Source: Immundisolibacter sp.
Lineage (GTDB): Bacteria > Pseudomonadota > Gammaproteobacteria > Immundisolibacterales > Immundisolibacteraceae
DNA length: 63,666 nucleotides
Direction: 5' to 3'
Assembly (NCBI RefSeq): GCF_014359565.1
Contig: NZ_JACIZD010000013.1
Span: 1-63,666 of the forward strand
In this document: positions 1-63,666 of the stretch, piece by piece
Layout: every line of letters begins with the position of its first letter
How positions within the stretch are numbered: the first letter of the stretch is position 1
The notes under the pieces: model-generated
The model's input: the letters and a program-made list of their open reading frames with translations, nothing else
Database searches by the model: none
What the model was told of the DNA's origin: nothing
Program-made: the position numbers and the translations under genes

Positions 1-97
1 CGGCGTACTCGAGATCGGAAAAGCTCGTTTGCATGACGTCTGCTCACCCCCGCTGCGGACCAGGCCGCATTGTCTCAGGACCAAGGTCTCATGCCAC

Positions 98-586
98 CTA
101 GACGTGGGAATAAATCAGCGTTTCCTTAGATCCCATATAAACCCAGCCCTGATATGGGTCGAGCTTTGGCTGGTGCTTTCCGTTCCAGTGGCCGTGTGGA
201 ACAGAGGGAAAGAAGTCGTCGTCGTATTGATGAAATTCCCAATTTGAAAGACCGGTGTGTGTTGCGGCGAAAAAGGACGGAAAAGCGCCGTCTTCATCCT
301 CGTCAGGGGAATAGTCGGGAGTGCTATCGAACGAGGAGGGGCGATCCTTGCCCCGACAGCTGCTGGATGGCGACTCACCTTCATATTCCCAATCATCTTG
401 AGCCTCCCATTCTTCGACTTGGAGAATGCGACCGGCGGCGATGCCCGAAGGATTGGATGGCGAACACATGCCTCTCAGGGCAACGAGCCTATCCATGAGT
501 TGAGACCAACTGATCAAACCCAACAGAAATGCATTTCTTGAGCTATTGAGGAATAGTTGTGCAGCGTCGCGGGTGAGGTATTTCAT
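98..586 (-). CDS. Hypothetical protein, acidic middle, conserved-looking C-terminus
   Basis: A 162-residue protein I cannot assign. The ATG at 586 is chosen over an in-frame TTG three codons upstream. The N-terminal third is moderately hydrophobic (around residues 15-35) but is not a convincing signal peptide. The middle is rich in Ser, Asp and Glu. The C-terminus carries an aromatic, His- and Pro-rich stretch (PHGHWNGKHQPKLDPYQGWV). I recall similar endings in small uncharacterised bacterial proteins, so the gene is probably real. Its base composition is visibly less GC-rich than the neighbouring genes, which suggests it was acquired separately. A 16-bp dyad lies just upstream. No function is proposed. 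Confidence 0.55.
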   Translation of the reverse strand: MKYLTRDAAQLFLNSSRNAFLLGLISWSQLMDRLVALRGMCSPSNPSGIAAGRILQVEEWEAQDDWEYEGESPSSSCRGKDRPSSFDSTPDYSPDEDEDGAFPSFFAATHTGLSNWEFHQYDDDFFPSVPHGHWNGKHQPKLDPYQGWVYMGSKETLIYSHV

Positions 587-604
587 GGTGGCCAACGTAG
601 ATTA

Positions 605-620
605 TCCGACATTTGTCGGA
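605..620. promoter_or_regulatory. Perfect 7-bp inverted repeat upstream of the orphan gene
   Basis: TCCGACA-TT-TGTCGGA lies about 20 bp upstream of the ATG at 586. Its position and compact symmetry fit a repressor operator overlapping the promoter or start region. No regulator gene is adjacent. The rest of 621-840 shows no gene. Confidence 0.35.
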
Positions 621-840
621 ATAAATGAGTTGACAGGCATGTCCGATAAGCTGGGGCCTGCACATGAACGCTGCTCCTGCCGATCCGTCGGCGCCCCGGC
701 CCCCAGGCTGCTCGATCAGCTTCGGGATGGCGTTCGGTTGAAGCACTACAGCTTGCGTACCGAACGTGCGTCAGCTCAGTGGGTGAAAAGATACATCTAC
801 TTTCACGGCAGGCGCCACCTGGCGGGGCTGGGCGCAGCCG

Positions 841-3123
841 TCAGGCGGGCGTCAGGCCCGCCATGTCCAGCATCAGCCATTTGCTGCCGGCGCCGGCGAA
901 CTTGACCTGCACGCGGGTGCGCGGGCCTTGGCCTTCCAGATCGGTGATGACGCCTTCGCCGAACTTGCCGTGCCGCACGCGCTGGCCTACCCACAGGCCG
1001 CTGTCGCTGTCGGGTGCCTTGGGTGGATCGTTCCAGGCGCTGACGCGGCGCGGTGGTGGTTGCAGGTCGGCACGTCCGCCGCCGTCGCGGCGGCCGGGGC
1101 TCCAGTCCGAACGCGATCCGCCGTGGCCGTAACTGCCCCGTTCGACGCCACCGGCCGGACGGGCGCTCACCGGTCGGTCGACGGTGCCGCGCAGGCGCAC
1201 TTCGGTCAGGTGTTCGGCCGGGATTTCCTCGATGAAGCGCGAGGCCATGGCCGGGCGGGTCTCGCCGTGGATGCGCCGGCTCTCGGCGTAGCTCACGTAC
1301 AGCCGCTCGCGGGCGCGGGTGAGGCCGACGTAGCACAGGCGGCGCTCTTCCTCCAGGCGCGCCGGGTCGTCGATGGAGCGCTGGCTCGGGAACAGCCCCT
1401 CCTCCACGCCGACCAGGAACACCTGGCGGAATTCCAGGCCCTTGGCGGAGTGCAGGGTCATGAGCTGCACGCAGTCGGCGCCGGCCTCGCCCTGGGCGTC
1501 GCCGGCTTCGAGCGCGGCATGGCTCAGGAACGCGGTCAGGTCGTCGAGGTCTTCTTCCTCGTTCACGAACAGGCTGGCGGCGTTGACCAGTTCGTCCAGG
1601 TTCTCGACCCGGCCTTCGCCGCGGCCGTCCACGTCCTTGGCGTGGTGGTCCTTGAGGCCGCTGTCGCGGATGGCGATCAGCGCCTGATCCATCAGCGCCT
1701 GGCCCTGGCAGGCGGCGCGCAGGCTCTGGATCAATTCCGCAAAGCCGCCCAGCGCCGCCGCCGTGCGGCCGGTCAGGCCGCCGCCCTGCAGCAGCCGGGT
1801 CAGGACCTCCCACATCGGCAGGCCGCTGGCACGGGCTTCGCCACGCAGGGTGTCGAGGGTTTTGTCGCCGATGCCGCGCGGCGGCTGGTTGATGACGCGC
1901 TCGAAGGCGGTGTCGTCGGCCGGGTTGGCGATCAGGCGCAGGTACGCCAGTGCATCGCGAATCTCGGCCCGGTCGAAGAAGCGCTGGCCGCCGTACACGC
2001 GGTACTTGATGCGCCGCACCATGAGCGCTTCCTCGAAGGCACGCGACTGGGCATTGGAGCGGTACAGGATGGCCGTTTCGGCGCGCGGGTTGCCGGCGGC
2101 GGCCCAGGCCTCGATCTGCTCGACCACGAAGCGGGCCTCGTCCTGCTCGTTGTAGGCGGCGTACAGGCGGATCGGCTCGCCGCTGCCGGCGTCGGACCAC
2201 AGGTTCTTGCCCAGGCGCTCGCGGTTGTGGGCGATCAGGGCATTGGCGGCGGCCAGGATGGTGCCGGTGGAGCGGTAGTTCTGTTCCAGGCGGACGACCT
2301 TGACGTTCGGGAACTGGCGCTCGAACTCGCGCATGTTCTCCACCTTGGCGCCGCGCCAGCCGTAGATGGCCTGGTCGTCGTCGCCGACCGCGAACAGGCT
2401 GGTGTCCGGCCCGGCGAGGTTGCGCAGCCAGGCGTACTGCAGGGCGTTGGTGTCCTGGAACTCGTCGACCAGGATGTGGCGGAAGCGCCGCCGGTAGTGG
2501 TCGCGCAGCACCGGTTGCTGCACCCACAGCTCGTTCGAGCGCAGCAGCAGTTCGCCAAAGTCCACCATGCCGCCGCGCTCGCAGGCGGCCTCGTAGCGGC
2601 GGTACAGCTCGGCCAGCACGGCGCGGTCGGCAAAGCCTTGCGTGTCCACGTGGCGGGCGCGCTGGCCCTCGTCCTTGCGGGCGTTGATGAAGGCGGCAAC
2701 CTGGGCTGGCTTGAGCGTGTCGTCGCCCAGCTCCTTGAGCAGGCGCTTGATCAGCCGCTGCTGGTCGTCGGAGTCCAGGATCTGGAAGGTTTCCGACAGG
2801 CCGGCCTCGCGCCAGTGGGCGCGCAGCAGGCGGTGGGCGATGCCGTGAAACGTGCCCACCCACATGCCCCGCGGCGGCAGCGGTACCAGCTGGCCGATGC
2901 GCTCGCGCATCTCGGCCGCGGCCTTGTTGGTGAAGGTGACGGCCAGAATCTCCAGCGGCGCGGCACGCTCGACCTCGATCAGCCAGGCGATGCGGTGCGT
3001 CAGCACGCGGGTCTTGCCGCTGCCGGCGCCGGCCAGCACCAGGGCGGTCTGGCCGGGGTCGGTGACGGCCTCGCGCTGCGGCGGGTTCAGGCGGTCGATC
3101 TGGCGTTCGAGACTCATGCTCAT
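841..3123 (-). CDS. uvrD: DNA helicase II (UvrD), SF1A
   Basis: A 760-residue 3'-5' helicase used in nucleotide-excision and mismatch repair, close in length to E. coli UvrD (about 720). Walker A (AGAGSGKT, residues 31-38) follows a Q-motif (NPPQREAV). The DEFQDTN Walker B, GDDDQAIYGWRG, QNYRST, LMTLHSAKGLEF and VGLTRARE motifs follow in order. The last 50 residues (WVGQRVRHGKFGEGVI) form the Tudor-like domain that contacts RNA polymerase in this family. The start at 3123 overlaps the stop of the upstream M48 gene as ATGA, so the two are probably translationally coupled. A second ATG two codons later is an alternative start. Confidence 0.96.
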   Translation of the reverse strand: MSMSLERQIDRLNPPQREAVTDPGQTALVLAGAGSGKTRVLTHRIAWLIEVERAAPLEILAVTFTNKAAAEMRERIGQLVPLPPRGMWVGTFHGIAHRLLRAHWREAGLSETFQILDSDDQQRLIKRLLKELGDDTLKPAQVAAFINARKDEGQRARHVDTQGFADRAVLAELYRRYEAACERGGMVDFGELLLRSNELWVQQPVLRDHYRRRFRHILVDEFQDTNALQYAWLRNLAGPDTSLFAVGDDDQAIYGWRGAKVENMREFERQFPNVKVVRLEQNYRSTGTILAAANALIAHNRERLGKNLWSDAGSGEPIRLYAAYNEQDEARFVVEQIEAWAAAGNPRAETAILYRSNAQSRAFEEALMVRRIKYRVYGGQRFFDRAEIRDALAYLRLIANPADDTAFERVINQPPRGIGDKTLDTLRGEARASGLPMWEVLTRLLQGGGLTGRTAAALGGFAELIQSLRAACQGQALMDQALIAIRDSGLKDHHAKDVDGRGEGRVENLDELVNAASLFVNEEEDLDDLTAFLSHAALEAGDAQGEAGADCVQLMTLHSAKGLEFRQVFLVGVEEGLFPSQRSIDDPARLEEERRLCYVGLTRARERLYVSYAESRRIHGETRPAMASRFIEEIPAEHLTEVRLRGTVDRPVSARPAGGVERGSYGHGGSRSDWSPGRRDGGGRADLQPPPRRVSAWNDPPKAPDSDSGLWVGQRVRHGKFGEGVITDLEGQGPRTRVQVKFAGAGSKWLMLDMAGLTPA

Positions 3124-4562
3124 TCCACGATTTTCAGGATGTCGCCGGGCTTCGGTTCGCCCTGCGGATAGTGGCCGTTCAGCAGCCGAAGTTGGGCCTG
3201 GGCATCGCCGGGCAGGCGCGAACCTTGGGCCAGGCGGGCGTAGGTGTCGCCGGCCACGGCGGGTTTCAGGCGCAGGCGCAGCGGCTCGGCCAGCGCCTTC
3301 TCGTCGTCGCGCAGCGGGTGAAATCCCAGCGCCGTCTGACGCATGGCCGCGTCGACCGCCTGGCTGTCCGCCCCGTCCAGCGCCACGCTGGCCAGCACAT
3401 AGGCCTGGTTGCGATGAAAGATGACGCTGACGCGGCCGGGCCGGCCCTGGATTTTCAGCGGCGCGGTGTAGCCGGGCAGCCCGCCGGGGCTGATTTCCTC
3501 GCCGGCTGGGTTCTTGATGCCCAGGCGACGGATCATGAACTCGCGCGGCGTCTCGCGCTGGTTGAGATCCTGGCTGGTCAGCTGCGCCTGGGCCTTGCCG
3601 CCGGGGGCGACGGCGAGCAGCCGATCGGGCCGGTTCTCCAGCCGCCAACCGGCCGGGAATTCGAGAGCGAAGTCCAGGTCGCGGTGATAAAAGCGATTGC
3701 CGCGGCGGATGCCCTGCGCCGCGCTGTCGCCGAACACCAGGCCGTCGATGTGCTTAAGGAACGCCTGGCGGCCATTGTCGGCCGGCTTGTCGGGGGCCAG
3801 GAAGGATGCCTTGGTGAGCACTTCCTTCAGGCGCGTGTCCTCGTCCGGGTGGCTTGCGAACAGACCGTGGTAGGACTGCGGCTGGCGGCCTTCGGCCTTG
3901 GCCTGCGCGGCGGCGTAATCGCCCTGCGCCTTGAGCGTGCGCAGCACGTCCAGGATGGCCTGCGGGTCGTAGCCGGCGCGGGCCAGGTATTCGGCGCCCA
4001 GGCCGTCGGATTCGAGTTCGTGCTCGCGCCCATAGCCGCTGAGCATGGCCTGCCCGAGCACGCCCATGACGTTCTGGCCCACATTGCTGCCCAGACCCGG
4101 CACGAAGATGCTGCCCAGCGTCATGCCCAATTGCGCGGCGGTGGCCGCGGTGTACTGGCGCACCGCATGGCGGGCCGTGACGTGGCCGATTTCGTGCCCG
4201 AGCACGCCGGCCATCTCGGCCTCGCTGCCCAGGTACGCCAGCAGGCCGCGGGTGATGTAGATGTAGCCGCCGGGCAGCGCGAAGGCGTTGATGTCGGTGG
4301 AATCGACCACCGTGAAGCGGTAGATCAGGTTGCTGCGGTGGCTGTGGGCGGCGAGCTTCTCGCCCACGCCCTGCACGTAGGCTTGCAGCGCCGGGTCTTC
4401 GTACTGGCCGTACTGCTGGAGCACCTTCGGGTGCATCTCGCGACCGATGGAGATTTCCTGCGCCTCGGACATCAGCGCCATCTCGCGCCGGCCGCTGACC
4501 GGGTTGGTGGCGCAGGCGGCGAGTGTCAGACACAGACCGGTGACGGTGAGGAACTTGCGCAT
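3120..4562 (-). CDS. M48-family periplasmic zinc metalloprotease lipoprotein (BepA/YfgC-like)
   Basis: A 480-residue putative envelope protease. The N-terminus is a lipoprotein signal with lipobox LAAC and acylated Cys17. The catalytic HEIGH lies at residues 123-127, and the third zinc ligand is supplied by the HELESD motif around residue 182. The C-terminal half carries no classic TPR signature that I can see. It ends in a region resembling the GDxLKIV tail of YfgC-type proteins. BepA-type enzymes degrade misassembled outer-membrane proteins, so a similar quality-control role is inferred. It overlaps uvrD by 4 nt. The nuclease gene upstream ends 5 nt before its start, so all three may share a transcript. 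Confidence 0.85.
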   Translation of the reverse strand: MRKFLTVTGLCLTLAACATNPVSGRREMALMSEAQEISIGREMHPKVLQQYGQYEDPALQAYVQGVGEKLAAHSHRSNLIYRFTVVDSTDINAFALPGGYIYITRGLLAYLGSEAEMAGVLGHEIGHVTARHAVRQYTAATAAQLGMTLGSIFVPGLGSNVGQNVMGVLGQAMLSGYGREHELESDGLGAEYLARAGYDPQAILDVLRTLKAQGDYAAAQAKAEGRQPQSYHGLFASHPDEDTRLKEVLTKASFLAPDKPADNGRQAFLKHIDGLVFGDSAAQGIRRGNRFYHRDLDFALEFPAGWRLENRPDRLLAVAPGGKAQAQLTSQDLNQRETPREFMIRRLGIKNPAGEEISPGGLPGYTAPLKIQGRPGRVSVIFHRNQAYVLASVALDGADSQAVDAAMRQTALGFHPLRDDEKALAEPLRLRLKPAVAGDTYARLAQGSRLPGDAQAQLRLLNGHYPQGEPKPGDILKIVE

Positions 4563-4567
4563 GGTGA

Positions 4568-5359
4568 CTACTTGGACAGTTCGATCTGCGCCGGGTGCCA
4601 CAAACGCATCTGAGCAGCGCCGTTTCGGGACTGGATTTTGCCCCGCGCGATCACATCCCGGCCACGCCAGGCCAGGTGATCGGCCGGTTCGAAGCCTGTC
4701 CAGTCGGCGCGCGCGATGCGCAGCTGCACGCGCCTGTCGAGCTTCAGCAGTACCCAGTCGCCACGCTGCAGGGCGCTGGTGACCCGGCCGCGCACCAGAC
4801 GATAGCGGCCGTCGGCCGGGACCTTGCCGGCCGCCTGCGGCTGGTAGTCGGGCAAGGCCCACAGGCCGCGGCGGGCCACGCGGGCCTGCCGCTCGGCAGC
4901 CAGCAGGCAGTCCGCCAGGGCGACGTTCGGCGGCATGATGAAGCTCACCGCGAGTCCCTCGCGCAGCAGGGTTTCCTCCACGCTGGTGCCGTCCGGGGTA
5001 TAGGCATGCGCCAGCAGCCGGCCGTAGCGGTCCTGTGCCTGCCGGTCGCGCGCCAGACGCACCGGCCCGCCCTTGGGCAACAAGCTTTGCGTGCGCTGCA
5101 AGGCGCGCTGCGCCAGCGGCTGCGGCGTGCCCTTGCGGTAGTTCATCTCGGGCGTGTCGATGCCCAGCAAGCGCACGCGGCGGTCATCGACCAGGCGCAG
5201 CGTGTCGCCATCGTAGTACCCGGCCACGGTGGCCTGCTCCACAGGCCCTGGGGGCCGGCAGGCTGCCGGCGAGTTGCTCGCAAACAGAACCCCGGCCAGA
5301 AACACAAAGGGCGCCAGCAGGCGCCCTTTGTGAGCGAGGCCGGCGAACCGGCCCGGCAT
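4568..5359 (-). CDS. Secreted thermonuclease-family (SNase) protein
   Basis: A 263-residue protein with a hydrophobic N-terminal export segment (residues about 12-28). A staphylococcal nuclease-like domain follows: YDGDTLRL, RVRLLGIDTPEMNY and DRYGRLLAHAYTP give the expected Asp, Arg and Glu positions of the calcium-dependent active site. An extra C-terminal segment of about 90 residues has no motif I know. It presumably degrades extracellular or periplasmic nucleic acid. The start ATG at 5359 overlaps the rpmE stop as TGATG, so it is likely coupled to rpmE, an unusual partner. Confidence 0.85.
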   Translation of the reverse strand: MPGRFAGLAHKGRLLAPFVFLAGVLFASNSPAACRPPGPVEQATVAGYYDGDTLRLVDDRRVRLLGIDTPEMNYRKGTPQPLAQRALQRTQSLLPKGGPVRLARDRQAQDRYGRLLAHAYTPDGTSVEETLLREGLAVSFIMPPNVALADCLLAAERQARVARRGLWALPDYQPQAAGKVPADGRYRLVRGRVTSALQRGDWVLLKLDRRVQLRIARADWTGFEPADHLAWRGRDVIARGKIQSRNGAAQMRLWHPAQIELSK

Positions 5360-5565
5360 CACGCCATGCCGTAGCGGCGCTTGAAGCGCTCCACTCGGCC
5401 GCGGCGGTCGCCGACCTTCTGCTTGCCGGTGTAGAACGGGTGGCAGCTCGAACACACGTCGATTGCCAGCTCCGGCTTGGCCAGCGCGGAACGGGTCTGG
5501 AAGGTGTTGCCGCAGCTGCAGGTGACGGTGACTTCTTCGTACTTGGGATGGATATCGGGTTTCAT
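5359..5565 (-). CDS. rpmE: 50S ribosomal protein L31, zinc-binding form
   Basis: A 68-residue L31. The start is set at MKPDIHPKY, the family N-terminus, not at the longer in-frame ORF. Cys16, Cys18, Cys37 and Cys40 form the zinc ribbon of the C-plus type. Many bacteria carry a second, cysteine-free L31 for zinc starvation; none is visible here. Its stop overlaps the start of the nuclease gene. Confidence 0.96.
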
Positions 5566-5649
5566 GGCGCGGTCTGGGTTGGGAGGGCACGGCGCGGCGG
5601 GCCGCGTAGGGTAGAAGAAAGCGGCCCGCCGGGCAAGTTGCACTGCAAG

Positions 5650-6627
5650 TCACAGCAGGTGCTGGACGGCCTCGCGTTCTTCCAGCAGCTCCCGGGCGGT
5701 GGCATCCATGCGGGCGCGGCTGAAGGCGCTGATGGGGAGGTTCTGCACGATCTCGTAACGCCCGTCGCGGCAGGTCACCGGATAGGAATAGATGATGCCG
5801 TCCGGGATGCCGTAGCTGCCGTCGCTGGGAATGCCCATGCTGACCCAGTCGCCGTCGGCGGTACCCAGCGCCCAGCTGCGCATATGATCGATGGCTGCCG
5901 ACGCAGCCGAAGCCGCACTCGACGCACCGCGGGCGGCGATGATGGCGGCGCCGCGCTGCTGCACGGTGGGGATGAAATCGGTCTCCAGCCAGGCCTGATC
6001 GACCAGTTCCGGCGCCGGACGGCCATCGACCAGCGCGTGCGAAATGTCCGGGTACTGCGTGGACGAGTGGTTGCCCCACACGGTCATGCGGCGGATGGCC
6101 GGCACCGACGAGCCGGTCTTGGCGGCCAGCTGGCTGATGGCGCGATTGTGGTCCAGGCGCATCATGGCCGTGAACTGACGCGGGTCCAGGTCCGGTGCGC
6201 TGCGCATGGCGATCAGCGCGTTGGTGTTGGCCGGGTTACCGACCACCAGCACCTTCACGCCGCGGCTGGCGTGGTCGTTCAGGGCCTTGCCCTGCACGGT
6301 GAAGATGGCGCCGTTGGCCTCCAGCAGGTCCTTGCGCTCCATGCCCGGACCGCGCGGGCGGGCGCCGACCAGGATGGCGTAGTCGGCATCCTTGAAGCCG
6401 ACCGCCGGATCATCGGTGGCCACGATATCGGCCAGCAGCGGGAAGGCGCAGTCGCGCAGTTCCATGACGACGCCTTCCAGGGTCTTCATGGCCGGCGTGA
6501 CTTCCAGCAAATGCAGGATAACCGGCTGGTCGGGGCCGAGCATGTCGCCGGCGGCGATGCGGAACAGCAGCGCGTAGCCGATCTGGCCAGCGCAGCCGGT
6601 GACAGCGATGCGGACGGGGGTCTTCAC
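5650..6627 (-). CDS. mdh: Malate dehydrogenase, cytosolic-type (about 325 aa)
   Basis: A 325-residue NAD-dependent malate dehydrogenase of the TCA cycle, of the longer type that is also found in Xanthomonads, Burkholderia and Actinobacteria. The Rossmann motif is [12 protein letters not shown] (residues about 10-21). The substrate-binding segment is [16 protein letters not shown], and the catalytic His sits in [11 protein letters not shown]. The start codon is GTG with an AGAGGA ribosome-binding site upstream. It lies between rho and rpmE with short gaps. Confidence 0.95.
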
Positions 6628-6671
6628 GGGGCGGGTCCTCTGCAGGTGGCGGATTGAAGGGTAGGCCGGCG

Positions 6672-7928
<1,257 letters not shown>

Positions 7929-8191
7929 ATGTGTCTGCGGATTTGACGAGGAGCACCGCGAAAGCGAAGCGCGGCGCAGTTGGAAGAGGCAGTCCGGGAG
8001 ACGGACCGGGAATGAAAACCTGCGAAAAAATTGTTGTTGTTGGCATGTCGCGGCAACAGCCGGACACCCTGAACCTTCAGAACGTCTGCCGGTAATCGTC
8101 TACAGCCGGGCGGCCGGAATGAAGATGAGAGCCCGCCCGAGCCAGTCGAGCTATCGGCACCGGCGATGGGCGACTTGAGACAAAGCCGGGA
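7929..8191 (-). promoter_or_regulatory. trxA-rho intergenic leader
   Basis: The 263 bp between trxA and rho contain no convincing gene. Rho commonly attenuates its own synthesis within such a leader. A C-rich, G-poor stretch on the minus strand near 7950-8010 would suit Rho loading. This is inference from position and composition only. Confidence 0.3.
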
Positions 8192-8518
8192 TCAGAGATT
8201 GCTGTCCAGCCACGCGGTGAGCTGCGACTTCGACAAAGCACCGACCTTGGTGGCCTCCACGTTGCCACCCTTGAACAGCATCAGGGTCGGAATGCCGCGA
8301 ATGCCGTAGCGCGGCGGGGTCTTGGGGTTCTCGTCCACGTTCAGCTTGGCCACCGTCAGGCGCCCGGCGTATTCCTTGCCGACCTCGTCCAGCACCGGCG
8401 CGATCATCTTGCACGGGCCACACCATTCTGCCCAGTAATCCACCAGAACCGGCCCGGGGGCCTGCAGGACATCCTGCTCGAAGGAGTCGTCAGAAATGTG
8501 CTTGACGTGTTCGCTCAT
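8192..8518 (-). CDS. trxA: Thioredoxin
   Basis: A 108-residue cytosolic disulfide reductase with the canonical active site WCGPC at residues 32-36. The cis-proline loop [10 protein letters not shown] is present, and the length is standard. It lies upstream of rho in the common proteobacterial order. It would donate electrons to enzymes such as ribonucleotide reductase and methionine sulfoxide reductase. Confidence 0.97.
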
Positions 8519-8650
8519 GGGCTCTGGTTATGGATCGACGGTGGCAGGGACGCAGGACAGGCCTGCGTGGGCGGTGGCATTGCGCCGGGCCGACGGGAAA
8601 CAAAGGCTTGTCGGCATTCTAGTCGCAGGCGGACGCAAGTCAACAACCTT

Positions 8651-10168
8651 TCAATACGCGCTATGGGGCCGCCGATCGAGCAAGCGGTACTGCAGCGCCT
8701 CGGCCAGGTGCGGCATGTCGAGCGCGTCACTGCCGGCAAGATCGGCACAGGTGCGGGCAATGCGTAGCACCCGGTGCGTGGCACGCGCGGACAGGCCCAG
8801 GGCGCCGATGGCCCGCGCCAGGAACTGCTGCTGCGACTCGGTCAGCCGCGCATGCCGGCGCAGGCCGGCCGGGTCCAGACGCGCGTTCAGGCAGCCACTG
8901 CGGGCGAACTGGCGCTGCTGCGCCGCCTGCACGCGCTCGCGCACTGCGGCCGACGGCTCGGCGCCGGCGTGCTCCTGCGCCAGCAACAGCTCGTGCGCAA
9001 CCGGCGGCAGCTCCACGTGCAGGTCGATGCGGTCCAGCAGCGGTCCGGACAGCCGGCCGCGGTAACGGCGCACCTGCTCCGGGGTGCAGCGACAGCGGCC
9101 GCCGGCATCGCCCAGATATCCGCAGGGGCACGGATTCATGGCCGCCACCAGCTGAAAACGGGCCGGGAATTCGGCTTTCAGCGCCGCCCGGGCAATGCTG
9201 ATGTGCCCGGACTCCAGCGGCTCGCGCAGCACTTCCAGCACCTGGCGGTCGAACTCCGGCAGCTCGTCCAGGAACAGCACGCCGTGGTGGGCCAGCGAGA
9301 TCTCGCCCGGCCGCGGCGTAGTACCGCCGCCGGCCAGTGCCGCCGCGGAGGCCGTGTGGTGCGGCGCGCGCACCGGCCGCTGACCCCAGTGGCGAACATC
9401 GAAACCGCCGGCGCTGATCGATTGCACGGCGGCCGTCTCGAGCGCCTCCTGCTCGGTCAGCGGCGGCAGGATGCCCGGCAGGCGCGTGGCCAGCATGGTC
9501 TTGCCGGCACCGGGCGGGCCCAGCATCAGCAGGCTGTGACCCCCGGCGGCGGCGATTTCGAGCGCCCGGCGCGCAGCGGGCTGACCGCGCACGTCGGCCA
9601 GATCGGGCACGCTGGTGCCGTCCTGCGGCAAGGCGCGCTGCGCTTGCGCAAGCGGCGCATTGCCGGTCAGGTGGCCGCACACCGCCAGCAGGTGCTCGGC
9701 ACCGTAGGCGGTGAGGTCCGGCGCCAGGGCCGCCTCGGCCGCGTTGGCCTGTGGCAGCACCAGGCGGGCACCGGCGCGCTGTGCCTGCAAGGCCACCGGC
9801 AACACGCCACGCACCGGACGCAGTTCGCCGCCCAGGCCGAGCTCACCGATGAACTCGTAGCCTTCCAGGCAGGCCGGTGGCAACTGGCCGGAGGCGGCCA
9901 GGATGGCCAGCGCGATACCCAGATCGAAACGTCCGCCTTCCTTGGGCAGGTCGGCCGGGGCGAGGTTGATGGTGACGCGCCGGGCCGGGAACTCGAAACC
10001 GCTGTTCAGCAGCGCGCTGCGCACGCGGTCCCTGGCCTCGCGCACGGCGGTTTCCGGCAGGCCGACGATGGCCAGCGCCGGCAGGCCGCCGGTCAGGTGC
10101 GCCTCGATGGTGACCGGCGGCGCGTCGATGCCGAACTGGGCGCGGCTGCGCAGGGTCGCCAGCGACAT
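8651..10168 (-). CDS. comM: YifB/ComM-family Mg-chelatase-like AAA+ ATPase
   Basis: A 505-residue protein starting MSLATLRSRAQ. An N-terminal Lon-protease-like fold precedes the AAA+ Mg-chelatase domain. Walker A is GPPGAGKTMLATRLPG and Walker B is GVLFLDELPEF. The family Cys-rich motif NPCPCGYLG and the sensor region PLLDRIDLH follow. ComM is the branch-migration helicase needed for integrating transformed DNA in Vibrio and Acinetobacter. It is widespread and not by itself proof of competence. The shorter start at 10168 is preferred because it matches the family N-terminus. Confidence 0.93.
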   Translation of the reverse strand: MSLATLRSRAQFGIDAPPVTIEAHLTGGLPALAIVGLPETAVREARDRVRSALLNSGFEFPARRVTINLAPADLPKEGGRFDLGIALAILAASGQLPPACLEGYEFIGELGLGGELRPVRGVLPVALQAQRAGARLVLPQANAAEAALAPDLTAYGAEHLLAVCGHLTGNAPLAQAQRALPQDGTSVPDLADVRGQPAARRALEIAAAGGHSLLMLGPPGAGKTMLATRLPGILPPLTEQEALETAAVQSISAGGFDVRHWGQRPVRAPHHTASAAALAGGGTTPRPGEISLAHHGVLFLDELPEFDRQVLEVLREPLESGHISIARAALKAEFPARFQLVAAMNPCPCGYLGDAGGRCRCTPEQVRRYRGRLSGPLLDRIDLHVELPPVAHELLLAQEHAGAEPSAAVRERVQAAQQRQFARSGCLNARLDPAGLRRHARLTESQQQFLARAIGALGLSARATHRVLRIARTCADLAGSDALDMPHLAEALQYRLLDRRPHSAY

Positions 10169-10184
10169 GGGCGCCTGCGGACGG

Positions 10185-10412
10185 TCAGGGACTGCCGTCG
10201 AGACGGGCGGCGAGGGCCTCGACCTGTGCCTGCACCCGGGCCAGGCGCTCGCGGGCATCCTCCAGCAGCGCGCGCTGCACCTCGAATTCCTCCCGACTCG
10301 GCAAACCAAGTCGCTGGCTCAGGCGCTGCACCGTCACAGTGCGAAGGCCCTCCAGTTCGCTGGCAATGCCGTGCAGCCAGTGCAGCGGCGAAGGTGGCAC
10401 GGAATCGGTCAT
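10185..10412 (-). CDS. ubiK: Ubiquinone biosynthesis accessory factor UbiK (BMFP/YqiC)
   Basis: A 75-residue, mostly helical protein. The C-terminal half (SREEFEVQRALLEDAR) is the conserved coiled coil of the BMFP/YqiC family, which trimerises. In E. coli UbiK partners UbiJ to support aerobic ubiquinone synthesis. The start ATG at 10412 is chosen over a longer frame reaching 10490, because that extension would run across the NtrC site upstream of glnK. It is divergent from glnK. Confidence 0.85.
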   Translation of the reverse strand: MTDSVPPSPLHWLHGIASELEGLRTVTVQRLSQRLGLPSREEFEVQRALLEDARERLARVQAQVEALAARLDGSP

Positions 10413-10485
10413 CGCAATCACTCCGGACGGGGCGCCGCCGCTCGCTACGGGGTCGCCCTGTTTAAGGTCAGCCGCCCAATTCAAA

Positions 10486-10502
10486 TGCACTCATATGGTG
10501 CA
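10486..10502 (+). promoter_or_regulatory. NtrC-binding site (upstream activator sequence)
   Basis: TGCACTCATATGGTGCA is nearly identical to the high-affinity enterobacterial NtrC site upstream of glnA (TGCACTAAAATGGTGCA, from memory). It lies about 77 bp upstream of the sigma-54 promoter, a typical enhancer distance. The surrounding 10413-10740 gap contains no gene. Confidence 0.85.
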
Positions 10503-10578
10503 ATCGATCGCCTGGGACGTCGTACGAACCCTATTCTCGCTTCGTTTCCGACTATACCCCAATGCCCGATAGCCACTC

Positions 10579-10595
10579 TGGCACAGGCCGTGCTT
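10579..10595 (+). promoter_or_regulatory. Sigma-54 promoter of glnK-amtB
   Basis: TGGCACAGGCCGTGCTT has the -24 GG and the -12 GC exactly 12 bp apart, with the consensus TGGCAC. It precedes glnK by about 145 bp. With the NtrC site upstream it predicts induction under nitrogen limitation. Confidence 0.85.
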
Positions 10596-10671
10596 AACAG
10601 GCCCTACTGGTACATGCCGGTTCAGTCCGCACCGTCTCGCCTCCCTGAACGGGGGCTGGTGATGCGCTTGA

Positions 10672-11079
<408 letters not shown>

Positions 11080-11131
11080 CGCCGACGTGCCGGTTCTTGG
11101 CCGACGAATCCTTAACTGAGGGAGTTTATCG

Positions 11132-12463
11132 ATGAAAACCCTGATGCGACGCGGGCTTGCCGCACTGGCAACGATCGGGCTGTGCCTGCCCGGCCTGGCA
11201 TTGGCAGAAGATGCGGCAGCCCCGGTCTTGAATTCTGGCGACACCGCCTGGATGCTGACCTCGACCGCCCTGGTGCTGTTCATGACCATCCCGGGCCTGG
11301 CCCTGTTTTACGCCGGCATGGTGCGCAGCAAGAACGTGCTGTCGGTGTTGATGCAGTGCTTTGCCATCACCGCGCTGATCACGGTGCTGTGGACGATTTA
11401 CGGCTACAGCATGGCGTTTGACACCACCGGCATGGAGCAGGGAGTTGTCAACTTCAACAGCTTTGTCGGTGGCCTGGGCAAGGCCTTCCTGAGCGGGCTG
11501 ACCGTCGAAAGCCTGACCATGACCATCCCGGAATCGGTGTTCATGTGCTTCCAGATGACCTTTGCCATCATCACGCCGGCGCTCATCGTCGGCGCCTTCG
11601 CCGAGCGCATGAAATTCTCGGCCATGCTGTGGTTCATGGCACTGTGGTTCACCATCGTCTATACGCCTACTGCGCACATGGTGTGGAGCGGCAACGGCGG
11701 CCTGATGTGGGACTGGGGCGTGCTGGATTTCGCCGGCGGTACCGTGGTGCACATCAATGCCGGCATCGCCGGTCTTGTGGCCTGCCTGGTGCTGGGGCCG
11801 CGCAAGGGCTTTCCGACCACCGCCATGCCGCCGCATAACCTGGGCTACACGCTGATCGGCGCCTGCATGCTGTGGGTCGGCTGGTTCGGCTTCAACGCCG
11901 GCAGCGCGGTGGCGGCCAACGGAACGGCCGGCATGGCCATGGCGGTGACGCAGATCGCCACGGCAGCGGCGGCGCTCGGCTGGATGTTCATTGAGTGGAT
12001 CAGCCACGGCAAACCGAGCGTGCTGGGCATCGCCTCGGGTGCGGTCGCCGGTCTGGTTGCCATCACCCCGGCCTCCGGCTTCGTCGGCCCGATGGGCGCG
12101 CTGGTGATCGGCGCCGTGGCCGGTGTGCTGTGCTTCCTTGCCGCCACCAAGATGAAGCGGGCCTTCGGCTACGACGACTCGCTCGACGTATTCGGCGTGC
12201 ATGGCATCGGCGGCATCATCGGCGCGCTGCTGACCGGCGTGTTCGCTGCGGCCAGTCTGGGCGGCGTCAAGACCGAGTTCGACATGGCCGCCCAGCTGTG
12301 GATTCAGCTCAAGGGCGTGCTGGTGACGGTCGGCTTCAGCGGCATCGCCACCTTCATCATCCTGAAAGTGATCGACCTGGTGATCGGCCTGCGTGTCACG
12401 CCCGAGCAGGAGAACGAAGGCCTCGACCTGGCCCTGCACGACGAACGCGGCTACAACCTCTAA
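11132..12463 (+). CDS. amtB: Ammonium transporter AmtB
   Basis: A 443-residue inner-membrane ammonium channel. An N-terminal signal peptide (LCLPGLALA) precedes eleven membrane segments, as in E. coli AmtB. The pore signatures FYAGMVRSKNVLSVLMQC and the twin-His helices (VVHINAGIAGLV and FGVHGIGGIIG) are present. The cytosolic tail (GLRVTPEQENEGLDLALHDE) is the usual GlnK-interacting end. It is co-transcribed with glnK and closed by the terminator at 12481. Confidence 0.97.
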   Translation: MKTLMRRGLAALATIGLCLPGLALAEDAAAPVLNSGDTAWMLTSTALVLFMTIPGLALFYAGMVRSKNVLSVLMQCFAITALITVLWTIYGYSMAFDTTGMEQGVVNFNSFVGGLGKAFLSGLTVESLTMTIPESVFMCFQMTFAIITPALIVGAFAERMKFSAMLWFMALWFTIVYTPTAHMVWSGNGGLMWDWGVLDFAGGTVVHINAGIAGLVACLVLGPRKGFPTTAMPPHNLGYTLIGACMLWVGWFGFNAGSAVAANGTAGMAMAVTQIATAAAALGWMFIEWISHGKPSVLGIASGAVAGLVAITPASGFVGPMGALVIGAVAGVLCFLAATKMKRAFGYDDSLDVFGVHGIGGIIGALLTGVFAAASLGGVKTEFDMAAQLWIQLKGVLVTVGFSGIATFIILKVIDLVIGLRVTPEQENEGLDLALHDERGYNL

Positions 12464-12480
12464 AGCCATTCGGTGTGCCA

Positions 12481-12516
12481 AAAGGGCCGGGGGGCACCCT
12501 CCCCGGCCCTTTTTTT
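12481..12516 (+). terminator. Rho-independent terminator after amtB
   Basis: A GC-rich hairpin (AGGGCCGGGG pairing with TCCCCGGCCCT, with a short GGCACC-type loop) is followed by a run of T residues. It lies about 18 bp after the amtB stop codon. Confidence 0.9.
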
Positions 12517-12641
12517 GTTGCCGGACGCGAGCGTCGTCGACCAAACGGCGCGGTGTAAAATGCCCCGCCGCTGCAGCCCCCCAAATGAAGCCGCGTCCCC
12601 GCGCCGCCAAAGCCCCCGGGGCGCGATGCGCCGAGGCACAC

Positions 12642-12715
12642 GCCCCTATAGCTGGAAGGTCTAGCAGACGCCTTGTAAGCGTCAGACCCGAGTTCGATTC
12701 TCGGTGGGGGCACCA
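12642..12715 (+). tRNA. trnT: tRNA-Thr (anticodon UGU), CCA encoded
   Basis: A 74-nt cloverleaf. The acceptor stem GCCCCTA pairs with TGGGGGC and is followed by discriminator A and an encoded CCA. The anticodon stem GACGC/GCGTC holds the loop CTTGTAA with TGT at 12674-12676, which reads ACA. The T-arm is CCGAG-TTCGATT-CTCGG. The D-arm (GCTG GAAGGTC TAGC) is one base shorter than usual and has no A at the position that normally pairs with T8. A TAAAAT box at 12556-12561 could be the -10 element of its promoter. Confidence 0.9.
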
Positions 12716-12875
12716 ACACGGCACGACGGTCGATCATCCGTCGCTGCGCGGGCCCCTCCTGTTGCCGATGTCCGGGGGTGCCGGCTCAGCGCCGTCGTTG
12801 GGCAGGCCGCCCGGCTGCCTCCCAGCCCCCTGCTAAACTGGCCATCACTCGCATTCCCAACGCAACGGCCACGGC

Positions 12876-15791
12876 ATGACCCATCCCGCTTTCGAACTGC
12901 TGCGCACCGAGCGCGTGTCGGCGCTGAGCCTCACGGTCGAGGAATACCGCCACCGCGTCACCGGTGCCCGACACATCCACCTGGCCGCCGCCGACGACAA
13001 CAACGCCTTCCTGGTGGCCTTCCTGACCGTACCGCAGGACTCGACCGGCGTCGCCCACATCCTGGAACACACGGCCCTGTGCGGCAGCCGCCACTACCCG
13101 GTGCGCGATCCGTTCTTCCTGATGCTGCGCCGCTCGCTGAACACCTTCATGAACGCCATGACGGCCAGCGACTGGACCGCCTACCCGTTTGCCAGCCAGA
13201 ACCGCAAGGATTTCTTCAACCTGCTGGACGTGTACCTGGATGCGGCGTTCTTCCCGACGCTCGATCCGCTCGACTTTGCCCAGGAAGGCCATCGGCTCGA
13301 ATTCGCCGAGGCCGAAAACCCGGACTCCGAGCTCACCTTCAAGGGCGTGGTGTTCAACGAGATGAAGGGCGCCATGAGCGCACCGGTGTCGGCGCTGTGG
13401 CAGGCCCTGGCGCGCGAGGTCTACCCGACCACCACCTACCACCACAACTCCGGCGGTGACCCGCAGCACATCCCGGACCTCACCTACGAACAGCTCAAGG
13501 CCTTCCACGCCCGGCATTACCACCCCAGCAACGCGACCTTCTTCACCTACGGCGACATCCCGGCCGCCGAGCACCAGGCGATCATGGAAGACCGCGTGCT
13601 GCGGCACTTCCAGCGTCTGGACATCGACCTTCGCGTGCCGCCGGAACAGCGCTACCCGGCCCCGCGCGTGGTGGAGGAAACCTACGCCGCCGAGGACGGC
13701 GACACCGCGCGCAAGACCCACATCGTGCTCGGCTGGCTGCTGGGCGACATGACCGATCTGGACCAGGTGCTGCGCCTGAACCTGCTGTCGCGCCTGCTGC
13801 TGGACAACTCATCCTCGCCGCTGATGCATGCGCTCGAAACCACCGAGCTTGGCAGCGCGCCCTCACCGCTGTGCGGCCTGGACGATTCGGCGCGCGAACT
13901 GCTGTTCGCGGCCGGCGTCGAGGGCTCGGAGCCGGAACACGCCGAGGCGGTGGAGAAGCTGGTGCTCGACGTGCTGGCGCAGGTGGCCGAAAGCGGCGTG
14001 CCGACCGAGCAGGTCGAGGCCATGCTGCACCAGATCGAGCTGTCGCGACGCGAGATCGGCGGCGACCGCTACCCCTACGGCCTGCAGCTGATCATGAACG
14101 CCCTGCCGCAGGCCGTGCACCACGGCGATCCGGTACAGGCGCTGGCCATCGACGCCGCGCTGGAGCGCCTGCGCGCCGCCGCCGCCGAGCCCGGCTTCGT
14201 CCAGAACGAGGTGCGCCGCTGGCTGCTGGACAACCCGCACCGCGTGCGCCTGACCATGAAGCCCGACCCGACGCAGGCCGAGCGCGAGCTGGCCGCCGAG
14301 AAGGCCCGCCTGGCGGCGCTTCGCGAAGGCCTGGACGCCACCGAGCGCGCGCGCATCGTGGCCCAGGCCAAGGCGCTCGAAGCCCGTCAGGCACAGCAGG
14401 ACGACCCCGACATCCTGCCGCGCGTGACCCGCGAGGACGTCGCCCCGGCGCTGAAGATTCCGCCTGCCGTACACGAACCGGTGGTCGGCCTGCCGGCCAC
14501 TTGGTACGACCAACCGACCAACGGCCTGGTCTACCAGCAGATCGTCATCGACCTGCCGCCGCTGGATGACGATGCCCTGGCGCTGCTGCCGCTGCTGGCC
14601 GAGACGCTCAGCGAAGTCGGCGCCGGCGGCCGCGACTACACGCAAACGCAGGCCCTGCAGGCGGCGCTGACCGGCGGCATCAGCGCCAGCGCCAGCGTGG
14701 GCGCACTGGCACAGGACAGCCAGACCAGCCGCGGCCTGTTCGTGGTGTCCGGCAAGGCGCTGGTGCGCAACCACGGCGCGCTGTCGAAGCTGCTGCACGA
14801 GACGCTGCACACGGCGCGCTTCGACGAACTCGCCCGCCTGCGCGAGCTGATCGCCCAGGCCCGGATGAGCGACGAGAACTCCGTCACCGGCAACGGCCAC
14901 GCGCTGGCCATGGCCGCCGCCAGCGCCAGCATGAGCCCGGTGGCGCGCCTCGCCCACCACTGGTCGGGCCTGGCCGGTATCAAGGCCATCAAGGCGCTCG
15001 ACGACAGCCTGGACGATCCGGCCGCGCTCAAGGCGCTGGGCGAGCGATTGGGCGAACTGCGCGCGCGCATTGCCGCCGCGCCGGTGCAGTTCGTCATCGT
15101 GGCCGAGGACGAACAACACCCCGACATCGCCCTGCGCCTGGCGCAGGTGTGGCAAGACACCGGTGCCCAGCCCAGCGGGTCTGATCAGACCCTCGCCCTG
15201 CCGCCGGTCAGCGGCCGCGTGGCCGAGGCCTGGACCACCAACACGCAGGTCAACTTCTGCGCCCGCGCCTATCCTGCCGTGGCCTGGAGCCACCCGGACG
15301 CGCCCGCCCTGACGGTGCTGGGCAGCTATCTGCGCAACGGCTTTCTGCACACCGCGATCCGCGAAAAGGGCGGTGCCTACGGCGGCGGCGCCGGCTTCGA
15401 CGCCGACAGCGCGGCGTTTCGCTTCTACAGCTACCGCGACCCGCGCCTGGCCGAAACCCTGGCCGACTTCGATCGCGCCCTGGCCTGGCTGCACGAGGCC
15501 GATCATCCGCCGCAGGCGGTGGAAGAAGCCATCCTGGGCGTGATTTCCGCCATCGACAGGCCGGCCTCACCGGCCGGCGAGGCGCGCAAGGCCTTTCATG
15601 CCAGCCTGTTCGGCCGCACCGCCGAGGCCCGTCAGGCCTACCGGCAAGCCGTGCTGGGCGTCACGCTGGACGATTTGCGCCGGGTGGCGGCGACCTATCT
15701 GGTGCCCGAACGCGCCAGTACGGCCGTGGTCACCAGCCCGGCGGCATTGGAAAAGGCCGGTGGTCTGGGCCTGACGCCGATCCGGCTGTAG
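12876..15791 (+). CDS. M16C-family zinc peptidase (presequence protease-like)
   Basis: A 971-residue single-chain peptidase. The inverted zinc motif HILEH (HxxEH) appears near residue 70, with the third ligand in the FNEMKGAMS segment. The length and sequence (HTALCGSRHYPVRDPFF) match the PreP/Cym1 branch of insulinase-type enzymes. These degrade unstructured peptides up to about 70 residues inside a closed chamber. The C-terminal half contains the GGAYGGGAG segment of the inactive half-domain. No signal peptide is seen, so a cytosolic role in peptide turnover is inferred. Confidence 0.93.
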   Translation: MTHPAFELLRTERVSALSLTVEEYRHRVTGARHIHLAAADDNNAFLVAFLTVPQDSTGVAHILEHTALCGSRHYPVRDPFFLMLRRSLNTFMNAMTASDWTAYPFASQNRKDFFNLLDVYLDAAFFPTLDPLDFAQEGHRLEFAEAENPDSELTFKGVVFNEMKGAMSAPVSALWQALAREVYPTTTYHHNSGGDPQHIPDLTYEQLKAFHARHYHPSNATFFTYGDIPAAEHQAIMEDRVLRHFQRLDIDLRVPPEQRYPAPRVVEETYAAEDGDTARKTHIVLGWLLGDMTDLDQVLRLNLLSRLLLDNSSSPLMHALETTELGSAPSPLCGLDDSARELLFAAGVEGSEPEHAEAVEKLVLDVLAQVAESGVPTEQVEAMLHQIELSRREIGGDRYPYGLQLIMNALPQAVHHGDPVQALAIDAALERLRAAAAEPGFVQNEVRRWLLDNPHRVRLTMKPDPTQAERELAAEKARLAALREGLDATERARIVAQAKALEARQAQQDDPDILPRVTREDVAPALKIPPAVHEPVVGLPATWYDQPTNGLVYQQIVIDLPPLDDDALALLPLLAETLSEVGAGGRDYTQTQALQAALTGGISASASVGALAQDSQTSRGLFVVSGKALVRNHGALSKLLHETLHTARFDELARLRELIAQARMSDENSVTGNGHALAMAAASASMSPVARLAHHWSGLAGIKAIKALDDSLDDPAALKALGERLGELRARIAAAPVQFVIVAEDEQHPDIALRLAQVWQDTGAQPSGSDQTLALPPVSGRVAEAWTTNTQVNFCARAYPAVAWSHPDAPALTVLGSYLRNGFLHTAIREKGGAYGGGAGFDADSAAFRFYSYRDPRLAETLADFDRALAWLHEADHPPQAVEEAILGVISAIDRPASPAGEARKAFHASLFGRTAEARQAYRQAVLGVTLDDLRRVAATYLVPERASTAVVTSPAALEKAGGLGLTPIRL

Positions 15792-15854
15792 GCAGCCGGC
15801 GGGCACGCGCGGGCCCAGGGGCAAGGCAACGGCAGCATCCTCAGCCATCGGCGT

Positions 15855-16649
15855 TCAGTGCCCCGCGCCGGCTACGCTCAGCGCCACCTCGACCTCCTCG
15901 ATGATCTGCTCCTGGCGCGCGTGGCGCTGGCGCTGGCGCAGCTCATCGCAGCGGTCATCGAGCCGCTGCAGGGCCGCCTGCAGGTGGGCGATGCGCTGCT
16001 GGTTCTCGACCAGCAGCGAGCCGATCAGCAGGCCGTTGAACACCGCGAACAGGTACTGCTCCAGCAGCGCCGCCGCGAACTGCGGCGCCGGCAGTTGCAG
16101 GCGCGGCGTGGCGTCGGACGCTGTCCCGCCCGTTGGCGGCGGCAGCACCGCCACCCGGCGCACGCGGTGCTGCTGCGGCTCGTGGCAGAGCACGTCCAGC
16201 CGCCCGCCGGCTGCATTCAGTCCGGCCAGGGTCTGCGCCAGGCCGGTCAGCACCGGCCCCACATCGTCAGCCGCCAGCGCCCCCGGGCAGCGCGCCGCGA
16301 CGGCCGGCATCCGCAAGGCGGTGGCCGTGAGCTTGGAGCCCACCAGCACCAGCGGCTGGGCGTCGCCCGCCGCGGCGGCCAGCAGGCGTTCGTTGAAATC
16401 GCCGCACAGGCCTTTTTCGCTGCCCAGCAGCACGCACACGCCGACATCCGCCGTCGCCGGTGGCGGGGGCCGACCGGCGAAATGGGCCGCCACGGCGGCT
16501 TCGAGCCCCTGGCGCAACTGCTCGCTGGCGTCCTGCAGGCGCGTCACCCGTTGCAGCTCCACCGCCGCCAGGGTGCGCATGCCGGCCAGGATGGCGCGCA
16601 TGTCCTCCAGCCCCTTGAGGTGCTGGGTGAGCTCGCGGTAGCGGCTCAT
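15855..16649 (-). CDS. atpG: N-ATPase gamma subunit
   Basis: A 264-residue central-stalk subunit and the last gene of the N-type ATP synthase operon. The N-terminal helix ([19 protein letters not shown]) and the C-terminal helix are the two coiled-coil ends of gamma. The Rossmann-like middle has [15 protein letters not shown], the usual family signature. It overlaps atpA by ATGA. Its divergence from housekeeping AtpG is expected for the N-ATPase class. Confidence 0.9.
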
Positions 16650-18124
16650 GAGCCCTTGGCCAACGCGGCGCGCAGCCAGGCCAGCCAGTCGGCCTCCGGA
16701 CTGCCGAGGTCGAGGCCGCTGCCGCCGAGGCCGGCCAGCAGCCGCGCCAGCGTGCCGGCCACCTCGGCCGGCGGCACGGCGTCCAGCAGCTGGTGCTTGA
16801 AGGCCAGCAGCCAGGCCAACTGAGCGGCGGCCGACACCGGCGCCAGGCGCTCCTGCTTGAGCAGTTCGCGCAGCACCCGCCCGCGCGCAAGCCGCGCCTG
16901 CATGGCCGGCTCCAGGCGTGCGCCGAAACGGGTGAACAGCTCCAGCTCCTGGAACTGCAGGTATTCGAGCTTGATGCTGCCGGCGGCCTCGCGGATGCGC
17001 GGGTGCTGCGCCTTGCCGCCGATGCGCGACACGGACAGCGCGATGTCGATGGCCGGCCGAAAGCCGCCGGCGAACAGCTCGGCATCCAGGTAGATCTGGC
17101 CGTCGGTGATCGAGATCAGGTTGGTCGGGATGTAGGCGGCGATCTCGCCCTGCTGGGTCTCGACGATGGGCAGCGCGGTCATGCTGCCACCGCCGGCGTC
17201 GGCCGCCAGGTGCGTGGCCCGCTCCAGCAGCCGCGCGTGCAGGTAGAAGATGTCGCCGGGGTAGGCTTCGCGCCCCGGCGGCCGGCGCAGCAGCAGCGAC
17301 AGCTCGCGGTAGGCGCGGGCATGGGCGCTGAGGTCGTCGTACACCACCAGGGTGTCATGCCCGGCGTGCATCCAGGCTTCGGCCAGGGTGCAGCCGGCGA
17401 AGGGCGCCAGGTATTGCAGGCCCGGCAGGGCGCTGGCCTCGCCCACCACCACCGTGGTGTAGGCCAGCGCGCCGTGCTCGCGCAGCAGTTCCAGGGTACT
17501 GACCACAGCCGAGCGCTTCTGGCCGATCAGCACGTAGACGCAGCGCACGCCGCTGTCCTTTTGATTCAGCACCGCGTCCAGCGCCAGGGCGCTGCGGCCG
17601 GTGCCCTCGTCGCCGATGATGAGCTGACGCTGACCGCGGCCGATGGGCAGCATGGTGTCGATGATCTTGCTGCCGGTCAGCAGGGGCTCGGTGACGAAAT
17701 CGCGTTCGATCATCGGCGGCGCCGGCGCTTCCAGCGGCCGGCGCTGGTTGGCCTGCGGCGCCGAGTCACCGTCAAGCGGCCGGCCCAGCGGGTCCACCAC
17801 CCGGCCGAGCAGGCCATCGCCAACCGGCAGGTCCAGCACGCGGCCGCCCAGGGCGGCCCGGGTGCCGGCAGCGAGTCCGCCGGTCTGGTGCAGCAGCACG
17901 GCGCCCAGGCGCGCGTCGCTGAGCTGAAAGACCTGCCCCAGACTGCCATCCTCGAAGCGCAGCAGCTCGTCCATGGCCGCCGACGGCAGGCCCGCCACCC
18001 AGGCGATGCCGTCGCCCACCGACTGCACCACCCCCAGCTCGCGCGCCCGCAGGCCGGGCCGGTAGTCCGCCAGCCAGGCGCGGGCGCGGGCCAGCGGCGA
18101 GGCCAGGGCAGCGTCCTCAGCCAT
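16646..18124 (-). CDS. atpA: N-ATPase alpha subunit
   Basis: A 492-residue non-catalytic nucleotide-binding subunit. The P-loop is [13 protein letters not shown], a variant of the usual GDRQTGKT in which Arg replaces the Lys. The [19 protein letters not shown] region and the signature [14 protein letters not shown] are present. The start is set at [10 protein letters not shown] (18124), overlapping the upstream atpF by 8 nt. A longer in-frame start at 18235 would overlap it by more than 100 nt. The altered P-loop residue is worth comparing with other N-type alpha subunits. Confidence 0.92.
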
Positions 18125-18869
18125 CGGTCGGCAGCAGCTCGGTAAACGCCTGCAGCTCGTCCTGCAGGTTGGCGCCCAGTTGCCAGGCGCCAACCTGCAA
18201 CCGCACCCCGGCCAGCAGGGCCGGATCCTCGGCATAGCTCATCGCCGGTGCGCTGCCGCCGATCAGCGCCGCCAGCGCCTGGGCCAGGTCGGCCCGCTGC
18301 GCGTCATCGAGCGGGTAGGCGCTGATCACCTGCAGCGGCGCCGCGGCGCTGGCCAAGGCCTCGCGCAGCGCCGCCCGGCGTTCGGCCGGCAGGGCCGCCA
18401 GGTCATCCACCAACAACTGCAGCAGCCGCGCCTGCAGCTGCGGCCCGGCGGCGGCGCCGAGCAGGCGCGCGGCAAAGCGCCCGGCCAGGGCCAGCGCGGC
18501 GCGCTCGGCCGCCTCGCGGGCCTGCTCGGCCTGCCGGCTGGCGAGGGCTTCCTCGCGCCGGCGGCGGTCGGCCAGTTCCGCCTCCAGCGCCTGCAGGCGG
18601 CGCTCGCGCTCGCGCTCGAGTTCCTCGTCCAGCTCGCGGCGCGCCTTGGTGCGCTCGCCGCCCCAATCCTCCAGGCGGCGGTCGTACTCGGCCTTGCGCT
18701 GCTCGGCCTCGGCTTGCTGGGCTGCAGCGGCACGGGCTACGGCGGCGATCTCGTCGCGGCGGCGCTGGATCATGGCCAGCACCGGCCGGTACAGCAGCCG
18801 GTGCAGCAGCCACACCAGCACCAGAAAGTTGACGATCTCGAAGCCGAAGGTCAGCCAGCTGAATTCCAT
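18117..18869 (-). CDS. atpF: N-ATPase b subunit with delta-like C-terminal part
   Basis: A 250-residue peripheral stalk subunit. One N-terminal membrane helix ([21 protein letters not shown]) is followed by a very long charged coiled coil rich in Arg, Glu and Ala. The C-terminal 100 residues look like a delta-type domain. N-ATPase operons lack a separate atpH, so this fused stalk fits the class. TGAGG upstream of the ATG is a reasonable ribosome-binding site. It is separated from atpE by the hairpin array. Confidence 0.88.
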
Positions 18870-18889
18870 GCCGGCCTCATAAGTCTATG

Positions 18890-19029
18890 AATCAATGCAC
18901 ATCCTGTGCATTGATTCTGTCGCAACTCCGGTACACGCCCGGACTTGCTCCCACGGATCAAGCACTGGTGTGCTCGATCCGTGACCGGCCATCCCTGGCC
19001 GGCAGAGAGCTTGAAAAACTCACAAGCTC

Positions 19030-19031
<2 letters not shown>
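18890..19031 (-). repeat. Array of four consecutive hairpins between atpE and atpF
   Basis: Four inverted repeats fill the gap. 18890-18916 is AATCAATGCACA-TCC-TGTGCATTGATT (12-bp perfect stem). 18953-18982 is a stem of ACGGATC plus AGCAC with one A-C mismatch and a TGGT loop. 18985-19002 is CCGGCCA-TCCC-TGGCCGG. 19005-19031 is GAGAGCTTG pairing with CAAGCTCTC and overlaps the atpE stop. All other gene junctions in the operon overlap or nearly touch, so this 160-bp spacer is exceptional. Confidence 0.9.
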
Positions 19032-19989
<958 letters not shown>

Positions 19990-19990
<1 letters not shown>

Positions 19991-20255
19991 CAATCCCGCA
20001 GCATCAGGTACACGTTGATCGCCCCCACCAGCACGCCGAGCAGCAGCAGACTGAGGGTCCAGGATTGCGAATAACCGGGCAGGCGCTCATCCAGCCAGCG
20101 GCCCAGATAGGCCCCCGCCACCATGGGCAGCACCATCACCAGCCCCAGCGTGCCCAGAAAGCGCGCCTGGGCCAGCACGCTGCGCTTGCCGCGGCGGGCC
20201 GCGTCGAGCCGGCGGGCGTCGCGGTCCACTTCCTCGCGCAGCCGCCGACCGTCGT

Positions 20256-20259
<4 letters not shown>
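19990..20259 (-). CDS. atpQ: N-ATPase AtpQ (AtpI/AtpZ-like assembly protein)
   Basis: An 89-residue protein with a charged N-terminus and two membrane helices ([19 protein letters not shown] and [18 protein letters not shown]). This is the AtpI/AtpZ-like small protein encoded between atpC and atpB in N-ATPase operons. It probably helps assemble the c-ring or bring in Mg2+. It overlaps atpC by ATGA and atpB by TGATG. There is therefore no room for the AtpR gene that usually follows it. Confidence 0.85.
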
Positions 20260-24374
<4,115 letters not shown>

Positions 24375-24574
24375 GTCGGTCTCCGTGTCGAATAGCCGTT
24401 ACGTGTGGCCGTCCCGGGCGCCACCGGCCAGGAGGTCGTAGAAGAACGCGGGCAATATGCCGGCGACGAAAACCGTCGCGCCGTCCAGAAAATTGACCAC
24501 CACCACGGCGCCACCGAATGCTCGGACCCCGAGCGTGTTCGTGGGCAACCCCCTTTTGTTCGCTGGACAAGGCA

Positions 24575-24600
24575 AGGGCCGCACCGGAAGGCGCGGCCCT
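24575..24600 (-). terminator. Hairpin after the EF-hand gene
   Basis: AGGGCCGC pairs with GCGGCCCT around a 10-nt loop, just after the stop at 24606 on the minus strand. There is only a weak U-rich tail, so it may attenuate or stabilise rather than fully terminate. The 24375-24574 spacer to copA contains a 40-60 codon frame (stop at 24399) that I do not consider a gene. Confidence 0.55.
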
Positions 24601-24605
24601 ACCGG

Positions 24606-24956
24606 TCACGGTTTGGGATGATGCGCCTCGTGGTCCTGGTCCGCGCCACTGGCGGCGCCGCCCTGCATATCGCCACCCATCCCGCCCATGCCGCCGCCGT
24701 CCATCATGCCCATGCAGTCCTGCATGCGCTTGCGCATGGCGGCGCGGTCGGTGGCATCGATGACACCGTCCTTGTTGGCGTCCATGCGGGCGAAGCGCGC
24801 CTCGGCGTGCTTGAGGAACTCCTCCTTGCTCACCTTCTGGTCGCCCTCGCCCATCATCATCCCGTGCATGCCCATCCCCATCTTGCCCTGCGCCAGGGCG
24901 CTGCCCGAGAACGCCAGGGCAGCCGTCAGGGTCCATGCCAAAGGTCGTATGTTCAT
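24606..24956 (-). CDS. Periplasmic Met-rich EF-hand protein
   Basis: A 116-residue exported protein with a signal peptide ending SGSALA-QG. One EF-hand calcium loop (DANKDGVIDATD, about residues 59-70) is flanked by methionine clusters: GKMGMGMHGMMMGEG before it, and MQDCMGMMDGGGMGGMGGDM after it. The tail is His- and Asp-rich. Methionine clusters of this kind bind Cu(I) in periplasmic copper proteins. With copA downstream, a copper-buffer or sensor role is plausible but unproven. Confidence 0.75.
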   Translation of the reverse strand: MNIRPLAWTLTAALAFSGSALAQGKMGMGMHGMMMGEGDQKVSKEEFLKHAEARFARMDANKDGVIDATDRAAMRKRMQDCMGMMDGGGMGGMGGDMQGGAASGADQDHEAHHPKP

Positions 24957-25005
24957 TGCAGATCACTCCTGCGGGGCCGCTGGCCCCGTCGATTTACCAA
25001 GCTAT

Positions 25006-25030
25006 CAAGGCGGTACCGGCACCCGCCTTG
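25006..25030. promoter_or_regulatory. Inverted repeat upstream of the EF-hand/copA genes
   Basis: CAAGGCGG and CCGCCTTG are separated by 9 bp, about 50 bp upstream of the EF-hand ATG. A second small hairpin (GGGGCC-GCT-GGCCCC, 24972-24987) sits next to the ribosome-binding site. Either could be an operator for metal control. Neither matches the CueR box closely. No gene is visible in 24957-25312. Confidence 0.35.
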
Positions 25031-25312
25031 CCCATCCACGTGACCACGGGTGCGGATTGCGCCGACCCGACCGGATACGTCACCTCATCCCAGACCTTGC
25101 TTCGATGAAGAAAGCCGCATGCCGCCCAGAACTGCCTGCGTAACCGAAGTCACGCGAAAAAATCATTGCCGGATGGACGGCCGGCCCGACGGTTTCCAAG
25201 CTTGTTTTGTGCAATTTAGAACCTGTGTCCCGGGCACAGGTCCAGTCAGGAACGGATCGCATTTGATCGGGATCAACCACCGACGAAATGAGGGGGCAAG
25301 CAGGTAGCCCGC

Positions 25313-25395
25313 TTACCGAGCGCCGCTGCGCTTGCCCAGCCTGCGCTGCAGGGTGCGTCGGTGCATGCGCAGGGCACCCTGCAGTAGCCGACACC
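25313..25395 (-). pseudogene. Remnant of a RegA/PrrA-type response regulator (C-terminal helix-turn-helix only)
   Basis: Read on the minus strand, this encodes RLLQGALRMHRRTLQRRLGK and then RSGAR and a TAA stop. The intact RegA gene 2 kb away ends with RALRMHRRTLQRKLGKRSGS. About 48 of 55 bases match between 25322-25376 and 27345-27399. No receiver domain precedes it. It is a leftover of a duplicated regulator that flanks glgP. Confidence 0.75.
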
Positions 25396-25426
25396 TCCTC
25401 GCGACGCCCGCCGCGCGGCGACGGGT

Positions 25427-27136
25427 TTAGGTGATGTATGCCTCGGTGGCGTAGCGGCGCATCATGCGGTGGCTGTTGAAGAACGAGGCGTTCTTGGCAA
25501 TGGCGCCCTGCATCACGCGCACCCAGCCATCGGCCGCGCCGAGCTGGCCGTAGTACAGCGGCAGGACCACCTGCTCCAGCTTGTCGTACAGGGCGCGGGC
25601 GTCGGCCTCGTGGCCCACCTCGGTGGCGGAACCCACGCTCCAGCCGGTCACGCCCTCGATGCAGCCTTCCACCCACCAGCCGTCCAGCACCGACAGCGAC
25701 GGCACGCCGTTGAAGGCCGCCTTCATGCCGCTGGTGCCGGAGGCCTCCAGCGGCGGCAGCGGCGTGTTCAGCCACACGTCGCTGCCGGAGACGATGGCCA
25801 GCGCCGCGTCCAGATCGTAATCGGGCAGATAGACCACGGTCACGGCGCCGGCCAGTTCGCGGATGTGCCGGTGCAGCTGTTCGATCAGCTGCTTGCCGCC
25901 CTCGTCGCGCGGGTGCGCCTTGCCGGCCAGCACCACCTGGAACGGCCGCGCCTTGGCGACGGCCCTCAGCCGCTCGAGGTCGGTGAACAACAAATCCGGG
26001 CGCTTGTAGGCGGTCATGCGCCGGGCAAAGCCCAGGGTCGCCAACGCCGGGTCCAGCGCCACGCCGGTGCGCGAGGCGACCTGCGCGATCAGCGCCTGCT
26101 TGGCCTCGGCGTGCGCCTGCAGCAGCGCCGCCTGCGGCACGCAGCAGTCGGCGCGCACCAGCAGCTCCGGCTCGTGACACCAGCCGGGCAGGTAGCGGTC
26201 GTACAGCGCGCGCAGCGGCGGCGCCGTCCAGGTGTGCGGATGCACGCCGTTGGTCACCGCGTGCACCCGGTAGCCGGGGAACATGCGTCGCGACACCTCG
26301 GCATGGCGCTGCGCCACGCCGTTGACGTATTCGGACAGGTTCAGCGCCAGGCGCGTCATGTTCAGCGCGTCCTCGCCGCCGAGCTGCTTGAGCACCGCCA
26401 GCGGGATGAAGTCGTCCAGCACCTGCTGGACCAAATCGTAGCCGAAGCGGTCGTGCCCGGCCTCGACCGGGGTGTGGGTGGTGAAGCAGCACTGGCCACG
26501 GACCAAGGGCACGTCGTAGGGCGACTCGCCCGGCCGCAGTTCCTCCGGCCGATGGACATACCGGCGCAGCAGTTCCAGCGCCAGCAGCGCCGAGTGACCC
26601 TCGTTCATGTGGTACTGGCGAATCTCGAAGCCGAGCGCCTGCAGCAGGCGCACGCCGCCGATGCCCAGCACGGCTTCCTGCTTGAGGCGATATGGCCCGT
26701 TGTCGCCATACAGGCGGTGCGTGATGTGCCGGTCGTCCGGGTGGTTCTCGTCCAGGTCGGTGTCCAGCAGCAGCACCGGTTGGGCGCCGCCCAGGTGGCC
26801 CCGCAGCACGTACAACCAGCCGCCGACCCACACCTCGCGCTGCTCGAGCGTCAGCGCCACCTTGGCCGCCAGCGCTGTGGCGTGCTCGCGCGGCTCCCAC
26901 GGCGCCGGCTGCTCCACCTGGCGCCCGGCCGGGTCGAAGGTCTGGCGAAAATGCCCGCCGCGCGACACCAGGCTCACCGCCACCAGCGGCAGCTCCAGAT
27001 CGGCGGCCGCCCGCACGGTGTCCCCGGCCAGCACGCCCAGGCCGCCGGCGTAGGTGGGGATGGCGCTTTCCAGCGCGATTTCCATGGAGAAATACGCCAC
27101 GCGCGGCGTGTGCAAGAAAGGCTCTAGTGGGGACAT
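25427..27136 (-). CDS. glgP: Alpha-glucan phosphorylase, short GT35 type
   Basis: A 569-residue glycogen or maltodextrin phosphorylase of the short class, compared with about 800 residues for E. coli GlgP. The N-terminus (VAYFSMEIALES and PTYAGGLGVLAGD) is diagnostic of this class. HMNEGHSALL, FTTHTPVEAGHD, VTNGVHPHTW and the phosphate/PLP region (GFARRMTAYKRPDL, EASGTSGMKAAFNG) are intact. It releases glucose-1-phosphate from storage glucan. It is followed by a regulator remnant and lies downstream of regB-regA on the same strand. Confidence 0.94.
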   Translation of the reverse strand: MSPLEPFLHTPRVAYFSMEIALESAIPTYAGGLGVLAGDTVRAAADLELPLVAVSLVSRGGHFRQTFDPAGRQVEQPAPWEPREHATALAAKVALTLEQREVWVGGWLYVLRGHLGGAQPVLLLDTDLDENHPDDRHITHRLYGDNGPYRLKQEAVLGIGGVRLLQALGFEIRQYHMNEGHSALLALELLRRYVHRPEELRPGESPYDVPLVRGQCCFTTHTPVEAGHDRFGYDLVQQVLDDFIPLAVLKQLGGEDALNMTRLALNLSEYVNGVAQRHAEVSRRMFPGYRVHAVTNGVHPHTWTAPPLRALYDRYLPGWCHEPELLVRADCCVPQAALLQAHAEAKQALIAQVASRTGVALDPALATLGFARRMTAYKRPDLLFTDLERLRAVAKARPFQVVLAGKAHPRDEGGKQLIEQLHRHIRELAGAVTVVYLPDYDLDAALAIVSGSDVWLNTPLPPLEASGTSGMKAAFNGVPSLSVLDGWWVEGCIEGVTGWSVGSATEVGHEADARALYDKLEQVVLPLYYGQLGAADGWVRVMQGAIAKNASFFNSHRMMRRYATEAYIT

Positions 27137-27332
27137 GGGAAGTTTCCGTTGGGGCTGCGGCCGACCTGCCGCGCGATGGCCGCCCGGCGGGCCGGCGACG
27201 ACCTGCGCGCTTTATTTAGAAGAGAAGCTGCGACCGACTCACAAATCGGCGCCGCGAGCGCGCAAGCGGCGGCGCCGGGTCGCAAAAGAGCATCATCGCG
27301 CTATCGCCGCCGGGCCGTCCACGGCCACCGCT

Positions 27333-27902
27333 TCACAGGCTGCCGCTGCGTTTGCCCAGCTTGCGCTGCAGGGTCCGCCGGTGCATGCGCAAAGCGCGCG
27401 CGGCGGCCGACACGTTGCCGCCGCAGTCCTTGAGTACGCGCTGGATGTGTTCCCACTCCACGCGCCGCACCGACGGCGGCTCGGCCGGTAGCGGCCAGAT
27501 TGCCGGCAGGGCCGCATCGCCGGCATCGAAAGCCCGTACCACGGCATCGGCATCCACCGGCTTGGCCAGGTAGTAGGTGGCGCCGAGCTTGATGGCGTCG
27601 ATGGCGGTCGGGATGCTGGCGTAGCCGCTGAGCACCACGATGCGCACCTGCGGCAGTCGCTGGCGCAGCAGGGGCACCAGCTCCAGCCCGCTGCCGTCCG
27701 GCAGGCGCAGGTCGAGCACGGCGTGGCTGGCGCGCAGCTGCGGCAGCAGATCGCGCGCCTGCGCGACGCTGGCGGCCAGCGTGACCTGAAAGCCGCGCCG
27801 GCCGAGCGCCGTTGCCAGCACCTGGCCGAACACGGGATCGTCGTCGACCAGCAGCAGTTCGGCCGCGGTGGCCACCGCCGGCGTGGGGGCGTGGTCCGTC
27901 AA
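27333..27902 (-). CDS. regA: Response regulator RegA/PrrA/ActR
   Basis: A receiver domain (VDDDPVFGQVL, phosphoacceptor Asp in VLDLRLPDGSG, Lys in YYLAKPVDADA) is joined to a C-terminal Fis-type helix-turn-helix (NVSAAARALRMHRRTLQRKL). At about 180-189 residues it matches the compact RegA family, which controls redox-responsive genes. Its start is uncertain: a TTG at 27902 follows the regB stop by 1 nt, while a GTG at 27875 gives the more typical length. Its partner kinase is immediately upstream. Confidence 0.9.
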   Translation of the reverse strand: MTDHAPTPAVATAAELLLVDDDPVFGQVLATALGRRGFQVTLAASVAQARDLLPQLRASHAVLDLRLPDGSGLELVPLLRQRLPQVRIVVLSGYASIPTAIDAIKLGATYYLAKPVDADAVVRAFDAGDAALPAIWPLPAEPPSVRRVEWEHIQRVLKDCGGNVSAAARALRMHRRTLQRKLGKRSGSL

Positions 27903-27903
27903 C

Positions 27904-29142
27904 TCAGGCCGCCAGGGCTGCCAGCGGCAGCGATACCTGCGCGAGTGTCCCACCGCCGTCGCGGGGTGCAATCACAAGACGACCGCCCAGGCGTTCGATC
28001 ACCGCCCGCGCCAGGTACACGCCCAGACCCAGACCACCCTGCTTGCCGGTGACGAACGGCTGTCCCAGCCGCGGCGCTAGTTCGCTCGGGATACCCGCCC
28101 CGCGGTCGGCGACTTCCATCAGCACCGCCTGCCCGTCCCAGCGCGCGCACAGATCGACTGCGGCGCTGGCGTCGGCGGCGTTGTCGAGCAGGCTGCACAG
28201 TGCCTGGCGCAGGGTTTCGTCGACAACCACCTGCGGCGGCTCGCCGGGGCCGGAGCACGACAGCCGCACCTGCGACTGCGGCCGTATGCGCTGCCAGTCG
28301 TCGACCAGCGTGCACAGCCAGGTCTGCAGGCTCAGGCGCCCGCCTCCTTCAGCCCGCCCCTGTCCGGTGACGGTGAGGTTGCGCGTCAGCACCTCGCGGC
28401 AGCGCTCGATTTGCTGCGACAGCAGGTCCAGATCGGTGCGCTGGTCCGCGCCGGCGCCGCGGCGCAGCTCGCCGACCAGCACCGCCATGGTCGACAGCGG
28501 GGTACTCAGTTCGTGCGCAGTGCCGGCGGCGAGCGCGCCCAGCGCGGCCAGTTGTTCGCCGCGCAGGGCCGCCTCGCGCAACTGCGCCAGGTGCGCCTCG
28601 CGCGCCCGCAGCGTCGCCGCCAGGCGCGCCACGAAGGCCGCGATCACCACTGCCGCCACCACCAGGCTCAGCCACATGCCCAGCAGATGCAGGTCGAAAC
28701 TGTCGCCCAGACTGCCGTGGTAATGCGGCAGCGGTCGGTAGGCGAACATCACCAGGCTGTAGCCGGCCACCACCAGCGCCGTCAGCCCGGCGGTGTGGGG
28801 CATCGGCAGCACCGTGGCGGCCACCGCCAGCGGCAGCAGGAACAGCGACGCGAACGGATTGGCATAGCCGCCGTTGAAGTAGAGGAAGGCTGTCAGGCCG
28901 ACGATATCGAGCGCCAGCTGGGCAGTCAGCACCCACGCCGAGGGCTCATCGCCACGCCTGGCATACCACCAGGCCAGCGCGTTCATGAAGGCCAGCGCGC
29001 CCAGGATCAGTCCGTCCATCGCCAGCGGCAGCCGCATGCCGAGCACGCCGGTCGCCAGCAGCACGGCCAATGCCTGCGTGGCCAGCGCCACGGCGCGCAA
29101 GTACACCAGCAGCAGAGCGCTGGAGGAGGAGACGGTCGACAT
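27904..29142 (-). CDS. regB: Redox-sensing histidine kinase RegB/PrrB
   Basis: A 412-residue kinase with about six membrane helices in residues 10-172. The heptapeptide GGYANPF at 91-97 is the quinone-binding motif of RegB. The phosphoacceptor His210 lies in AAGTAHELSTPLSTM. Cys248 in QQIERCREVL corresponds to the redox-active cysteine of Rhodobacter RegB (C265). The ATP-binding lid GGLGLGVYLAR is present. It would sense ubiquinone redox state and phosphorylate RegA. Targets here are unknown, but glgP is the adjacent gene downstream. Confidence 0.92.
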   Translation of the reverse strand: MSTVSSSSALLLVYLRAVALATQALAVLLATGVLGMRLPLAMDGLILGALAFMNALAWWYARRGDEPSAWVLTAQLALDIVGLTAFLYFNGGYANPFASLFLLPLAVAATVLPMPHTAGLTALVVAGYSLVMFAYRPLPHYHGSLGDSFDLHLLGMWLSLVVAAVVIAAFVARLAATLRAREAHLAQLREAALRGEQLAALGALAAGTAHELSTPLSTMAVLVGELRRGAGADQRTDLDLLSQQIERCREVLTRNLTVTGQGRAEGGGRLSLQTWLCTLVDDWQRIRPQSQVRLSCSGPGEPPQVVVDETLRQALCSLLDNAADASAAVDLCARWDGQAVLMEVADRGAGIPSELAPRLGQPFVTGKQGGLGLGVYLARAVIERLGGRLVIAPRDGGGTLAQVSLPLAALAA

Positions 29143-29193
29143 GGCTGCGGGCCCCGGGGCGTTGCCGACCGATCATTTTATCCATCCGGTACG

Positions 29194-29228
29194 CGCTGCC
29201 CCTGCGACACAGGGCCGCAGGGGCAGCG
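29194..29228 (-). terminator. Long hairpin after the FTR1 gene
   Basis: CGCTGCCCCTGCG pairs perfectly with CGCAGGGGCAGCG over 13 bp around a 9-nt loop. It begins 1 nt after the stop codon region at 29230. No T-run follows on the minus strand, so it may act by stabilising the mRNA end or with Rho. Confidence 0.6.
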
Positions 29229-29229
29229 T

Positions 29230-31134
29230 TCAGTGCGTGCGGCGCTGGCGCGAGGACAGCCCATAGTGCAGGGCAGCACCGATGATCAGCACCGCCTGCG
29301 CCGCCAGACTCTGCACGGTCGGGTAAATACCCAGCAAGTCCACGCGCGGGAAGGCGATGCTGCTGGCCGGCAAGATGCCGGCTTCCTGCAGGGCGACGAT
29401 GCCCTTGCCGGCGAACACGATCGCCAGCACATACATCAGAAAAGCGCTGACGCCGAAGAACAGCCCCAGCGGCAGGCGGGCGCTCAGGCGCAGCAAGCCC
29501 CAGCTGACTACCGCCAGCACCAGCGCGCCGCACCCCGCCCCGACCAGCACCATGCTCTGGCCGGCCGGCGTGGTCTGCAACCACAGCGCCTGGAAAAACA
29601 GGATGGTCTCGAACACCTCCCGGTACACCGCGAGGAAGGCCACGAACGCCAGCAGCCACAACGACCGCCCGCCCACGGAGCCGAGGTGCTGATTGATGTA
29701 GGCCTGCCAGCGCTGGGCATGCGCCTTGTCGTGCAGCCAAAAGCCCATGTAGAACAGGATGCCGGCCGCCAGCAGGGCGGTGAAGCCTTCGCTGAGCTCC
29801 CGCGTCGCGCCGCTGATGGAAATCACGTAGGCGGCGACCGTCCAGGTGGCGATGCCAGCCGCCAGCGCCCCGACCCAGCCGATGTGCAGGTAGCGGTAGG
29901 CCTCGCGTCGGCCGGCCTTGCCCAGGAAGGCAAACATGGCCGCCAGCACCAGCACCGCCTCGAGTCCCTCGCGCAGTAGGATGAAAAACGCGCTCGCAAA
30001 GGCCAGTTTGGCATCCAGACTGCCTGCCGCGAGCACCGTCTCGACCCGGTCCAGCGCCGCCAGCAGGTCGGCATGCAACTGCCCGACATCCGCCGATGAG
30101 CCGCTCGCGCGCAAGGGCTCCCGATACGCCAGCATGCGTTTTTCGACTTCCAGGCGCAGCGCCGGGTCGACCGCCTGCAGGGCCTGCTCCAGCGGCTCGA
30201 AGCCGTCCAGGTAGGCAGCCAAGGCCTGCCGGTAGGCACCCGCGCCGTCACCGGCCCGATAGCTGGCCAGGCTTTGCGCGAGCAGCCGCCGGGCCAGGGC
30301 CAGCGATTCGCCGCGGCTGTTGCCCAGCGCCTGCGGGGTGCTGCGCAGATAAGCGAGCACCTCGCCGGCCGGCGATCCACCCACCTGATCCGGCACCGCG
30401 CCGGCAACCGCAGACAGGTCTGTGAATCGGTCCCGGCAACAACCGTCCTGCCAGGCCGCCGCGCCGGCGCGGCGCGTGGCCTCGTCGTAGCGCAGGCTGC
30501 CGACATAGAAGGCCAGCGCCCAGCGGTCCTGTTCGGGCAAGTTGCCAAAGCCGCTCATGGCGGTGCCACTGACGCCATAGCTGATGGTGTTGTAGAGCAT
30601 GGCCAGGCTCTGCGAACCCTGACGCACCGGGTCGTGAAAATCGCTCGGCGGCGGCTCGAGGTTCTGGCCGGCCGGGCCGTCGCCGCGACCCTCGGCGCCG
30701 TGACAGGAGGCGCAGTGCGCGGCGTAGAGCTGCGCCGCGGCGGCCACGTCCGGTGCCCGTTGTGGGGCAAGACGCAACTCGTACAGCGCAGCAACGCGCG
30801 TCTTGAGCTGCGCCGCCAGACCGGCCACCTCGGCGGCCGGCGCCTTGCCATCAACGGCCGCGCGCAGCACCGCGGCCTGCGCGACGAGCTCGTCGCGGCC
30901 TGGCTTTTGCGGCAGGCCGCCCATCAGCTCCACCACGCTGGCGGTGAATTCCTGCATCTCGGCGTACTCGGCGTTGCTGACCACAGCGCCGCCGACCACC
31001 GCGCCGCCGTAATCGACGCCGATGTAATCGAGCAGGTGCACCAGGCGCCCGGCCGTTTCATCCTGCGCCAGCGCCCGGTGCAGGGGCAGCGCCAACAACA
31101 GGCAAGCGAGCAGCCGGACGAGAGAACGTTGCAT
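29230..31134 (-). CDS. FTR1-family iron permease with N-terminal cytochrome c domain
   Basis: A 634-residue fusion. After a signal peptide (ending HRALA-QD), a periplasmic region carries the haem motif CASCH at 141-145 and a distal Met in TAMSGFGNLP. A helical linker follows, then a seven-helix FTR1 permease. The two iron-binding motifs REGLE (388-392) and REVFE (505-509) are intact. Proteins of this design take up Fe(II) after oxidation or Fe(III), and the haem presumably handles the electrons. The start at 31134 gives a clean signal peptide. An ATG at 31182 is in frame. No FtrA/P19 partner is adjacent. Confidence 0.88.
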   Translation of the reverse strand: MQRSLVRLLACLLLALPLHRALAQDETAGRLVHLLDYIGVDYGGAVVGGAVVSNAEYAEMQEFTASVVELMGGLPQKPGRDELVAQAAVLRAAVDGKAPAAEVAGLAAQLKTRVAALYELRLAPQRAPDVAAAAQLYAAHCASCHGAEGRGDGPAGQNLEPPPSDFHDPVRQGSQSLAMLYNTISYGVSGTAMSGFGNLPEQDRWALAFYVGSLRYDEATRRAGAAAWQDGCCRDRFTDLSAVAGAVPDQVGGSPAGEVLAYLRSTPQALGNSRGESLALARRLLAQSLASYRAGDGAGAYRQALAAYLDGFEPLEQALQAVDPALRLEVEKRMLAYREPLRASGSSADVGQLHADLLAALDRVETVLAAGSLDAKLAFASAFFILLREGLEAVLVLAAMFAFLGKAGRREAYRYLHIGWVGALAAGIATWTVAAYVISISGATRELSEGFTALLAAGILFYMGFWLHDKAHAQRWQAYINQHLGSVGGRSLWLLAFVAFLAVYREVFETILFFQALWLQTTPAGQSMVLVGAGCGALVLAVVSWGLLRLSARLPLGLFFGVSAFLMYVLAIVFAGKGIVALQEAGILPASSIAFPRVDLLGIYPTVQSLAAQAVLIIGAALHYGLSSRQRRTH

Positions 31135-31180
31135 CGCGGGTCGGACCGTAGGTAGAGGCGGCGCGGGCGGGGACTCAATC

Positions 31181-31203
31181 ATAAACGCGAATCATTATTG
31201 ATT
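31181..31203. promoter_or_regulatory. Possible Fur box upstream of the iron permease
   Basis: The AT-rich island contains AATCATTATTGATT with AATCA/TGATT arms. By eye it matches about 12 of 19 positions of the classical Fur consensus GATAATGATAATCATTATC. It stands out in otherwise GC-rich DNA and precedes an iron permease gene. The 31204-31360 spacer shows nothing else. Confidence 0.4.
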
Positions 31204-31360
31204 GTGAACCTTCCGGTACAAAAAGCAGGCTGACCGCCTGGCCTCATTTCTTCGGCCGCGTGCGGCCTGGAAGCTGCGATTCGGTGTGAACTCGCTGCGC
31301 TGCCAGGACGGGCGCGGGCACCGTTTTCACGACTCGCCCGCCACCTTCGCCGGCACCCCG

Positions 31361-32476
31361 TCACACCCCCACGTTCGGATTGCTCCGTAACAGCCGGGCC
31401 GGATCGCCCCAGGCTGCGATACGCGCCCGAAACGCCGGATCATCGGCCAGCAACAGGCGGCCGTGCTCCAACAGCGTCTTGCCGCCGAAGCGCACCGTGG
31501 GGTCCAGCAGCGGGATCGAGCCCTCGCCCGGCGGCGCTTCGCCGATGACGTGAAAGTGCGCCAGGCGCGGGTTGCCGTGGGCGTGCAGGATCCAGCCGAA
31601 CAGGTCGTCCTGCGGCCGCAGCGGCGCAAAGCAGCCCGGGTGCGTGCCCACGTGCCAGGAATTGACGAGGTAGCCGTTCTTGTGCATTTCCGCGCCGGCG
31701 GCGTCCAGGTACCGCCGCAGCGCATCCACCGCCGCCGGCTCGCCCTCGAAATCCACCATGCGACCGCACTCGAGCGTGGCCAGCACTGGACTTGGCAGGA
31801 TCACGCCGCGGGCCTGCATGACGCGGATGGTCGAGGGCGTCACCCAGCGGATGGCCAGCCGGCCACTGGCCTCGAGGCACGAGTAAACCGCCGTTACGCT
31901 CAGCGGGAAGGTGCGCAGCGTGAAGCTGTCGACCGCCGTCGGCGCGGCCGGCTTCGGATGCAGCGGCGCGCGCAGGTCGGTGCCCAGCGGGCAGGTGACC
32001 TGGTAGTCGCCGGCCGCCGCCAGCTGCGGCGCCAGCGCCTGCAGGATCTCGGCGCTGACCTGGAACGGAATGCGCGCGTACTCGGAGCCGAGCTGATCCC
32101 AGGTGGTCAGCGGGTTCATCACCTTCAAGCCCCGGCCCTCGAACGGCACCAGCCGCAGCACCGCCGCCATCAGGTGATTCAGCAGTGCCACCTCGGCCTG
32201 GCTCACCGCCGCCAGCAGGGCGCGCGGGACATCGTCCGGGCCGGCGATGGCGTCCGTCCACAGCACGTGCACGCGGGCACCCAGCTGGCGCGCCTCGTCC
32301 TCGATGATGGCCGCCACGGCCGGGTCCACCAGACCGTTTTCGTTGACGATCATCAACTCAGTGCCGCGCCGGAGCTCGCAGCAGTTGATCAGCAGGTTGC
32401 GCGCGCCCTCGCGCACCTGCGCCTCGCTGCACAGGCGCGGGGCGGTGCGAAAGTCGATTTCCTTGATCATGCCCAT
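31361..32476 (-). CDS. M29/NicX-like metalloenzyme (aminopeptidase-T fold)
   Basis: A 371-residue protein starting MGMIKEIDFR. The N-terminal half has VNENGLVDPAVAAIIEDEA. The C-terminal half has the His- and Glu-rich signatures of the M29 fold (ATLECGRMVDFEGEP, SWHVGTHPG, LHAHGNPRLAHFHV, DPTVRFGGKTLLEHG). This fold includes the M29 aminopeptidases and NicX, the iron 2,5-dihydroxypyridine dioxygenase. The neighbourhood of Rieske oxygenase genes favours a ring-cleavage or hydrolytic catabolic role over peptidase. The assignment is to the fold, not to the substrate. The diiron-like gene upstream ends 20 nt before it. Confidence 0.65.
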   Translation of the reverse strand: MGMIKEIDFRTAPRLCSEAQVREGARNLLINCCELRRGTELMIVNENGLVDPAVAAIIEDEARQLGARVHVLWTDAIAGPDDVPRALLAAVSQAEVALLNHLMAAVLRLVPFEGRGLKVMNPLTTWDQLGSEYARIPFQVSAEILQALAPQLAAAGDYQVTCPLGTDLRAPLHPKPAAPTAVDSFTLRTFPLSVTAVYSCLEASGRLAIRWVTPSTIRVMQARGVILPSPVLATLECGRMVDFEGEPAAVDALRRYLDAAGAEMHKNGYLVNSWHVGTHPGCFAPLRPQDDLFGWILHAHGNPRLAHFHVIGEAPPGEGSIPLLDPTVRFGGKTLLEHGRLLLADDPAFRARIAAWGDPARLLRSNPNVGV

Positions 32477-32496
32477 GGCGGGTTCCTCACGGCGGG

Positions 32497-33255
32497 TCAG
32501 GCGGCCGTGACGGCCGGGGCTTCGTCGGCCCGGTAGTAGTAGTCCAGCCAGTGTTCGCCCAGCACCAGCATGGTCTTGTGGACCACCGAGCGCAGCTGCG
32601 CCTGTAGCGCCTGGTCCCCGGCCGGGACTTTCTGTTCCAGGATGAACAGGCCATCGTTGCCGTGCTGCATCTCCACTTCGCCGCCGTGCCAGACCAGCCA
32701 GTCGAGCGCCTCGTCCCTGAGGCCGTAGTGCCGCTCGCAGCCCTTCCAAAGCGGGTGGATGATGCTGGGCACCAGCGCCTCGATACCGACCGCGAACGCG
32801 GCGATGCCTTCCAGCCACGGCTGGTTGTAGGCGTACAGCAACTGCCAGTTGCGCAGGTGCCAGGCATAGGGCAGCGCCTCCCAGGCCGTTTCCGGGCCGT
32901 TGAATATCCGGTCACCCGGACCGCCCAGGGCGTTGACCGTCTGCGACAGCGCGAAGGCGTGGTTCCACTCGGTGTAGGCGTTCTCCAGCAATTTGGTCTT
33001 GATCGGGTGCTCGTAGTGCGGCGTGCGGGCGGCCAGACTCGCCACCACGCCGGGGGTGGTGATCACCGTCCAGCACAGGTCGGCGAAGAACCGGCGCAGC
33101 TTGTGGACCGGAAAGGTGCCGGCGGCCACCTCGGCGATGAACGGGTGCGCCACCGCCCTGGAGCGGATCGGTTCGATCACCTCGGCGCGCAGCTTGACCA
33201 GCCAGTCGGCTTTCAGGTCACGCAGGTAATCGGGGGCATGTACGGCCTGATCCAT
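32497..33255 (-). CDS. TenA/PqqC-fold (haem-oxygenase-like) protein, possible diiron oxidase
   Basis: A 252-residue all-helical protein of the TenA/PqqC/CADD superfamily (LRRFFADLCWTVITTPGVVA). Candidate metal ligands follow the spacing of haem-oxygenase-like diiron oxidases: Glu91 or Glu96 with His99 (ENAYTEWNH), Glu159 (VGIEALVP), His190, Glu193 or Glu195, and His198 (WHGGEVEMQH). Classic thiaminase features (the active-site Cys and Tyr pattern) are not obvious. It probably shares an operon with the NicX-like gene and diverges from the Rieske genes. The role is inferred to be in the same catabolic pathway. Confidence 0.6.
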   Translation of the reverse strand: MDQAVHAPDYLRDLKADWLVKLRAEVIEPIRSRAVAHPFIAEVAAGTFPVHKLRRFFADLCWTVITTPGVVASLAARTPHYEHPIKTKLLENAYTEWNHAFALSQTVNALGGPGDRIFNGPETAWEALPYAWHLRNWQLLYAYNQPWLEGIAAFAVGIEALVPSIIHPLWKGCERHYGLRDEALDWLVWHGGEVEMQHGNDGLFILEQKVPAGDQALQAQLRSVVHKTMLVLGEHWLDYYYRADEAPAVTAA

Positions 33256-33342
33256 CGTTGTCTCCTCCTCGGGATGAAGCGGCCATTGTTCGCGCTCGTG
33301 CCGGCCCGAAATTGATGATCGTCAAGGCGGCGGCACGTACTG

Positions 33343-33370
33343 GCGTCAAAACCTAACGGCCGTTCATAAT
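33343..33370 (+). promoter_or_regulatory. Putative promoter and palindromic operator of the Rieske cluster
   Basis: GCGTCA and CATAAT lie 16 bp apart. A perfect 10-bp palindrome (AACGGCCGTT, 33355-33364) sits in the spacer, where a TetR-type repressor would block polymerase. The -35 is poor. This lies in the 191-bp divergent gap 33256-33446. Confidence 0.35.
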
Positions 33371-33446
33371 GGCCGCCGTTTCGAGCACGCGCCTGCTTCC
33401 GGCAACGCCGACCGGCCGCTGGTGCGCACTACAAGCCGAGGGGGAG

Positions 33447-34841
33447 ATGAACCGACCTGTAGAACGGCCCGTGCCGACCGCAGGCCCTGTGGATTTCGAT
33501 CGTTACATCGACGATCGCATCGACGAGGGCCAGTTCGCCGTCCACCGCGACATATTCCGCGACGAGTTCCTGTTCGAGCTGGAGATGAAGTACATCTTCG
33601 AGTCGAACTGGGTATTCCTGTGCCACGCCTCGCAGCTGCCCAAGCCGCAGGATTTTTTCAGCACCCACATCGGCCGCCAACCGGTGCTGGTCACGCGCAA
33701 TGCCGGCGGCGAGCTGAAAGCCTTCCTGAACACCTGCACCCACAAGGGCTCGCTGGTGTGCCTGAACCGCTCCGGCAACCGCAAGTTCCACAGCTGCACG
33801 TATCACGGCTGGACCTTCGACACCAACGGCCGCTGCGTGTCGATCAAGGACCACGCCGAGGCCGCCTACACGCCGGCCTTCGAGGCGCACAGTCACGATT
33901 TGCAGGCCGTGCCGAAACTGGCCGAGTACCGCGGCTGGATTTTCGGCAGCCTGAATGCGGACGTGGTGCCGCTGGAACAGCACCTGGGCGACGCGCGCGT
34001 GTTCATCGACCTGCTGGTCGAGCAGGCGCCGGACGGCATGGAGCTGGTGCGCGGCAACGCCAGCTACACCTTTCCCGGCAACTGGAAGCTGCAGGTCGAG
34101 AACTGCCTGGACGGCTATCACCTGAACATCGCCCACAAGGGCTTCATCGAGATCACCCGCCGGCGCATCGCGCGTGCCGGGGCGGCCTACAAGGGGCCGG
34201 ACATCGAGGCCATGTTCGGCGTGAACCTCAAGACCGGCAGCTTTGGCCTCAAGAACGGCCATGCGCTGTTTTTTACCGAAAACCCGGCGCCGCAGTTCCG
34301 GCCGCTGTGGCCGCAGCGCGAGCAGCTGGCCGCGCGCCTGGGTGCTGGCCGGGCCAAGTGGCTGCTGCAGTACGGCCGCAACCTGACCGTCTTTCCGAAC
34401 GTGCAGTGCACGGACAACGCGGTGATCGGCCAGTTCCGGGTGCTGCGCCCGCTGGCCACGGATCTGACCGAAATGGAAATCTACTGCTGGGTGCCGGTCG
34501 GCGAGCCGCCCGCCGCGCGCCGCCAGCGGCTGCGCCAGTACGAGGATTTCTTCAACATCAGTTCCACCGGCACGCCGGACGACGTGGGCGCCTACCGCAA
34601 CTGCCAGGAAGGCCTGCAGGCGCGCGCGGTCGAGTGGCTGCAGGGCCACGGTCGGGGCCTGGGACGCATGGTGCGCGGCGCCAACGACTACGCGCGCGAG
34701 CTGGGCATAGAACCCGAAACCTGCAGCGAGGGGCCGCTGAACATGTCCGACGAGACGCTGTTCCATGCCAACTACCGGCAGTGGCTGCGCCTGATGAAGG
34801 ACGGCCAGCGCCGCGAACTGGCGGCCCGGGAGGCCCGCTGA
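33447..34841 (+). CDS. Rieske aromatic-ring-hydroxylating oxygenase, alpha subunit (cluster 1)
   Basis: A 464-residue catalytic subunit. The Rieske [2Fe-2S] ligands are Cys97 and His99 (CTHKG), and Cys117 and His120 (CTYHGW). The mononuclear iron site is Asp222, His225 and His230 in ENCLDGYHLNIAHKGF. A distal acidic segment YEDFFNIS follows. The start ATG at 33447 has a GAGGGGGAG ribosome-binding site. An upstream in-frame ATG at 33369 lies inside the promoter. The stop overlaps the beta-subunit start as TGATG. No ferredoxin or reductase gene is nearby, so electrons must come from elsewhere. Confidence 0.93.
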   Translation: MNRPVERPVPTAGPVDFDRYIDDRIDEGQFAVHRDIFRDEFLFELEMKYIFESNWVFLCHASQLPKPQDFFSTHIGRQPVLVTRNAGGELKAFLNTCTHKGSLVCLNRSGNRKFHSCTYHGWTFDTNGRCVSIKDHAEAAYTPAFEAHSHDLQAVPKLAEYRGWIFGSLNADVVPLEQHLGDARVFIDLLVEQAPDGMELVRGNASYTFPGNWKLQVENCLDGYHLNIAHKGFIEITRRRIARAGAAYKGPDIEAMFGVNLKTGSFGLKNGHALFFTENPAPQFRPLWPQREQLAARLGAGRAKWLLQYGRNLTVFPNVQCTDNAVIGQFRVLRPLATDLTEMEIYCWVPVGEPPAARRQRLRQYEDFFNISSTGTPDDVGAYRNCQEGLQARAVEWLQGHGRGLGRMVRGANDYARELGIEPETCSEGPLNMSDETLFHANYRQWLRLMKDGQRRELAAREAR

Positions 34842-35335
34842 TGGTCAGCCCGGAACAGCACCTGACCGCCGCGGCGGTGGTCTTTCGCGAGGCCGACTGC
34901 CTGGACCGCTGGCAGTGGCAGGACTGGCTGGACCTGTTCACCGACGACTGCGAGTTCTGGTGCCCGGCCTGGGTGGACGAGCAGACGCTGGGCGACGACC
35001 CGGACCGCTTTGTGTCGTTCTTCTACCTGGCGGGCCGTGCGGCGCTCGGCGACCGGGTGTTTCGGGTCGAATCGGGCCTGACGCCCTTCGTCACGCCCCT
35101 GCCGCGCACCTGCCATGTCATCGGCAACCTGCACGTCACGGCGCCGGACACCACGCACCTGCAGGTCAGCAGCCACTGGCAGACCAGCACCTACCACCGG
35201 CGCCAGACGGTGCACCTGTTCGGCTTTTACGACCACACGCTGGTGCTGGAAGGCGAGCGCTGGCGCATCGCGCGCAAGAAGATCACGCTGCTGAACGACC
35301 ATCTCGATTTGCCGATCGATTTCAATCAGATCTGA
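34841..35335 (+). CDS. Ring-hydroxylating oxygenase beta subunit (cluster 1)
   Basis: A 164-residue SnoaL-fold small subunit. The markers EADCLDRWQWQDWLDLFTDD and TPLPRTCHVIGNL-like segments are family features, as is the C-terminal RWRIARKKITLLND. It pairs with the alpha subunit translated just upstream (TGATG overlap) in an alpha3beta3-type oxygenase. It has no catalytic residues of its own. Confidence 0.92.
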   Translation: MVSPEQHLTAAAVVFREADCLDRWQWQDWLDLFTDDCEFWCPAWVDEQTLGDDPDRFVSFFYLAGRAALGDRVFRVESGLTPFVTPLPRTCHVIGNLHVTAPDTTHLQVSSHWQTSTYHRRQTVHLFGFYDHTLVLEGERWRIARKKITLLNDHLDLPIDFNQI

Positions 35336-35355
35336 CTACAAACGGAGGGGAAGCC

Positions 35356-35877
35356 ATGCCCAAGAACAAGGATCCGCGCATGCAAAAGGCGCTCGAAATG
35401 CTGCACGCCATCGAGGACAAGGACGCCGCCGACGCCGTCGTCAGCGTGCTGAACGAGCTGGCGCCCGACTATGCCAAAGCCACCGTCGCCTACGCCTTTG
35501 GTGACACCTACGCGCGCACCCAGCAGCTGGCCCTGCGCGATCGCGAGATCACCACCATCGCCGCCCTGGCCGCCATGGGCAACGCCCTGCCGCAGCTGAA
35601 GGTGCACATCCGCAGCGGCCTGAAGGTGGGTCTGTCGCAGCAGGAAATCGTCGAGATCATCGGCCACGTGGGCGTCTACGCCGGCTTTCCGGCCGCCGCC
35701 AACGCCTATTTCGCGATGAAGGAAGCGCTCTCCGAGAGCGCCGCGGCGCGCCAGGCGGCGGCTGCCAAGGGCGCCGCCGAACCGGCAGCCGGCAAGGTCA
35801 AGTCCGTGAAGGCAAAGCCCGGCAAGGCCGCTCCTGACGGCAAGGCCAAGCCGGCCAAGGCCGGCAAGAAGGGCTGA
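35356..35877 (+). CDS. Carboxymuconolactone-decarboxylase/AhpD-family protein with basic tail
   Basis: A 173-residue protein. Residues 1-130 form a CMD-type helical domain (YAFGDTYARTQQLALRDREI, EIVEIIGHVGVYAGFPAAANA). The CxxC of AhpD peroxidases is absent, so a decarboxylase- or hydrolase-like role is more likely. The last 40 residues are almost all Lys, Ala, Gly and Pro (VKAKPGKAAPDGKAKPAKAG), a disordered basic tail not usual for the family. A GGAGGGG ribosome-binding site precedes it, 20 bp after the beta-subunit gene. Confidence 0.85.
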   Translation: MPKNKDPRMQKALEMLHAIEDKDAADAVVSVLNELAPDYAKATVAYAFGDTYARTQQLALRDREITTIAALAAMGNALPQLKVHIRSGLKVGLSQQEIVEIIGHVGVYAGFPAAANAYFAMKEALSESAAARQAAAAKGAAEPAAGKVKSVKAKPGKAAPDGKAKPAKAGKKG

Positions 35878-35881
35878 AGCG

Positions 35882-36766
35882 GTGGCTCCGGTGCTCGGTT
35901 TCATCGGCCTGGGCACCATGGGCCTGCCCATGTCCGGGCATCTGGCGCGTGCCGGCCATCGGGTGCTCGGTTACGATCCGTCCGCTTCGGCGCTTTCCGC
36001 GGCGGTCCAGCAGGGCCTGGCTGCCTGCAGCGATGCCGTGGCCGTCGGGCAGGGCGCGCAGATCGTGTTCACCTGCCTGCCGAGCCAGAACGTGGTCCGC
36101 GCCACGGTGAATACGCTCATCGCCAGCATGGCGCCCGGCGGCGTGATCGTCGATTGCAGCACCATCAGCCCGCAGCTGGCGGGCGAGCTGGCGGCCGATG
36201 CTGCCAAACATGACATTGGTTTTCTGGACGCGCCGCTCAGTGGCGCCGGCGCCGGGGCGCAGGCGGCCACGCTCAGCATCATGGTCGGTGGCGAGGCGGC
36301 CGTCTTCGAGCGCGTGCGACCGCTGCTGGAACACATGGGCAAGCACATCTTTCACCTGGGCGCGGCCGGCAGCGGGCAGACCGCCAAGCTGTGCCAGAAC
36401 CTGATCCTGGTGTCCACGCTGTCGGGGGTCATGGAATCGGTGGCGCTGGGTCGGGCGGTCGGCATCGAGCCGCAGCGCCTGCTGGAGGTGATGGACACCT
36501 GCCTGGCACCGACGCGGGTCATGGAGGTGCTGGTCAAGCCCAAGTTCGACGGCCGCGTACCGTTCGACCACAGCACCGACGGCCTGACCATGATCTGCAA
36601 GGACATCACCCTGGTGCGCGAGCTGGCCGAGCGGGTGGGCGTGCACCTGCCGGTCGGCAGCCGCATCCAGAGCCTCTACCAACAGGCGGTGGAAAAGGGC
36701 CATGGCCGCAAGGACCTGCTGGCCTGGTACGAACTGATCGAACAGGGCGTATTCGAGGCCGACTGA
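35882..36766 (+). CDS. 3-hydroxyisobutyrate dehydrogenase-family NAD(P) oxidoreductase
   Basis: A 294-residue beta-hydroxyacid dehydrogenase with a GTG start 4 nt after the CMD gene. The cofactor motif is GFIGLGTMGLPMSGHL. Substrate-binding DAPLSGAGAGA and the catalytic Lys in GSGQTAKLCQNLI are intact. The family oxidises 3-hydroxy acids such as 3-hydroxyisobutyrate, tartronate semialdehyde and related intermediates. As the last gene of the oxygenase operon it could process a product of ring cleavage. Confidence 0.9.
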   Translation: MAPVLGFIGLGTMGLPMSGHLARAGHRVLGYDPSASALSAAVQQGLAACSDAVAVGQGAQIVFTCLPSQNVVRATVNTLIASMAPGGVIVDCSTISPQLAGELAADAAKHDIGFLDAPLSGAGAGAQAATLSIMVGGEAAVFERVRPLLEHMGKHIFHLGAAGSGQTAKLCQNLILVSTLSGVMESVALGRAVGIEPQRLLEVMDTCLAPTRVMEVLVKPKFDGRVPFDHSTDGLTMICKDITLVRELAERVGVHLPVGSRIQSLYQQAVEKGHGRKDLLAWYELIEQGVFEAD

Positions 36767-36838
36767 CCGCCCTGGCCGTGCGCCTGGGTGCCGGTGCACA
36801 CTGATGACGGCGACAGGAACACCCGGACGGGTAAGCAC

Positions 36839-37798
36839 ATGGACCTGCTGGCAGGCGACATCGGCGGCACCAAGACGCTATTGCTGCGCGGGCGCTGGCA
36901 GGCGGGCCGGCTGGAAACGCTGGCCGAGGCGCGCTTCGACAGCAACGCCTATCCCGATCTGGCCGACATCGTGCACGAATTCCTGGCCGGCGCGCCGCCC
37001 CCCGAGTCGGCCTGCTTCGCCGTGGCCGGTCCGGTGCAACCGGCGCCCGGTGGTGGAGCCCAGGCACGCATCACCAACCTGCCGTGGTTGCTCGACAGCG
37101 ACCGGCTGGGGCGTGTCCTCGGCATCGGGCGGGTGACGCTGATCAACGACCTGGCAGCCGTCGGTCACGGCATCGGCATGCTCTCGGCGACCGACATCCT
37201 CACCGTGCAGGCAGGCCAGCCGCAGGCTGACGGACTGCGCGCCGTCATGGGTATCGGCACCGGCCTTGGCATGGCGCTGGTCCTGCCTGGCCGGGAAACT
37301 GCGCAGGTCTTCCCGAGCGAGGGCGGACACGTCGATTTCGCACCGCTGGATGAACAGCAGGTGCGGCTGCGCGAGTTCGCCCGCCAGCGGCTGGGAATCG
37401 ACCGCGTGTCCTTCGAGCGGTTGGCGGCAGGTCCGGGCTTGGCGCTCATTCACGCGTTTCTGGGCGGCGCGGACCTGGACACGCCCAGCATCGCCGCCGC
37501 TGCCGCCGCGGGCGATGCGATTGCACGCGAAGCCCTGCAGCTGTTTGCCAGGCTGTGCGGCGCGGTGGCCGGCAACCTTGCCCTCACCTGCCTGCCTTTC
37601 GGTGGCTTCTACCTGACCGGCGGCGTGGTGCAGAAGAATCAGCCGCTGTTCTCGAGCCCGGCATTTGTGGACGCCTTCCACGCCAAGGGACGCATGGCCG
37701 GGCTGCTGCGCCGGATGCCGCTGCACGTGATCGGCGAACCGCGGGTGGGTCTGTTGGGCGCGGCCGCTCATGCAGCACGCCACGGCGATCGCGAGTAA
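36839..37798 (+). CDS. glk: Glucokinase
   Basis: A 319-residue hexokinase-fold enzyme of the bacterial Glk group. Phosphate-1 is GDIGGTKTLLL, the catalytic Asp is in LINDLAAVGHG, phosphate-2 is MGIGTGLGMAL, PSEGGHVDFAP is the glucose-binding segment, and YLTGGVVQKN is the adenosine motif. It makes glucose-6-phosphate from glucose, possibly linked to glucan turnover by GlgP elsewhere in the window. The ATG at 36839 matches the family N-terminus. A GTG at 36788 would add 17 residues. Confidence 0.93.
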   Translation: MDLLAGDIGGTKTLLLRGRWQAGRLETLAEARFDSNAYPDLADIVHEFLAGAPPPESACFAVAGPVQPAPGGGAQARITNLPWLLDSDRLGRVLGIGRVTLINDLAAVGHGIGMLSATDILTVQAGQPQADGLRAVMGIGTGLGMALVLPGRETAQVFPSEGGHVDFAPLDEQQVRLREFARQRLGIDRVSFERLAAGPGLALIHAFLGGADLDTPSIAAAAAAGDAIAREALQLFARLCGAVAGNLALTCLPFGGFYLTGGVVQKNQPLFSSPAFVDAFHAKGRMAGLLRRMPLHVIGEPRVGLLGAAAHAARHGDRE

Positions 37799-37913
37799 GT
37801 TCATGGAAGCACGCTTACGGGGCCGGTTGAGTACGGTCAACGCAGCCCTCCGGGACCGCCGCTAGGGTGTGAAGCGTGCGCCTTCAGGCGCCACCACCAC
37901 CGCGGAGCAAGTC

Positions 37914-38423
37914 ATGACCGGACCCCACAAAACCCCCGACGTCCCCCACCATGGCCACCACGACCGGCCGGGCCTGCAACAGGGGCATGACCCCTACCTG
38001 GCGCGCCAGAAGCTGTCCGAACCCAGCGTCTGCGGCGACTGCGGCGTGGTCTGGCACGGCGGGCACTGGCAGTGGCTGGCGCGGCCGGCCGATGCCGCCG
38101 AGGTGCTGTGTCCGGCCTGCCAGCGTGTACGCGACCGGGTGCCGGCCGGCTACCTGACCCTGAGCGGTGCGTTTCTGTCCGGGCACCGCGAGGAGATCGA
38201 GCACCTGATCGACAACCACACTCAGCGACAGACGGCGGAGCATCCGCTGCAGCGCATCATGGCCCGCGAGGACACCGAGGGCGGCCTGCTGATCACCACC
38301 ACCGACGCCCACCTGGCGCGCGGCCTGGGCGAGGCCGTGCATCACGCCTATCGTGGCGACCTCGATTATCACTACGCCGACGACGACACCACGCTGCGCG
38401 TGCGCTGGCACCGCGAGGCCTGA
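37914..38423 (+). CDS. BCAM0308-like zinc-ribbon protein
   Basis: A 169-residue protein with a His-rich N-terminus. A probable zinc ribbon (CGDCGVVWHGG, about residues 38-48, and CPACQRVRDRVPAG, about 66-80) leads into a domain ending in TLRVRWHREA. I recognise this as the uncharacterised family annotated BCAM0308. The ATG at 37914 has a GGAG site, whereas the GTG at 37869 has none. The function is unknown; a link to stress or translation is sometimes suggested by analogy, but I would not assert it. Confidence 0.75.
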   Translation: MTGPHKTPDVPHHGHHDRPGLQQGHDPYLARQKLSEPSVCGDCGVVWHGGHWQWLARPADAAEVLCPACQRVRDRVPAGYLTLSGAFLSGHREEIEHLIDNHTQRQTAEHPLQRIMAREDTEGGLLITTTDAHLARGLGEAVHHAYRGDLDYHYADDDTTLRVRWHREA

Positions 38424-38502
38424 GCCGGCCCCAACCGGCAGCCAGTGTCGGCGCGATTGGGCGGACTGGATTGGGCCGCAGTAACCGCTGACCTTGACGT
38501 GT

Positions 38503-38883
38503 TCAGCGGCCTGGCTGGTCCGGTCGTGGCGATGGCAGCGGCCTGGGCGCCGCCCGTTCAAGCTCGCGAAACAGGCGCTGATGCTGCGCCCGCTGCGCGT
38601 CCTGCGCCGTCGGGGCAGGCGTCGTGGCGCCGCGCTGGCGCTCGCCGGCTGTGTCGCGCAGCGTCTCGTAAAGTTTCGCGTCGGCATCGCGGACACAGGT
38701 GGCCTGCTGCTGCGTGCGCGCGCAGTCCTGCAAGGCTCGCGTGTGTCGGGCGCGGGCTTCCATCTCGGCCTGTTGGATGTCGGCGGCTGGCTTGGCAGGG
38801 CTCTGAACCGTCGGCGGTGCCGCCCCGGCGCCCTGCAGGGTGCAGGCCAACCACAGCGGCAGCGCGACCAATGCCGGTTTCAT
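38503..38883 (-). CDS. Small secreted protein, unknown function
   Basis: A 126-residue protein with a signal peptide (KPALVALPLWLACTLQGAGA). It is followed by a charged helical stretch with two Cys (DCARTQQQATCVRDADAKLY) and a Gln-, Arg- and Pro-rich tail. The start could be the ATG at 38883 or the one at 38892. I do not recognise a family. The two Cys could form one disulfide in the periplasm. The 38884-39110 gap upstream shows no gene. Confidence 0.6.
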   Translation of the reverse strand: MKPALVALPLWLACTLQGAGAAPPTVQSPAKPAADIQQAEMEARARHTRALQDCARTQQQATCVRDADAKLYETLRDTAGERQRGATTPAPTAQDAQRAQHQRLFRELERAAPRPLPSPRPDQPGR

Positions 38884-39110
38884 GCTGCGCATGGCGCGGT
38901 CATGCCGGGCGCGAGCGCAGCGGCCTGCAGCACGTTCCAGAGCTGCCGTATCAGGCCCGATGTTAGAGCAGGACACATCGATAAACCTTTCAGCGTTTGA
39001 AATGAAAATGGCGTGAGGCTTTCGCGAGCCTGTCGCAAGATACGTGCTCGAAAAACCACGCCGCAGCGGTTGTCCGCGCCACCCACGGCGCAGGCGCCCA
39101 TGGCCGTCAA

Positions 39111-40442
39111 TCAACTGCCCGCTTCGCCGGGGCCGTGCGCCGGCTTCCCGGCCAGTGTGGCCGATGGCCCTGCGCCGATCAATCGAAGCCCGGCTTCGCC
39201 GTCTGCGGCGACCGCACCGTCATCGCCGCGCTCATGACCCAGGCAGTCCTGCAGCGTGCGATCGAGTACCTCGTCGTTGAACAGGCTGCCCGGCAGCAGG
39301 CCGGTGCGTGCAGCCGCCTCCCGGTCCAGGAGCAGACGATCGACCAAGGGTCGCAGCGTCGCCGCCTGCGGATCGATCAACAGTACCCAGCGGGCCCGTC
39401 GGTGTTGTGCGGACCTGACCTGGCCCACCCAGCCGAGGGCCTCCAGCGCCTGCAACACGCCCTCCAGGCGCTGCGGATCGGCGGCCAGGCCGCGCGCCAG
39501 CGTGGCCATATCGAGGCCACACAACGGCGGCTGGCGGGCGACCGCCAGCCGGTGCACCACCAGCAAGGCGAGCAGAAAATCGCCCCCCACCGGCGCCGAC
39601 CGGGCCATCACCCCGCTGCGCAGTGCCGGCAACCAGGCCGACACGATGGCGCCACCGAGCACCACCAGCCAGCTCCAGTAAATCCAGATCAGCGCCAGCG
39701 GCAGCGTGGCGAACGTGCCGTACACGGCGGCATAGGTCGGCAGACGGCCGATGTACCAGGCAAACACGCGGCTGGCGAGGTTGAAGGCCACCGCCGCCAG
39801 TACGCCGCCTGCCAGCGCGTCGCGCCACAGCACCTCGGTATTGGGAACCACCCGATACACGACCGCCAGCAGCCCGCCCATGACCAACCACGACACCAGC
39901 GTGCCAAGCAGGGCGGTGGCACCGGGAATCGCGCCCAGCCAGCCGGACGACAGCGCAGCGGCCAGCGACAGCTGGCCGAGTGCGAAGGCCATCAGCAGCG
40001 GTCCGGCCGTCAGCCAGGCCCAGAACAGCATCACCCGCTGCAGGAACGGCCGGGGGCGCGACGTGCGCCAGATCAGATTCAGCGAGCGGTCCACCGTCAG
40101 CAGCAGCAGGGTGGCGGTCACCAGCAGGCCGATCACGCCGGCGGCACCGAGCCCGGCGGCTTTTTCCGCAAACTGATTCAGATAGCCGAACACCGCCTCG
40201 GCAATGTTGGGCGGCAGCAGAGCCTGCGCAAACCAGTACTGCAGGCGCTCGCGCAGCTCGTCGAAGGCCGGAAAGGCCGTGAACACCGCCAGCATCACCG
40301 CCAGCAGCGGCACCAGCGAGATCACCGTGGTGAACGTGAGACTGGCGGCGGTCTGGGTGATGCGCTCCTGCGCCAGGCGCCGGCCAATGAACCGCAGCCC
40401 GGCCAGCAGCGCCCGAACCCGCGATGGGTTGGTAGTGGTCAT
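39111..40442 (-). CDS. YihY/BrkB-family inner-membrane protein
   Basis: A 443-residue protein with about six membrane helices. The N-terminal signature (RITQTAASLTFTTVISLVPL) and the SLNLIWRTSRPRPFLQRVMLF and GTFATLPLALIWIYWSW segments are diagnostic of YihY/BrkB. The C-terminal 160 residues are a cytosolic winged-helix-like region. The family is widespread and its function remains unclear; it was once misnamed RNase BN. The ATG at 40442 is the family start. It is divergent from the globin gene. Confidence 0.9.
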   Translation of the reverse strand: MTTTNPSRVRALLAGLRFIGRRLAQERITQTAASLTFTTVISLVPLLAVMLAVFTAFPAFDELRERLQYWFAQALLPPNIAEAVFGYLNQFAEKAAGLGAAGVIGLLVTATLLLLTVDRSLNLIWRTSRPRPFLQRVMLFWAWLTAGPLLMAFALGQLSLAAALSSGWLGAIPGATALLGTLVSWLVMGGLLAVVYRVVPNTEVLWRDALAGGVLAAVAFNLASRVFAWYIGRLPTYAAVYGTFATLPLALIWIYWSWLVVLGGAIVSAWLPALRSGVMARSAPVGGDFLLALLVVHRLAVARQPPLCGLDMATLARGLAADPQRLEGVLQALEALGWVGQVRSAQHRRARWVLLIDPQAATLRPLVDRLLLDREAAARTGLLPGSLFNDEVLDRTLQDCLGHERGDDGAVAADGEAGLRLIGAGPSATLAGKPAHGPGEAGS

Positions 40443-40620
40443 GCGGCTACCGTAGCCGATTTGCGCGGTGCCGGGCCAATCGACGCCCTGAAAAGCGCCC
40501 GCTTGCGTGCCGCCGGCGCCCCGTCGCCGCACCGGCGAGGTTGACGCCGGTCAATTCGGGCATCAGCCGCTGCGGCATAGTCGCGGCCCGACACCCCCAC
40601 AGACGCGCGAGGTTCACGGC

Positions 40621-40998
40621 GTGAGCGACACCATGTACGACTGGATCGGCGGCGAGGCCACGGTCCGCAGGCTGGTCGACCGGTTCTACGAGCTGATGGA
40701 TACCGATCCGGAGGTGGCGACCATCCGCAAGATGCACAAGGATGATCTCGGCCCCGTGCGGCAGTCGCTGTTCGAGTACCTGTCAGGCTGGCTGGGCGGG
40801 CCACCGCTGTTCGTCCAGAAACGCGGCAGCCCGTGCATCACCAAGGCGCACAAGCCGTTTCACATCGACGAGGCGGCCGCCGAGCAATGGATGAAGTGCA
40901 TGCGCCAGGCCATGATCGACGTCGGCATCGACGAGAAATACCGCCAGATGCTCGAGCCGGCCTTCGGACGCGTGGCGCAGGCGCTGCGTAACGACTGA
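40621..40998 (+). CDS. Group II truncated haemoglobin
   Basis: A 125-residue 2-on-2 globin. RFYELMDTDPEVATIRKMH carries the TyrB10 region. LSGWLGGPPLF and the proximal His in ITKAHKPFHI follow, then TrpG8 in AEQWMKCM, a hallmark of group II. A GTG start at 40621 (MSDTMYDWIGG) gives the usual N-terminus; an ATG at 40633 is the alternative. Likely roles are NO detoxification or oxygen chemistry. Confidence 0.92.
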   Translation: MSDTMYDWIGGEATVRRLVDRFYELMDTDPEVATIRKMHKDDLGPVRQSLFEYLSGWLGGPPLFVQKRGSPCITKAHKPFHIDEAAAEQWMKCMRQAMIDVGIDEKYRQMLEPAFGRVAQALRND

Positions 40999-41013
40999 TC
41001 CCGGCGCCGCGGC

Positions 41014-43080
41014 TCAGCCCTCGGGCGAGGGCCGGGCGCCCTGCGCCCACCAGCGCCGGTGCAGGTCGAGCAGCAGCCGCGGCTGGCGCAGCAGCAGCTT
41101 CTGCTCGCGCGGCGCGAGCGCCGCGGGACCGGCGCGCAGCACCTTCGCAACCAACTCGTGGCGACGGGCGAGAATCGCCGCTGACAGGCGCTCGCCGCGC
41201 GCCAGCCCCTGCATGACCACATGCAGGGCGTTGACCGCCGGGTCTTCCACCACCGCGGCAAACCCACCCTGCCGGGCCGGCGCCCGTTCGGCCTCCACCA
41301 GATACCGTGCGAAGTCCTGCAGCACCGGCGCGGGGGCCGTCTCCGGCGGGGTCAGAAACAGGCCCCGCTCACGCGCGCTGCGCCCGACGCTGCTGCGACT
41401 GCTCAGCACCGATACCGGAATCGCCAGCAACAGCGCCGCCACCACCGGCGTCAGCCACCAGAAAAACGCCGGGTTCAGCCAGAACACGCCAAGGCCCCAC
41501 ACGGCCGCAAACAGCGTTGCAAGGCCGTGGTAGCGCAGCGCCTCGGCCCAGCCGGTGCTGGCATCGCCGCGCGACTGGGCGCCCCAGCCCACCTGCTGAC
41601 CAAGCAGCGTGAACAGCACGAACTTGGAGTGGAACACCGCCTGCACCGGCGCCAGCAGGGCCGACATCAGGGTTTCCGTGATGGCACTGGCCAGCAGCCG
41701 CAGCACGCCGCCGAACTGCCCGGCCCGCCGCTGCACGATGATCAGCAACACCGCCAGGATCTTGGGCGCGAACAGGATCACCGTCGTGGCCACGATCAGC
41801 AGCAGCGCCCACTGCGGCTGCCACACCGGCCACTGCGGAAACAGCGCCGGGCCGGTCGGGAAGTAATCCGGGGGCTTGAGCGCCTGCCACACCGCCTGGC
41901 CGCTGGACAGCAACAGGAACACCAGCCACAGCAGCGCCGACACGTAGGACATGATGCCGTTGATGAACAGCGCCCGATGGGCCGGAAACAGGCCTTCGGC
42001 AAACAGCAGGCGCAGGTGCTGCAGGTTGCCCTGGCACCAGCGGCGGTCGCGCTTCATGGCGTCCAGCAGGGTCGGCGGCAGTTCCTCGTAGCTGCCCGGC
42101 AGGTCGTGCGCCAGCCAGATGGTCCAGCCGCCGCCGCGCAGCAGGGCCGATTCGACGAAGTCGTGACTGAGGATGTCGCCGCCCAGCGGCGGGCGGCCCG
42201 GCAGGCGCGGCAGGCCGCAGTGCTGGCGGAAGGCCTCGATGCGGATGATGGCGTTGTGGCCCCAGAACGGCCCGTCGCCCAGCTGCCAGAAATGCAGGCC
42301 GGCGGCGAAGATCGGCCCGTAGGCGTGGCCGGTGAACTGCAGCATGCGCGCGAACAGCGTGTGCTGGCCCATCGGCTGTGGCAGGGTCTGGATCAGGCCC
42401 ACGCGCGGGCTGGCTTGCATCATGTTGACCAGCTTCACCAGCGCCTCGCCGCTCATCACGCTGTCGGCGTCGAACACCACCATGTAGCGGTAGTGCGCGC
42501 CCCAGCGGCGCACGAAATCGGCCACGTTGCCGCTCTTGCGCTTCAGGTTGACCTGCCGGTTGCGGTAAAAGAGCCGCCCGCTGGCGCCCATCTCCCGGCA
42601 CAGCGTAGCCCAGGCGACCTCCTCATCGACCCAGCGGCCGGGGTCCTGGGTGTCGCTGAGGATGAAAAAATCGAAGCGGGCGATCTGACCGGTGGCAGCC
42701 AGGGACTCGTAGGTCGCGCGCAGGCCGGCGCCGACACGCCGCATGTCCTCGGCGAAAACCGGCAGCAGCACCGCCGTGCGGGCATCCGGGTCGATCGGCC
42801 GCATGGAACCAGTGGCGCGCACCAGGTTGTAGCGGTCGCGGCGCAGCAGCAGGCTGAAGAAACCGATCGCGGAGGTCCACAGGCCGATCGAAATCCAGCC
42901 AAACAGCACGCCGAACACGATGATGATGGCCAGTTCAAGTCCAGTGCGCCCGCCGTAGGGCAACACCTCGCGCATGAACTGGCTGGCGATGGTGGCCGGG
43001 ATCAGCACCAGGCCCAGCAGCAGCATCCGTCGCCAAGTGGCGGCGAAGGCGTGCGGCTTGTCGAAATCGGCGTGGCTCAT
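41014..43080 (-). CDS. opgH: Glucan biosynthesis glucosyltransferase OpgH (without its N-terminal domain)
   Basis: A 688-residue GT2 enzyme of osmoregulated periplasmic glucan synthesis. Membrane helices flank the catalytic domain, which has SDTQDPGRW, VFDADSVMSG, the segment after LHFWQLGDGPFWGHN, and DRRWCQGNL. E. coli OpgH has 847 residues, with about 135 cytosolic residues before the first helix; here the protein begins only about 20 residues before that helix. The missing part appears to be the separate ORF upstream, which overlaps it by ATGA. The C-terminal tail aligns with OpgH. Confidence 0.93.
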   Translation of the reverse strand: MSHADFDKPHAFAATWRRMLLLGLVLIPATIASQFMREVLPYGGRTGLELAIIIVFGVLFGWISIGLWTSAIGFFSLLLRRDRYNLVRATGSMRPIDPDARTAVLLPVFAEDMRRVGAGLRATYESLAATGQIARFDFFILSDTQDPGRWVDEEVAWATLCREMGASGRLFYRNRQVNLKRKSGNVADFVRRWGAHYRYMVVFDADSVMSGEALVKLVNMMQASPRVGLIQTLPQPMGQHTLFARMLQFTGHAYGPIFAAGLHFWQLGDGPFWGHNAIIRIEAFRQHCGLPRLPGRPPLGGDILSHDFVESALLRGGGWTIWLAHDLPGSYEELPPTLLDAMKRDRRWCQGNLQHLRLLFAEGLFPAHRALFINGIMSYVSALLWLVFLLLSSGQAVWQALKPPDYFPTGPALFPQWPVWQPQWALLLIVATTVILFAPKILAVLLIIVQRRAGQFGGVLRLLASAITETLMSALLAPVQAVFHSKFVLFTLLGQQVGWGAQSRGDASTGWAEALRYHGLATLFAAVWGLGVFWLNPAFFWWLTPVVAALLLAIPVSVLSSRSSVGRSARERGLFLTPPETAPAPVLQDFARYLVEAERAPARQGGFAAVVEDPAVNALHVVMQGLARGERLSAAILARRHELVAKVLRAGPAALAPREQKLLLRQPRLLLDLHRRWWAQGARPSPEG

Positions 43081-43484
43081 GGGCGTTCCACGTGGCCGAT
43101 GAGCAGTTGCAGGCGGCGCAGCACCCGCGCCGCCGGCCGGTACAGGAACATCCCCAGCAGTTGCCGCACGAAGCCGCGGTGCAGGGTGTGCGCCGTCATG
43201 TGCTGGCGGCGCAGCGGCAGCAGGGCCGGCATCAGCGCCCGCTGCGGTGCCGGCACCGGCAGGCCATAGGCACGCTGCACCGCCGCGCGCAGCCAGGCGC
43301 AGTCCGCATCGGCCGGGCCGGCTGCCTGATCGGCGCCGCACATGGCCTGTGCCAGCCGCGCCTGCAGCTGGGCAACGGTCAGCACGTCGAGGTCGGAAAG
43401 ACCCACAAGCAGGCGCTGCGCCTGCTCACCGGTGATGCCCAAACGCGCCAGATAAGCCGGCCCCCCCGCGGCGGAATCGGTCAC
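43077..43484 (-). CDS. Probable detached N-terminal domain of OpgH
   Basis: A 135-residue protein starting at GTG 43484 with GAGG 9 bp upstream, 4 bp after the opgG stop. Its opening (PAYLARLGITGEQAQRLL) resembles, from memory, the YLARL-x-EQ opening of Pseudomonas OpgH. Its basic end (LHRGFVRQLLGMFLYRPAARVL) resembles the linker before the first OpgH membrane helix. Its size equals the part missing from the downstream OpgH. The E. coli domain is the part that contacts FtsZ. Either the gene is genuinely split, or a frameshift separates the two halves. Confidence 0.6.
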   Translation of the reverse strand: MTDSAAGGPAYLARLGITGEQAQRLLVGLSDLDVLTVAQLQARLAQAMCGADQAAGPADADCAWLRAAVQRAYGLPVPAPQRALMPALLPLRRQHMTAHTLHRGFVRQLLGMFLYRPAARVLRRLQLLIGHVERP

Positions 43485-43488
43485 CGAA

Positions 43489-45018
43489 TCATTCCTCACC
43501 GAGGTGATGCAGCCAGGTTTCGCTGCGCGTGCCGGTGTCCGTGAGCAGGCCGGCACGGATGTTCAGCGGCGCCCCATCGTCGTGCTCCACCGGCAGCGTC
43601 AACCGCCAGCCATCGCCCAGCGCCTGCAGGCCGGGCTCGCCACCCTTGCCGCCTTGAACGCTGATGTGCGGCTTCGGCGGCACGCTGCCGGCGCCAAGCG
43701 ATGCAAAATCAATCTGGTAGGTGCTGACGCCGTTCTGGCGAGCGACGCGCGTGGCGAGCACCCGGCCGGCTTGTTCACCCGGCTCCCGATCACCCCACCG
43801 CAGGCGGTAGCGCAGCGACAGGTGATCGCCGCCCCGCACCTTGGCCTGCGGCACGAAATAGGCCAGCACGTTCTGGTTCAAGCCGTCGCGCACCGGCAGT
43901 TCCAGCAGCTCCAGCCGGCCGGCGCCGAAACCCTTTTGGGGTTCGAGCACCACGCTCGGCTGGGCTTCGAAGGCCGCGTCCAGATCCTGGTAATGCCCGA
44001 AATCCCGGTCCCGTTGCAGCAGGCCATAGACCGTAGCCGGCGGCACCGGCAGTGACTGCTGCGCCAGCCGCGGCGGATTGGCCAGCGGACGCCACAGACG
44101 CTCCTTGCCGGCATGCACCAGCAATCCGTCTGAGCTGTGCACCTCCGGCCGGTAATCGTCCACCGGCGGGCCGTTTTCGCCGTACCAGAACATGCTCGAC
44201 AGCGGCCCCAGGCCCAGCCGGCCGACCGCATCGCGGAAAAACAGCTCGCTGTCGACCCGCGTGACAAGCTGTGTGCCGGCCGTCAGCTCGATCCGGTAGG
44301 CACCGCTGACACGCGGCGAGTCGAGCAAGGCATAGACGGTCAACCGTTTGGCGCCCGCCGCGGGCCGCGCCAGCCAGAAATCGGTAAAGACCGGGAACTC
44401 CTCGCCACTGGGCAGGCCGGTGTCGATGGCCAGCGCCCGCGACCGCACGCCGCCGGGCAGCAGCGGCGCCCCGCCGCGCATGAAGCTACCGCCCAGGAAT
44501 TCCAGCACCGGCTGCCAGCTGTCCTTGTTGCGCGCGTAGACGGTGAAACCGGCGTAACCCAGATCGCCCGGCACCCGCTGGCGATCCACCCCCGGCCCGT
44601 AGAAGAACTGCCCCGGCGCAAAAGCCAGGAGCTTGGCTTGCCCGGATTCGATCTGGCTGATCGCGACCGGCTGGCGATAGATGCTGCCCGGATGATGGAA
44701 GCGGACCGAGAACGGCAAGTCCTGGCCCGCCCACAGGGCCACGTTCGGGTCGAAGCGAATGTCCTGCCAGGCGCGATAATCAAGCTGCAGCAGCCAGTCG
44801 GGCAGCGGCGCCGGCATGGGCTGGTAGGGCGCCGCGGCACGGTCGCGCGCTTTCTGCACCACCTGCGACCAGTCGAACTCGGCGCCCTGCGCCGCCGCCA
44901 GCAGCAGCCAGCAGCCCAGCCCCACCAGCCATCGCCGACCGGTCCCCGGCGCAGCAGAAGCCCCAGGCGGCTGGGGCCGTCGCGATGGCCGCAGGTAATC
45001 AGCGAGGCGGATCGACAT
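43489..45018 (-). CDS. opgG: Periplasmic glucan biosynthesis protein OpgG/OpgD family, paralogue 1
   Basis: A 509-residue exported protein. A long N-terminus with a hydrophobic export segment (WLVGLGCWLLLAAAQG, about residues 29-44) precedes the OpgG beta-sandwich. The segments LSSMFWYGENG, YRPEVHSSDGLL, LLQRDRDFGHYQDLD and EPQKGFGAGRLELLELP match active family members (now GH186 beta-1,2-glucanases, from memory). The start overlaps paralogue 2 by 20 nt. It directly precedes the split opgH. Confidence 0.9.
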   Translation of the reverse strand: MSIRLADYLRPSRRPQPPGASAAPGTGRRWLVGLGCWLLLAAAQGAEFDWSQVVQKARDRAAAPYQPMPAPLPDWLLQLDYRAWQDIRFDPNVALWAGQDLPFSVRFHHPGSIYRQPVAISQIESGQAKLLAFAPGQFFYGPGVDRQRVPGDLGYAGFTVYARNKDSWQPVLEFLGGSFMRGGAPLLPGGVRSRALAIDTGLPSGEEFPVFTDFWLARPAAGAKRLTVYALLDSPRVSGAYRIELTAGTQLVTRVDSELFFRDAVGRLGLGPLSSMFWYGENGPPVDDYRPEVHSSDGLLVHAGKERLWRPLANPPRLAQQSLPVPPATVYGLLQRDRDFGHYQDLDAAFEAQPSVVLEPQKGFGAGRLELLELPVRDGLNQNVLAYFVPQAKVRGGDHLSLRYRLRWGDREPGEQAGRVLATRVARQNGVSTYQIDFASLGAGSVPPKPHISVQGGKGGEPGLQALGDGWRLTLPVEHDDGAPLNIRAGLLTDTGTRSETWLHHLGEE

Positions 45019-46483
45019 AGTCCCAGGTTTCGGTCAGAGGCTGGTCGGCGTGCTGCAAATAGGCGCGCAGTTGCAGCGGGGCGTCGGTGTCACGGTTGAA
45101 CTCGAACAGCAGACGCCAGCCACCCGTATGCGGGTTCGCCACCACTTGCTGGCGCTGCAGGCTGCCGCCGCGGCCGATGTCGATGACCGCCACCGGCGCC
45201 GCGCCGGGCGGCAGCCCCTGCAGGGCCGGGCCGACGAAATCCACCGCATAGCGGCGGCTGCCATTGCTCCCTGCGGCACCGCTGCGGGTGGCGATCACCC
45301 AGCCGCCGGCACGCGGCAGCGACGCGTCCGTCGACCAGTGGACGGCGTAGCCGAGCTCCATCCCCGCGCCGGGTGCCGGCTGCTGGTCTGGCACGAATCC
45401 GACCTGCACGTTGCGCACAGCGGCGCTGCCCGCCGGAGCTTCGAGCAGGCGCAGCTGGCCAGCGCCCCAGTCACCGCCCGGCACCAGCCACAGGTCCGGC
45501 TGGCGGGGATGCGGCGCGTCCGGCTCGTAGTGGCTGGCGTCGCGATCACGCTGCAACAGCCCGAACCCACGTGGCGTGTTGACCAGAAAACTATAGGCGC
45601 TCGGCTGGGGTGGATTGTCGAGCGGCCGCCACAACCAGCCGCCAGCGGCGGTGTGGATGGCCAGGCCGTCCACGCTGTGCACCTCGGCCTGCAGCGGCAA
45701 CACACGCCCCGGTCGATGCTCCCCCTGCACGAAACTGCCCGCCAGCGGCGCCAGCAGCAGTTTGCCGGCGCCCTCGCGCGGATACAGCGCCACCTGCACG
45801 TCGGCGCGACTGGCAACGCCCGGCACCAGGTCGATCTGGAACGCAGCCGCCAACGCCGGCGAATCGGCCAGCGCATACAGCCGCAGCTGACGGGCGCCGG
45901 CCGCCGGGCGCACCAGCCAGAACTCGCGAAACGGCACCGGCTGCGCCCGACCGTCGTTATCGATCACCCCGACCGCGAGTGCGGCCGCACCGAACAGCGA
46001 ACCGGCGCCGACCAGCTGCCAGGCATCGCCCTCGAAGCGCGCCAGATCCTCGCGTTTGCCATCCCCGGGGAGCGGATACAGCAGGCGAAAGCCGCAAAAA
46101 CCCGTCGCGGCAGGCCCCGCCTCCGGCAGGCCGGCGGCCGACCAGTCGAACAGTTCCGGCCGGTAATCGAAGCGCTCGATACCGCTGGCCTGGATGGAAC
46201 TGAACAGCGTCGGCGCGCAGCCGGCGCGCGGCGCCAGCGGCAGCGGCACGAAGCGCGACGCCATCGACCACGGCGCGTAGCGGACCTTGAGCGGCGCCGC
46301 ATCCCGGCGCGCGGGATCGATCTGCGCCAGGACAGCGTCGGCCTCCGGCGGTGGGCTGTACGCAGCCGCCGCCTGCTGCCGGGCGCGCGCTTTCAGGGCG
46401 TCGAAATCAAAGTCCTTGCCAGTCGCGCTGGCGGCGCCGGCGCACACGACCAGCAGCAAGCCCAGGCTGCGCCAGTTCAGCAT
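44999..46483 (-). CDS. Divergent OpgG/OpgD paralogue 2
   Basis: A 494-residue exported protein (signal LGLLLVVCAGAASA-TG) with the OpgG fold. It departs from its neighbours at otherwise conserved places. SMFWYGEN is replaced by GSFVQGEH, YRPEVH by LQAEVH, and HYQDLD by HYEPDA. RGFGLLQRDRD remains. It may have lost hydrolase activity or changed specificity. It overlaps opgD by a few bases and paralogue 1 by 20 nt, so all three are made from one message. Confidence 0.85.
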   Translation of the reverse strand: MLNWRSLGLLLVVCAGAASATGKDFDFDALKARARQQAAAAYSPPPEADAVLAQIDPARRDAAPLKVRYAPWSMASRFVPLPLAPRAGCAPTLFSSIQASGIERFDYRPELFDWSAAGLPEAGPAATGFCGFRLLYPLPGDGKREDLARFEGDAWQLVGAGSLFGAAALAVGVIDNDGRAQPVPFREFWLVRPAAGARQLRLYALADSPALAAAFQIDLVPGVASRADVQVALYPREGAGKLLLAPLAGSFVQGEHRPGRVLPLQAEVHSVDGLAIHTAAGGWLWRPLDNPPQPSAYSFLVNTPRGFGLLQRDRDASHYEPDAPHPRQPDLWLVPGGDWGAGQLRLLEAPAGSAAVRNVQVGFVPDQQPAPGAGMELGYAVHWSTDASLPRAGGWVIATRSGAAGSNGSRRYAVDFVGPALQGLPPGAAPVAVIDIGRGGSLQRQQVVANPHTGGWRLLFEFNRDTDAPLQLRAYLQHADQPLTETWDYVDPPR

Positions 46484-48054
46484 GCGGCTGCCGCGATGTA
46501 CTGGTAGAGCCAGGTTTCGGTCAGAGTCTTGTCGCCCAGGCGCACGTAGCAGCGCAGCTCCACCGGCTCGGCGCCTTCCACGTACAGGTCAAACGAGGCC
46601 CGCCAGCGATCGGTACCGACCACCTTGAGCACGTGCGCGTTGTCCACTCGTCCGCGCGAGGCGGTCACCATCGGCGTCAGGTCGAAGCGCTGCTCGAGTG
46701 CCGCCAGCGGCCCGCCGGAGAAATCGATGACGAACTTCATCCCCGGAGCCTGCTGTGCGGCCTGCTGGGCGGTGATGCCGGGAATGCCGTGGCGACCGCG
46801 CCAGGTGTGGCGCACACGCCCGACCTCGGGGATGAACGGCTCGTCATCACCCCAGTACAGGCGGTAGTCGAAGGTCCAGGCGCCGCCACTGCGCACCGGC
46901 TCCTTGGGCGTCCAGTAGGCGACCAGGTTGTCGTGGATCTCGTCGTCGGTCGGGATTTCGACCAGCTGCACCGCGCCCTCGCCCCAGTCACCCAGTGGCT
47001 GCACCCACACCGAGGGACGACGGTCGTAGAAGGCGCCGTCGTCCTGGTAGTTCTCGAAATTGCGATCCCGCTGCGACAGGCCGAAACCGCGCGGGTTGAA
47101 GTCCACGAACGACGAGGTCATCACCACTGGCGGGTTCTCGATCACCCGCCACAGCCGCTCGCCGGCCCCGGTCCACAGCGCCAGGCCGTCGGAGTCGTGG
47201 ATTTCCGGCCGCCAGTCGGCGCTGCGTCGACGGTTGTTCTCGCCGTACCAGAACATGCTGGTCAGCGGCGCCACGCCCAGACGGCCGATGTCCTGGCGCG
47301 CGAACAGCTCCGCATGCACCTCGGTCAGCACCGGCTTGGCGCGCGTGCACACGAAGCGATACACGCCGGTCAGGCTGGGCCCATCGAGCAGGGCGTACAG
47401 CGTGATGCGGTCCCCGACCGGGCGTTCCAGATAGAAGGCGGTGAAATCCGGAAACTCCTCCGGCTGCGGCATGGCGGTGTCGATGGCGATGCCGCGCGCC
47501 GACAGGCCGTACTGGCCCTGCACGCCGCAGGTGCGGAAATAGGACGCGCCCTGAAACGCCAGCCAGTCGGTCTTGGCCGGCGCCGGGTCCATCACCCGGA
47601 AACCGGCAAAGCCGCCGTGGCCGGCCATTTTCTTCGCCAGTCCCGGCGTGCCGTAGTCGAACAGGTCGGTCGAGAACGGCACCTCGCGCGCCTCGTCACC
47701 CTCCACCAGATGGATGCGCACCGGCTTCTGGGCAAAGCGGTGCGGGTGGAACAGCTGCACGCCGAAGGGCGACGGCGGCTCGTTCCACAGCGTCTGCTCG
47801 GGCTTGAAACGGATTTTCTGGATGGTGTCGAAGTCGATCGTGTACAGCAGCTGGGTATCCGGAATCGTCGGCGCGACATACGGCCGGGCGGCCAGTTGGC
47901 GGGCCTGTTCGCGCAGTGTGTCCATGCTGAACTTGCGCTTTGGCCCCAGGCTTGCGCGGGCCAGCGCATGGGCCGGGTACAGGCCGGCCAGCGCCAGCAG
48001 GCCGCCGGCACTCATGAATTTCAGCAGGTCGCGACGCGTGCTGCGCAGCGGCAT
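46477..48054 (-). CDS. opgD: Tat-exported OpgD-type glucan protein, paralogue 3
   Basis: A 525-residue protein with a twin-arginine signal (STRRDLLKFMSAGGLLALAG), the feature that distinguishes OpgD from Sec-exported OpgG. The family segments LTSMFWYGENNRRRSADWRP, EIHDSDGLAL, GLSQRDRNFENYQDDGAFYD and PLGDWGEGAVQLVEIP are intact. OpgD sets the chain length of periplasmic glucans. It is the first gene of a four- to five-gene operon ending with opgH. Confidence 0.92.
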   Translation of the reverse strand: MPLRSTRRDLLKFMSAGGLLALAGLYPAHALARASLGPKRKFSMDTLREQARQLAARPYVAPTIPDTQLLYTIDFDTIQKIRFKPEQTLWNEPPSPFGVQLFHPHRFAQKPVRIHLVEGDEAREVPFSTDLFDYGTPGLAKKMAGHGGFAGFRVMDPAPAKTDWLAFQGASYFRTCGVQGQYGLSARGIAIDTAMPQPEEFPDFTAFYLERPVGDRITLYALLDGPSLTGVYRFVCTRAKPVLTEVHAELFARQDIGRLGVAPLTSMFWYGENNRRRSADWRPEIHDSDGLALWTGAGERLWRVIENPPVVMTSSFVDFNPRGFGLSQRDRNFENYQDDGAFYDRRPSVWVQPLGDWGEGAVQLVEIPTDDEIHDNLVAYWTPKEPVRSGGAWTFDYRLYWGDDEPFIPEVGRVRHTWRGRHGIPGITAQQAAQQAPGMKFVIDFSGGPLAALEQRFDLTPMVTASRGRVDNAHVLKVVGTDRWRASFDLYVEGAEPVELRCYVRLGDKTLTETWLYQYIAAAAC

Positions 48055-48107
48055 ACGGTTGCTACTCCAAAGGGTGGCGGGCTGGTGCTGACCGCGGTGC
48101 GGATACT

Positions 48108-48122
48108 TAACCGACCGTTCGG
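48108..48122. promoter_or_regulatory. Possible TetR-type operator upstream of opgD
   Basis: TAACCGACCGTTCGG has CCGA/TCGG arms and resembles the TAACGGCCGTTC site in the Rieske promoter at 33354. It lies in the 244-bp divergent gap between opgD and the transsulfuration gene, about 54 bp upstream of the opgD ATG. No TetR gene is in the window. Confidence 0.25.
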
Positions 48123-48298
48123 CGCGCGAGGGATGCCGTCAAGGCGGGCGGAATTCTACTTGGGAGACGGCGCGGCCACATGGCGGCAGTAAAATAATGG
48201 CTGTGCCACGGGCCTGCCAACAGCCGCATGTCGGCAGCGGCCGATCCGCGGCGCGGGCTTGCTAGACTGTCGCGCCCTCAAACGCCTGCCAGACCGTC

Positions 48299-49465
48299 AT
48301 GAAGCGCCACATTCCGCTCGAAACCCTCCAGTTCGCCACCCGCTGCGTACACGGCGGCGTCTACAAGGACCCGCTGTACAACTCGGTAGTGACGCCCATC
48401 TACCCGTCCTCCACGTTCTATTTCGAGGGACCGCGGCAGACCTCCGGCTACGACTACACGCGCACCAAAAATCCCACCCGCGACGCGCTGGAAGAAAACC
48501 TGGCGAGCCTGGAAGGCGGCGCCGGTGCCACCGCCGTGGCCACCGGCATGGCGGCCATCACGACCACCTTGCACCTGCTGCCGGCCGGCGCGCACGTGAT
48601 CGCCGGCAACGACATCTACGGCGGCACCTACCGCCTGTTCGCGAATGTGCTGCCGGCGCGCGGCCTGCGCTTCACGCTGGTCGACATGGGCGATCTGGAC
48701 GCGGTCGCCTCGGCCATCGAGCCGGACACGGCCCTGATCTGGATCGAGACCCCCAGCAACCCGCTGCTGCGCCTGACCGACATCGCCGCCGTGTGCGCCC
48801 TGACCCGCGAGCGCGGCATCCTCAGCTGCGCCGACAACACCTTCCTGAGCCCCTACCTGCAGCGGCCGCTGGAACTGGGCGCCGATCTGGTGGTGCATTC
48901 GACCACCAAGTACCTGAACGGCCACAGCGATGTGGTCGGTGGCGCCATCGTGTCCGCCACGCCGGAGCTGGCGGCAAGAGTCGCCGCCACCGCCAATGCC
49001 CTTGGCACCACCTGCTCGCCGTTCGACGCCTGGCTGGTGCTGCGCGGCGTCAAGACCCTGCCGCTGCGCATGCAGGCGCACGAGAAGAACGCCACGGCGC
49101 TGGCGCAGTTCCTGGATGCACACCCGCTGGTCGAGCACGTCTACTACCCGGGCCTGCCCGCTCACCCGCAGCACGCCCTGGCCAAGAGCCAGCAGCGCGG
49201 CTTCGGCGCCATGCTCAGCTTCGACCTCAAGGGCGGCGAGGACGCCGTGTTCGGCCTGGTCGAGCGCCTGAAGCTGTACGCCTTCGCCGAGTCGCTGGGC
49301 GGCGTCGAGAGCCTCATCGAACACCCGGCCAGCATGAGCCACGCGGCCATGAGCCCCGAGGCGCAGGCGGCCGCCGGCATCGGCCCCGGCCTGGTGCGCG
49401 TGTCGGTGGGCATCGAGGACAGCCGGGATCTGGTGGCCGACATGGCGCAGGCGCTGTCCGGCTGA
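48299..49465 (+). CDS. Cys/Met metabolism PLP-dependent enzyme (cystathionine gamma-synthase/lyase family)
   Basis: A 388-residue fold-type I PLP enzyme. The cofactor Lys lies in VHSTTKYLNGHSDVVGG. GYDYTRTKNPTR and AEsLGGVESLIEHPASMSH-type segments are typical of this family. It is either a cystathionine gamma-synthase, a gamma-lyase or an O-succinylhomoserine sulfhydrylase, which I cannot separate by eye. It stands alone, divergent from the Opg operon. Confidence 0.88.
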   Translation: MKRHIPLETLQFATRCVHGGVYKDPLYNSVVTPIYPSSTFYFEGPRQTSGYDYTRTKNPTRDALEENLASLEGGAGATAVATGMAAITTTLHLLPAGAHVIAGNDIYGGTYRLFANVLPARGLRFTLVDMGDLDAVASAIEPDTALIWIETPSNPLLRLTDIAAVCALTRERGILSCADNTFLSPYLQRPLELGADLVVHSTTKYLNGHSDVVGGAIVSATPELAARVAATANALGTTCSPFDAWLVLRGVKTLPLRMQAHEKNATALAQFLDAHPLVEHVYYPGLPAHPQHALAKSQQRGFGAMLSFDLKGGEDAVFGLVERLKLYAFAESLGGVESLIEHPASMSHAAMSPEAQAAAGIGPGLVRVSVGIEDSRDLVADMAQALSG

Positions 49466-49503
49466 CGCGGACCGCGGGCGCTGCATGAGGCAAACGCGCC
49501 CAC

Positions 49504-49537
49504 AAAAAAGCGCCGCCATCCTCGCGAAGACGGCGCC
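49504..49537 (-). terminator. Terminator after the ThDP-enzyme gene
   Basis: On the minus strand a GCGCCG/CGGCGC stem with a loop of about 14 nt is followed by six T. It lies 20-50 bp after the stop at 49558 and also sits between the two convergent genes, so it may serve both. Confidence 0.75.
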
Positions 49538-49557
49538 CTGTTTCAAACCATTACCGC

Positions 49558-51321
49558 CTACAGGCGCTTGACGTGCGCCACCAGCAGCGCCGAGCGGCCT
49601 TCTTCGCGCACCGCCTTGACGCAGCGGGCAATGGCAGCCGGCAGGTCGTCCGGATTGATCACGTCCTCGCCGTGGCCGCCGGCAGCTTCGCAGACCTTCT
49701 GGAACTGGTAGGCCGGGTTCAGGCGCGCCTGGAACTCGTCCGTGTCGCGCGACACGCCGTCCGGGTGGACCTTGATGGTGCACTCCTTGACCGCCGACCA
49801 GCCGCCGTTCTCGAACACCACGGTGAAGATCGGCAGATTGTGCTCGCGCGCCACCTCGTAGGTGGAGCTCGGGTTGCCGAAGTAGAAGCTGCCGTCACCG
49901 GACAGGTGCAGCACCATCGCATCTGGCTTGGCCAGCTTGACGCCCAGCGCCGCGCCGGGGCTGTAGCCCAGGCCACCACCGCCCAGACCCAGCACGGTGC
50001 CAGGCTTGGTGCGCAGCACCTGCATGCCGACCGAGGGCTCGTTCATCACCGCCTCGCTGACCAGGATGTCGTCCTCGCGCAGCACCTTGTTCAGCTCCGC
50101 GCACAGGTAGGCGGGATTGATCAGGCCCGGCGTGCCCTTGTCCTTGGCCAGGTTCTGGATGTAGGCCACCGCTTCCTGGCGCTGCTTGGCGAAACCTTCC
50201 AGGCGCGCCTTGGCACGCGCGCGGTGGGCATCGGTGAGCTTGCCTCTGACGATCTCGATCAGGCGCGTCAGGGCCAGGTAGCTGTCCGCCTGAACCTTCA
50301 GGTGGCCGGGGAAGCCCCACATCGGAATGTCGTTCTTGATCGGGTCGATGTCGATGTGCGCCCAGAAGGTATTCGGATTCGGGCTGGCCTCCTTGGGCAT
50401 CCACGGCAGGTCGGTGTCGACCATCAGACCGAAATCGACCTTCGGCAGGTGCGGCTCGGACAGGTTGCCCAGGAACACCGGCGAGGCTTTGGAGATGTTC
50501 AGCACCTGCGGGTAGGACTCGATCACGCCCATGCCGACCAGCTGCCCCAGTTCGTCCAGCAGCGCGGGAGTCTTGATGTTGCGCCCGGCGAAGCTGGTGA
50601 TCAGCAGCGGATACTCGGCCGCCAGCAGGCGGTCGGCGATCTGCGTGAGCGGTGCGTCGTCGACGCCGGTGAAGCGCAGCGGGCCGTAGGCATCAACCGG
50701 GAAGGAGGCCACCTGCTGCGGCTCCCAGGTCTGGGCCAGGATTTCGCGCGGCAGGGTCATGTAGACCGGGCCCGGCGGGTCGCTCTCGGCCATGCTGAAG
50801 GCACGGCGCATGGCTTCCTTGACGATGATGCCGGTCGGCAGCTGGTATTCCCACTTCACGTAATTGCGCACGATCCCCTTCATGTCGTAGGGATCCTGGA
50901 TGAAGTGCACGTAGGTGTCGCGGGTGCCCAGCAGCTCGCCGCGGATGGTCACCGGCGCGGTACCGGCCATCAGCACCAGCGGCACGCGGGAACGGAACGC
51001 GTTGTGCAGGCCCATGGCGGCGTTGGCGGTGCCGGCATCCACATGCACCAGCACGGCCTGCGCCCGGCCGGTGGCACGGTAATAGCCGATCGCCATGTGC
51101 ACGGCGGTGTTCTCGTGCGGGCACAGGATGACTTTGGGGTATTTGCGGCCTTCCTGGCGCCACTGCGCCATGGTTTCGATGATCGGCGCGTGGTCGGTAC
51201 CCATGTTGCAGAACAGGTAATCGACGCCGATCTCGTTCATCGCCTCCAGCCAGTAGGAGGCGGTCATGTTCTGCGGCGACTGGTCGCGCTGCGGGGCGAC
51301 GGATTTGGCGGTCACGGACAT
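49558..51321 (-). CDS. Thiamine-diphosphate-dependent enzyme (acetolactate synthase-like)
   Basis: A 587-residue three-domain ThDP enzyme. The catalytic Glu is Glu70 in CPHENTAVHMAIGYYRATGR. The ThDP/Mg motif is GDGSFYFGNPSSTYEVAREH and ends in VVFENGG in place of NN. YLFCNMGTDHAPIIE is the N-terminal segment. The family includes acetolactate synthases, benzoylformate decarboxylase and oxalyl-CoA decarboxylase, and the substrate is not evident. It lies 31 bp downstream of an oxygenase beta subunit, so a decarboxylase or lyase acting on an oxygenase product is plausible. Confidence 0.85.
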   Translation of the reverse strand: MSVTAKSVAPQRDQSPQNMTASYWLEAMNEIGVDYLFCNMGTDHAPIIETMAQWRQEGRKYPKVILCPHENTAVHMAIGYYRATGRAQAVLVHVDAGTANAAMGLHNAFRSRVPLVLMAGTAPVTIRGELLGTRDTYVHFIQDPYDMKGIVRNYVKWEYQLPTGIIVKEAMRRAFSMAESDPPGPVYMTLPREILAQTWEPQQVASFPVDAYGPLRFTGVDDAPLTQIADRLLAAEYPLLITSFAGRNIKTPALLDELGQLVGMGVIESYPQVLNISKASPVFLGNLSEPHLPKVDFGLMVDTDLPWMPKEASPNPNTFWAHIDIDPIKNDIPMWGFPGHLKVQADSYLALTRLIEIVRGKLTDAHRARAKARLEGFAKQRQEAVAYIQNLAKDKGTPGLINPAYLCAELNKVLREDDILVSEAVMNEPSVGMQVLRTKPGTVLGLGGGGLGYSPGAALGVKLAKPDAMVLHLSGDGSFYFGNPSSTYEVAREHNLPIFTVVFENGGWSAVKECTIKVHPDGVSRDTDEFQARLNPAYQFQKVCEAAGGHGEDVINPDDLPAAIARCVKAVREEGRSALLVAHVKRL

Positions 51322-51352
51322 TGCAATGGCTCCTGATGAATCGGGTCGGCGG

Positions 51353-51856
51353 TCAGATGTTGTAGATATCGAGCATGGTCGGCACGTAATCGTTCTTCAG
51401 GACGATGTACTTGCGGGCAATCTTCCAGCCGTCCGCGCTCATGCGCAGGCTGTGCCGGTAATCGCCAAAAAACACTTCGCTGGCGTTCAGCTTGTGGAAA
51501 AAGCAGTGCGCGGTCCAGGTGGACAGCACGGTCATGCTGTCGGCGGTCACGTCCTCGACCAGGATGTTGTGCACCGCGTGGGTGGTGCGCGGCAGCGGCG
51601 TGCTGGCGATGGACTGGCCGGAGCGGATGCGCCAGATGCGGTCCTCCAGGCCAGCGCGGGTGCCGTAGTAGATCAGCGAGATCTCGCGCTTCGGGTTGGC
51701 GGTCAGCGCGTGCTCGCCCTTCCAGGCCGGCAACCAGTACTCGCAGTCCTCGGTGAACAGGCCCAGCCACTCGTCCCAGCGCTGGGCGTCGACATACATG
51801 GCTTCTCGATACAGCACCTGGCTGGCTTCGGCCAGTGCCCTGACTAAATCGGTCAC
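51353..51856 (-). CDS. Ring-hydroxylating oxygenase beta subunit (cluster 2)
   Basis: A 167-residue SnoaL-fold subunit with a GTG start. AQRWDEWLGLFTEDCEYWLP, STPLPRTTHAVHNILVEDV and GWKIARKYIVLKND are the usual markers. It is the only beta subunit for the two alpha subunits upstream. It is 31 bp ahead of the ThDP gene and 42 bp behind the nearer alpha gene. Confidence 0.92.
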   Translation of the reverse strand: MTDLVRALAEASQVLYREAMYVDAQRWDEWLGLFTEDCEYWLPAWKGEHALTANPKREISLIYYGTRAGLEDRIWRIRSGQSIASTPLPRTTHAVHNILVEDVTADSMTVLSTWTAHCFFHKLNASEVFFGDYRHSLRMSADGWKIARKYIVLKNDYVPTMLDIYNI

Positions 51857-51898
51857 GCTGATCCCCTCGCAAATGAAGTTATTGATGGCACCGTGGCC

Positions 51899-53254
51899 TC
51901 ACAGCAGGCCGTCGGCTTCCAGCCCATCCTTGATGAACTGCTTCCAGGCCCGGTAGCCGCCGAAATAGACGGTCTCGTCCCAGGCGCCCATGGCACCCAT
52001 GAAACCGCTGTCCGGCTGGATGCCGATTTCCTGCGACAGTTCATCAGGGCCGGTGTGGTAGCCGGTCATGCCGCGCGCGGTGCCCTGCAGCCAGTCGAGC
52101 GCTTTGGCCCTGAAACCGAACTGGCAGTCCTCGTAGGCGATCGTATCGTCCGGCGTCGCCAGGCCCGAGGTGTTGAAGAAGTCCTCGTACTGGCGGATGC
52201 GGATCTCGCGCGCCGCGTCGCTCTCGCCCTTGGCGCCGATGCAGTAGATGGTCATCTCGGTCTTGTCCACCGACAGCGGCCGGATCACGCGCATCTGCAG
52301 CGAGGCGTTCTCGGCGAACTGCACGTTCGGGTAGATGGTCAGGTTGCGCGTGGCCAGCATCCACTTGGTCTTGGTCTCGCCGCAGCGGGCGACCGCCTCG
52401 TCCCTGTGCACGAACATGCCGCGCTCGTTCTCGAGCGGATTGGTGGCGTAGATGACGGCATGGCCGCGGGGGAAACAGGCGGTGCCGCCCTTGACCACGT
52501 CCATGACGTTGAAGTCGATGGACTTGACCTGCTTGTTGCGACTCTCGCCGGCCTTGCGGCGGCTGACGATGTTCATGAAGCTCGGGTGGCAGGAGGTCAG
52601 GTGGTAGGCGTCGATGCAGTTCTCGACCTGCATCTTCCAGTTGGCGTTGTAGGTGTAGCTGGACACGCCCGGGATGGCCTCGATGCCTTCCGGCCCCTGG
52701 TCCCACACCAGATCCAGCATTTTCTTCGCATCACCCAGGTGCTCGTCCAGGCTCGGCACATCGTCCGACAGGCTGGCGAACAGGAAGCCCCGGTACTGGC
52801 CGAACTTCACTTTCTTGAGGTTGTGGTCCAGCTTGTTGAACGGCTCGGCGTAGCAGCCGGCGTCCTGGTCCTTGATGTAGATGCACGCGCCGGCCGTGTC
52901 GAAGGCCCAGCCGTGGTACGAACACACCCACTGCTTGGCGTTGCCGTCGCGGTGGTGGGCGATGCGTGCACCCTTGTGCGAGCAGGAATTGATGAAGGCG
53001 CCCAGCTTGCCCTGCTTGTCGCGCGCCACGATGATCGGCTGGCGGCCGATCCAGGTGGTGAAGTAGTCGTTCGGGTTCGGTGCCTGGCTGTCCAGACCCA
53101 CGAACACCCAGTTGCGCTCGAAGATGTATTTCATCTCCAGCTCGAACACAGCCGGGTCGCGGTACAGGTCGCGGTGCACCCAGAACTCGCCCTGCTCGAC
53201 GTTGTCGACGATCAGGCGGTCGATGTCACTGAATTTGAGTTCGTTTGCTTTCAT
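51899..53254 (-). CDS. Rieske oxygenase alpha subunit A (cluster 2)
   Basis: A 451-residue alpha subunit. The Rieske ligands are Cys91, His93, Cys111 and His114 (CSHKG, CSYHGW). The catalytic iron is held by Asp215, His218 and His223 (ENCIDAYHLTSCHPSF). It is the same length as the upstream paralogue and shares long identical stretches, but residues 1-33, about 245-310 and 395-451 differ. The divergent parts include the substrate-pocket region, so the two probably handle different substrates or different positions on one substrate. Confidence 0.93.
   Translation of the reverse strand: MKANELKFSDIDRLIVDNVEQGEFWVHRDLYRDPAVFELEMKYIFERNWVFVGLDSQAPNPNDYFTTWIGRQPIIVARDKQGKLGAFINSCSHKGARIAHHRDGNAKQWVCSYHGWAFDTAGACIYIKDQDAGCYAEPFNKLDHNLKKVKFGQYRGFLFASLSDDVPSLDEHLGDAKKMLDLVWDQGPEGIEAIPGVSSYTYNANWKMQVENCIDAYHLTSCHPSFMNIVSRRKAGESRNKQVKSIDFNVMDVVKGGTACFPRGHAVIYATNPLENERGMFVHRDEAVARCGETKTKWMLATRNLTIYPNVQFAENASLQMRVIRPLSVDKTEMTIYCIGAKGESDAAREIRIRQYEDFFNTSGLATPDDTIAYEDCQFGFRAKALDWLQGTARGMTGYHTGPDELSQEIGIQPDSGFMGAMGAWDETVYFGGYRAWKQFIKDGLEADGLL
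52731..53162 (-). repeat. 432-bp near-identical block, copy A
   Basis: It matches 54131-54562 with a single mismatch that I can find (T at 53081, C at 54481). It encodes about residues 33-175 of both alpha subunits, including the whole Rieske domain. The flanks fall quickly to moderate identity. Confidence 0.92.
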
Positions 53255-53298
53255 GAGTGTCTTGCTCCGGTCAGACGTTGTTCCGGCTGGCGGGTGGA

Positions 53299-54654
53299 TC
53301 AGGCCGCGCCGTCGGCCGCCAACCCGTCCTTGATGAATTTCTTCCAGGCCCGGTAGCCGCCGAACATGACGGTCTCGTCCTGCATGGCGAAGGGGCCGGT
53401 CGAGCTGGTGGCGGGCGTGAAACCGATTTCGGCAGCCCGGTCGTCGGCGCCGGACACGACGTTGGTCATGCCACGGCAGTAGCCCTGCATCTGCGTCAGC
53501 ACGCCGGCCTTGAAACCAACCTGACAGTCCTCGTAGGCAATCGTGTCGTCCGGCGTAGCCATGCCCGAGGTGTTGAAGAAGTCCTCATACTGGCGGATGC
53601 GGATCTCGCGGGCCGCGTCGCTCTCGCCCTTGGCGCCGATGCAGTAGATGGTCATCTCGGTCTTGTCCACCGACAGCGGCCGGATCACCCGCATCTGCAG
53701 CGAGGCGTTCTCGGCGAACTGCACGTTCGGGTAGATGGTCAGGTTGCGCCCGGCATACATCCAGCGCGCCTTCTGTTCGCCGACGCGAGCCACGAGCTCG
53801 TCGTGATGCTGGTACAGGCCACGTTCCTGGGGCACCGGGTTGTCGAAAAAACCTACCGCGTGACCGCGCGGGAAGGTGTAGCCGCCGCCCTTGACCTGCG
53901 ACATGAGGTTGAAGTCGATCGACTTGACCTGCTTGTTGTCGCTTTCGCCGGCCTTGCGGCGGCTGACGATGTTCATGAAGCTCGGGTGGCAGGAGGTCAG
54001 GTGGTAGGCGTCGATGCAGTTCTCGATCTGCATCTTCCAGTTGGCGTTGTAGGTATAGCTGGACACGCCCGGAATGGCCTCGATGCCGTCCGGTCCCTGG
54101 TCCCACACCAGATCCAGCAGCTTCCTGGCTTCACCCAGGTGCTCGTCCAGGCTCGGCACATCGTCCGACAGGCTGGCGAACAGGAAGCCCCGGTACTGGC
54201 CGAACTTCACTTTCTTGAGGTTGTGGTCCAGCTTGTTGAACGGCTCGGCGTAGCAGCCGGCGTCCTGGTCCTTGATGTAGATGCACGCGCCGGCCGTGTC
54301 GAAGGCCCAGCCGTGGTACGAACACACCCACTGCTTGGCGTTGCCGTCGCGGTGGTGGGCGATGCGTGCACCCTTGTGCGAGCAGGAATTGATGAAGGCG
54401 CCCAGCTTGCCCTGCTTGTCGCGCGCCACGATGATCGGCTGGCGGCCGATCCAGGTGGTGAAGTAGTCGTTCGGGTTCGGCGCCTGGCTGTCCAGACCCA
54501 CGAACACCCAGTTGCGCTCGAAGATGTATTTCATCTCCAGCTCGAACACAGCCGGGTCGCGGAACACATCGCGGTGGACGCGAAATTCGCCCTGATCGGC
54601 CAGGTCAACGACCAATCGGTCAATGTCGGGCGCGGCCAAGTCGTTGGGTTTCAT
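53299..54654 (-). CDS. Rieske oxygenase alpha subunit B (cluster 2)
   Basis: A 451-residue paralogue of alpha A, starting MKPNDLAAPDIDRL. The iron ligands are the same. Residues about 245-300 (MSQVKGGGYTFPRGHAVGF) and the C-terminal 55 residues (FKAGVLTQMQGYCRGMTN) differ from A. It is the first gene of the cluster on this strand. A longer frame to 55143 is discarded because the ATG at 54654 matches alpha A. It is divergent from egtB. Confidence 0.93.
   Translation of the reverse strand: MKPNDLAAPDIDRLVVDLADQGEFRVHRDVFRDPAVFELEMKYIFERNWVFVGLDSQAPNPNDYFTTWIGRQPIIVARDKQGKLGAFINSCSHKGARIAHHRDGNAKQWVCSYHGWAFDTAGACIYIKDQDAGCYAEPFNKLDHNLKKVKFGQYRGFLFASLSDDVPSLDEHLGEARKLLDLVWDQGPDGIEAIPGVSSYTYNANWKMQIENCIDAYHLTSCHPSFMNIVSRRKAGESDNKQVKSIDFNLMSQVKGGGYTFPRGHAVGFFDNPVPQERGLYQHHDELVARVGEQKARWMYAGRNLTIYPNVQFAENASLQMRVIRPLSVDKTEMTIYCIGAKGESDAAREIRIRQYEDFFNTSGMATPDDTIAYEDCQVGFKAGVLTQMQGYCRGMTNVVSGADDRAAEIGFTPATSSTGPFAMQDETVMFGGYRAWKKFIKDGLAADGAA
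54131..54562 (-). repeat. 432-bp near-identical block, copy B
   Basis: The partner of 52731-53162 at a constant offset of 1400 bp. A second shorter conserved block (52161-52355 and 53561-53755) has only a few mismatches. Confidence 0.92.
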
Positions 54655-54928
54655 CGCTTTCCATCCCCTGCTTTGAATGCTGTCGGTGCGGCGACGCCAG
54701 TGTGCCCGTCGCCGAGCATCCGTTTGCTTCGGAACATCGACGGGTGCTGCGCCGGCATCCGTGCCGGGGCTGAACGTGACAAGTCTAACCGCCACCGACC
54801 CCATCCGGCGCAACCGGACGTCGTCGCGGTTATCGCGCATTTGCGCTGTGAGCGGGTTTCCGGATACTAGCACCAACGCCAAGTGCCACCAACGGCCATC
54901 TAAACGGCTGCACGAGGGGAAATCCCGC

Positions 54929-56227
54929 ATGGCGAGCATCGCCCACGCCAGCGCCTTTGCAGCGCACCCGGAACCCGCCGAACTGGCCGATCGCCTGCTG
55001 GCCGTGCGCCGGTTGACGCCGTCCCTGTGCGCGCCGCTCGCCGTCGAGGACATGGTGATCCAATCCATGCCGGACGTGAGCCCGCCCAAATGGCACCTGG
55101 CGCACACGAGCTGGTTTTTCGAGACCTTCCTGCTGGCGCCCAACCTGCCGGCGTATCGGCCGTTTCATCCCCGTTTCGGCTATCTGTTCAATTCCTACTA
55201 CAACCAGGTCGGGCCGTTTCATGCCCGCGCCCGGCGCGGCCTGCTGGCCCGGCCCACTACCGACGAAGTGCTCGCCTACCGGGCGCACGTGGACCGCCAC
55301 CTGACAGCCCTGCTGGACACACTGGACCCAGCCGGCTGGGCGCGCCTGGCGCCGCTGCTGGAGCTGGGCCTCAACCACGAGCAGCAGCACCAGGAGCTGC
55401 TGCTGATGGACGTGAAGCACAACTTCCACGCCAATCCGCTGCGCCCGGCCTATCGCGAGGATCTGCTGCAGATCGCTGCGGAGGACGCCGCGGGCGCAGT
55501 CAACTTCCTGTCATGCGACGGCGGCATGGTCGAGGTCGGACACGACGGACCGGGCTTCGCCTTCGACAACGAAACACCGCGCCACCGCGTTTTCCTGCAG
55601 CCGTATCGTCTGGCCGATCGCATGGTGACCTGTGGCGAATACCTCGATTTCGTCACCGCGGGCGGTTATCAAACGCCCGAACTGTGGCTGTCGGACGGCT
55701 GGGCTACGGTGCAGGCGCGCGGCTGGACCGCGCCGCTGTACTGGGAGCAGGGCGAAGACGGCTGGCAGGTATTCACCCTGGGCGGCCTGAGTGCCCTCGA
55801 TCCGGCCACGCCGGTGAGCCACCTGAGTTTCTACGAGGCGGATGCCTATGCCCGCTTCGCCGGCCGGCGCCTGCCGACCGAGTTCGAATGGGAAGCGGCC
55901 GCCCGAACGATCGCCGCTCCGGCCGGCGGCAATTTTCTGGACCAGGACCGGCTCGAGCCCCGGCCGGCCGCGGCCCGCGCCGGCTTCAAGCAGATGTTCG
56001 GCGACGTCTGGGAGTGGACCGCCAGCGCCTACCTGCCCTACCCGCGCTACCGGCCGGCCGCGGGCGCGGTCGGCGAGTACAACGGTAAATTCATGTCCGG
56101 CCAGATGGTGCTGCGCGGCGGTTGCTGCCTGACGCCGGCCGATCACCTGCGCGCCACCTACCGCAATTTCTTCCCCCCCGACGCGCGCTGGGCCTGCGCC
56201 GGCCTGCGCCTGGCAGACGACCTATGA
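54929..56227 (+). CDS. egtB: Ergothioneine sulfoxide synthase EgtB
   Basis: A 432-residue non-haem iron enzyme joining hercynine to a thiol donor. The N-terminal DinB-like domain provides the iron ligands: the HX3HXE motif (NHEQQHQE, His150, His154, Glu156) and His56/His59 (WHLAHTSWFF). The C-terminal formylglycine-generating-enzyme-like domain has FEWEAAARTI and FGDVWEWTASAYLP. An AGGGGA site precedes the ATG. It overlaps egtD by ATGA. The 54655-54928 gap should hold its promoter. Confidence 0.95.
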   Translation: MASIAHASAFAAHPEPAELADRLLAVRRLTPSLCAPLAVEDMVIQSMPDVSPPKWHLAHTSWFFETFLLAPNLPAYRPFHPRFGYLFNSYYNQVGPFHARARRGLLARPTTDEVLAYRAHVDRHLTALLDTLDPAGWARLAPLLELGLNHEQQHQELLLMDVKHNFHANPLRPAYREDLLQIAAEDAAGAVNFLSCDGGMVEVGHDGPGFAFDNETPRHRVFLQPYRLADRMVTCGEYLDFVTAGGYQTPELWLSDGWATVQARGWTAPLYWEQGEDGWQVFTLGGLSALDPATPVSHLSFYEADAYARFAGRRLPTEFEWEAAARTIAAPAGGNFLDQDRLEPRPAAARAGFKQMFGDVWEWTASAYLPYPRYRPAAGAVGEYNGKFMSGQMVLRGGCCLTPADHLRATYRNFFPPDARWACAGLRLADDL

Positions 56228-57189
56228 ACACACTCGCCAAACTGCGCCTGCACGACCTGGCGCCGGAACAGGAGGACTTTCGCACCGCCGTGCTGGAAGG
56301 CCTGGCCAAGCCGCACAAGAGCCTGCCGTGCAAGTTCTTTTATGACGATGTGGGCTCCGCCCTGTTCGATCGGATTTGCGAACTGCCGGAGTACTACCCG
56401 ACGCGCACCGAGATCGGCATCCTCACCGAAGCGGCGTCCGAGATCGCCGCCCTGGCCGGGCGTGGCGGGGTGCTGGTGGAATACGGCAGTGGCAGCAGTC
56501 TTAAAACCCGCTTGCTGCTTGATGCCCTGGCGCCGGATGTCTACATGCCGATCGACATCTCGCGTCAGCACATGCTGGGCGCCTGCCACGCGCTGGCGCG
56601 GGACTATCCGGCCCTGCACCTGATGGCCGTGTGCGCCGACTACACGCGGCCGTTCACGCTGCCGCGCGTGGCGCGCGGCGGGCAGCGCCGGCTGGCGTTC
56701 TTCCCCGGCTCCAGCATCGGCAACTTCGCGCCGCTGGAGGCGCTGCGGTTCCTCAAGAACGTCGCCCAGCAACTGGACCCTGGCGATGGCCTGCTGATCG
56801 GCGTGGACCTGAAGAAAGACCCGGCCATCCTGAACGCCGCCTACAACGACGCCGCCGGCGTCACCGCCGCCTTCAACCTGAACCTGCTGGCTCGCTGCAA
56901 CCGCGAACTGGGTGCCGATTTCGACCTGGACGCCTTTGCCCACCGCGCCTTCTACAACGCGGCTGCCGGGCGCATCGAAATGCACCTGGACAGCCTGCGT
57001 GCGCAGACCGTACGGGTGGCCGGACAGCGGTTCGCCTTCAGCGCCGGCGAGTCCATCCATACCGAGAACTCGTACAAGTACCGACCCGACGAGTTCCGGC
57101 ACCTGGCCACGCAGGCCGGTTTCGCGCCCGTGCAGACCTGGACCGACGCCGCCGACCTGTTCGGCGTGCTCTATTTGCGGCGCCTGTGA
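56224..57189 (+). CDS. egtD: L-histidine N-alpha-methyltransferase EgtD
   Basis: A 321-residue SAM-dependent enzyme that trimethylates histidine to hercynine. KSLPCKFFYDDVGSALFDRI, EYYPTRTEIGIL, YGSGSSLKTRLLL (SAM loop) and FFPGSSIGNFAP are the family motifs. SIHTENSYKY near the C-terminus binds histidine. With EgtB it completes the short ergothioneine route; the final C-S lyase (EgtE) is not adjacent. Confidence 0.95.
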   Translation: MNTLAKLRLHDLAPEQEDFRTAVLEGLAKPHKSLPCKFFYDDVGSALFDRICELPEYYPTRTEIGILTEAASEIAALAGRGGVLVEYGSGSSLKTRLLLDALAPDVYMPIDISRQHMLGACHALARDYPALHLMAVCADYTRPFTLPRVARGGQRRLAFFPGSSIGNFAPLEALRFLKNVAQQLDPGDGLLIGVDLKKDPAILNAAYNDAAGVTAAFNLNLLARCNRELGADFDLDAFAHRAFYNAAAGRIEMHLDSLRAQTVRVAGQRFAFSAGESIHTENSYKYRPDEFRHLATQAGFAPVQTWTDAADLFGVLYLRRL

Positions 57190-57219
57190 AACGCGCCGCT
57201 CAAACGGCCGCCAGCATCG

Positions 57220-57813
57220 TCAGGAAAGATCGCGCAGCAGGCCCACGCCCAGGCCTTCGATCACGAACTCGTGCTTGCGTGGGTCAATCTCAATCGGCGC
57301 GAAATCCGGATTTGCCGCCAGCAACGTGACCTTGCCGCCCTTGCGCTGGAAGCGCTTGACGGTCACCTCGCCATCGATGCGCGCCACCACCAGATCGCCG
57401 TTGTTGGCCTTGGGCGTGGCATGCACCGCCAGCAGATCGCCGTCCAAGATGCCGGCGTCGCGCATGCTAAGTCCGCTGACCCGCAGCAGGTAATCGGCCT
57501 TCGGACTGAACAGCGTGCCGCTGAGCGCGCGCGCGCCCTGCAGGTTCTCCTCGGCCAGCAACGGACTGCCGGCCGCGACCTGCCCGACCACCGGCAATCC
57601 GGTCGACTGCTTCAGGCGAATGCCGCGCGAGGTGCCGGCCATCAGATCGATGGCGCCCTTGCGCGCCAGCGCCCGCAGGTGCTGCTCGGCGGCATTGATG
57701 GAACGAAACCCGAACTGGCGGGCGATTTCCACCCGCGTCGGCGGCATGCCGGCCTCCGTCACGGACGCGGTGATGAAGTCCAGAACCTGTTGTTGTCGTA
57801 CGGTCAGTTTCAT
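57220..57813 (-). CDS. lexA: SOS repressor LexA
   Basis: A 197-residue repressor. The winged helix contains [20 protein letters not shown], very close to E. coli LexA. The self-cleavage bond is Ala81-Gly82 (QVAAGSP), with the catalytic Ser116 (SGLSM) and Lys153 (VTVKRF). The start MKLTVRQQQ at 57813 is preferred to one 12 codons upstream. It is convergent with egtD and divergent from the cytochrome gene. A palindrome 35 bp upstream may be its operator. Confidence 0.96.
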
Positions 57814-57847
57814 GTGAACAACCCCATTCGGCGATGGCGCAGCGCGC

Positions 57848-57863
57848 ATTAGATAACGCTAAT
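57848..57863. promoter_or_regulatory. Candidate LexA operator
   Basis: ATTAG-ATAACG-CTAAT is a perfect 5-bp inverted repeat with a 6-bp spacer, 35 bp upstream of the lexA ATG. It does not have the E. coli CTGT-N8-ACAG pattern but recalls the TTAG-N6-type sites described for Xanthomonad LexA. The rest of the 57814-58120 gap holds no further gene. Confidence 0.5.
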
Positions 57864-58120
57864 GAATGTTTCCACAAATGCTGCGCATGACCCTGTCCAA
57901 AGGTTCAATCCCGTCGCCGTCCCGACACCCGCGACAACACGCATCTGGCAGCCGATTACCTGGAACGCCGCGGCCGATGGATGTTCATCGGCCGGCTCGC
58001 CGCGGTCAGGCAGTCAGACTGATGACCGCTCTGGCGGAAAATGGCGTGTCCGTAGCCCTTGCCTACCGCACACGGGCACGCGAACAGCAACTTCGACGAA
58101 CCCCAAAACAGGGCACGTCC

Positions 58121-58627
58121 ATGAGACATCGATACTTGGTCTTGATTGCCGTTGCAGCCGGACTAACGCTCGGGCTGTCCCCACGGGCACGCGCCGAGGC
58201 GTCGACGCGCCAGCCACAACCGGACGCCCCGACGGCCAGCTACAGTCCGGGCGTCGGCGACCTGATGACCGGCGGGGTGCAGCCGCACCACATCAAGCTG
58301 GGTCTGGCCGGCCAGGCGGGCAACTGGCCGCTCGCCGCCTACGAGCTTGACGAGATCAAGGAATCCCTGGACGACGTGAAAAGCCTGCACCCAGCGTGGC
58401 ACGACCTGCCGCTGGCAACGTGGATCGACACGTGGATGGCCAAACCGCTCGCGGCCGTGGAAGGCGCCATCGTTAGTCGGGACGCTCAGCGTTTTACGGC
58501 CGCCTTGCGGCGGCTCGATGATGGCTGCAACGCCTGCCACCGGGACAGCGGCCGCGGCTTCATCGTCATTCGTGCGCCGCAGGGCTCATCGTTTTCGGAC
58601 CAGGATTTCCGGCCGGCGCAGCCCTAA
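58121..58627 (+). CDS. Periplasmic monohaem cytochrome-like protein
   Basis: A 168-residue protein with a signal peptide (LVLIAVAAGLTLGLSPRARA-EA). A mostly helical body is followed by one haem motif, CNACH, about 32 residues before the C-terminus (DDGCNACHRDSGRGF). The late CxxCH in a helical protein recalls cytochrome c'-like folds, but I cannot assign a subfamily. An in-frame upstream ATG at 57866 is unlikely because the signal peptide begins at 58121. Confidence 0.75.
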   Translation: MRHRYLVLIAVAAGLTLGLSPRARAEASTRQPQPDAPTASYSPGVGDLMTGGVQPHHIKLGLAGQAGNWPLAAYELDEIKESLDDVKSLHPAWHDLPLATWIDTWMAKPLAAVEGAIVSRDAQRFTAALRRLDDGCNACHRDSGRGFIVIRAPQGSSFSDQDFRPAQP

Positions 58628-58762
58628 TCCCGGCGCGTTACGGCTGGCGCCGGCAGCTGGGTCCAGCGGCGAACGGCGTGGTGGCGAGCGCCAGCTTTTT
58701 CGGCTGATGACGCACTGATTTATTCAGCATCTCCCTCAAATGGCCGCCGGGTCACCCTGCGC

Positions 58763-60532
58763 TCAGGCCGCCGCAGGCAGTGTGTGCCGTGCCAGGAAGC
58801 GGGCCGCGCCTTCGGCGCCCATGTAACGACGCAGCAGGCGCGGGTCGCTGCGCCGCAGGTCCACCAGCAGCAGCGCATCCAGCACATCGCCGAAGGCGCG
58901 GTCGACGTTCCAGGCCAGCACCTGGCCGTTCAGCTTCAGGTAGTGGCGCAGCAGCACCGGCAGGCCCTTGCCGTCGTCCTCGATGGCCGAGACCAGGTTG
59001 GCCACCGCGTCCACGTCCTGCAGCAGCCGCGCCACGGCTGCCTCGCCCAGGCCCGGCAGCCGCGGCGGCCGGTAATTGCCGCGCACGGCGCCGGCCAGTT
59101 CCGCACTCGCGCAGTAGCGGCCGAGGTAATGGGCCATCAGCCCGCGCGACTGGTCGCTGTAGGTGCGGGCAATGCTGACCGGGCCTAGCAGCTTGGTGTA
59201 CTGCGGGTTGGCCACCAGGTAGCGGCCGATGCCCTGCCACAGCAGCAGCAGCGGCTGAAAATCGCGCTGGTAGTCGCCGGCCACGAACGAGCGCCCGAGC
59301 TCCAGCGCCGATCCCAAGGCCAGCAAGGCGCCGCGCCGGAAGCGGAACAGGCTGGCCACGTACAGGCCGCGCTCGCCGCGCTCGGCCAGCACCCGATCGA
59401 TCGGCGCCAGGCGATAGGCACCGGCCAGCCGCCCCTGGGCGTGGTCCCACAGCCACAGGTGCAGGTAGTGCCGATCGAAATCATCCAGATCGAGCGCCTT
59501 GCCGCTGCCCTCGCCGGCGGCCCGGAAGGTCAGCTCGCGCTGGCGGCCGATTTCCTGCAGCAGGCCCGGAATCTGCGCCGCGCAGGTCAGGTAAACCGCA
59601 AAGTTGCCCTGCTCCAGCAGACAGGCGTCGGCCGGCAAGGCGGCGACTTCGGCGCACAGCGACGGCGCCGGCGGCGCGGCGCTCACCGGCGCCGCGCGCA
59701 GCGGGCCGGGCTTGGCATCCAGCCGCGGCGCCAGGGCATAGACCTTCAGCCGCAGCCAGGCGGTGCGCTGGGCGTCGTCCGGCAACCATTCCAGATCGCG
59801 CGCGGCGATCGGCCGGCCAAGCTCGACACGCAGCGTGCGCCGCTGGCTGCGCAGCAGCTCGCGCGCCAACAGCGCGGTGCGCAAATGCGGCGACACCAGC
59901 CCGGCCAGCTGAAAGCCGGCGCTGTTGCGACCGGCGACGAACACCGGCAACACCGCCGCCCCGCTGCGACGCACCAGCCAGGACACGGTCGGCTGCCAGG
60001 ACGGATCGGTCACGGCCCGCGCGCGCAGGTGCCAATGCGACACCGCCCCGGCCGGAAACACCAGCAGCGCGCCGCCGCCTTTGAGCCAAGCCAGCGCCTG
60101 GCGCAGCGGCACGTGATTGCGGCGCGCCGCCGCCGGGCCGGCGAACGGATCGACATGGATCAGCAGCGAATCGAGTTCCGGCACCCGCCCCAGCAGGTGA
60201 TTGGCGAGGATGCGCAGGTCCGGCCGCCGCTGGCGCAGCGCCTGCGCCAGGGCCATACCCTCCACGCCGCCGAAGGGATGATTCGCCACCACCACCAGCG
60301 GCCCGCTGCCGGGCACCTGGGCCAGGCGCTGCGGGTCCAGCTCGCAGCGCACGCCGAGCGTGGCCAAGGCGGTGTCCAGAAAATCGCCGGCCGCCGGCGC
60401 GCGCCGGGCGCGCTGGTACATGCCATTCAGGCGCGACAGGCCGGTCAGGCGGTTGGCGGCGGCCAGCAGCGGTTGTGTGAGAAGACCGGCAAAACCCGGC
60501 AGACGGGGCAGCAACAGGGCCGGTTCGGGCAT
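58763..60532 (-). CDS. olsF: OlsF-like bifunctional acyltransferase
   Basis: A 589-residue fusion. The N-terminal acyltransferase domain has NHPFGGVEGMAL (residues 84-95), LLGRVPELDSLL and VFPAGAVSHW, typical of the PlsC/OlsA-like lysolipid acyltransferases. The C-terminal GNAT/haemolysin-like domain (LAGAYRLAP, LYVASLFRFRRG, ELGRSFVAGDYQ) resembles OlsB, which attaches a 3-hydroxyacyl group to ornithine. Such fusions (OlsF) make ornithine lipids, the likely product here, often under phosphate limitation. No Pho box is evident. Confidence 0.82.
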   Translation of the reverse strand: MPEPALLLPRLPGFAGLLTQPLLAAANRLTGLSRLNGMYQRARRAPAAGDFLDTALATLGVRCELDPQRLAQVPGSGPLVVVANHPFGGVEGMALAQALRQRRPDLRILANHLLGRVPELDSLLIHVDPFAGPAAARRNHVPLRQALAWLKGGGALLVFPAGAVSHWHLRARAVTDPSWQPTVSWLVRRSGAAVLPVFVAGRNSAGFQLAGLVSPHLRTALLARELLRSQRRTLRVELGRPIAARDLEWLPDDAQRTAWLRLKVYALAPRLDAKPGPLRAAPVSAAPPAPSLCAEVAALPADACLLEQGNFAVYLTCAAQIPGLLQEIGRQRELTFRAAGEGSGKALDLDDFDRHYLHLWLWDHAQGRLAGAYRLAPIDRVLAERGERGLYVASLFRFRRGALLALGSALELGRSFVAGDYQRDFQPLLLLWQGIGRYLVANPQYTKLLGPVSIARTYSDQSRGLMAHYLGRYCASAELAGAVRGNYRPPRLPGLGEAAVARLLQDVDAVANLVSAIEDDGKGLPVLLRHYLKLNGQVLAWNVDRAFGDVLDALLLVDLRRSDPRLLRRYMGAEGAARFLARHTLPAAA

Positions 60533-60707
60533 GGCGTCGAAGAGTCCCGTGGCGCTTTCCGATCGAAAGCGCCGCGCATGCTGGAACCTGCCCGTGACCG
60601 GCCGTTGACGGATCGGTGACGAAACCGCGACACCCGGGCCGTCGGCACGCTGCGTGCTAGCATCCAGGCGGTTTTTGAACCGTCACAATCCCGTCCGAGG
60701 ACCGCCC

Positions 60708-61400
60708 ATGTCCGCCCCCGCAGCGCGGCGCAATTACCGCTATTTCGACCTGGTGATGGCGGCCTTCGTGACAGTGCTGCTGTGCGCCAATCTGATCGGC
60801 GTGAGCAAGGTCACCACAGTCGGCGGGCTCACGTTCAGCGCCGGCAACCTGTTCTTTCCGCTCAGTTATCTGTTCGGCGACGTGCTGACCGAGGTCTACG
60901 GCTACGCCCGCTCGCGGCGCGTGGTGTGGGCCGGCTTCGGCGCGCTGGCCTTCGCCGCCGTGATGAGCGCGGTGGTGGTGCACCTGCCGCCTGCCGAGGG
61001 CTGGACCGGTCAGGCGGTGATCGAGGCGGCCTTTGGTGCCACATGGCGCATCGCGCTGGCATCGCTGCTTGGCTACTGGTGCGGCGAGATCCTGAATTCC
61101 TTCACCCTGGCGCGCATGAAGGTGCTGACCCGCGGGCGGTACCTGTGGACGCGCACCATCGGCTCGACCATGGTCGGCGAGGCCGCCGACACGCTGGTGT
61201 TCTACCCGCTGGCCTTCTACGGCGTGTGGGACACGCACATCCTGCTCAACGTGATGGCTGCCAATTACTGCATCAAGGTCAGCTGGGAAATCCTCGCCAC
61301 GCCGTTGACTTACCGGGTGGTGAACGCCCTCAAGCGCGCCGAGCAGGAGGATTATTTCGACGACAAGACCGACTTCAACCCGTTCACGTTGAAGGTGTGA
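60708..61400 (+). CDS. yhhQ: Queuosine precursor transporter YhhQ
   Basis: A 230-residue, six-helix membrane protein. NLIGVSKVTTVGGLTFSAGN, FPLSYLFGDVLTEVYGYARS and the C-terminal region (KVSWEILATPLTYRVVNALK) are signatures of the YhhQ family, which imports preQ0/preQ1. The ATG at 60708 matches the family start. The upstream hairpin (GGCGGTT-TTTG-AACCGTC) is not a preQ1 riboswitch. Confidence 0.93.
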   Translation: MSAPAARRNYRYFDLVMAAFVTVLLCANLIGVSKVTTVGGLTFSAGNLFFPLSYLFGDVLTEVYGYARSRRVVWAGFGALAFAAVMSAVVVHLPPAEGWTGQAVIEAAFGATWRIALASLLGYWCGEILNSFTLARMKVLTRGRYLWTRTIGSTMVGEAADTLVFYPLAFYGVWDTHILLNVMAANYCIKVSWEILATPLTYRVVNALKRAEQEDYFDDKTDFNPFTLKV

Positions 61401-61506
61401 ACCGCGCCCCCGGCGTCGGGCCTGCGGCGCCCAAGGAAAGCGGCGCGGCTTCTACCTGTGCGCAGCGCGCGGGCCGGAGATCGCCCGGCGCAGCCGGGCT
61501 CCTACA

Positions 61507-61611
61507 ATTTTTTCGATGGTCAGCCGCTTTGGCCTCTGCCGGCGGCATGTTGCCGATGGGCGCCGGCAACCGTCGGTGATTGAACCGGTCCACCCATTCC
61601 AGCGTTGACCA
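61507..61611 (-). pseudogene. IS3-family transposase remnant (3' end of orfB)
   Basis: The minus strand encodes STLEWVDRFNHRRLPAPIGN followed by MPPAEAKAADH. This is the C-terminal end of an IS3-type (IS2/IS51-like) integrase, normally TLEWVDWFNHRRLLEPIGN-like. The rest of the element is gone, so it is a decayed insertion between yhhQ and the capD-like gene. Nothing else is evident in 61401-61639. Confidence 0.8.
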
Positions 61612-61639
61612 AGGGGCACCGGGGGCGCCGAGCGTCACC

Positions 61640-63475
61640 TCAATGCCGCGCTGGCTCGTACTCCGGCACCCAGCGCTGCAGCGCCGCCCGCACCTGTTCG
61701 TCCGCCACCGGCCCCGGCTGCGCCAGCCACTGCGCCAGCTCGTCCAGAAAACCCGCCGCCACCGGCCGCGAGCGGGCAATGCGCAGCTTGGGGTGCGGCG
61801 TCTCGCGCGTCTGCTCGGCGTCCGCCAGCAACTCCTCGTAGAGCTTCTCGCCCGGCCGCAGGCCGGAGAACTCGATGCGGATCTGGTCCTCGGTGTAGCC
61901 GGACAGGCGGATCATGTTGCGCGCCAGGTCGACGATCTTCACCGGCTCGCCCATGTCGAGCACGAAGATTTCGCCGCCCTGGCCCATAGCCGCCGCCTGC
62001 AGCACCAGCTGCGCCGCCTCGGGGATGGACATGAAGTAGCGGTTGATGTCGGGGTGGGTCACCGTCACCGGCCCGCCACGGGCAATCTGTTCGGCGAACT
62101 TCGGGATCACGCTGCCGGTGCTGCCCAGTACATTGCCGAAGCGCACCATCTCGATGCGCGTGCCGCCCTGGCCGGCGCTGTGCAGGGCCTCGCAGACCAT
62201 CTCGGCCAGGCGCTTGGTGGCGCCCATCACGCTCGTGGGGTTCACCGCCTTGTCGGTGGAGATCAGCACGAAGCGTTCTGCGCCGTGGCGCTGCGCGTGC
62301 GCCGCCACCAGCAGCGTGCCGAGCACGTTGTTGCGCACCGCCTGCCAGGCGTTGCCCACCTCCATCAGCGGCACGTGCTTGTAGGCGGCGGCGTGGAACA
62401 CGAGCTGCGGCTTCCAGGTGGCGAAGATCTCCTCCAGCCGCGCCGCGTCCTTGACGTCGCCGGCCAGCGGCACGATCGGCGTGTCCGGGCAGTGCACGCC
62501 AAACCACTGCTCGATGGTGTACAGCGCCAGCTCGCTGGCCTCCACCAGCACCAGCCGCGCCGGCGCGAAGCGGGCCAGCTGCCGACACAGCTCGCTGCCG
62601 ATCGAGCCGCCGGCGCCGGTGATCAACACGGTCTTGCCGCCGATCATTTCATGCAAATGCTCGGAGTCGATCTGCACCGGCTCGCGGCCGAGCAGATCCT
62701 CGATCTCCACCGGCCGCATGGCGCTGATGGCCACCTTGCCGCTCATCAAATCCTCGATGCCGGGCACGGTGAACACGCGCGCACCCGCTGCCACCGCAAC
62801 GTCGGCCGCGCGCTTTAGCGTGGCCGCCGCGGCCGACGGCATGGCCAGGATCACGTGCTGCGCCTTGACGTCCTGCAGCACCTGCGGCAGCGACTCGACG
62901 GGACCGGCAATCGGCACGCCGTACAGCTCCAGGCCCCACTTGGCCGGATCGTCATCGACCAGCGCCACCACCCGCCAATCCGGACTGCGCTCGAGCTCGC
63001 GCACCAGCATCGCGCCGCCGGTGCCAGCACCGACCACCACCACCGGCTTGCCTTCCGCCCGCAGACTGCCGAACAGGCGGTGCTCCTTCCACATCCGCCA
63101 AGCGGCGCGCCCGCCGCCCATCACCAGCAGCAGCAGCAGCGGATAAAGCACGATCATCGAGCGCGGAATCACCGGCCCCGGCAGGCGATCGACCGCCATC
63201 AGCACCACCAGCGCCGCGGCGGAGACACCCACCGCGCGCAGCACGCGCTTCAGGTCCGGCAGGCTGGCAAACACCCACATGCCGCGGTAGAGGCCAGCCC
63301 AGCGGCAGGCGATGGCATGCACCACCAGCAGCGCGCCCAGGCCCAGCCACAGCTTCTGGGAGTAATGGCCGGGTAGCTCGAAGTTGAAGCGAATCCACAT
63401 GCCACCGAGCCACGCGACCACTACCGCAAGCAGGTCGAAGAGAAAGACGAGGACCGAGCGAACTGCGTTATTCAT
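61640..63475 (-). CDS. Membrane-bound nucleoside-diphosphate-sugar epimerase/dehydratase (CapD/WbpM-like)
   Basis: A 611-residue protein. Four or so N-terminal membrane helices and a Rossmann-like domain (VVVVGAGTGGAMLVRELER) precede a large SDR domain. The NAD motif is TGAGGSIGSELCRQL. AAAYKHVPLME and STDKAVNPTSVMGATKRLAE (the Ser-Met-Lys site of WbpM-type C4,C6-dehydratases) follow. It prepares UDP-sugars for O-antigen or capsule. The start is set at MNNAVRSVL. It suggests a surface-polysaccharide locus beginning beyond the window edge. Confidence 0.92.
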   Translation of the reverse strand: MNNAVRSVLVFLFDLLAVVVAWLGGMWIRFNFELPGHYSQKLWLGLGALLVVHAIACRWAGLYRGMWVFASLPDLKRVLRAVGVSAAALVVLMAVDRLPGPVIPRSMIVLYPLLLLLVMGGGRAAWRMWKEHRLFGSLRAEGKPVVVVGAGTGGAMLVRELERSPDWRVVALVDDDPAKWGLELYGVPIAGPVESLPQVLQDVKAQHVILAMPSAAAATLKRAADVAVAAGARVFTVPGIEDLMSGKVAISAMRPVEIEDLLGREPVQIDSEHLHEMIGGKTVLITGAGGSIGSELCRQLARFAPARLVLVEASELALYTIEQWFGVHCPDTPIVPLAGDVKDAARLEEIFATWKPQLVFHAAAYKHVPLMEVGNAWQAVRNNVLGTLLVAAHAQRHGAERFVLISTDKAVNPTSVMGATKRLAEMVCEALHSAGQGGTRIEMVRFGNVLGSTGSVIPKFAEQIARGGPVTVTHPDINRYFMSIPEAAQLVLQAAAMGQGGEIFVLDMGEPVKIVDLARNMIRLSGYTEDQIRIEFSGLRPGEKLYEELLADAEQTRETPHPKLRIARSRPVAAGFLDELAQWLAQPGPVADEQVRAALQRWVPEYEPARH

Positions 63476-63592
63476 AGATAAGCATACATCCAGCGGCCAC
63501 CAGGATGGGCGGCCTAACAAGGGGGGCTTGGGCTCAGGAAAGCTTAGACTCAAGTTCCAAGTGCAACACCCTGCTGCAGGTAAGGTATTGCG

Positions 63593-63666
63593 ATGGGAAC
63601 GACGTACAGCCATTTGAGCAGCGAAGAGCGCGCAGTGATCATGATCGAACGGCGGCGAGGCCGCAG
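63593..63666 (+). CDS. IS30-family transposase, N-terminal fragment cut by the window edge
   Basis: The ATG at 63593 encodes MGTTYSHLSSEERAVIMIER followed by RRGR, the typical helix-turn-helix start of IS30 transposases. About 50 bp upstream, GACTCAAGTTCCAAGTGCAA may be the left inverted repeat. The rest lies outside the window, so whether the element is intact cannot be told. Confidence 0.8.
   Translation, partial: MGTTYSHLSSEERAVIMIERRRGR

Follow-up and report, generated by a model that had tools for sequence, protein, structure and literature searches.

A divergent Rieske oxygenase cluster of Immundisolibacter with two unusual metalloenzyme candidates

Results

Six genes in two divergent operons

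We analyzed a 63,666-nucleotide stretch of DNA from Immundisolibacter sp. (assembly GCF_014359565.1, contig NZ_JACIZD010000013.1; hereafter the window). The host is a soil bacterium belonging to the Immundisolibacteraceae, a family of oil, tar and PAH degraders. As an earlier sequence-only reading had described, the locus comprises six genes in two operons that face apart, with open reading frames whose strands agree with that reading and whose positions lie close to those it listed (Table 1). These reading frames are far beyond chance, because two other genomes carry them at 83-97% identity and because they give significant domain matches in profile searches. The ATG at 33447 of the Rieske alpha gene is preceded by a ribosome-binding-site-like GAGGGGGAG; a second in-frame ATG lies upstream, at 33369. 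The AACGGCCGTT palindrome between the operons is common to three genomes, and its region is a candidate operator or promoter, a function that we infer.

Table 1 Features of the divergent cluster (positions in the window)
Feature	Position	Strand	Notes
M29/NicX-like protein	31361..32476	-	371 aa; NicX/M29 fold, predicted mononuclear metal site
HDO-like (TenA-like) protein	32497..33255	-	candidate ligands E96, H99, E159, H190, E195, H198; PF14518 6e-10
Divergent intergenic region	33256..33446	.	AACGGCCGTT palindrome 33355-33364
Rieske oxygenase alpha, BenA/XylX type	33447..34841	+	Rieske 9e-18; TIGR03229 BenA 456 bits; motifs intact
Ring-hydroxylating oxygenase beta	34841..35335	+	PF00866 (Ring_hydroxyl_B) 1e-31
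CMD (PcaC-type carboxymuconolactone-decarboxylase) family protein	35356..35877	+	PF02627 2e-17; no Cys
Beta-hydroxyacid (3-hydroxyisobutyrate-type) dehydrogenase	35882..36766	+	NAD_binding_2 (2e-45)/11; DAPLSG, GSGxxxKxxxN

Of three Immundisolibacter genomes compared (the window's, that of Immundisolibacter cernigliae TR3.2 and a third), only the window's has every one of the six genes intact. The co-occurrence expected of them held in TR3.2, albeit with an interrupted alpha gene, and held for five of the six in the third genome, where the HDO gene has been lost and a 47-aa remnant is left. TR3.2 is a PAH isolate with 21 published xylX copies (PMC9535955), and the window's genome encodes about 17 BenA-type alphas. 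No reductase or ferredoxin was found within the six-gene cluster.

A conserved Rieske-dehydrogenase operon with an added gene pair

The Rieske alpha retains intact CxH..CxxH and DxxHx4H (2-His-1-Asp) motifs, and together with the beta subunit it belongs to the Rieske oxygenase class; its score against the BenA model TIGR03229 falls below the cut-off of 781 bits, and it is therefore not a BenA equivalog. The pair shares with BenABCD/XylXYZL the BenA/BenB-type alpha and beta subunits and the intact Rieske and mononuclear-iron motifs. However, those systems possess a BenC reductase and a BenD-type SDR, both missing from the window's operon, in which a CMD protein and a beta-hydroxyacid dehydrogenase follow an alpha that scores far under the BenA cut-off. 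In benzoate degradation, BenD is an SDR enzyme, unrelated to beta-hydroxyacid dehydrogenase.

The CMD protein contains no Cys at all and therefore no CxxC, in agreement with the sequence-only reading. It resembles PcaC 4-carboxymuconolactone decarboxylase in belonging to the CMD family and in being of the PcaC type without CxxC, but differs in its Lys/Ala-rich tail and in its PcaC model score (62 bits versus a cut-off of 156, below equivalog level). The dehydrogenase reached 213 bits against the HIBADH model (cut-off 292) and carries the catalytic motifs, including the Lys of GSGxxxKxxxN; both proteins are below every equivalog cut-off. Within the family, 10 of 12 dehydrogenase homologues lie within ~3.3 kb of a BenA-type alpha, among them a second alpha-beta-X-dehydrogenase operon in the window's genome.

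The alpha-beta-(CMD)-dehydrogenase operon is 50-82% conserved in genomes of the sister genus, two of which also carry the CMD gene. At that place the sister-genus genomes have no HDO-like or NicX-like gene and an ApbA-family gene adjoins instead, so the cluster consists of a conserved operon of four genes plus an added pair, and the pair is an add-on of Immundisolibacter. A literature search on Rieske and PqqC/TenA clusters returned nothing usable.

The TenA-like protein has the ligands and fold of a haem-oxygenase-like dimetal oxidase

The product of 32497-33255 has a complete six-residue metal-ligand set, three His and three carboxylates, on its core helices. Across 14 aligned sequences (the window's protein and 13 homologues), E96, H99, E159, H190 and H198 never change; of the six positions only 195 varies, with 13 sequences carrying Glu and one carrying Asp. 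The Glu/His set on which the sequence-only reading had relied was thereby borne out, and none of the 13 homologues lacks it. The AF2 model (pLDDT 88) adopts the haem-oxygenase-like helical fold, with VIA Z 23.8 to UndA and 22.3 to CADD, and a profile of the protein matched pABA synthases (3e-24), CADD (2e-17) and BesC (1e-8) in the PDB. By ligands and fold, we predict that it is a member of the haem-oxygenase-like dimetal oxidases (HDOs) with a dimetal cofactor.

Its likeness to UndA, CADD, NePabS, BesC and MboA lies in the fold, with VIA Z of 22-24 against UndA and CADD, and in all six 3His/3carboxylate positions, and the ExxH spacing on the first helix is that of MboA (Glu86/His89, PMC13185094). 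It departs from the superfamily in its third ligand helix, where an extra residue gives H-x4-E-x2-H rather than H-x3-D-x2-H, with Glu in place of Asp. The gene context also differs, being aromatic catabolism here and natural-product synthesis for the known HDOs.

CADD-type pABA synthases use a sacrificial Tyr27 and Lys152. The corresponding positions here are I40 and L169 and are never Tyr or Lys in the 14 homologues, and we therefore rejected a pABA synthase identity. A biosynthetic enzyme unrelated to catabolism, whether pABA synthase or UndA-like fatty-acid decarboxylase, would accord with the closest solved sequences (pABA synthases), with the closest folds (UndA and CADD) and with a 2026 review in which this superfamily of >10,000 sequences, about a dozen of them characterised, is described as acting in biosynthetic settings throughout (PMC13108848). 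The missing Tyr and Lys, however, together with the occurrence of 2-3 HDO paralogues per genome at Rieske/BphC loci, make such a role very unlikely.

In the searches made, close HDO relatives were confined to the order Immundisolibacterales, mostly beside Rieske oxygenases; phylum- and class-wide searches gave no others, only distant matches (70-100 bits versus 400), and the plasmids searched contained no HDO relative. A Rieske alpha lies at most 2.2 kb away at 9 of 13 HDO loci, against ~3% expected for a random site, although these adjacency counts overstate significance because the homologues are related rather than independent. One paralogue forms a BphC-HDO-ferredoxin row, in which BphC scores 375 bits, above its cut-off, and one HDO subgroup has its own 2Fe-2S ferredoxin as a neighbour. 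The sister-genus orthologues reside at other loci, with one on a contig without a Rieske gene.

A NicX/M29-fold protein with a candidate ligand set of its own

The NicX/M29 fold of the 31361-32476 product, originally called by eye, was borne out by predicted structure and by profiles. The AF2 model gave VIA Z 12.5 to NicX (7cup), followed by M29 peptidases at Z ~10, and NicX provided the best Foldseek matches (E 2e-10), the model itself being weak (pLDDT 49). Profile comparison by hhalign aligned 272 columns with NicX (probability 84, E 8e-6) at about 16% identity, and the N-terminal profile ranked NicX first in the PDB (E 0.0086). NicX surfaced with a wider profile of the family and with its N-terminal part; the single sequence and a profile restricted to Immundisolibacteraceae had returned spurious PDB matches only, which for the single sequence were Rieske cytochrome proteins. 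The protein is not matched by any model in Pfam or NCBIfam, and the Peptidase_M29 model PF02073 has no match anywhere in the window's genome, including both NicX-like paralogues.

NicX is a 2,5-dihydroxypyridine 5,6-dioxygenase that binds iron through His265, Ser302, His318 and Asp320. The two proteins match in fold and profile over their whole length, but in the profile alignment, which is uncertain in the C-terminal part, His/His/Glu/Ser replace the His/Ser/His/Asp of NicX: the first ligand is kept in kind (H275 for H265), whereas H309 stands for S302, E318 for H318 and S320 for D320. With the ligands permuted, NicX chemistry cannot be assumed. Candidate metal ligands are H275, H309 and/or H307, and E318. 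A hand alignment had placed NicX H318/D320 onto H307/H309, giving a three-His site; H275/H309/E318 is more likely, but the poor quality of the AF2 model in this part of the protein keeps the choice provisional. The conserved His101 was dropped as a counterpart of NicX His105, since the two residues do not fall opposite each other in the profile alignment.

The family is found in at least Alpha- and Gammaproteobacteria, adjoining Rieske genes. Homologues in Rhodobacterales adjoin Rieske and CMD-family/peroxidase-related genes, and their neighbourhoods also include sarcosine-oxidase-like, amino-acid ABC transporter and formyl-THF deformylase genes, suggestive of an N-methylated nitrogen compound in those genomes; a literature search on homarine catabolism, prompted by these neighbourhoods, found nothing usable. 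The NicX fold and this Rhodobacterales context would fit an N-heteroaromatic route, in which Rieske hydroxylation of a pyridine-type ring precedes NicX-like cleavage. The sequence-only reading had entertained this substrate class, but it fared poorly: the Rieske pair is of the BenA/XylX type, neither nic genes nor any other nitrogen-specific gene lies near the window's cluster, the NicX ligands are not kept, the lineage degrades PAHs, and within the Immundisolibacteraceae a paralogue of the NicX-like gene neighbours an NMT1/DszB-like protein and a flavin reductase. We consider such a route quite unlikely.

Discussion

Our analysis upholds the reading of an oxygenase cluster that includes two unusual candidate metalloenzymes, one with complete HDO residues and one with the NicX/M29 fold. 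We tentatively propose, with slightly less than even confidence and from gene content, that the cluster encodes an O2-dependent aromatic-acid catabolic module combining dihydroxylation/decarboxylation, ring-opening and an extra O2-dependent step. The Rieske pair would act on an aromatic carboxylate, probably one arising during PAH breakdown, and its cis-dihydroxylation would yield a beta-hydroxy acid, which the dehydrogenase would oxidise with loss of CO2 in the role of BenD. Ring-opening of the diol so formed, or of a related intermediate, may then fall to the NicX-fold enzyme with a metal triad of its own. The CMD protein may handle the ring-opened product in a step of lactone conversion or decarboxylation, while the HDO may act on a carboxylated intermediate, using O2 for another carbon-carbon cleavage or for decarboxylation. 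Both the substrate and the sequence of the NicX-fold, CMD and HDO steps are guesses.

The six genes need not form one pathway, since the HDO is lost in the third genome, alpha is interrupted in TR3.2 and the pair is absent from the sister genus; the HDO homologues found at other Rieske loci also speak against a tight six-gene pathway. The cluster could instead be two unrelated units facing apart, an operon that degrades an aromatic acid and a pair that serves another O2-dependent step or is decaying, as the ApbA-family neighbour in the sister genus, the orthologues located elsewhere and the single-gene losses and interruptions would allow. However, the HDO-like and NicX-like genes lie 20 bp apart and are still beside the operon in TR3.2, HDO homologues in general favour Rieske neighbours, and NicX-like homologues of other classes also occur with Rieske and CMD-family genes, which leaves the two-unit explanation rather unlikely.

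Returning to the catabolic module, the operon suggests a beta-hydroxyacid dehydrogenase able to stand in for BenD. The NicX-fold family, for which neither Pfam nor NCBIfam has a model, sits beside Rieske genes and apparently has its own ligand set, and is therefore a candidate for a new metalloenzyme class, either ring-opening or hydrolytic. Beyond this, it is possible, although we hold the idea with considerable doubt, that the private HDO clade of Immundisolibacteraceae consists of oxygenases for aromatic catabolism, with a 2Fe-2S ferredoxin dedicated to one subgroup and with one member paired with a NicX-fold ring-opener whose site of two or three His and Glu would add a third way of arranging ligands on the M29 fold. 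If true, this would give a degradation role to HDOs, which the 2026 review ties to biosynthesis only (PMC13108848). With the clade linked to Rieske and extradiol genes in PAH-degrading bacteria, a catabolic role can be tested directly, and the cluster hints at an unexplored way of aromatic-pollutant breakdown.

Layout of the divergent cluster

Contig 13 of a 3.09-Mb genome makes up the window; the nearest complete relative of this genome in our genome set is Immundisolibacter cernigliae TR3.2 (one contig, 3,243,537 bp), obtained from PAH-contaminated soil (PMC5054325). Two genes of the cluster run leftward and four rightward, just as the sequence-only reading had placed them, and its family calls were also correct, including that of the protein resembling NicX (2,5-dihydroxypyridine 5,6-dioxygenase), which matches no database model. 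The divergent promoter region contains a perfect palindrome, AACGGCCGTT (33355-33364), that all three Immundisolibacter genomes share and that was absent from the remaining loci searched. Immediately downstream of the NicX-like gene, we observed a fusion of an FTR1 iron permease with a cytochrome c domain (29230-31182, minus strand), possibly serving iron supply.

Genes of the divergent cluster and a conserved block in related genomes
Feature	Position	Strand	Domain match
NicX-like protein	31361-32476	-	no Pfam/NCBIfam match
HDO-like protein	32497-33255	-	Haem_oxygenas_2
Rieske alpha	33447-34841	+	Rieske + Ring_hydroxyl_A
Rieske beta	34841-35335	+	Ring_hydroxyl_B
CMD protein	35356-35877	+	CMD
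Dehydrogenase	35882-36766	+	NAD_binding_2/11
NicX-fold paralogue/NMT1-DszB-like/flavin reductase block	L041 9337-12103; also L042, L043, L045, L047

Rieske-dehydrogenase operon

The alpha subunit is of the BenA/XylX type (456 bits against the BenA cut-off of 781) and has all metal motifs. With it, the genome holds 17 such alphas, a number in keeping with the published count of 21 xylX copies in I. cernigliae (PMC9535955). The order alpha-beta-dehydrogenase is kept in three genomes of the sister genus at 50-66% identity, two of which have a carboxymuconolactone decarboxylase (CMD) family gene called between beta and dehydrogenase (75-82% identity); a fourth sister-genus contig stops after beta. 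Where these contigs extend far enough, the divergent neighbour is an ApbA-family gene, and the HDO/NicX pair was not found there.

Catalytic motifs known from beta-hydroxyacid dehydrogenases are present in the dehydrogenase. Of its 12 homologues in the family, 10 have a BenA-type alpha no more than about 3.3 kb away, and one belongs to a second alpha-beta-X-dehydrogenase operon in the same genome. The cis-1,2-diol-1-carboxylate of the benzoate type counts as a beta-hydroxy acid, and BenD both oxidises and decarboxylates it; here the beta-hydroxyacid dehydrogenase could take BenD's role, performing both steps on the cis-diol carboxylate. Another Rieske set lies on the minus strand (51353-54654) next to a TPP-dependent enzyme (49558-51321); it has a single beta gene and, in tandem, two BenA-type alphas that are 46-47% identical to the cluster's alpha.

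Putative haem-oxygenase-like dimetal oxidase (HDO)

Searching the PDB with a profile of 14 HDO homologues recovered pABA synthases (E 3e-24), CADD (2e-17) and BesC (1e-8). The predicted structure was good (pLDDT 88) and aligned with UndA (Z 23.8, 2.2 Å over 224 residues) and CADD (Z 22.3), whereas metal-free TenA and PqqC proteins scored lower (Z about 21). CADD's six ligands align with E96, H99, E159, H190, E195 and H198, positions kept in 14/14 sequences (195 being Asp once). Relative to CADD, one residue is added after H190, where the model shows a helix break. The protein has a full ligand set and is predicted to bind two metals. A self-sacrificing pABA synthase was ruled out because CADD's sacrificial Tyr27 and Lys152 are replaced by I40 and L169, positions never Tyr or Lys within the aligned family.

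Among the genomes searched (369 of the class, 349 of the phylum), close HDO relatives were confined to Immundisolibacterales, an order in which a genome carries 1-3 copies. A Rieske alpha gene lies at most 2.2 kb away at 9 of 13 HDO loci, whereas a random site in this genome has about a 3% chance of lying that close to a BenA-type alpha; because the loci are related, the comparison falls short of a clean test. One subgroup displays a same-strand row of BphC, HDO and 2Fe-2S ferredoxin, with the HDO and ferredoxin genes a few bases apart; the row occurs twice in TR3.2, and the BphC passes its family cut-off (375 vs 366 bits). A dedicated HDO redox partner has so far been described for MboA/MboB (PMC13185094), and a 2026 review places HDOs in biosynthesis only, with mostly fatty or amino acids as substrates (PMC13108848).

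NicX-like protein

The AF2 model of this protein was poor (pLDDT 49); with it, Foldseek ranked NicX first (E 2e-10) and M29 aminopeptidases next, and VIA-align gave Z 12.5 for NicX, about 10 for M29 enzymes and ≤7 for others. Independently of the model, NicX was also the top PDB hit of an N-terminal sequence profile (E 0.0086), and when profiles were compared, genuine NicX sequences matched over the whole length (probability 84, E 8e-6). The NicX iron ligands His265, Ser302, His318 and Asp320 (PMC7910607) correspond to H275, H309, E318 and S320 in a profile alignment whose C-terminal part is uncertain. All 12 sequences compared, from Gamma- and Alphaproteobacteria, have H275, H307 and H309 and carry either Glu or Asp at 318, which makes a His/His/carboxylate metal site, other than NicX's own, plausible from sequence conservation; a three-His site would be the alternative.

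Rhodobacterales homologues (~30% identity) adjoin Rieske genes (alpha/ferredoxin), CMD-family/peroxidase-related genes and often sarcosine-oxidase-like genes, which ties this family to oxygenase pathways beyond Immundisolibacter as well. The block containing a NicX-fold paralogue is kept in all Immundisolibacteraceae genomes examined.

Gene integrity and overall reading

Among the genomes searched, only that of the window has all six genes intact, since the TR3.2 alpha gene is broken by an inserted in-frame segment that contains a TAG stop and is flanked by copies of a short direct repeat (locus L019, about 7104-7186), and a third Immundisolibacter genome, G001, retains only a 47-residue C-terminal HDO remnant between the NicX-like and alpha genes. 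These broken genes argue against an obligatory six-gene pathway or point to recent decay.

Elsewhere in the window, an EgtB-like and EgtD-like pair (54929-57189, plus strand) is likely an ergothioneine biosynthesis operon. The minus strand carries three tandem MdoG periplasmic glucan proteins with a family-2 glycosyltransferase (41014-48054), and ATP-synthase-like genes in an N-ATPase-operon-like order, judged by translations only (15855-22057).

In summary, we infer all functions assigned to the cluster proteins, and the earlier proposal of ring hydroxylation and cleavage, possibly of an N-heteroaromatic compound, is only partly supported. From sequence, the cluster is most likely a module for dihydroxylating and decarboxylating aromatic acids, which Immundisolibacter would have extended with an HDO and a NicX-fold candidate for ring opening. 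Its interest lies in the occurrence of an HDO clade at loci for aromatic catabolism and in a predicted, permuted metal site in the NicX-fold family.

Follow-up and report, generated by a model that had tools for sequence, protein, structure and literature searches.

A homologue of the OpgH N-terminal domain encoded by its own small gene ahead of opgH in Immundisolibacter sp.

The opg cluster of Immundisolibacter sp.

The window analysed here, a stretch of 63,666 nucleotides from Immundisolibacter sp. (contig NZ_JACIZD010000013.1), contains a tight opg cluster on the minus strand. It consists of three MdoG-family genes, a small gene in penultimate position and opgH, arranged in this order; neighbouring genes overlap or are a few bases apart. 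The small gene (43077..43484, minus strand), which occupies the opgI position, encodes 135 amino acids, starts with GTG at 43484 and ends with TGA at 43079-43077. Its stop codon overlaps the ATG of opgH at 43080 in an ATGA sequence (43077..43080, minus strand) that is identical in three genomes of the genus. The opgH gene (41014..43080, minus strand) encodes a protein of 688 amino acids, which starts shortly before the first membrane helix and carries a long C-terminal tail; this tail (residues 590-685 of OpgH, encoded by 41026..41313, minus strand) co-occurs with the N-terminal domain treated below. The immediate upstream neighbour of the small gene is an MdoG-family gene (43489..45018, minus strand), whose stop is separated from the start of the small ORF by 4 nt. 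This gene is overlapped by a second MdoG-family gene (44999..46483, minus strand), which in turn is overlapped by a third one (46477..48054, minus strand), the latter being OpgD-like and showing a weak match to a TAT signal. A tandem of three MdoG-family genes is thus present at 43489-48054 within one opg cluster; in E. coli, opgG resides at the opg cluster of that organism and opgD elsewhere.

The preliminary description of this DNA had reported that OpgH is devoid of some 135 residues ahead of its first membrane helix and that a 135-residue ORF lies directly upstream and overlaps opgH by ATGA. The coordinates (43484-43077 and 43080-41014) bear out the overlap, and the shortness of OpgH is evident from its match to the long-form NCBIfam model NF003955 (855 positions), which begins at position 141. 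OpgH is encoded by a single uninterrupted frame, and its score of 883.9 bits against the NCBIfam MdoH model NF003958 is well above the cut-off (419). This model is itself a short form with 704 positions, and the short OpgH is therefore an already known form. The novelty resides in the ORF preceding opgH, for which no match was obtained at E ≤ 1 in Pfam and NCBIfam.

When 56 related genomes were searched for OpgH and for the small ORF, the former was present in seven and the latter in three, the window genome, G001 and G002, which are all three of the genus. In full agreement with the window, the small ORF of both relatives starts with GTG and overlaps opgH by ATGA (87% identity in the single-contig assembly G002, 64% in G001), and the length differences among the three junctions preserve the frame. 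The proposal to look for the same split in relatives was thus answered positively. Point values of dN/dS for the three pairs of small ORFs were 0.37, 0.45 and 0.46, and those for opgH were 0.10 and 0.20. A second match of the small-ORF protein in G001 (E 6.5e-5) lies inside an unrelated frame, presumably for a tRNA-dihydrouridine synthase, and was discarded as a chance match.

Relationship of the small ORF to the OpgH N-terminal domain

An iterated profile search seeded with the N-terminal domain of E. coli OpgH (OpgH-N) alone was performed on 6103 six-frame ORFs from 127 OpgH loci. It took in 75 OpgH frames together with 18 other plus-strand ORFs and not a single minus-strand ORF. Sixteen of the 18 non-OpgH ORFs end near the start of opgH, and the remaining two lie directly downstream of opgH (L070, L071). 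The search was run from the side of the fused proteins because a profile built from the three genus sequences alone included neither a fused OpgH nor any other ORF at E<1e-3. A profile consisting only of fused N-termini (75 rows) reached the ORF in the window with an E value of 0.035 over nearly the full domain length, and a profile from which the genus had been left out matched it with 6e-7 and the ORF of G001 with 4.7e-4. When the 75 fused N-termini were compared with the 5976 non-OpgH ORFs, 16 of the 20 matches at E<1 adjoined opgH on its upstream side, where directly upstream ORFs make up 88 of the 5976 overall (hypergeometric enrichment, 5e-27).

Profile-profile comparison with hhalign, the check suggested for 43077-43484 in the preliminary description, gave the same answer. 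The genus profile aligned to the 75 fused N-termini with E values of 4.3e-7 (local) and 6.8e-8 (global), and the other separate ORFs did so with 2.9e-15 (local), while the reversed controls yielded 0.31 for the genus profile and 0.21. Pairwise identities between the ORF in the window and the remaining sequences of the N-domain alignment are 16-30%, which would not be sufficient on their own to demonstrate homology. As judged from the profiles, the small ORF is a homologue of the OpgH N-terminal domain that is encoded as a gene of its own. Titles and abstract openings in the literature searched contain no description of a separate OpgH N-domain.

Structure prediction is in line with this assignment. 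The AlphaFold model of the small ORF contains helices at residues 8-14, 19-29, 37-49 and 57-73, with block means of pLDDT of 82-89 over residues 11-50, 68-77 over residues 51-80 and only 53-67 from residue 81 to 120. A fused OpgH from Salinisphaera (mean pLDDT 85.2, pTM 0.88) is predicted to form helices at residues 2-17, 22-34, 40-54 and 62-71. Free and fused forms therefore appear to share the same four helices in these single-chain models, which hold no information on contacts. A fold search with the small-ORF model returned no match below an E value of 3.6, and the PDB contained no chain matching OpgH by sequence at E ≤ 0.001.

The predicted helices precede a partial form of a motif. In the fused family, the best-conserved part is RSSMFPDPW, which lies inside residues 83-101 of E. 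coli OpgH (positions taken from PMC3723540 and counted on the E. coli sequence used in the profile search). Residues 85-99 of the small-gene product, MPALLPLRRQHMTAH, encoded by 43188..43232 on the minus strand, align both with the motif PPLxRxSMxP of the fused proteins and with this E. coli segment. Note that the longer consensus PPLxRxSMxPxPW is only partially present in the window ORF, as LPLRRQHM, and that the PW of the E. coli protein is missing, i.e., the motif is kept loosely.

Distribution and history of the separate gene

In an evenly drawn sample of the class comprising 276 genomes, 46 encode OpgH, and their upstream regions were read individually. The domain was assigned as separately encoded in 27 of these genomes, fused in full in seven and fused as the motif only in two; eight genomes are without it and two were not assignable (one contig end and one disrupted). 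Profile support, defined as E ≤ 3.2e-3 in the iterated search or an hhalign probability ≥ 45% against the combined profile, was obtained for 16 of the 27 separate ORFs, and the other 11 were assigned by place, size and motif only (hhalign probability ≤ 28%). Among 79 named loci (80 less L064), a set weighted towards Pseudomonas, we counted seven separate and 68 fused cases, two with the motif only and two cut by contig ends. Forty more loci were picked by hand. A separate ORF was found in all five with a strong C-terminal tail, one locus (L207) has a long ORF in the slot, and the other 34 are without an ORF for a helical domain. The separate layout is thus real and common.

Several individual loci deserve mention. 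The long ORF of L207 was not accepted as an N-domain homologue, as it had no profile support. The same holds true for a hypothetical protein of 129 amino acids on p74 of Leptospira biflexa (L216:3106-3495), whose gene is flanked by an opgD-like gene and mdoH and likewise has an ATGA overlap. In two Synergistaceae MAGs the OpgH-N motif occurs twice, in the upstream ORF and again in an ORF that immediately follows opgH (L070:4583-5098 and L071:4461-5183). In L038 the separate ORF is absent upstream of opgH and another ORF, which we take to encode a PIN-type protein, is located there; the separate ORF is present in L036, which belongs to the same genus.

A tree of 90 OpgH cores was calculated with a quick method and rooted at the short-form clade; 19 of its branches are weak. 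At least six changes between the fused and the separate state are required on this tree, and they can be accommodated by six fusions alone or by 13 fissions alone. With equal costs, the state at the root is tied (6/6), and a fused root becomes slightly cheaper (11 v 12) when fissions are rated twice as cheap as fusions. Since six fusions suffice where thirteen fissions would be needed, the fused form of E. coli is more likely the derived one. This affects the term "split OpgH" used in the preliminary description: profiles and hhalign uphold a separate gene for the N-domain, yet "split" implies a broken gene, and the separate state is common and fusion the cheaper change.

On this basis, three other explanations for the small ORF can be weighed. 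The two parts adjoin with a 4-nt overlap in different frames, as would be expected if one long opgH had been broken by a recent frameshift or by a sequencing or assembly error, the alternative named in the preliminary description. Two further members of the genus, one of them assembled as a single contig, share both the split and the ATGA with the frame preserved, which excludes such an event in this strain for practical purposes; the many other families with a separate ORF next to opgH refute this alternative further. Preservation of ATGA in three genomes could also point to programmed frameshifting, by which both ORFs would be joined and a fused and a short OpgH would be made side by side. 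We regard this as highly improbable. Among 40 separate ORFs, all three frame relations of the small-ORF stop to opgH occur (3/17/20), so that programmed frameshifting is not general; relative to the equivalent of OpgH residue 1, the stops are located between 117 nt ahead of it and 37 nt past it, and inspection by eye revealed no slippery heptamer common to the three junctions of the genus. Finally, the low pairwise identities and the empty search with the three-sequence genus profile would fit an unrelated small gene located at this site by chance. The profile results as compared with their reversed controls, and the same order of helices in the small-ORF and fused models, leave this explanation with little probability.

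Possible role of the separate domain

The N-domain is found almost only with OpgHs bearing the long C-terminal tail. Of 127 scorable rows, 120 are concordant for the two features (78 with both, 42 with neither), and the others have the C-tail only (five) or the N-domain only (two); three further rows were not scorable. An independent-pairs test of this agreement was not significant (median p 1), with few changes (8 and 5). Among the OpgHs lacking the C-tail, 24 of 44 contain the motif MPxQ within the N-terminal stretch of the enzyme itself, as compared with 0.9% in shuffles. The short OpgHs of Caulobacter and many Alphaproteobacteria resemble the OpgH in the window in their catalytic core and in starting shortly before the first membrane helix, but they have neither N-domain nor long C-tail.

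The agreement between N-domain and C-tail, together with the presence of MPxQ in OpgHs without the tail, leads us to propose that the small gene encodes a separate subunit of the OPG synthase, translationally coupled to opgH and docking on the cytoplasmic face of OpgH. We consider this probable. Coupling through the ATGA stop-start overlap would ensure joint production of the two proteins. The small-gene product, with its four-helix domain, extended motif and amphipathic helices, would then dock on OpgH, including the C-terminal tail of the latter, from the cytoplasmic side and would be required for glucan synthesis or tune it. Several fusions may have arisen as both proteins already worked as one, and the inhibition of FtsZ in E. 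coli would represent a function that the docking segment acquired later.

The E. coli domain offers a different possibility. According to PMC3723540, OpgH-N is necessary and sufficient to inhibit division, and residues 83-101 are sufficient though not necessary. Purified OpgH 1-138 acted in that work as an inhibitor of FtsZ assembly in vitro, and fused to thioredoxin it was sufficient in vivo. The window ORF is homologous to this domain by profile, and it too would form four helices, followed by part of the motif, and corresponds to the stretch ahead of the first membrane helix. By analogy, the free protein may possibly act on FtsZ by itself. Its chief role could be that of a freely diffusing FtsZ antagonist, independent of OpgH, which links cell size to UDP-glucose and whose level can vary because it is synthesised separately. 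This we deem rather unlikely: the 4-nt overlap speaks for joint rather than separate expression, the motif region is poorly kept in the window ORF, which lacks the PW of the 83-101 segment, and the gene tracks OpgH and its C-tail. Moreover, Hill et al. describe the OpgH N-domain as well conserved in Enterobacteriales (PMC3723540). In contrast to E. coli OpgH-N, the window ORF is a separate polypeptide, and any action on FtsZ is putative.

A subunit role and a link to division can also be joined in a broader proposal, which we put forward tentatively. OPG synthase may ancestrally have been a two-protein enzyme, consisting of OpgH and a separate OpgI-like cytoplasmic partner docking via one conserved motif. 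The two would have been fused at least six times, in a clade of enterobacteria, pseudomonads and Burkholderiales and independently in Salinisphaera, Mailhella and others. The FtsZ-inhibiting peptide of E. coli would be the docking motif in a second use, and in species with separate genes the partner could dissociate from OpgH and, as a diffusible protein, signal the UDP-glucose status to cell division. In E. coli, control of cell size by OpgH has been attributed to a domain regarded as integral to the enzyme; should this domain be an ancient subunit in its own right, it probably serves glucan synthesis in the first place. Species with the separate layout would then allow partner and enzyme to be deleted singly as natural genes, and an unannotated ORF ahead of many opgH genes would receive a name.

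In addition, such a subunit may tie opgI of Rhodobacter sphaeroides to E. coli OpgH-N. There, opgI is reportedly needed for OPG backbone synthesis, a finding ascribed to Cogez in 2002. The small gene in the window likewise lies between an MdoG-family gene and opgH and so matches the opgI slot, a likeness by position. In the R. sphaeroides opgGIH operon, opgI is placed between opgG and opgH, and complementation of E. coli lacking opgH has been reported for opgI plus opgH (PMC10514313). In Sulfitobacter, a member of the same taxonomic order as R. sphaeroides, comparison of the slot product with the OpgH N-domain profiles revealed no link; unlike the 135-residue ORF in the window, this product comprises 56 amino acids with only the MPxQ motif. 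In one further locus (L055), an MPVQSL motif is found at the C-terminal end of OpgH and not in the N-terminal stretch.
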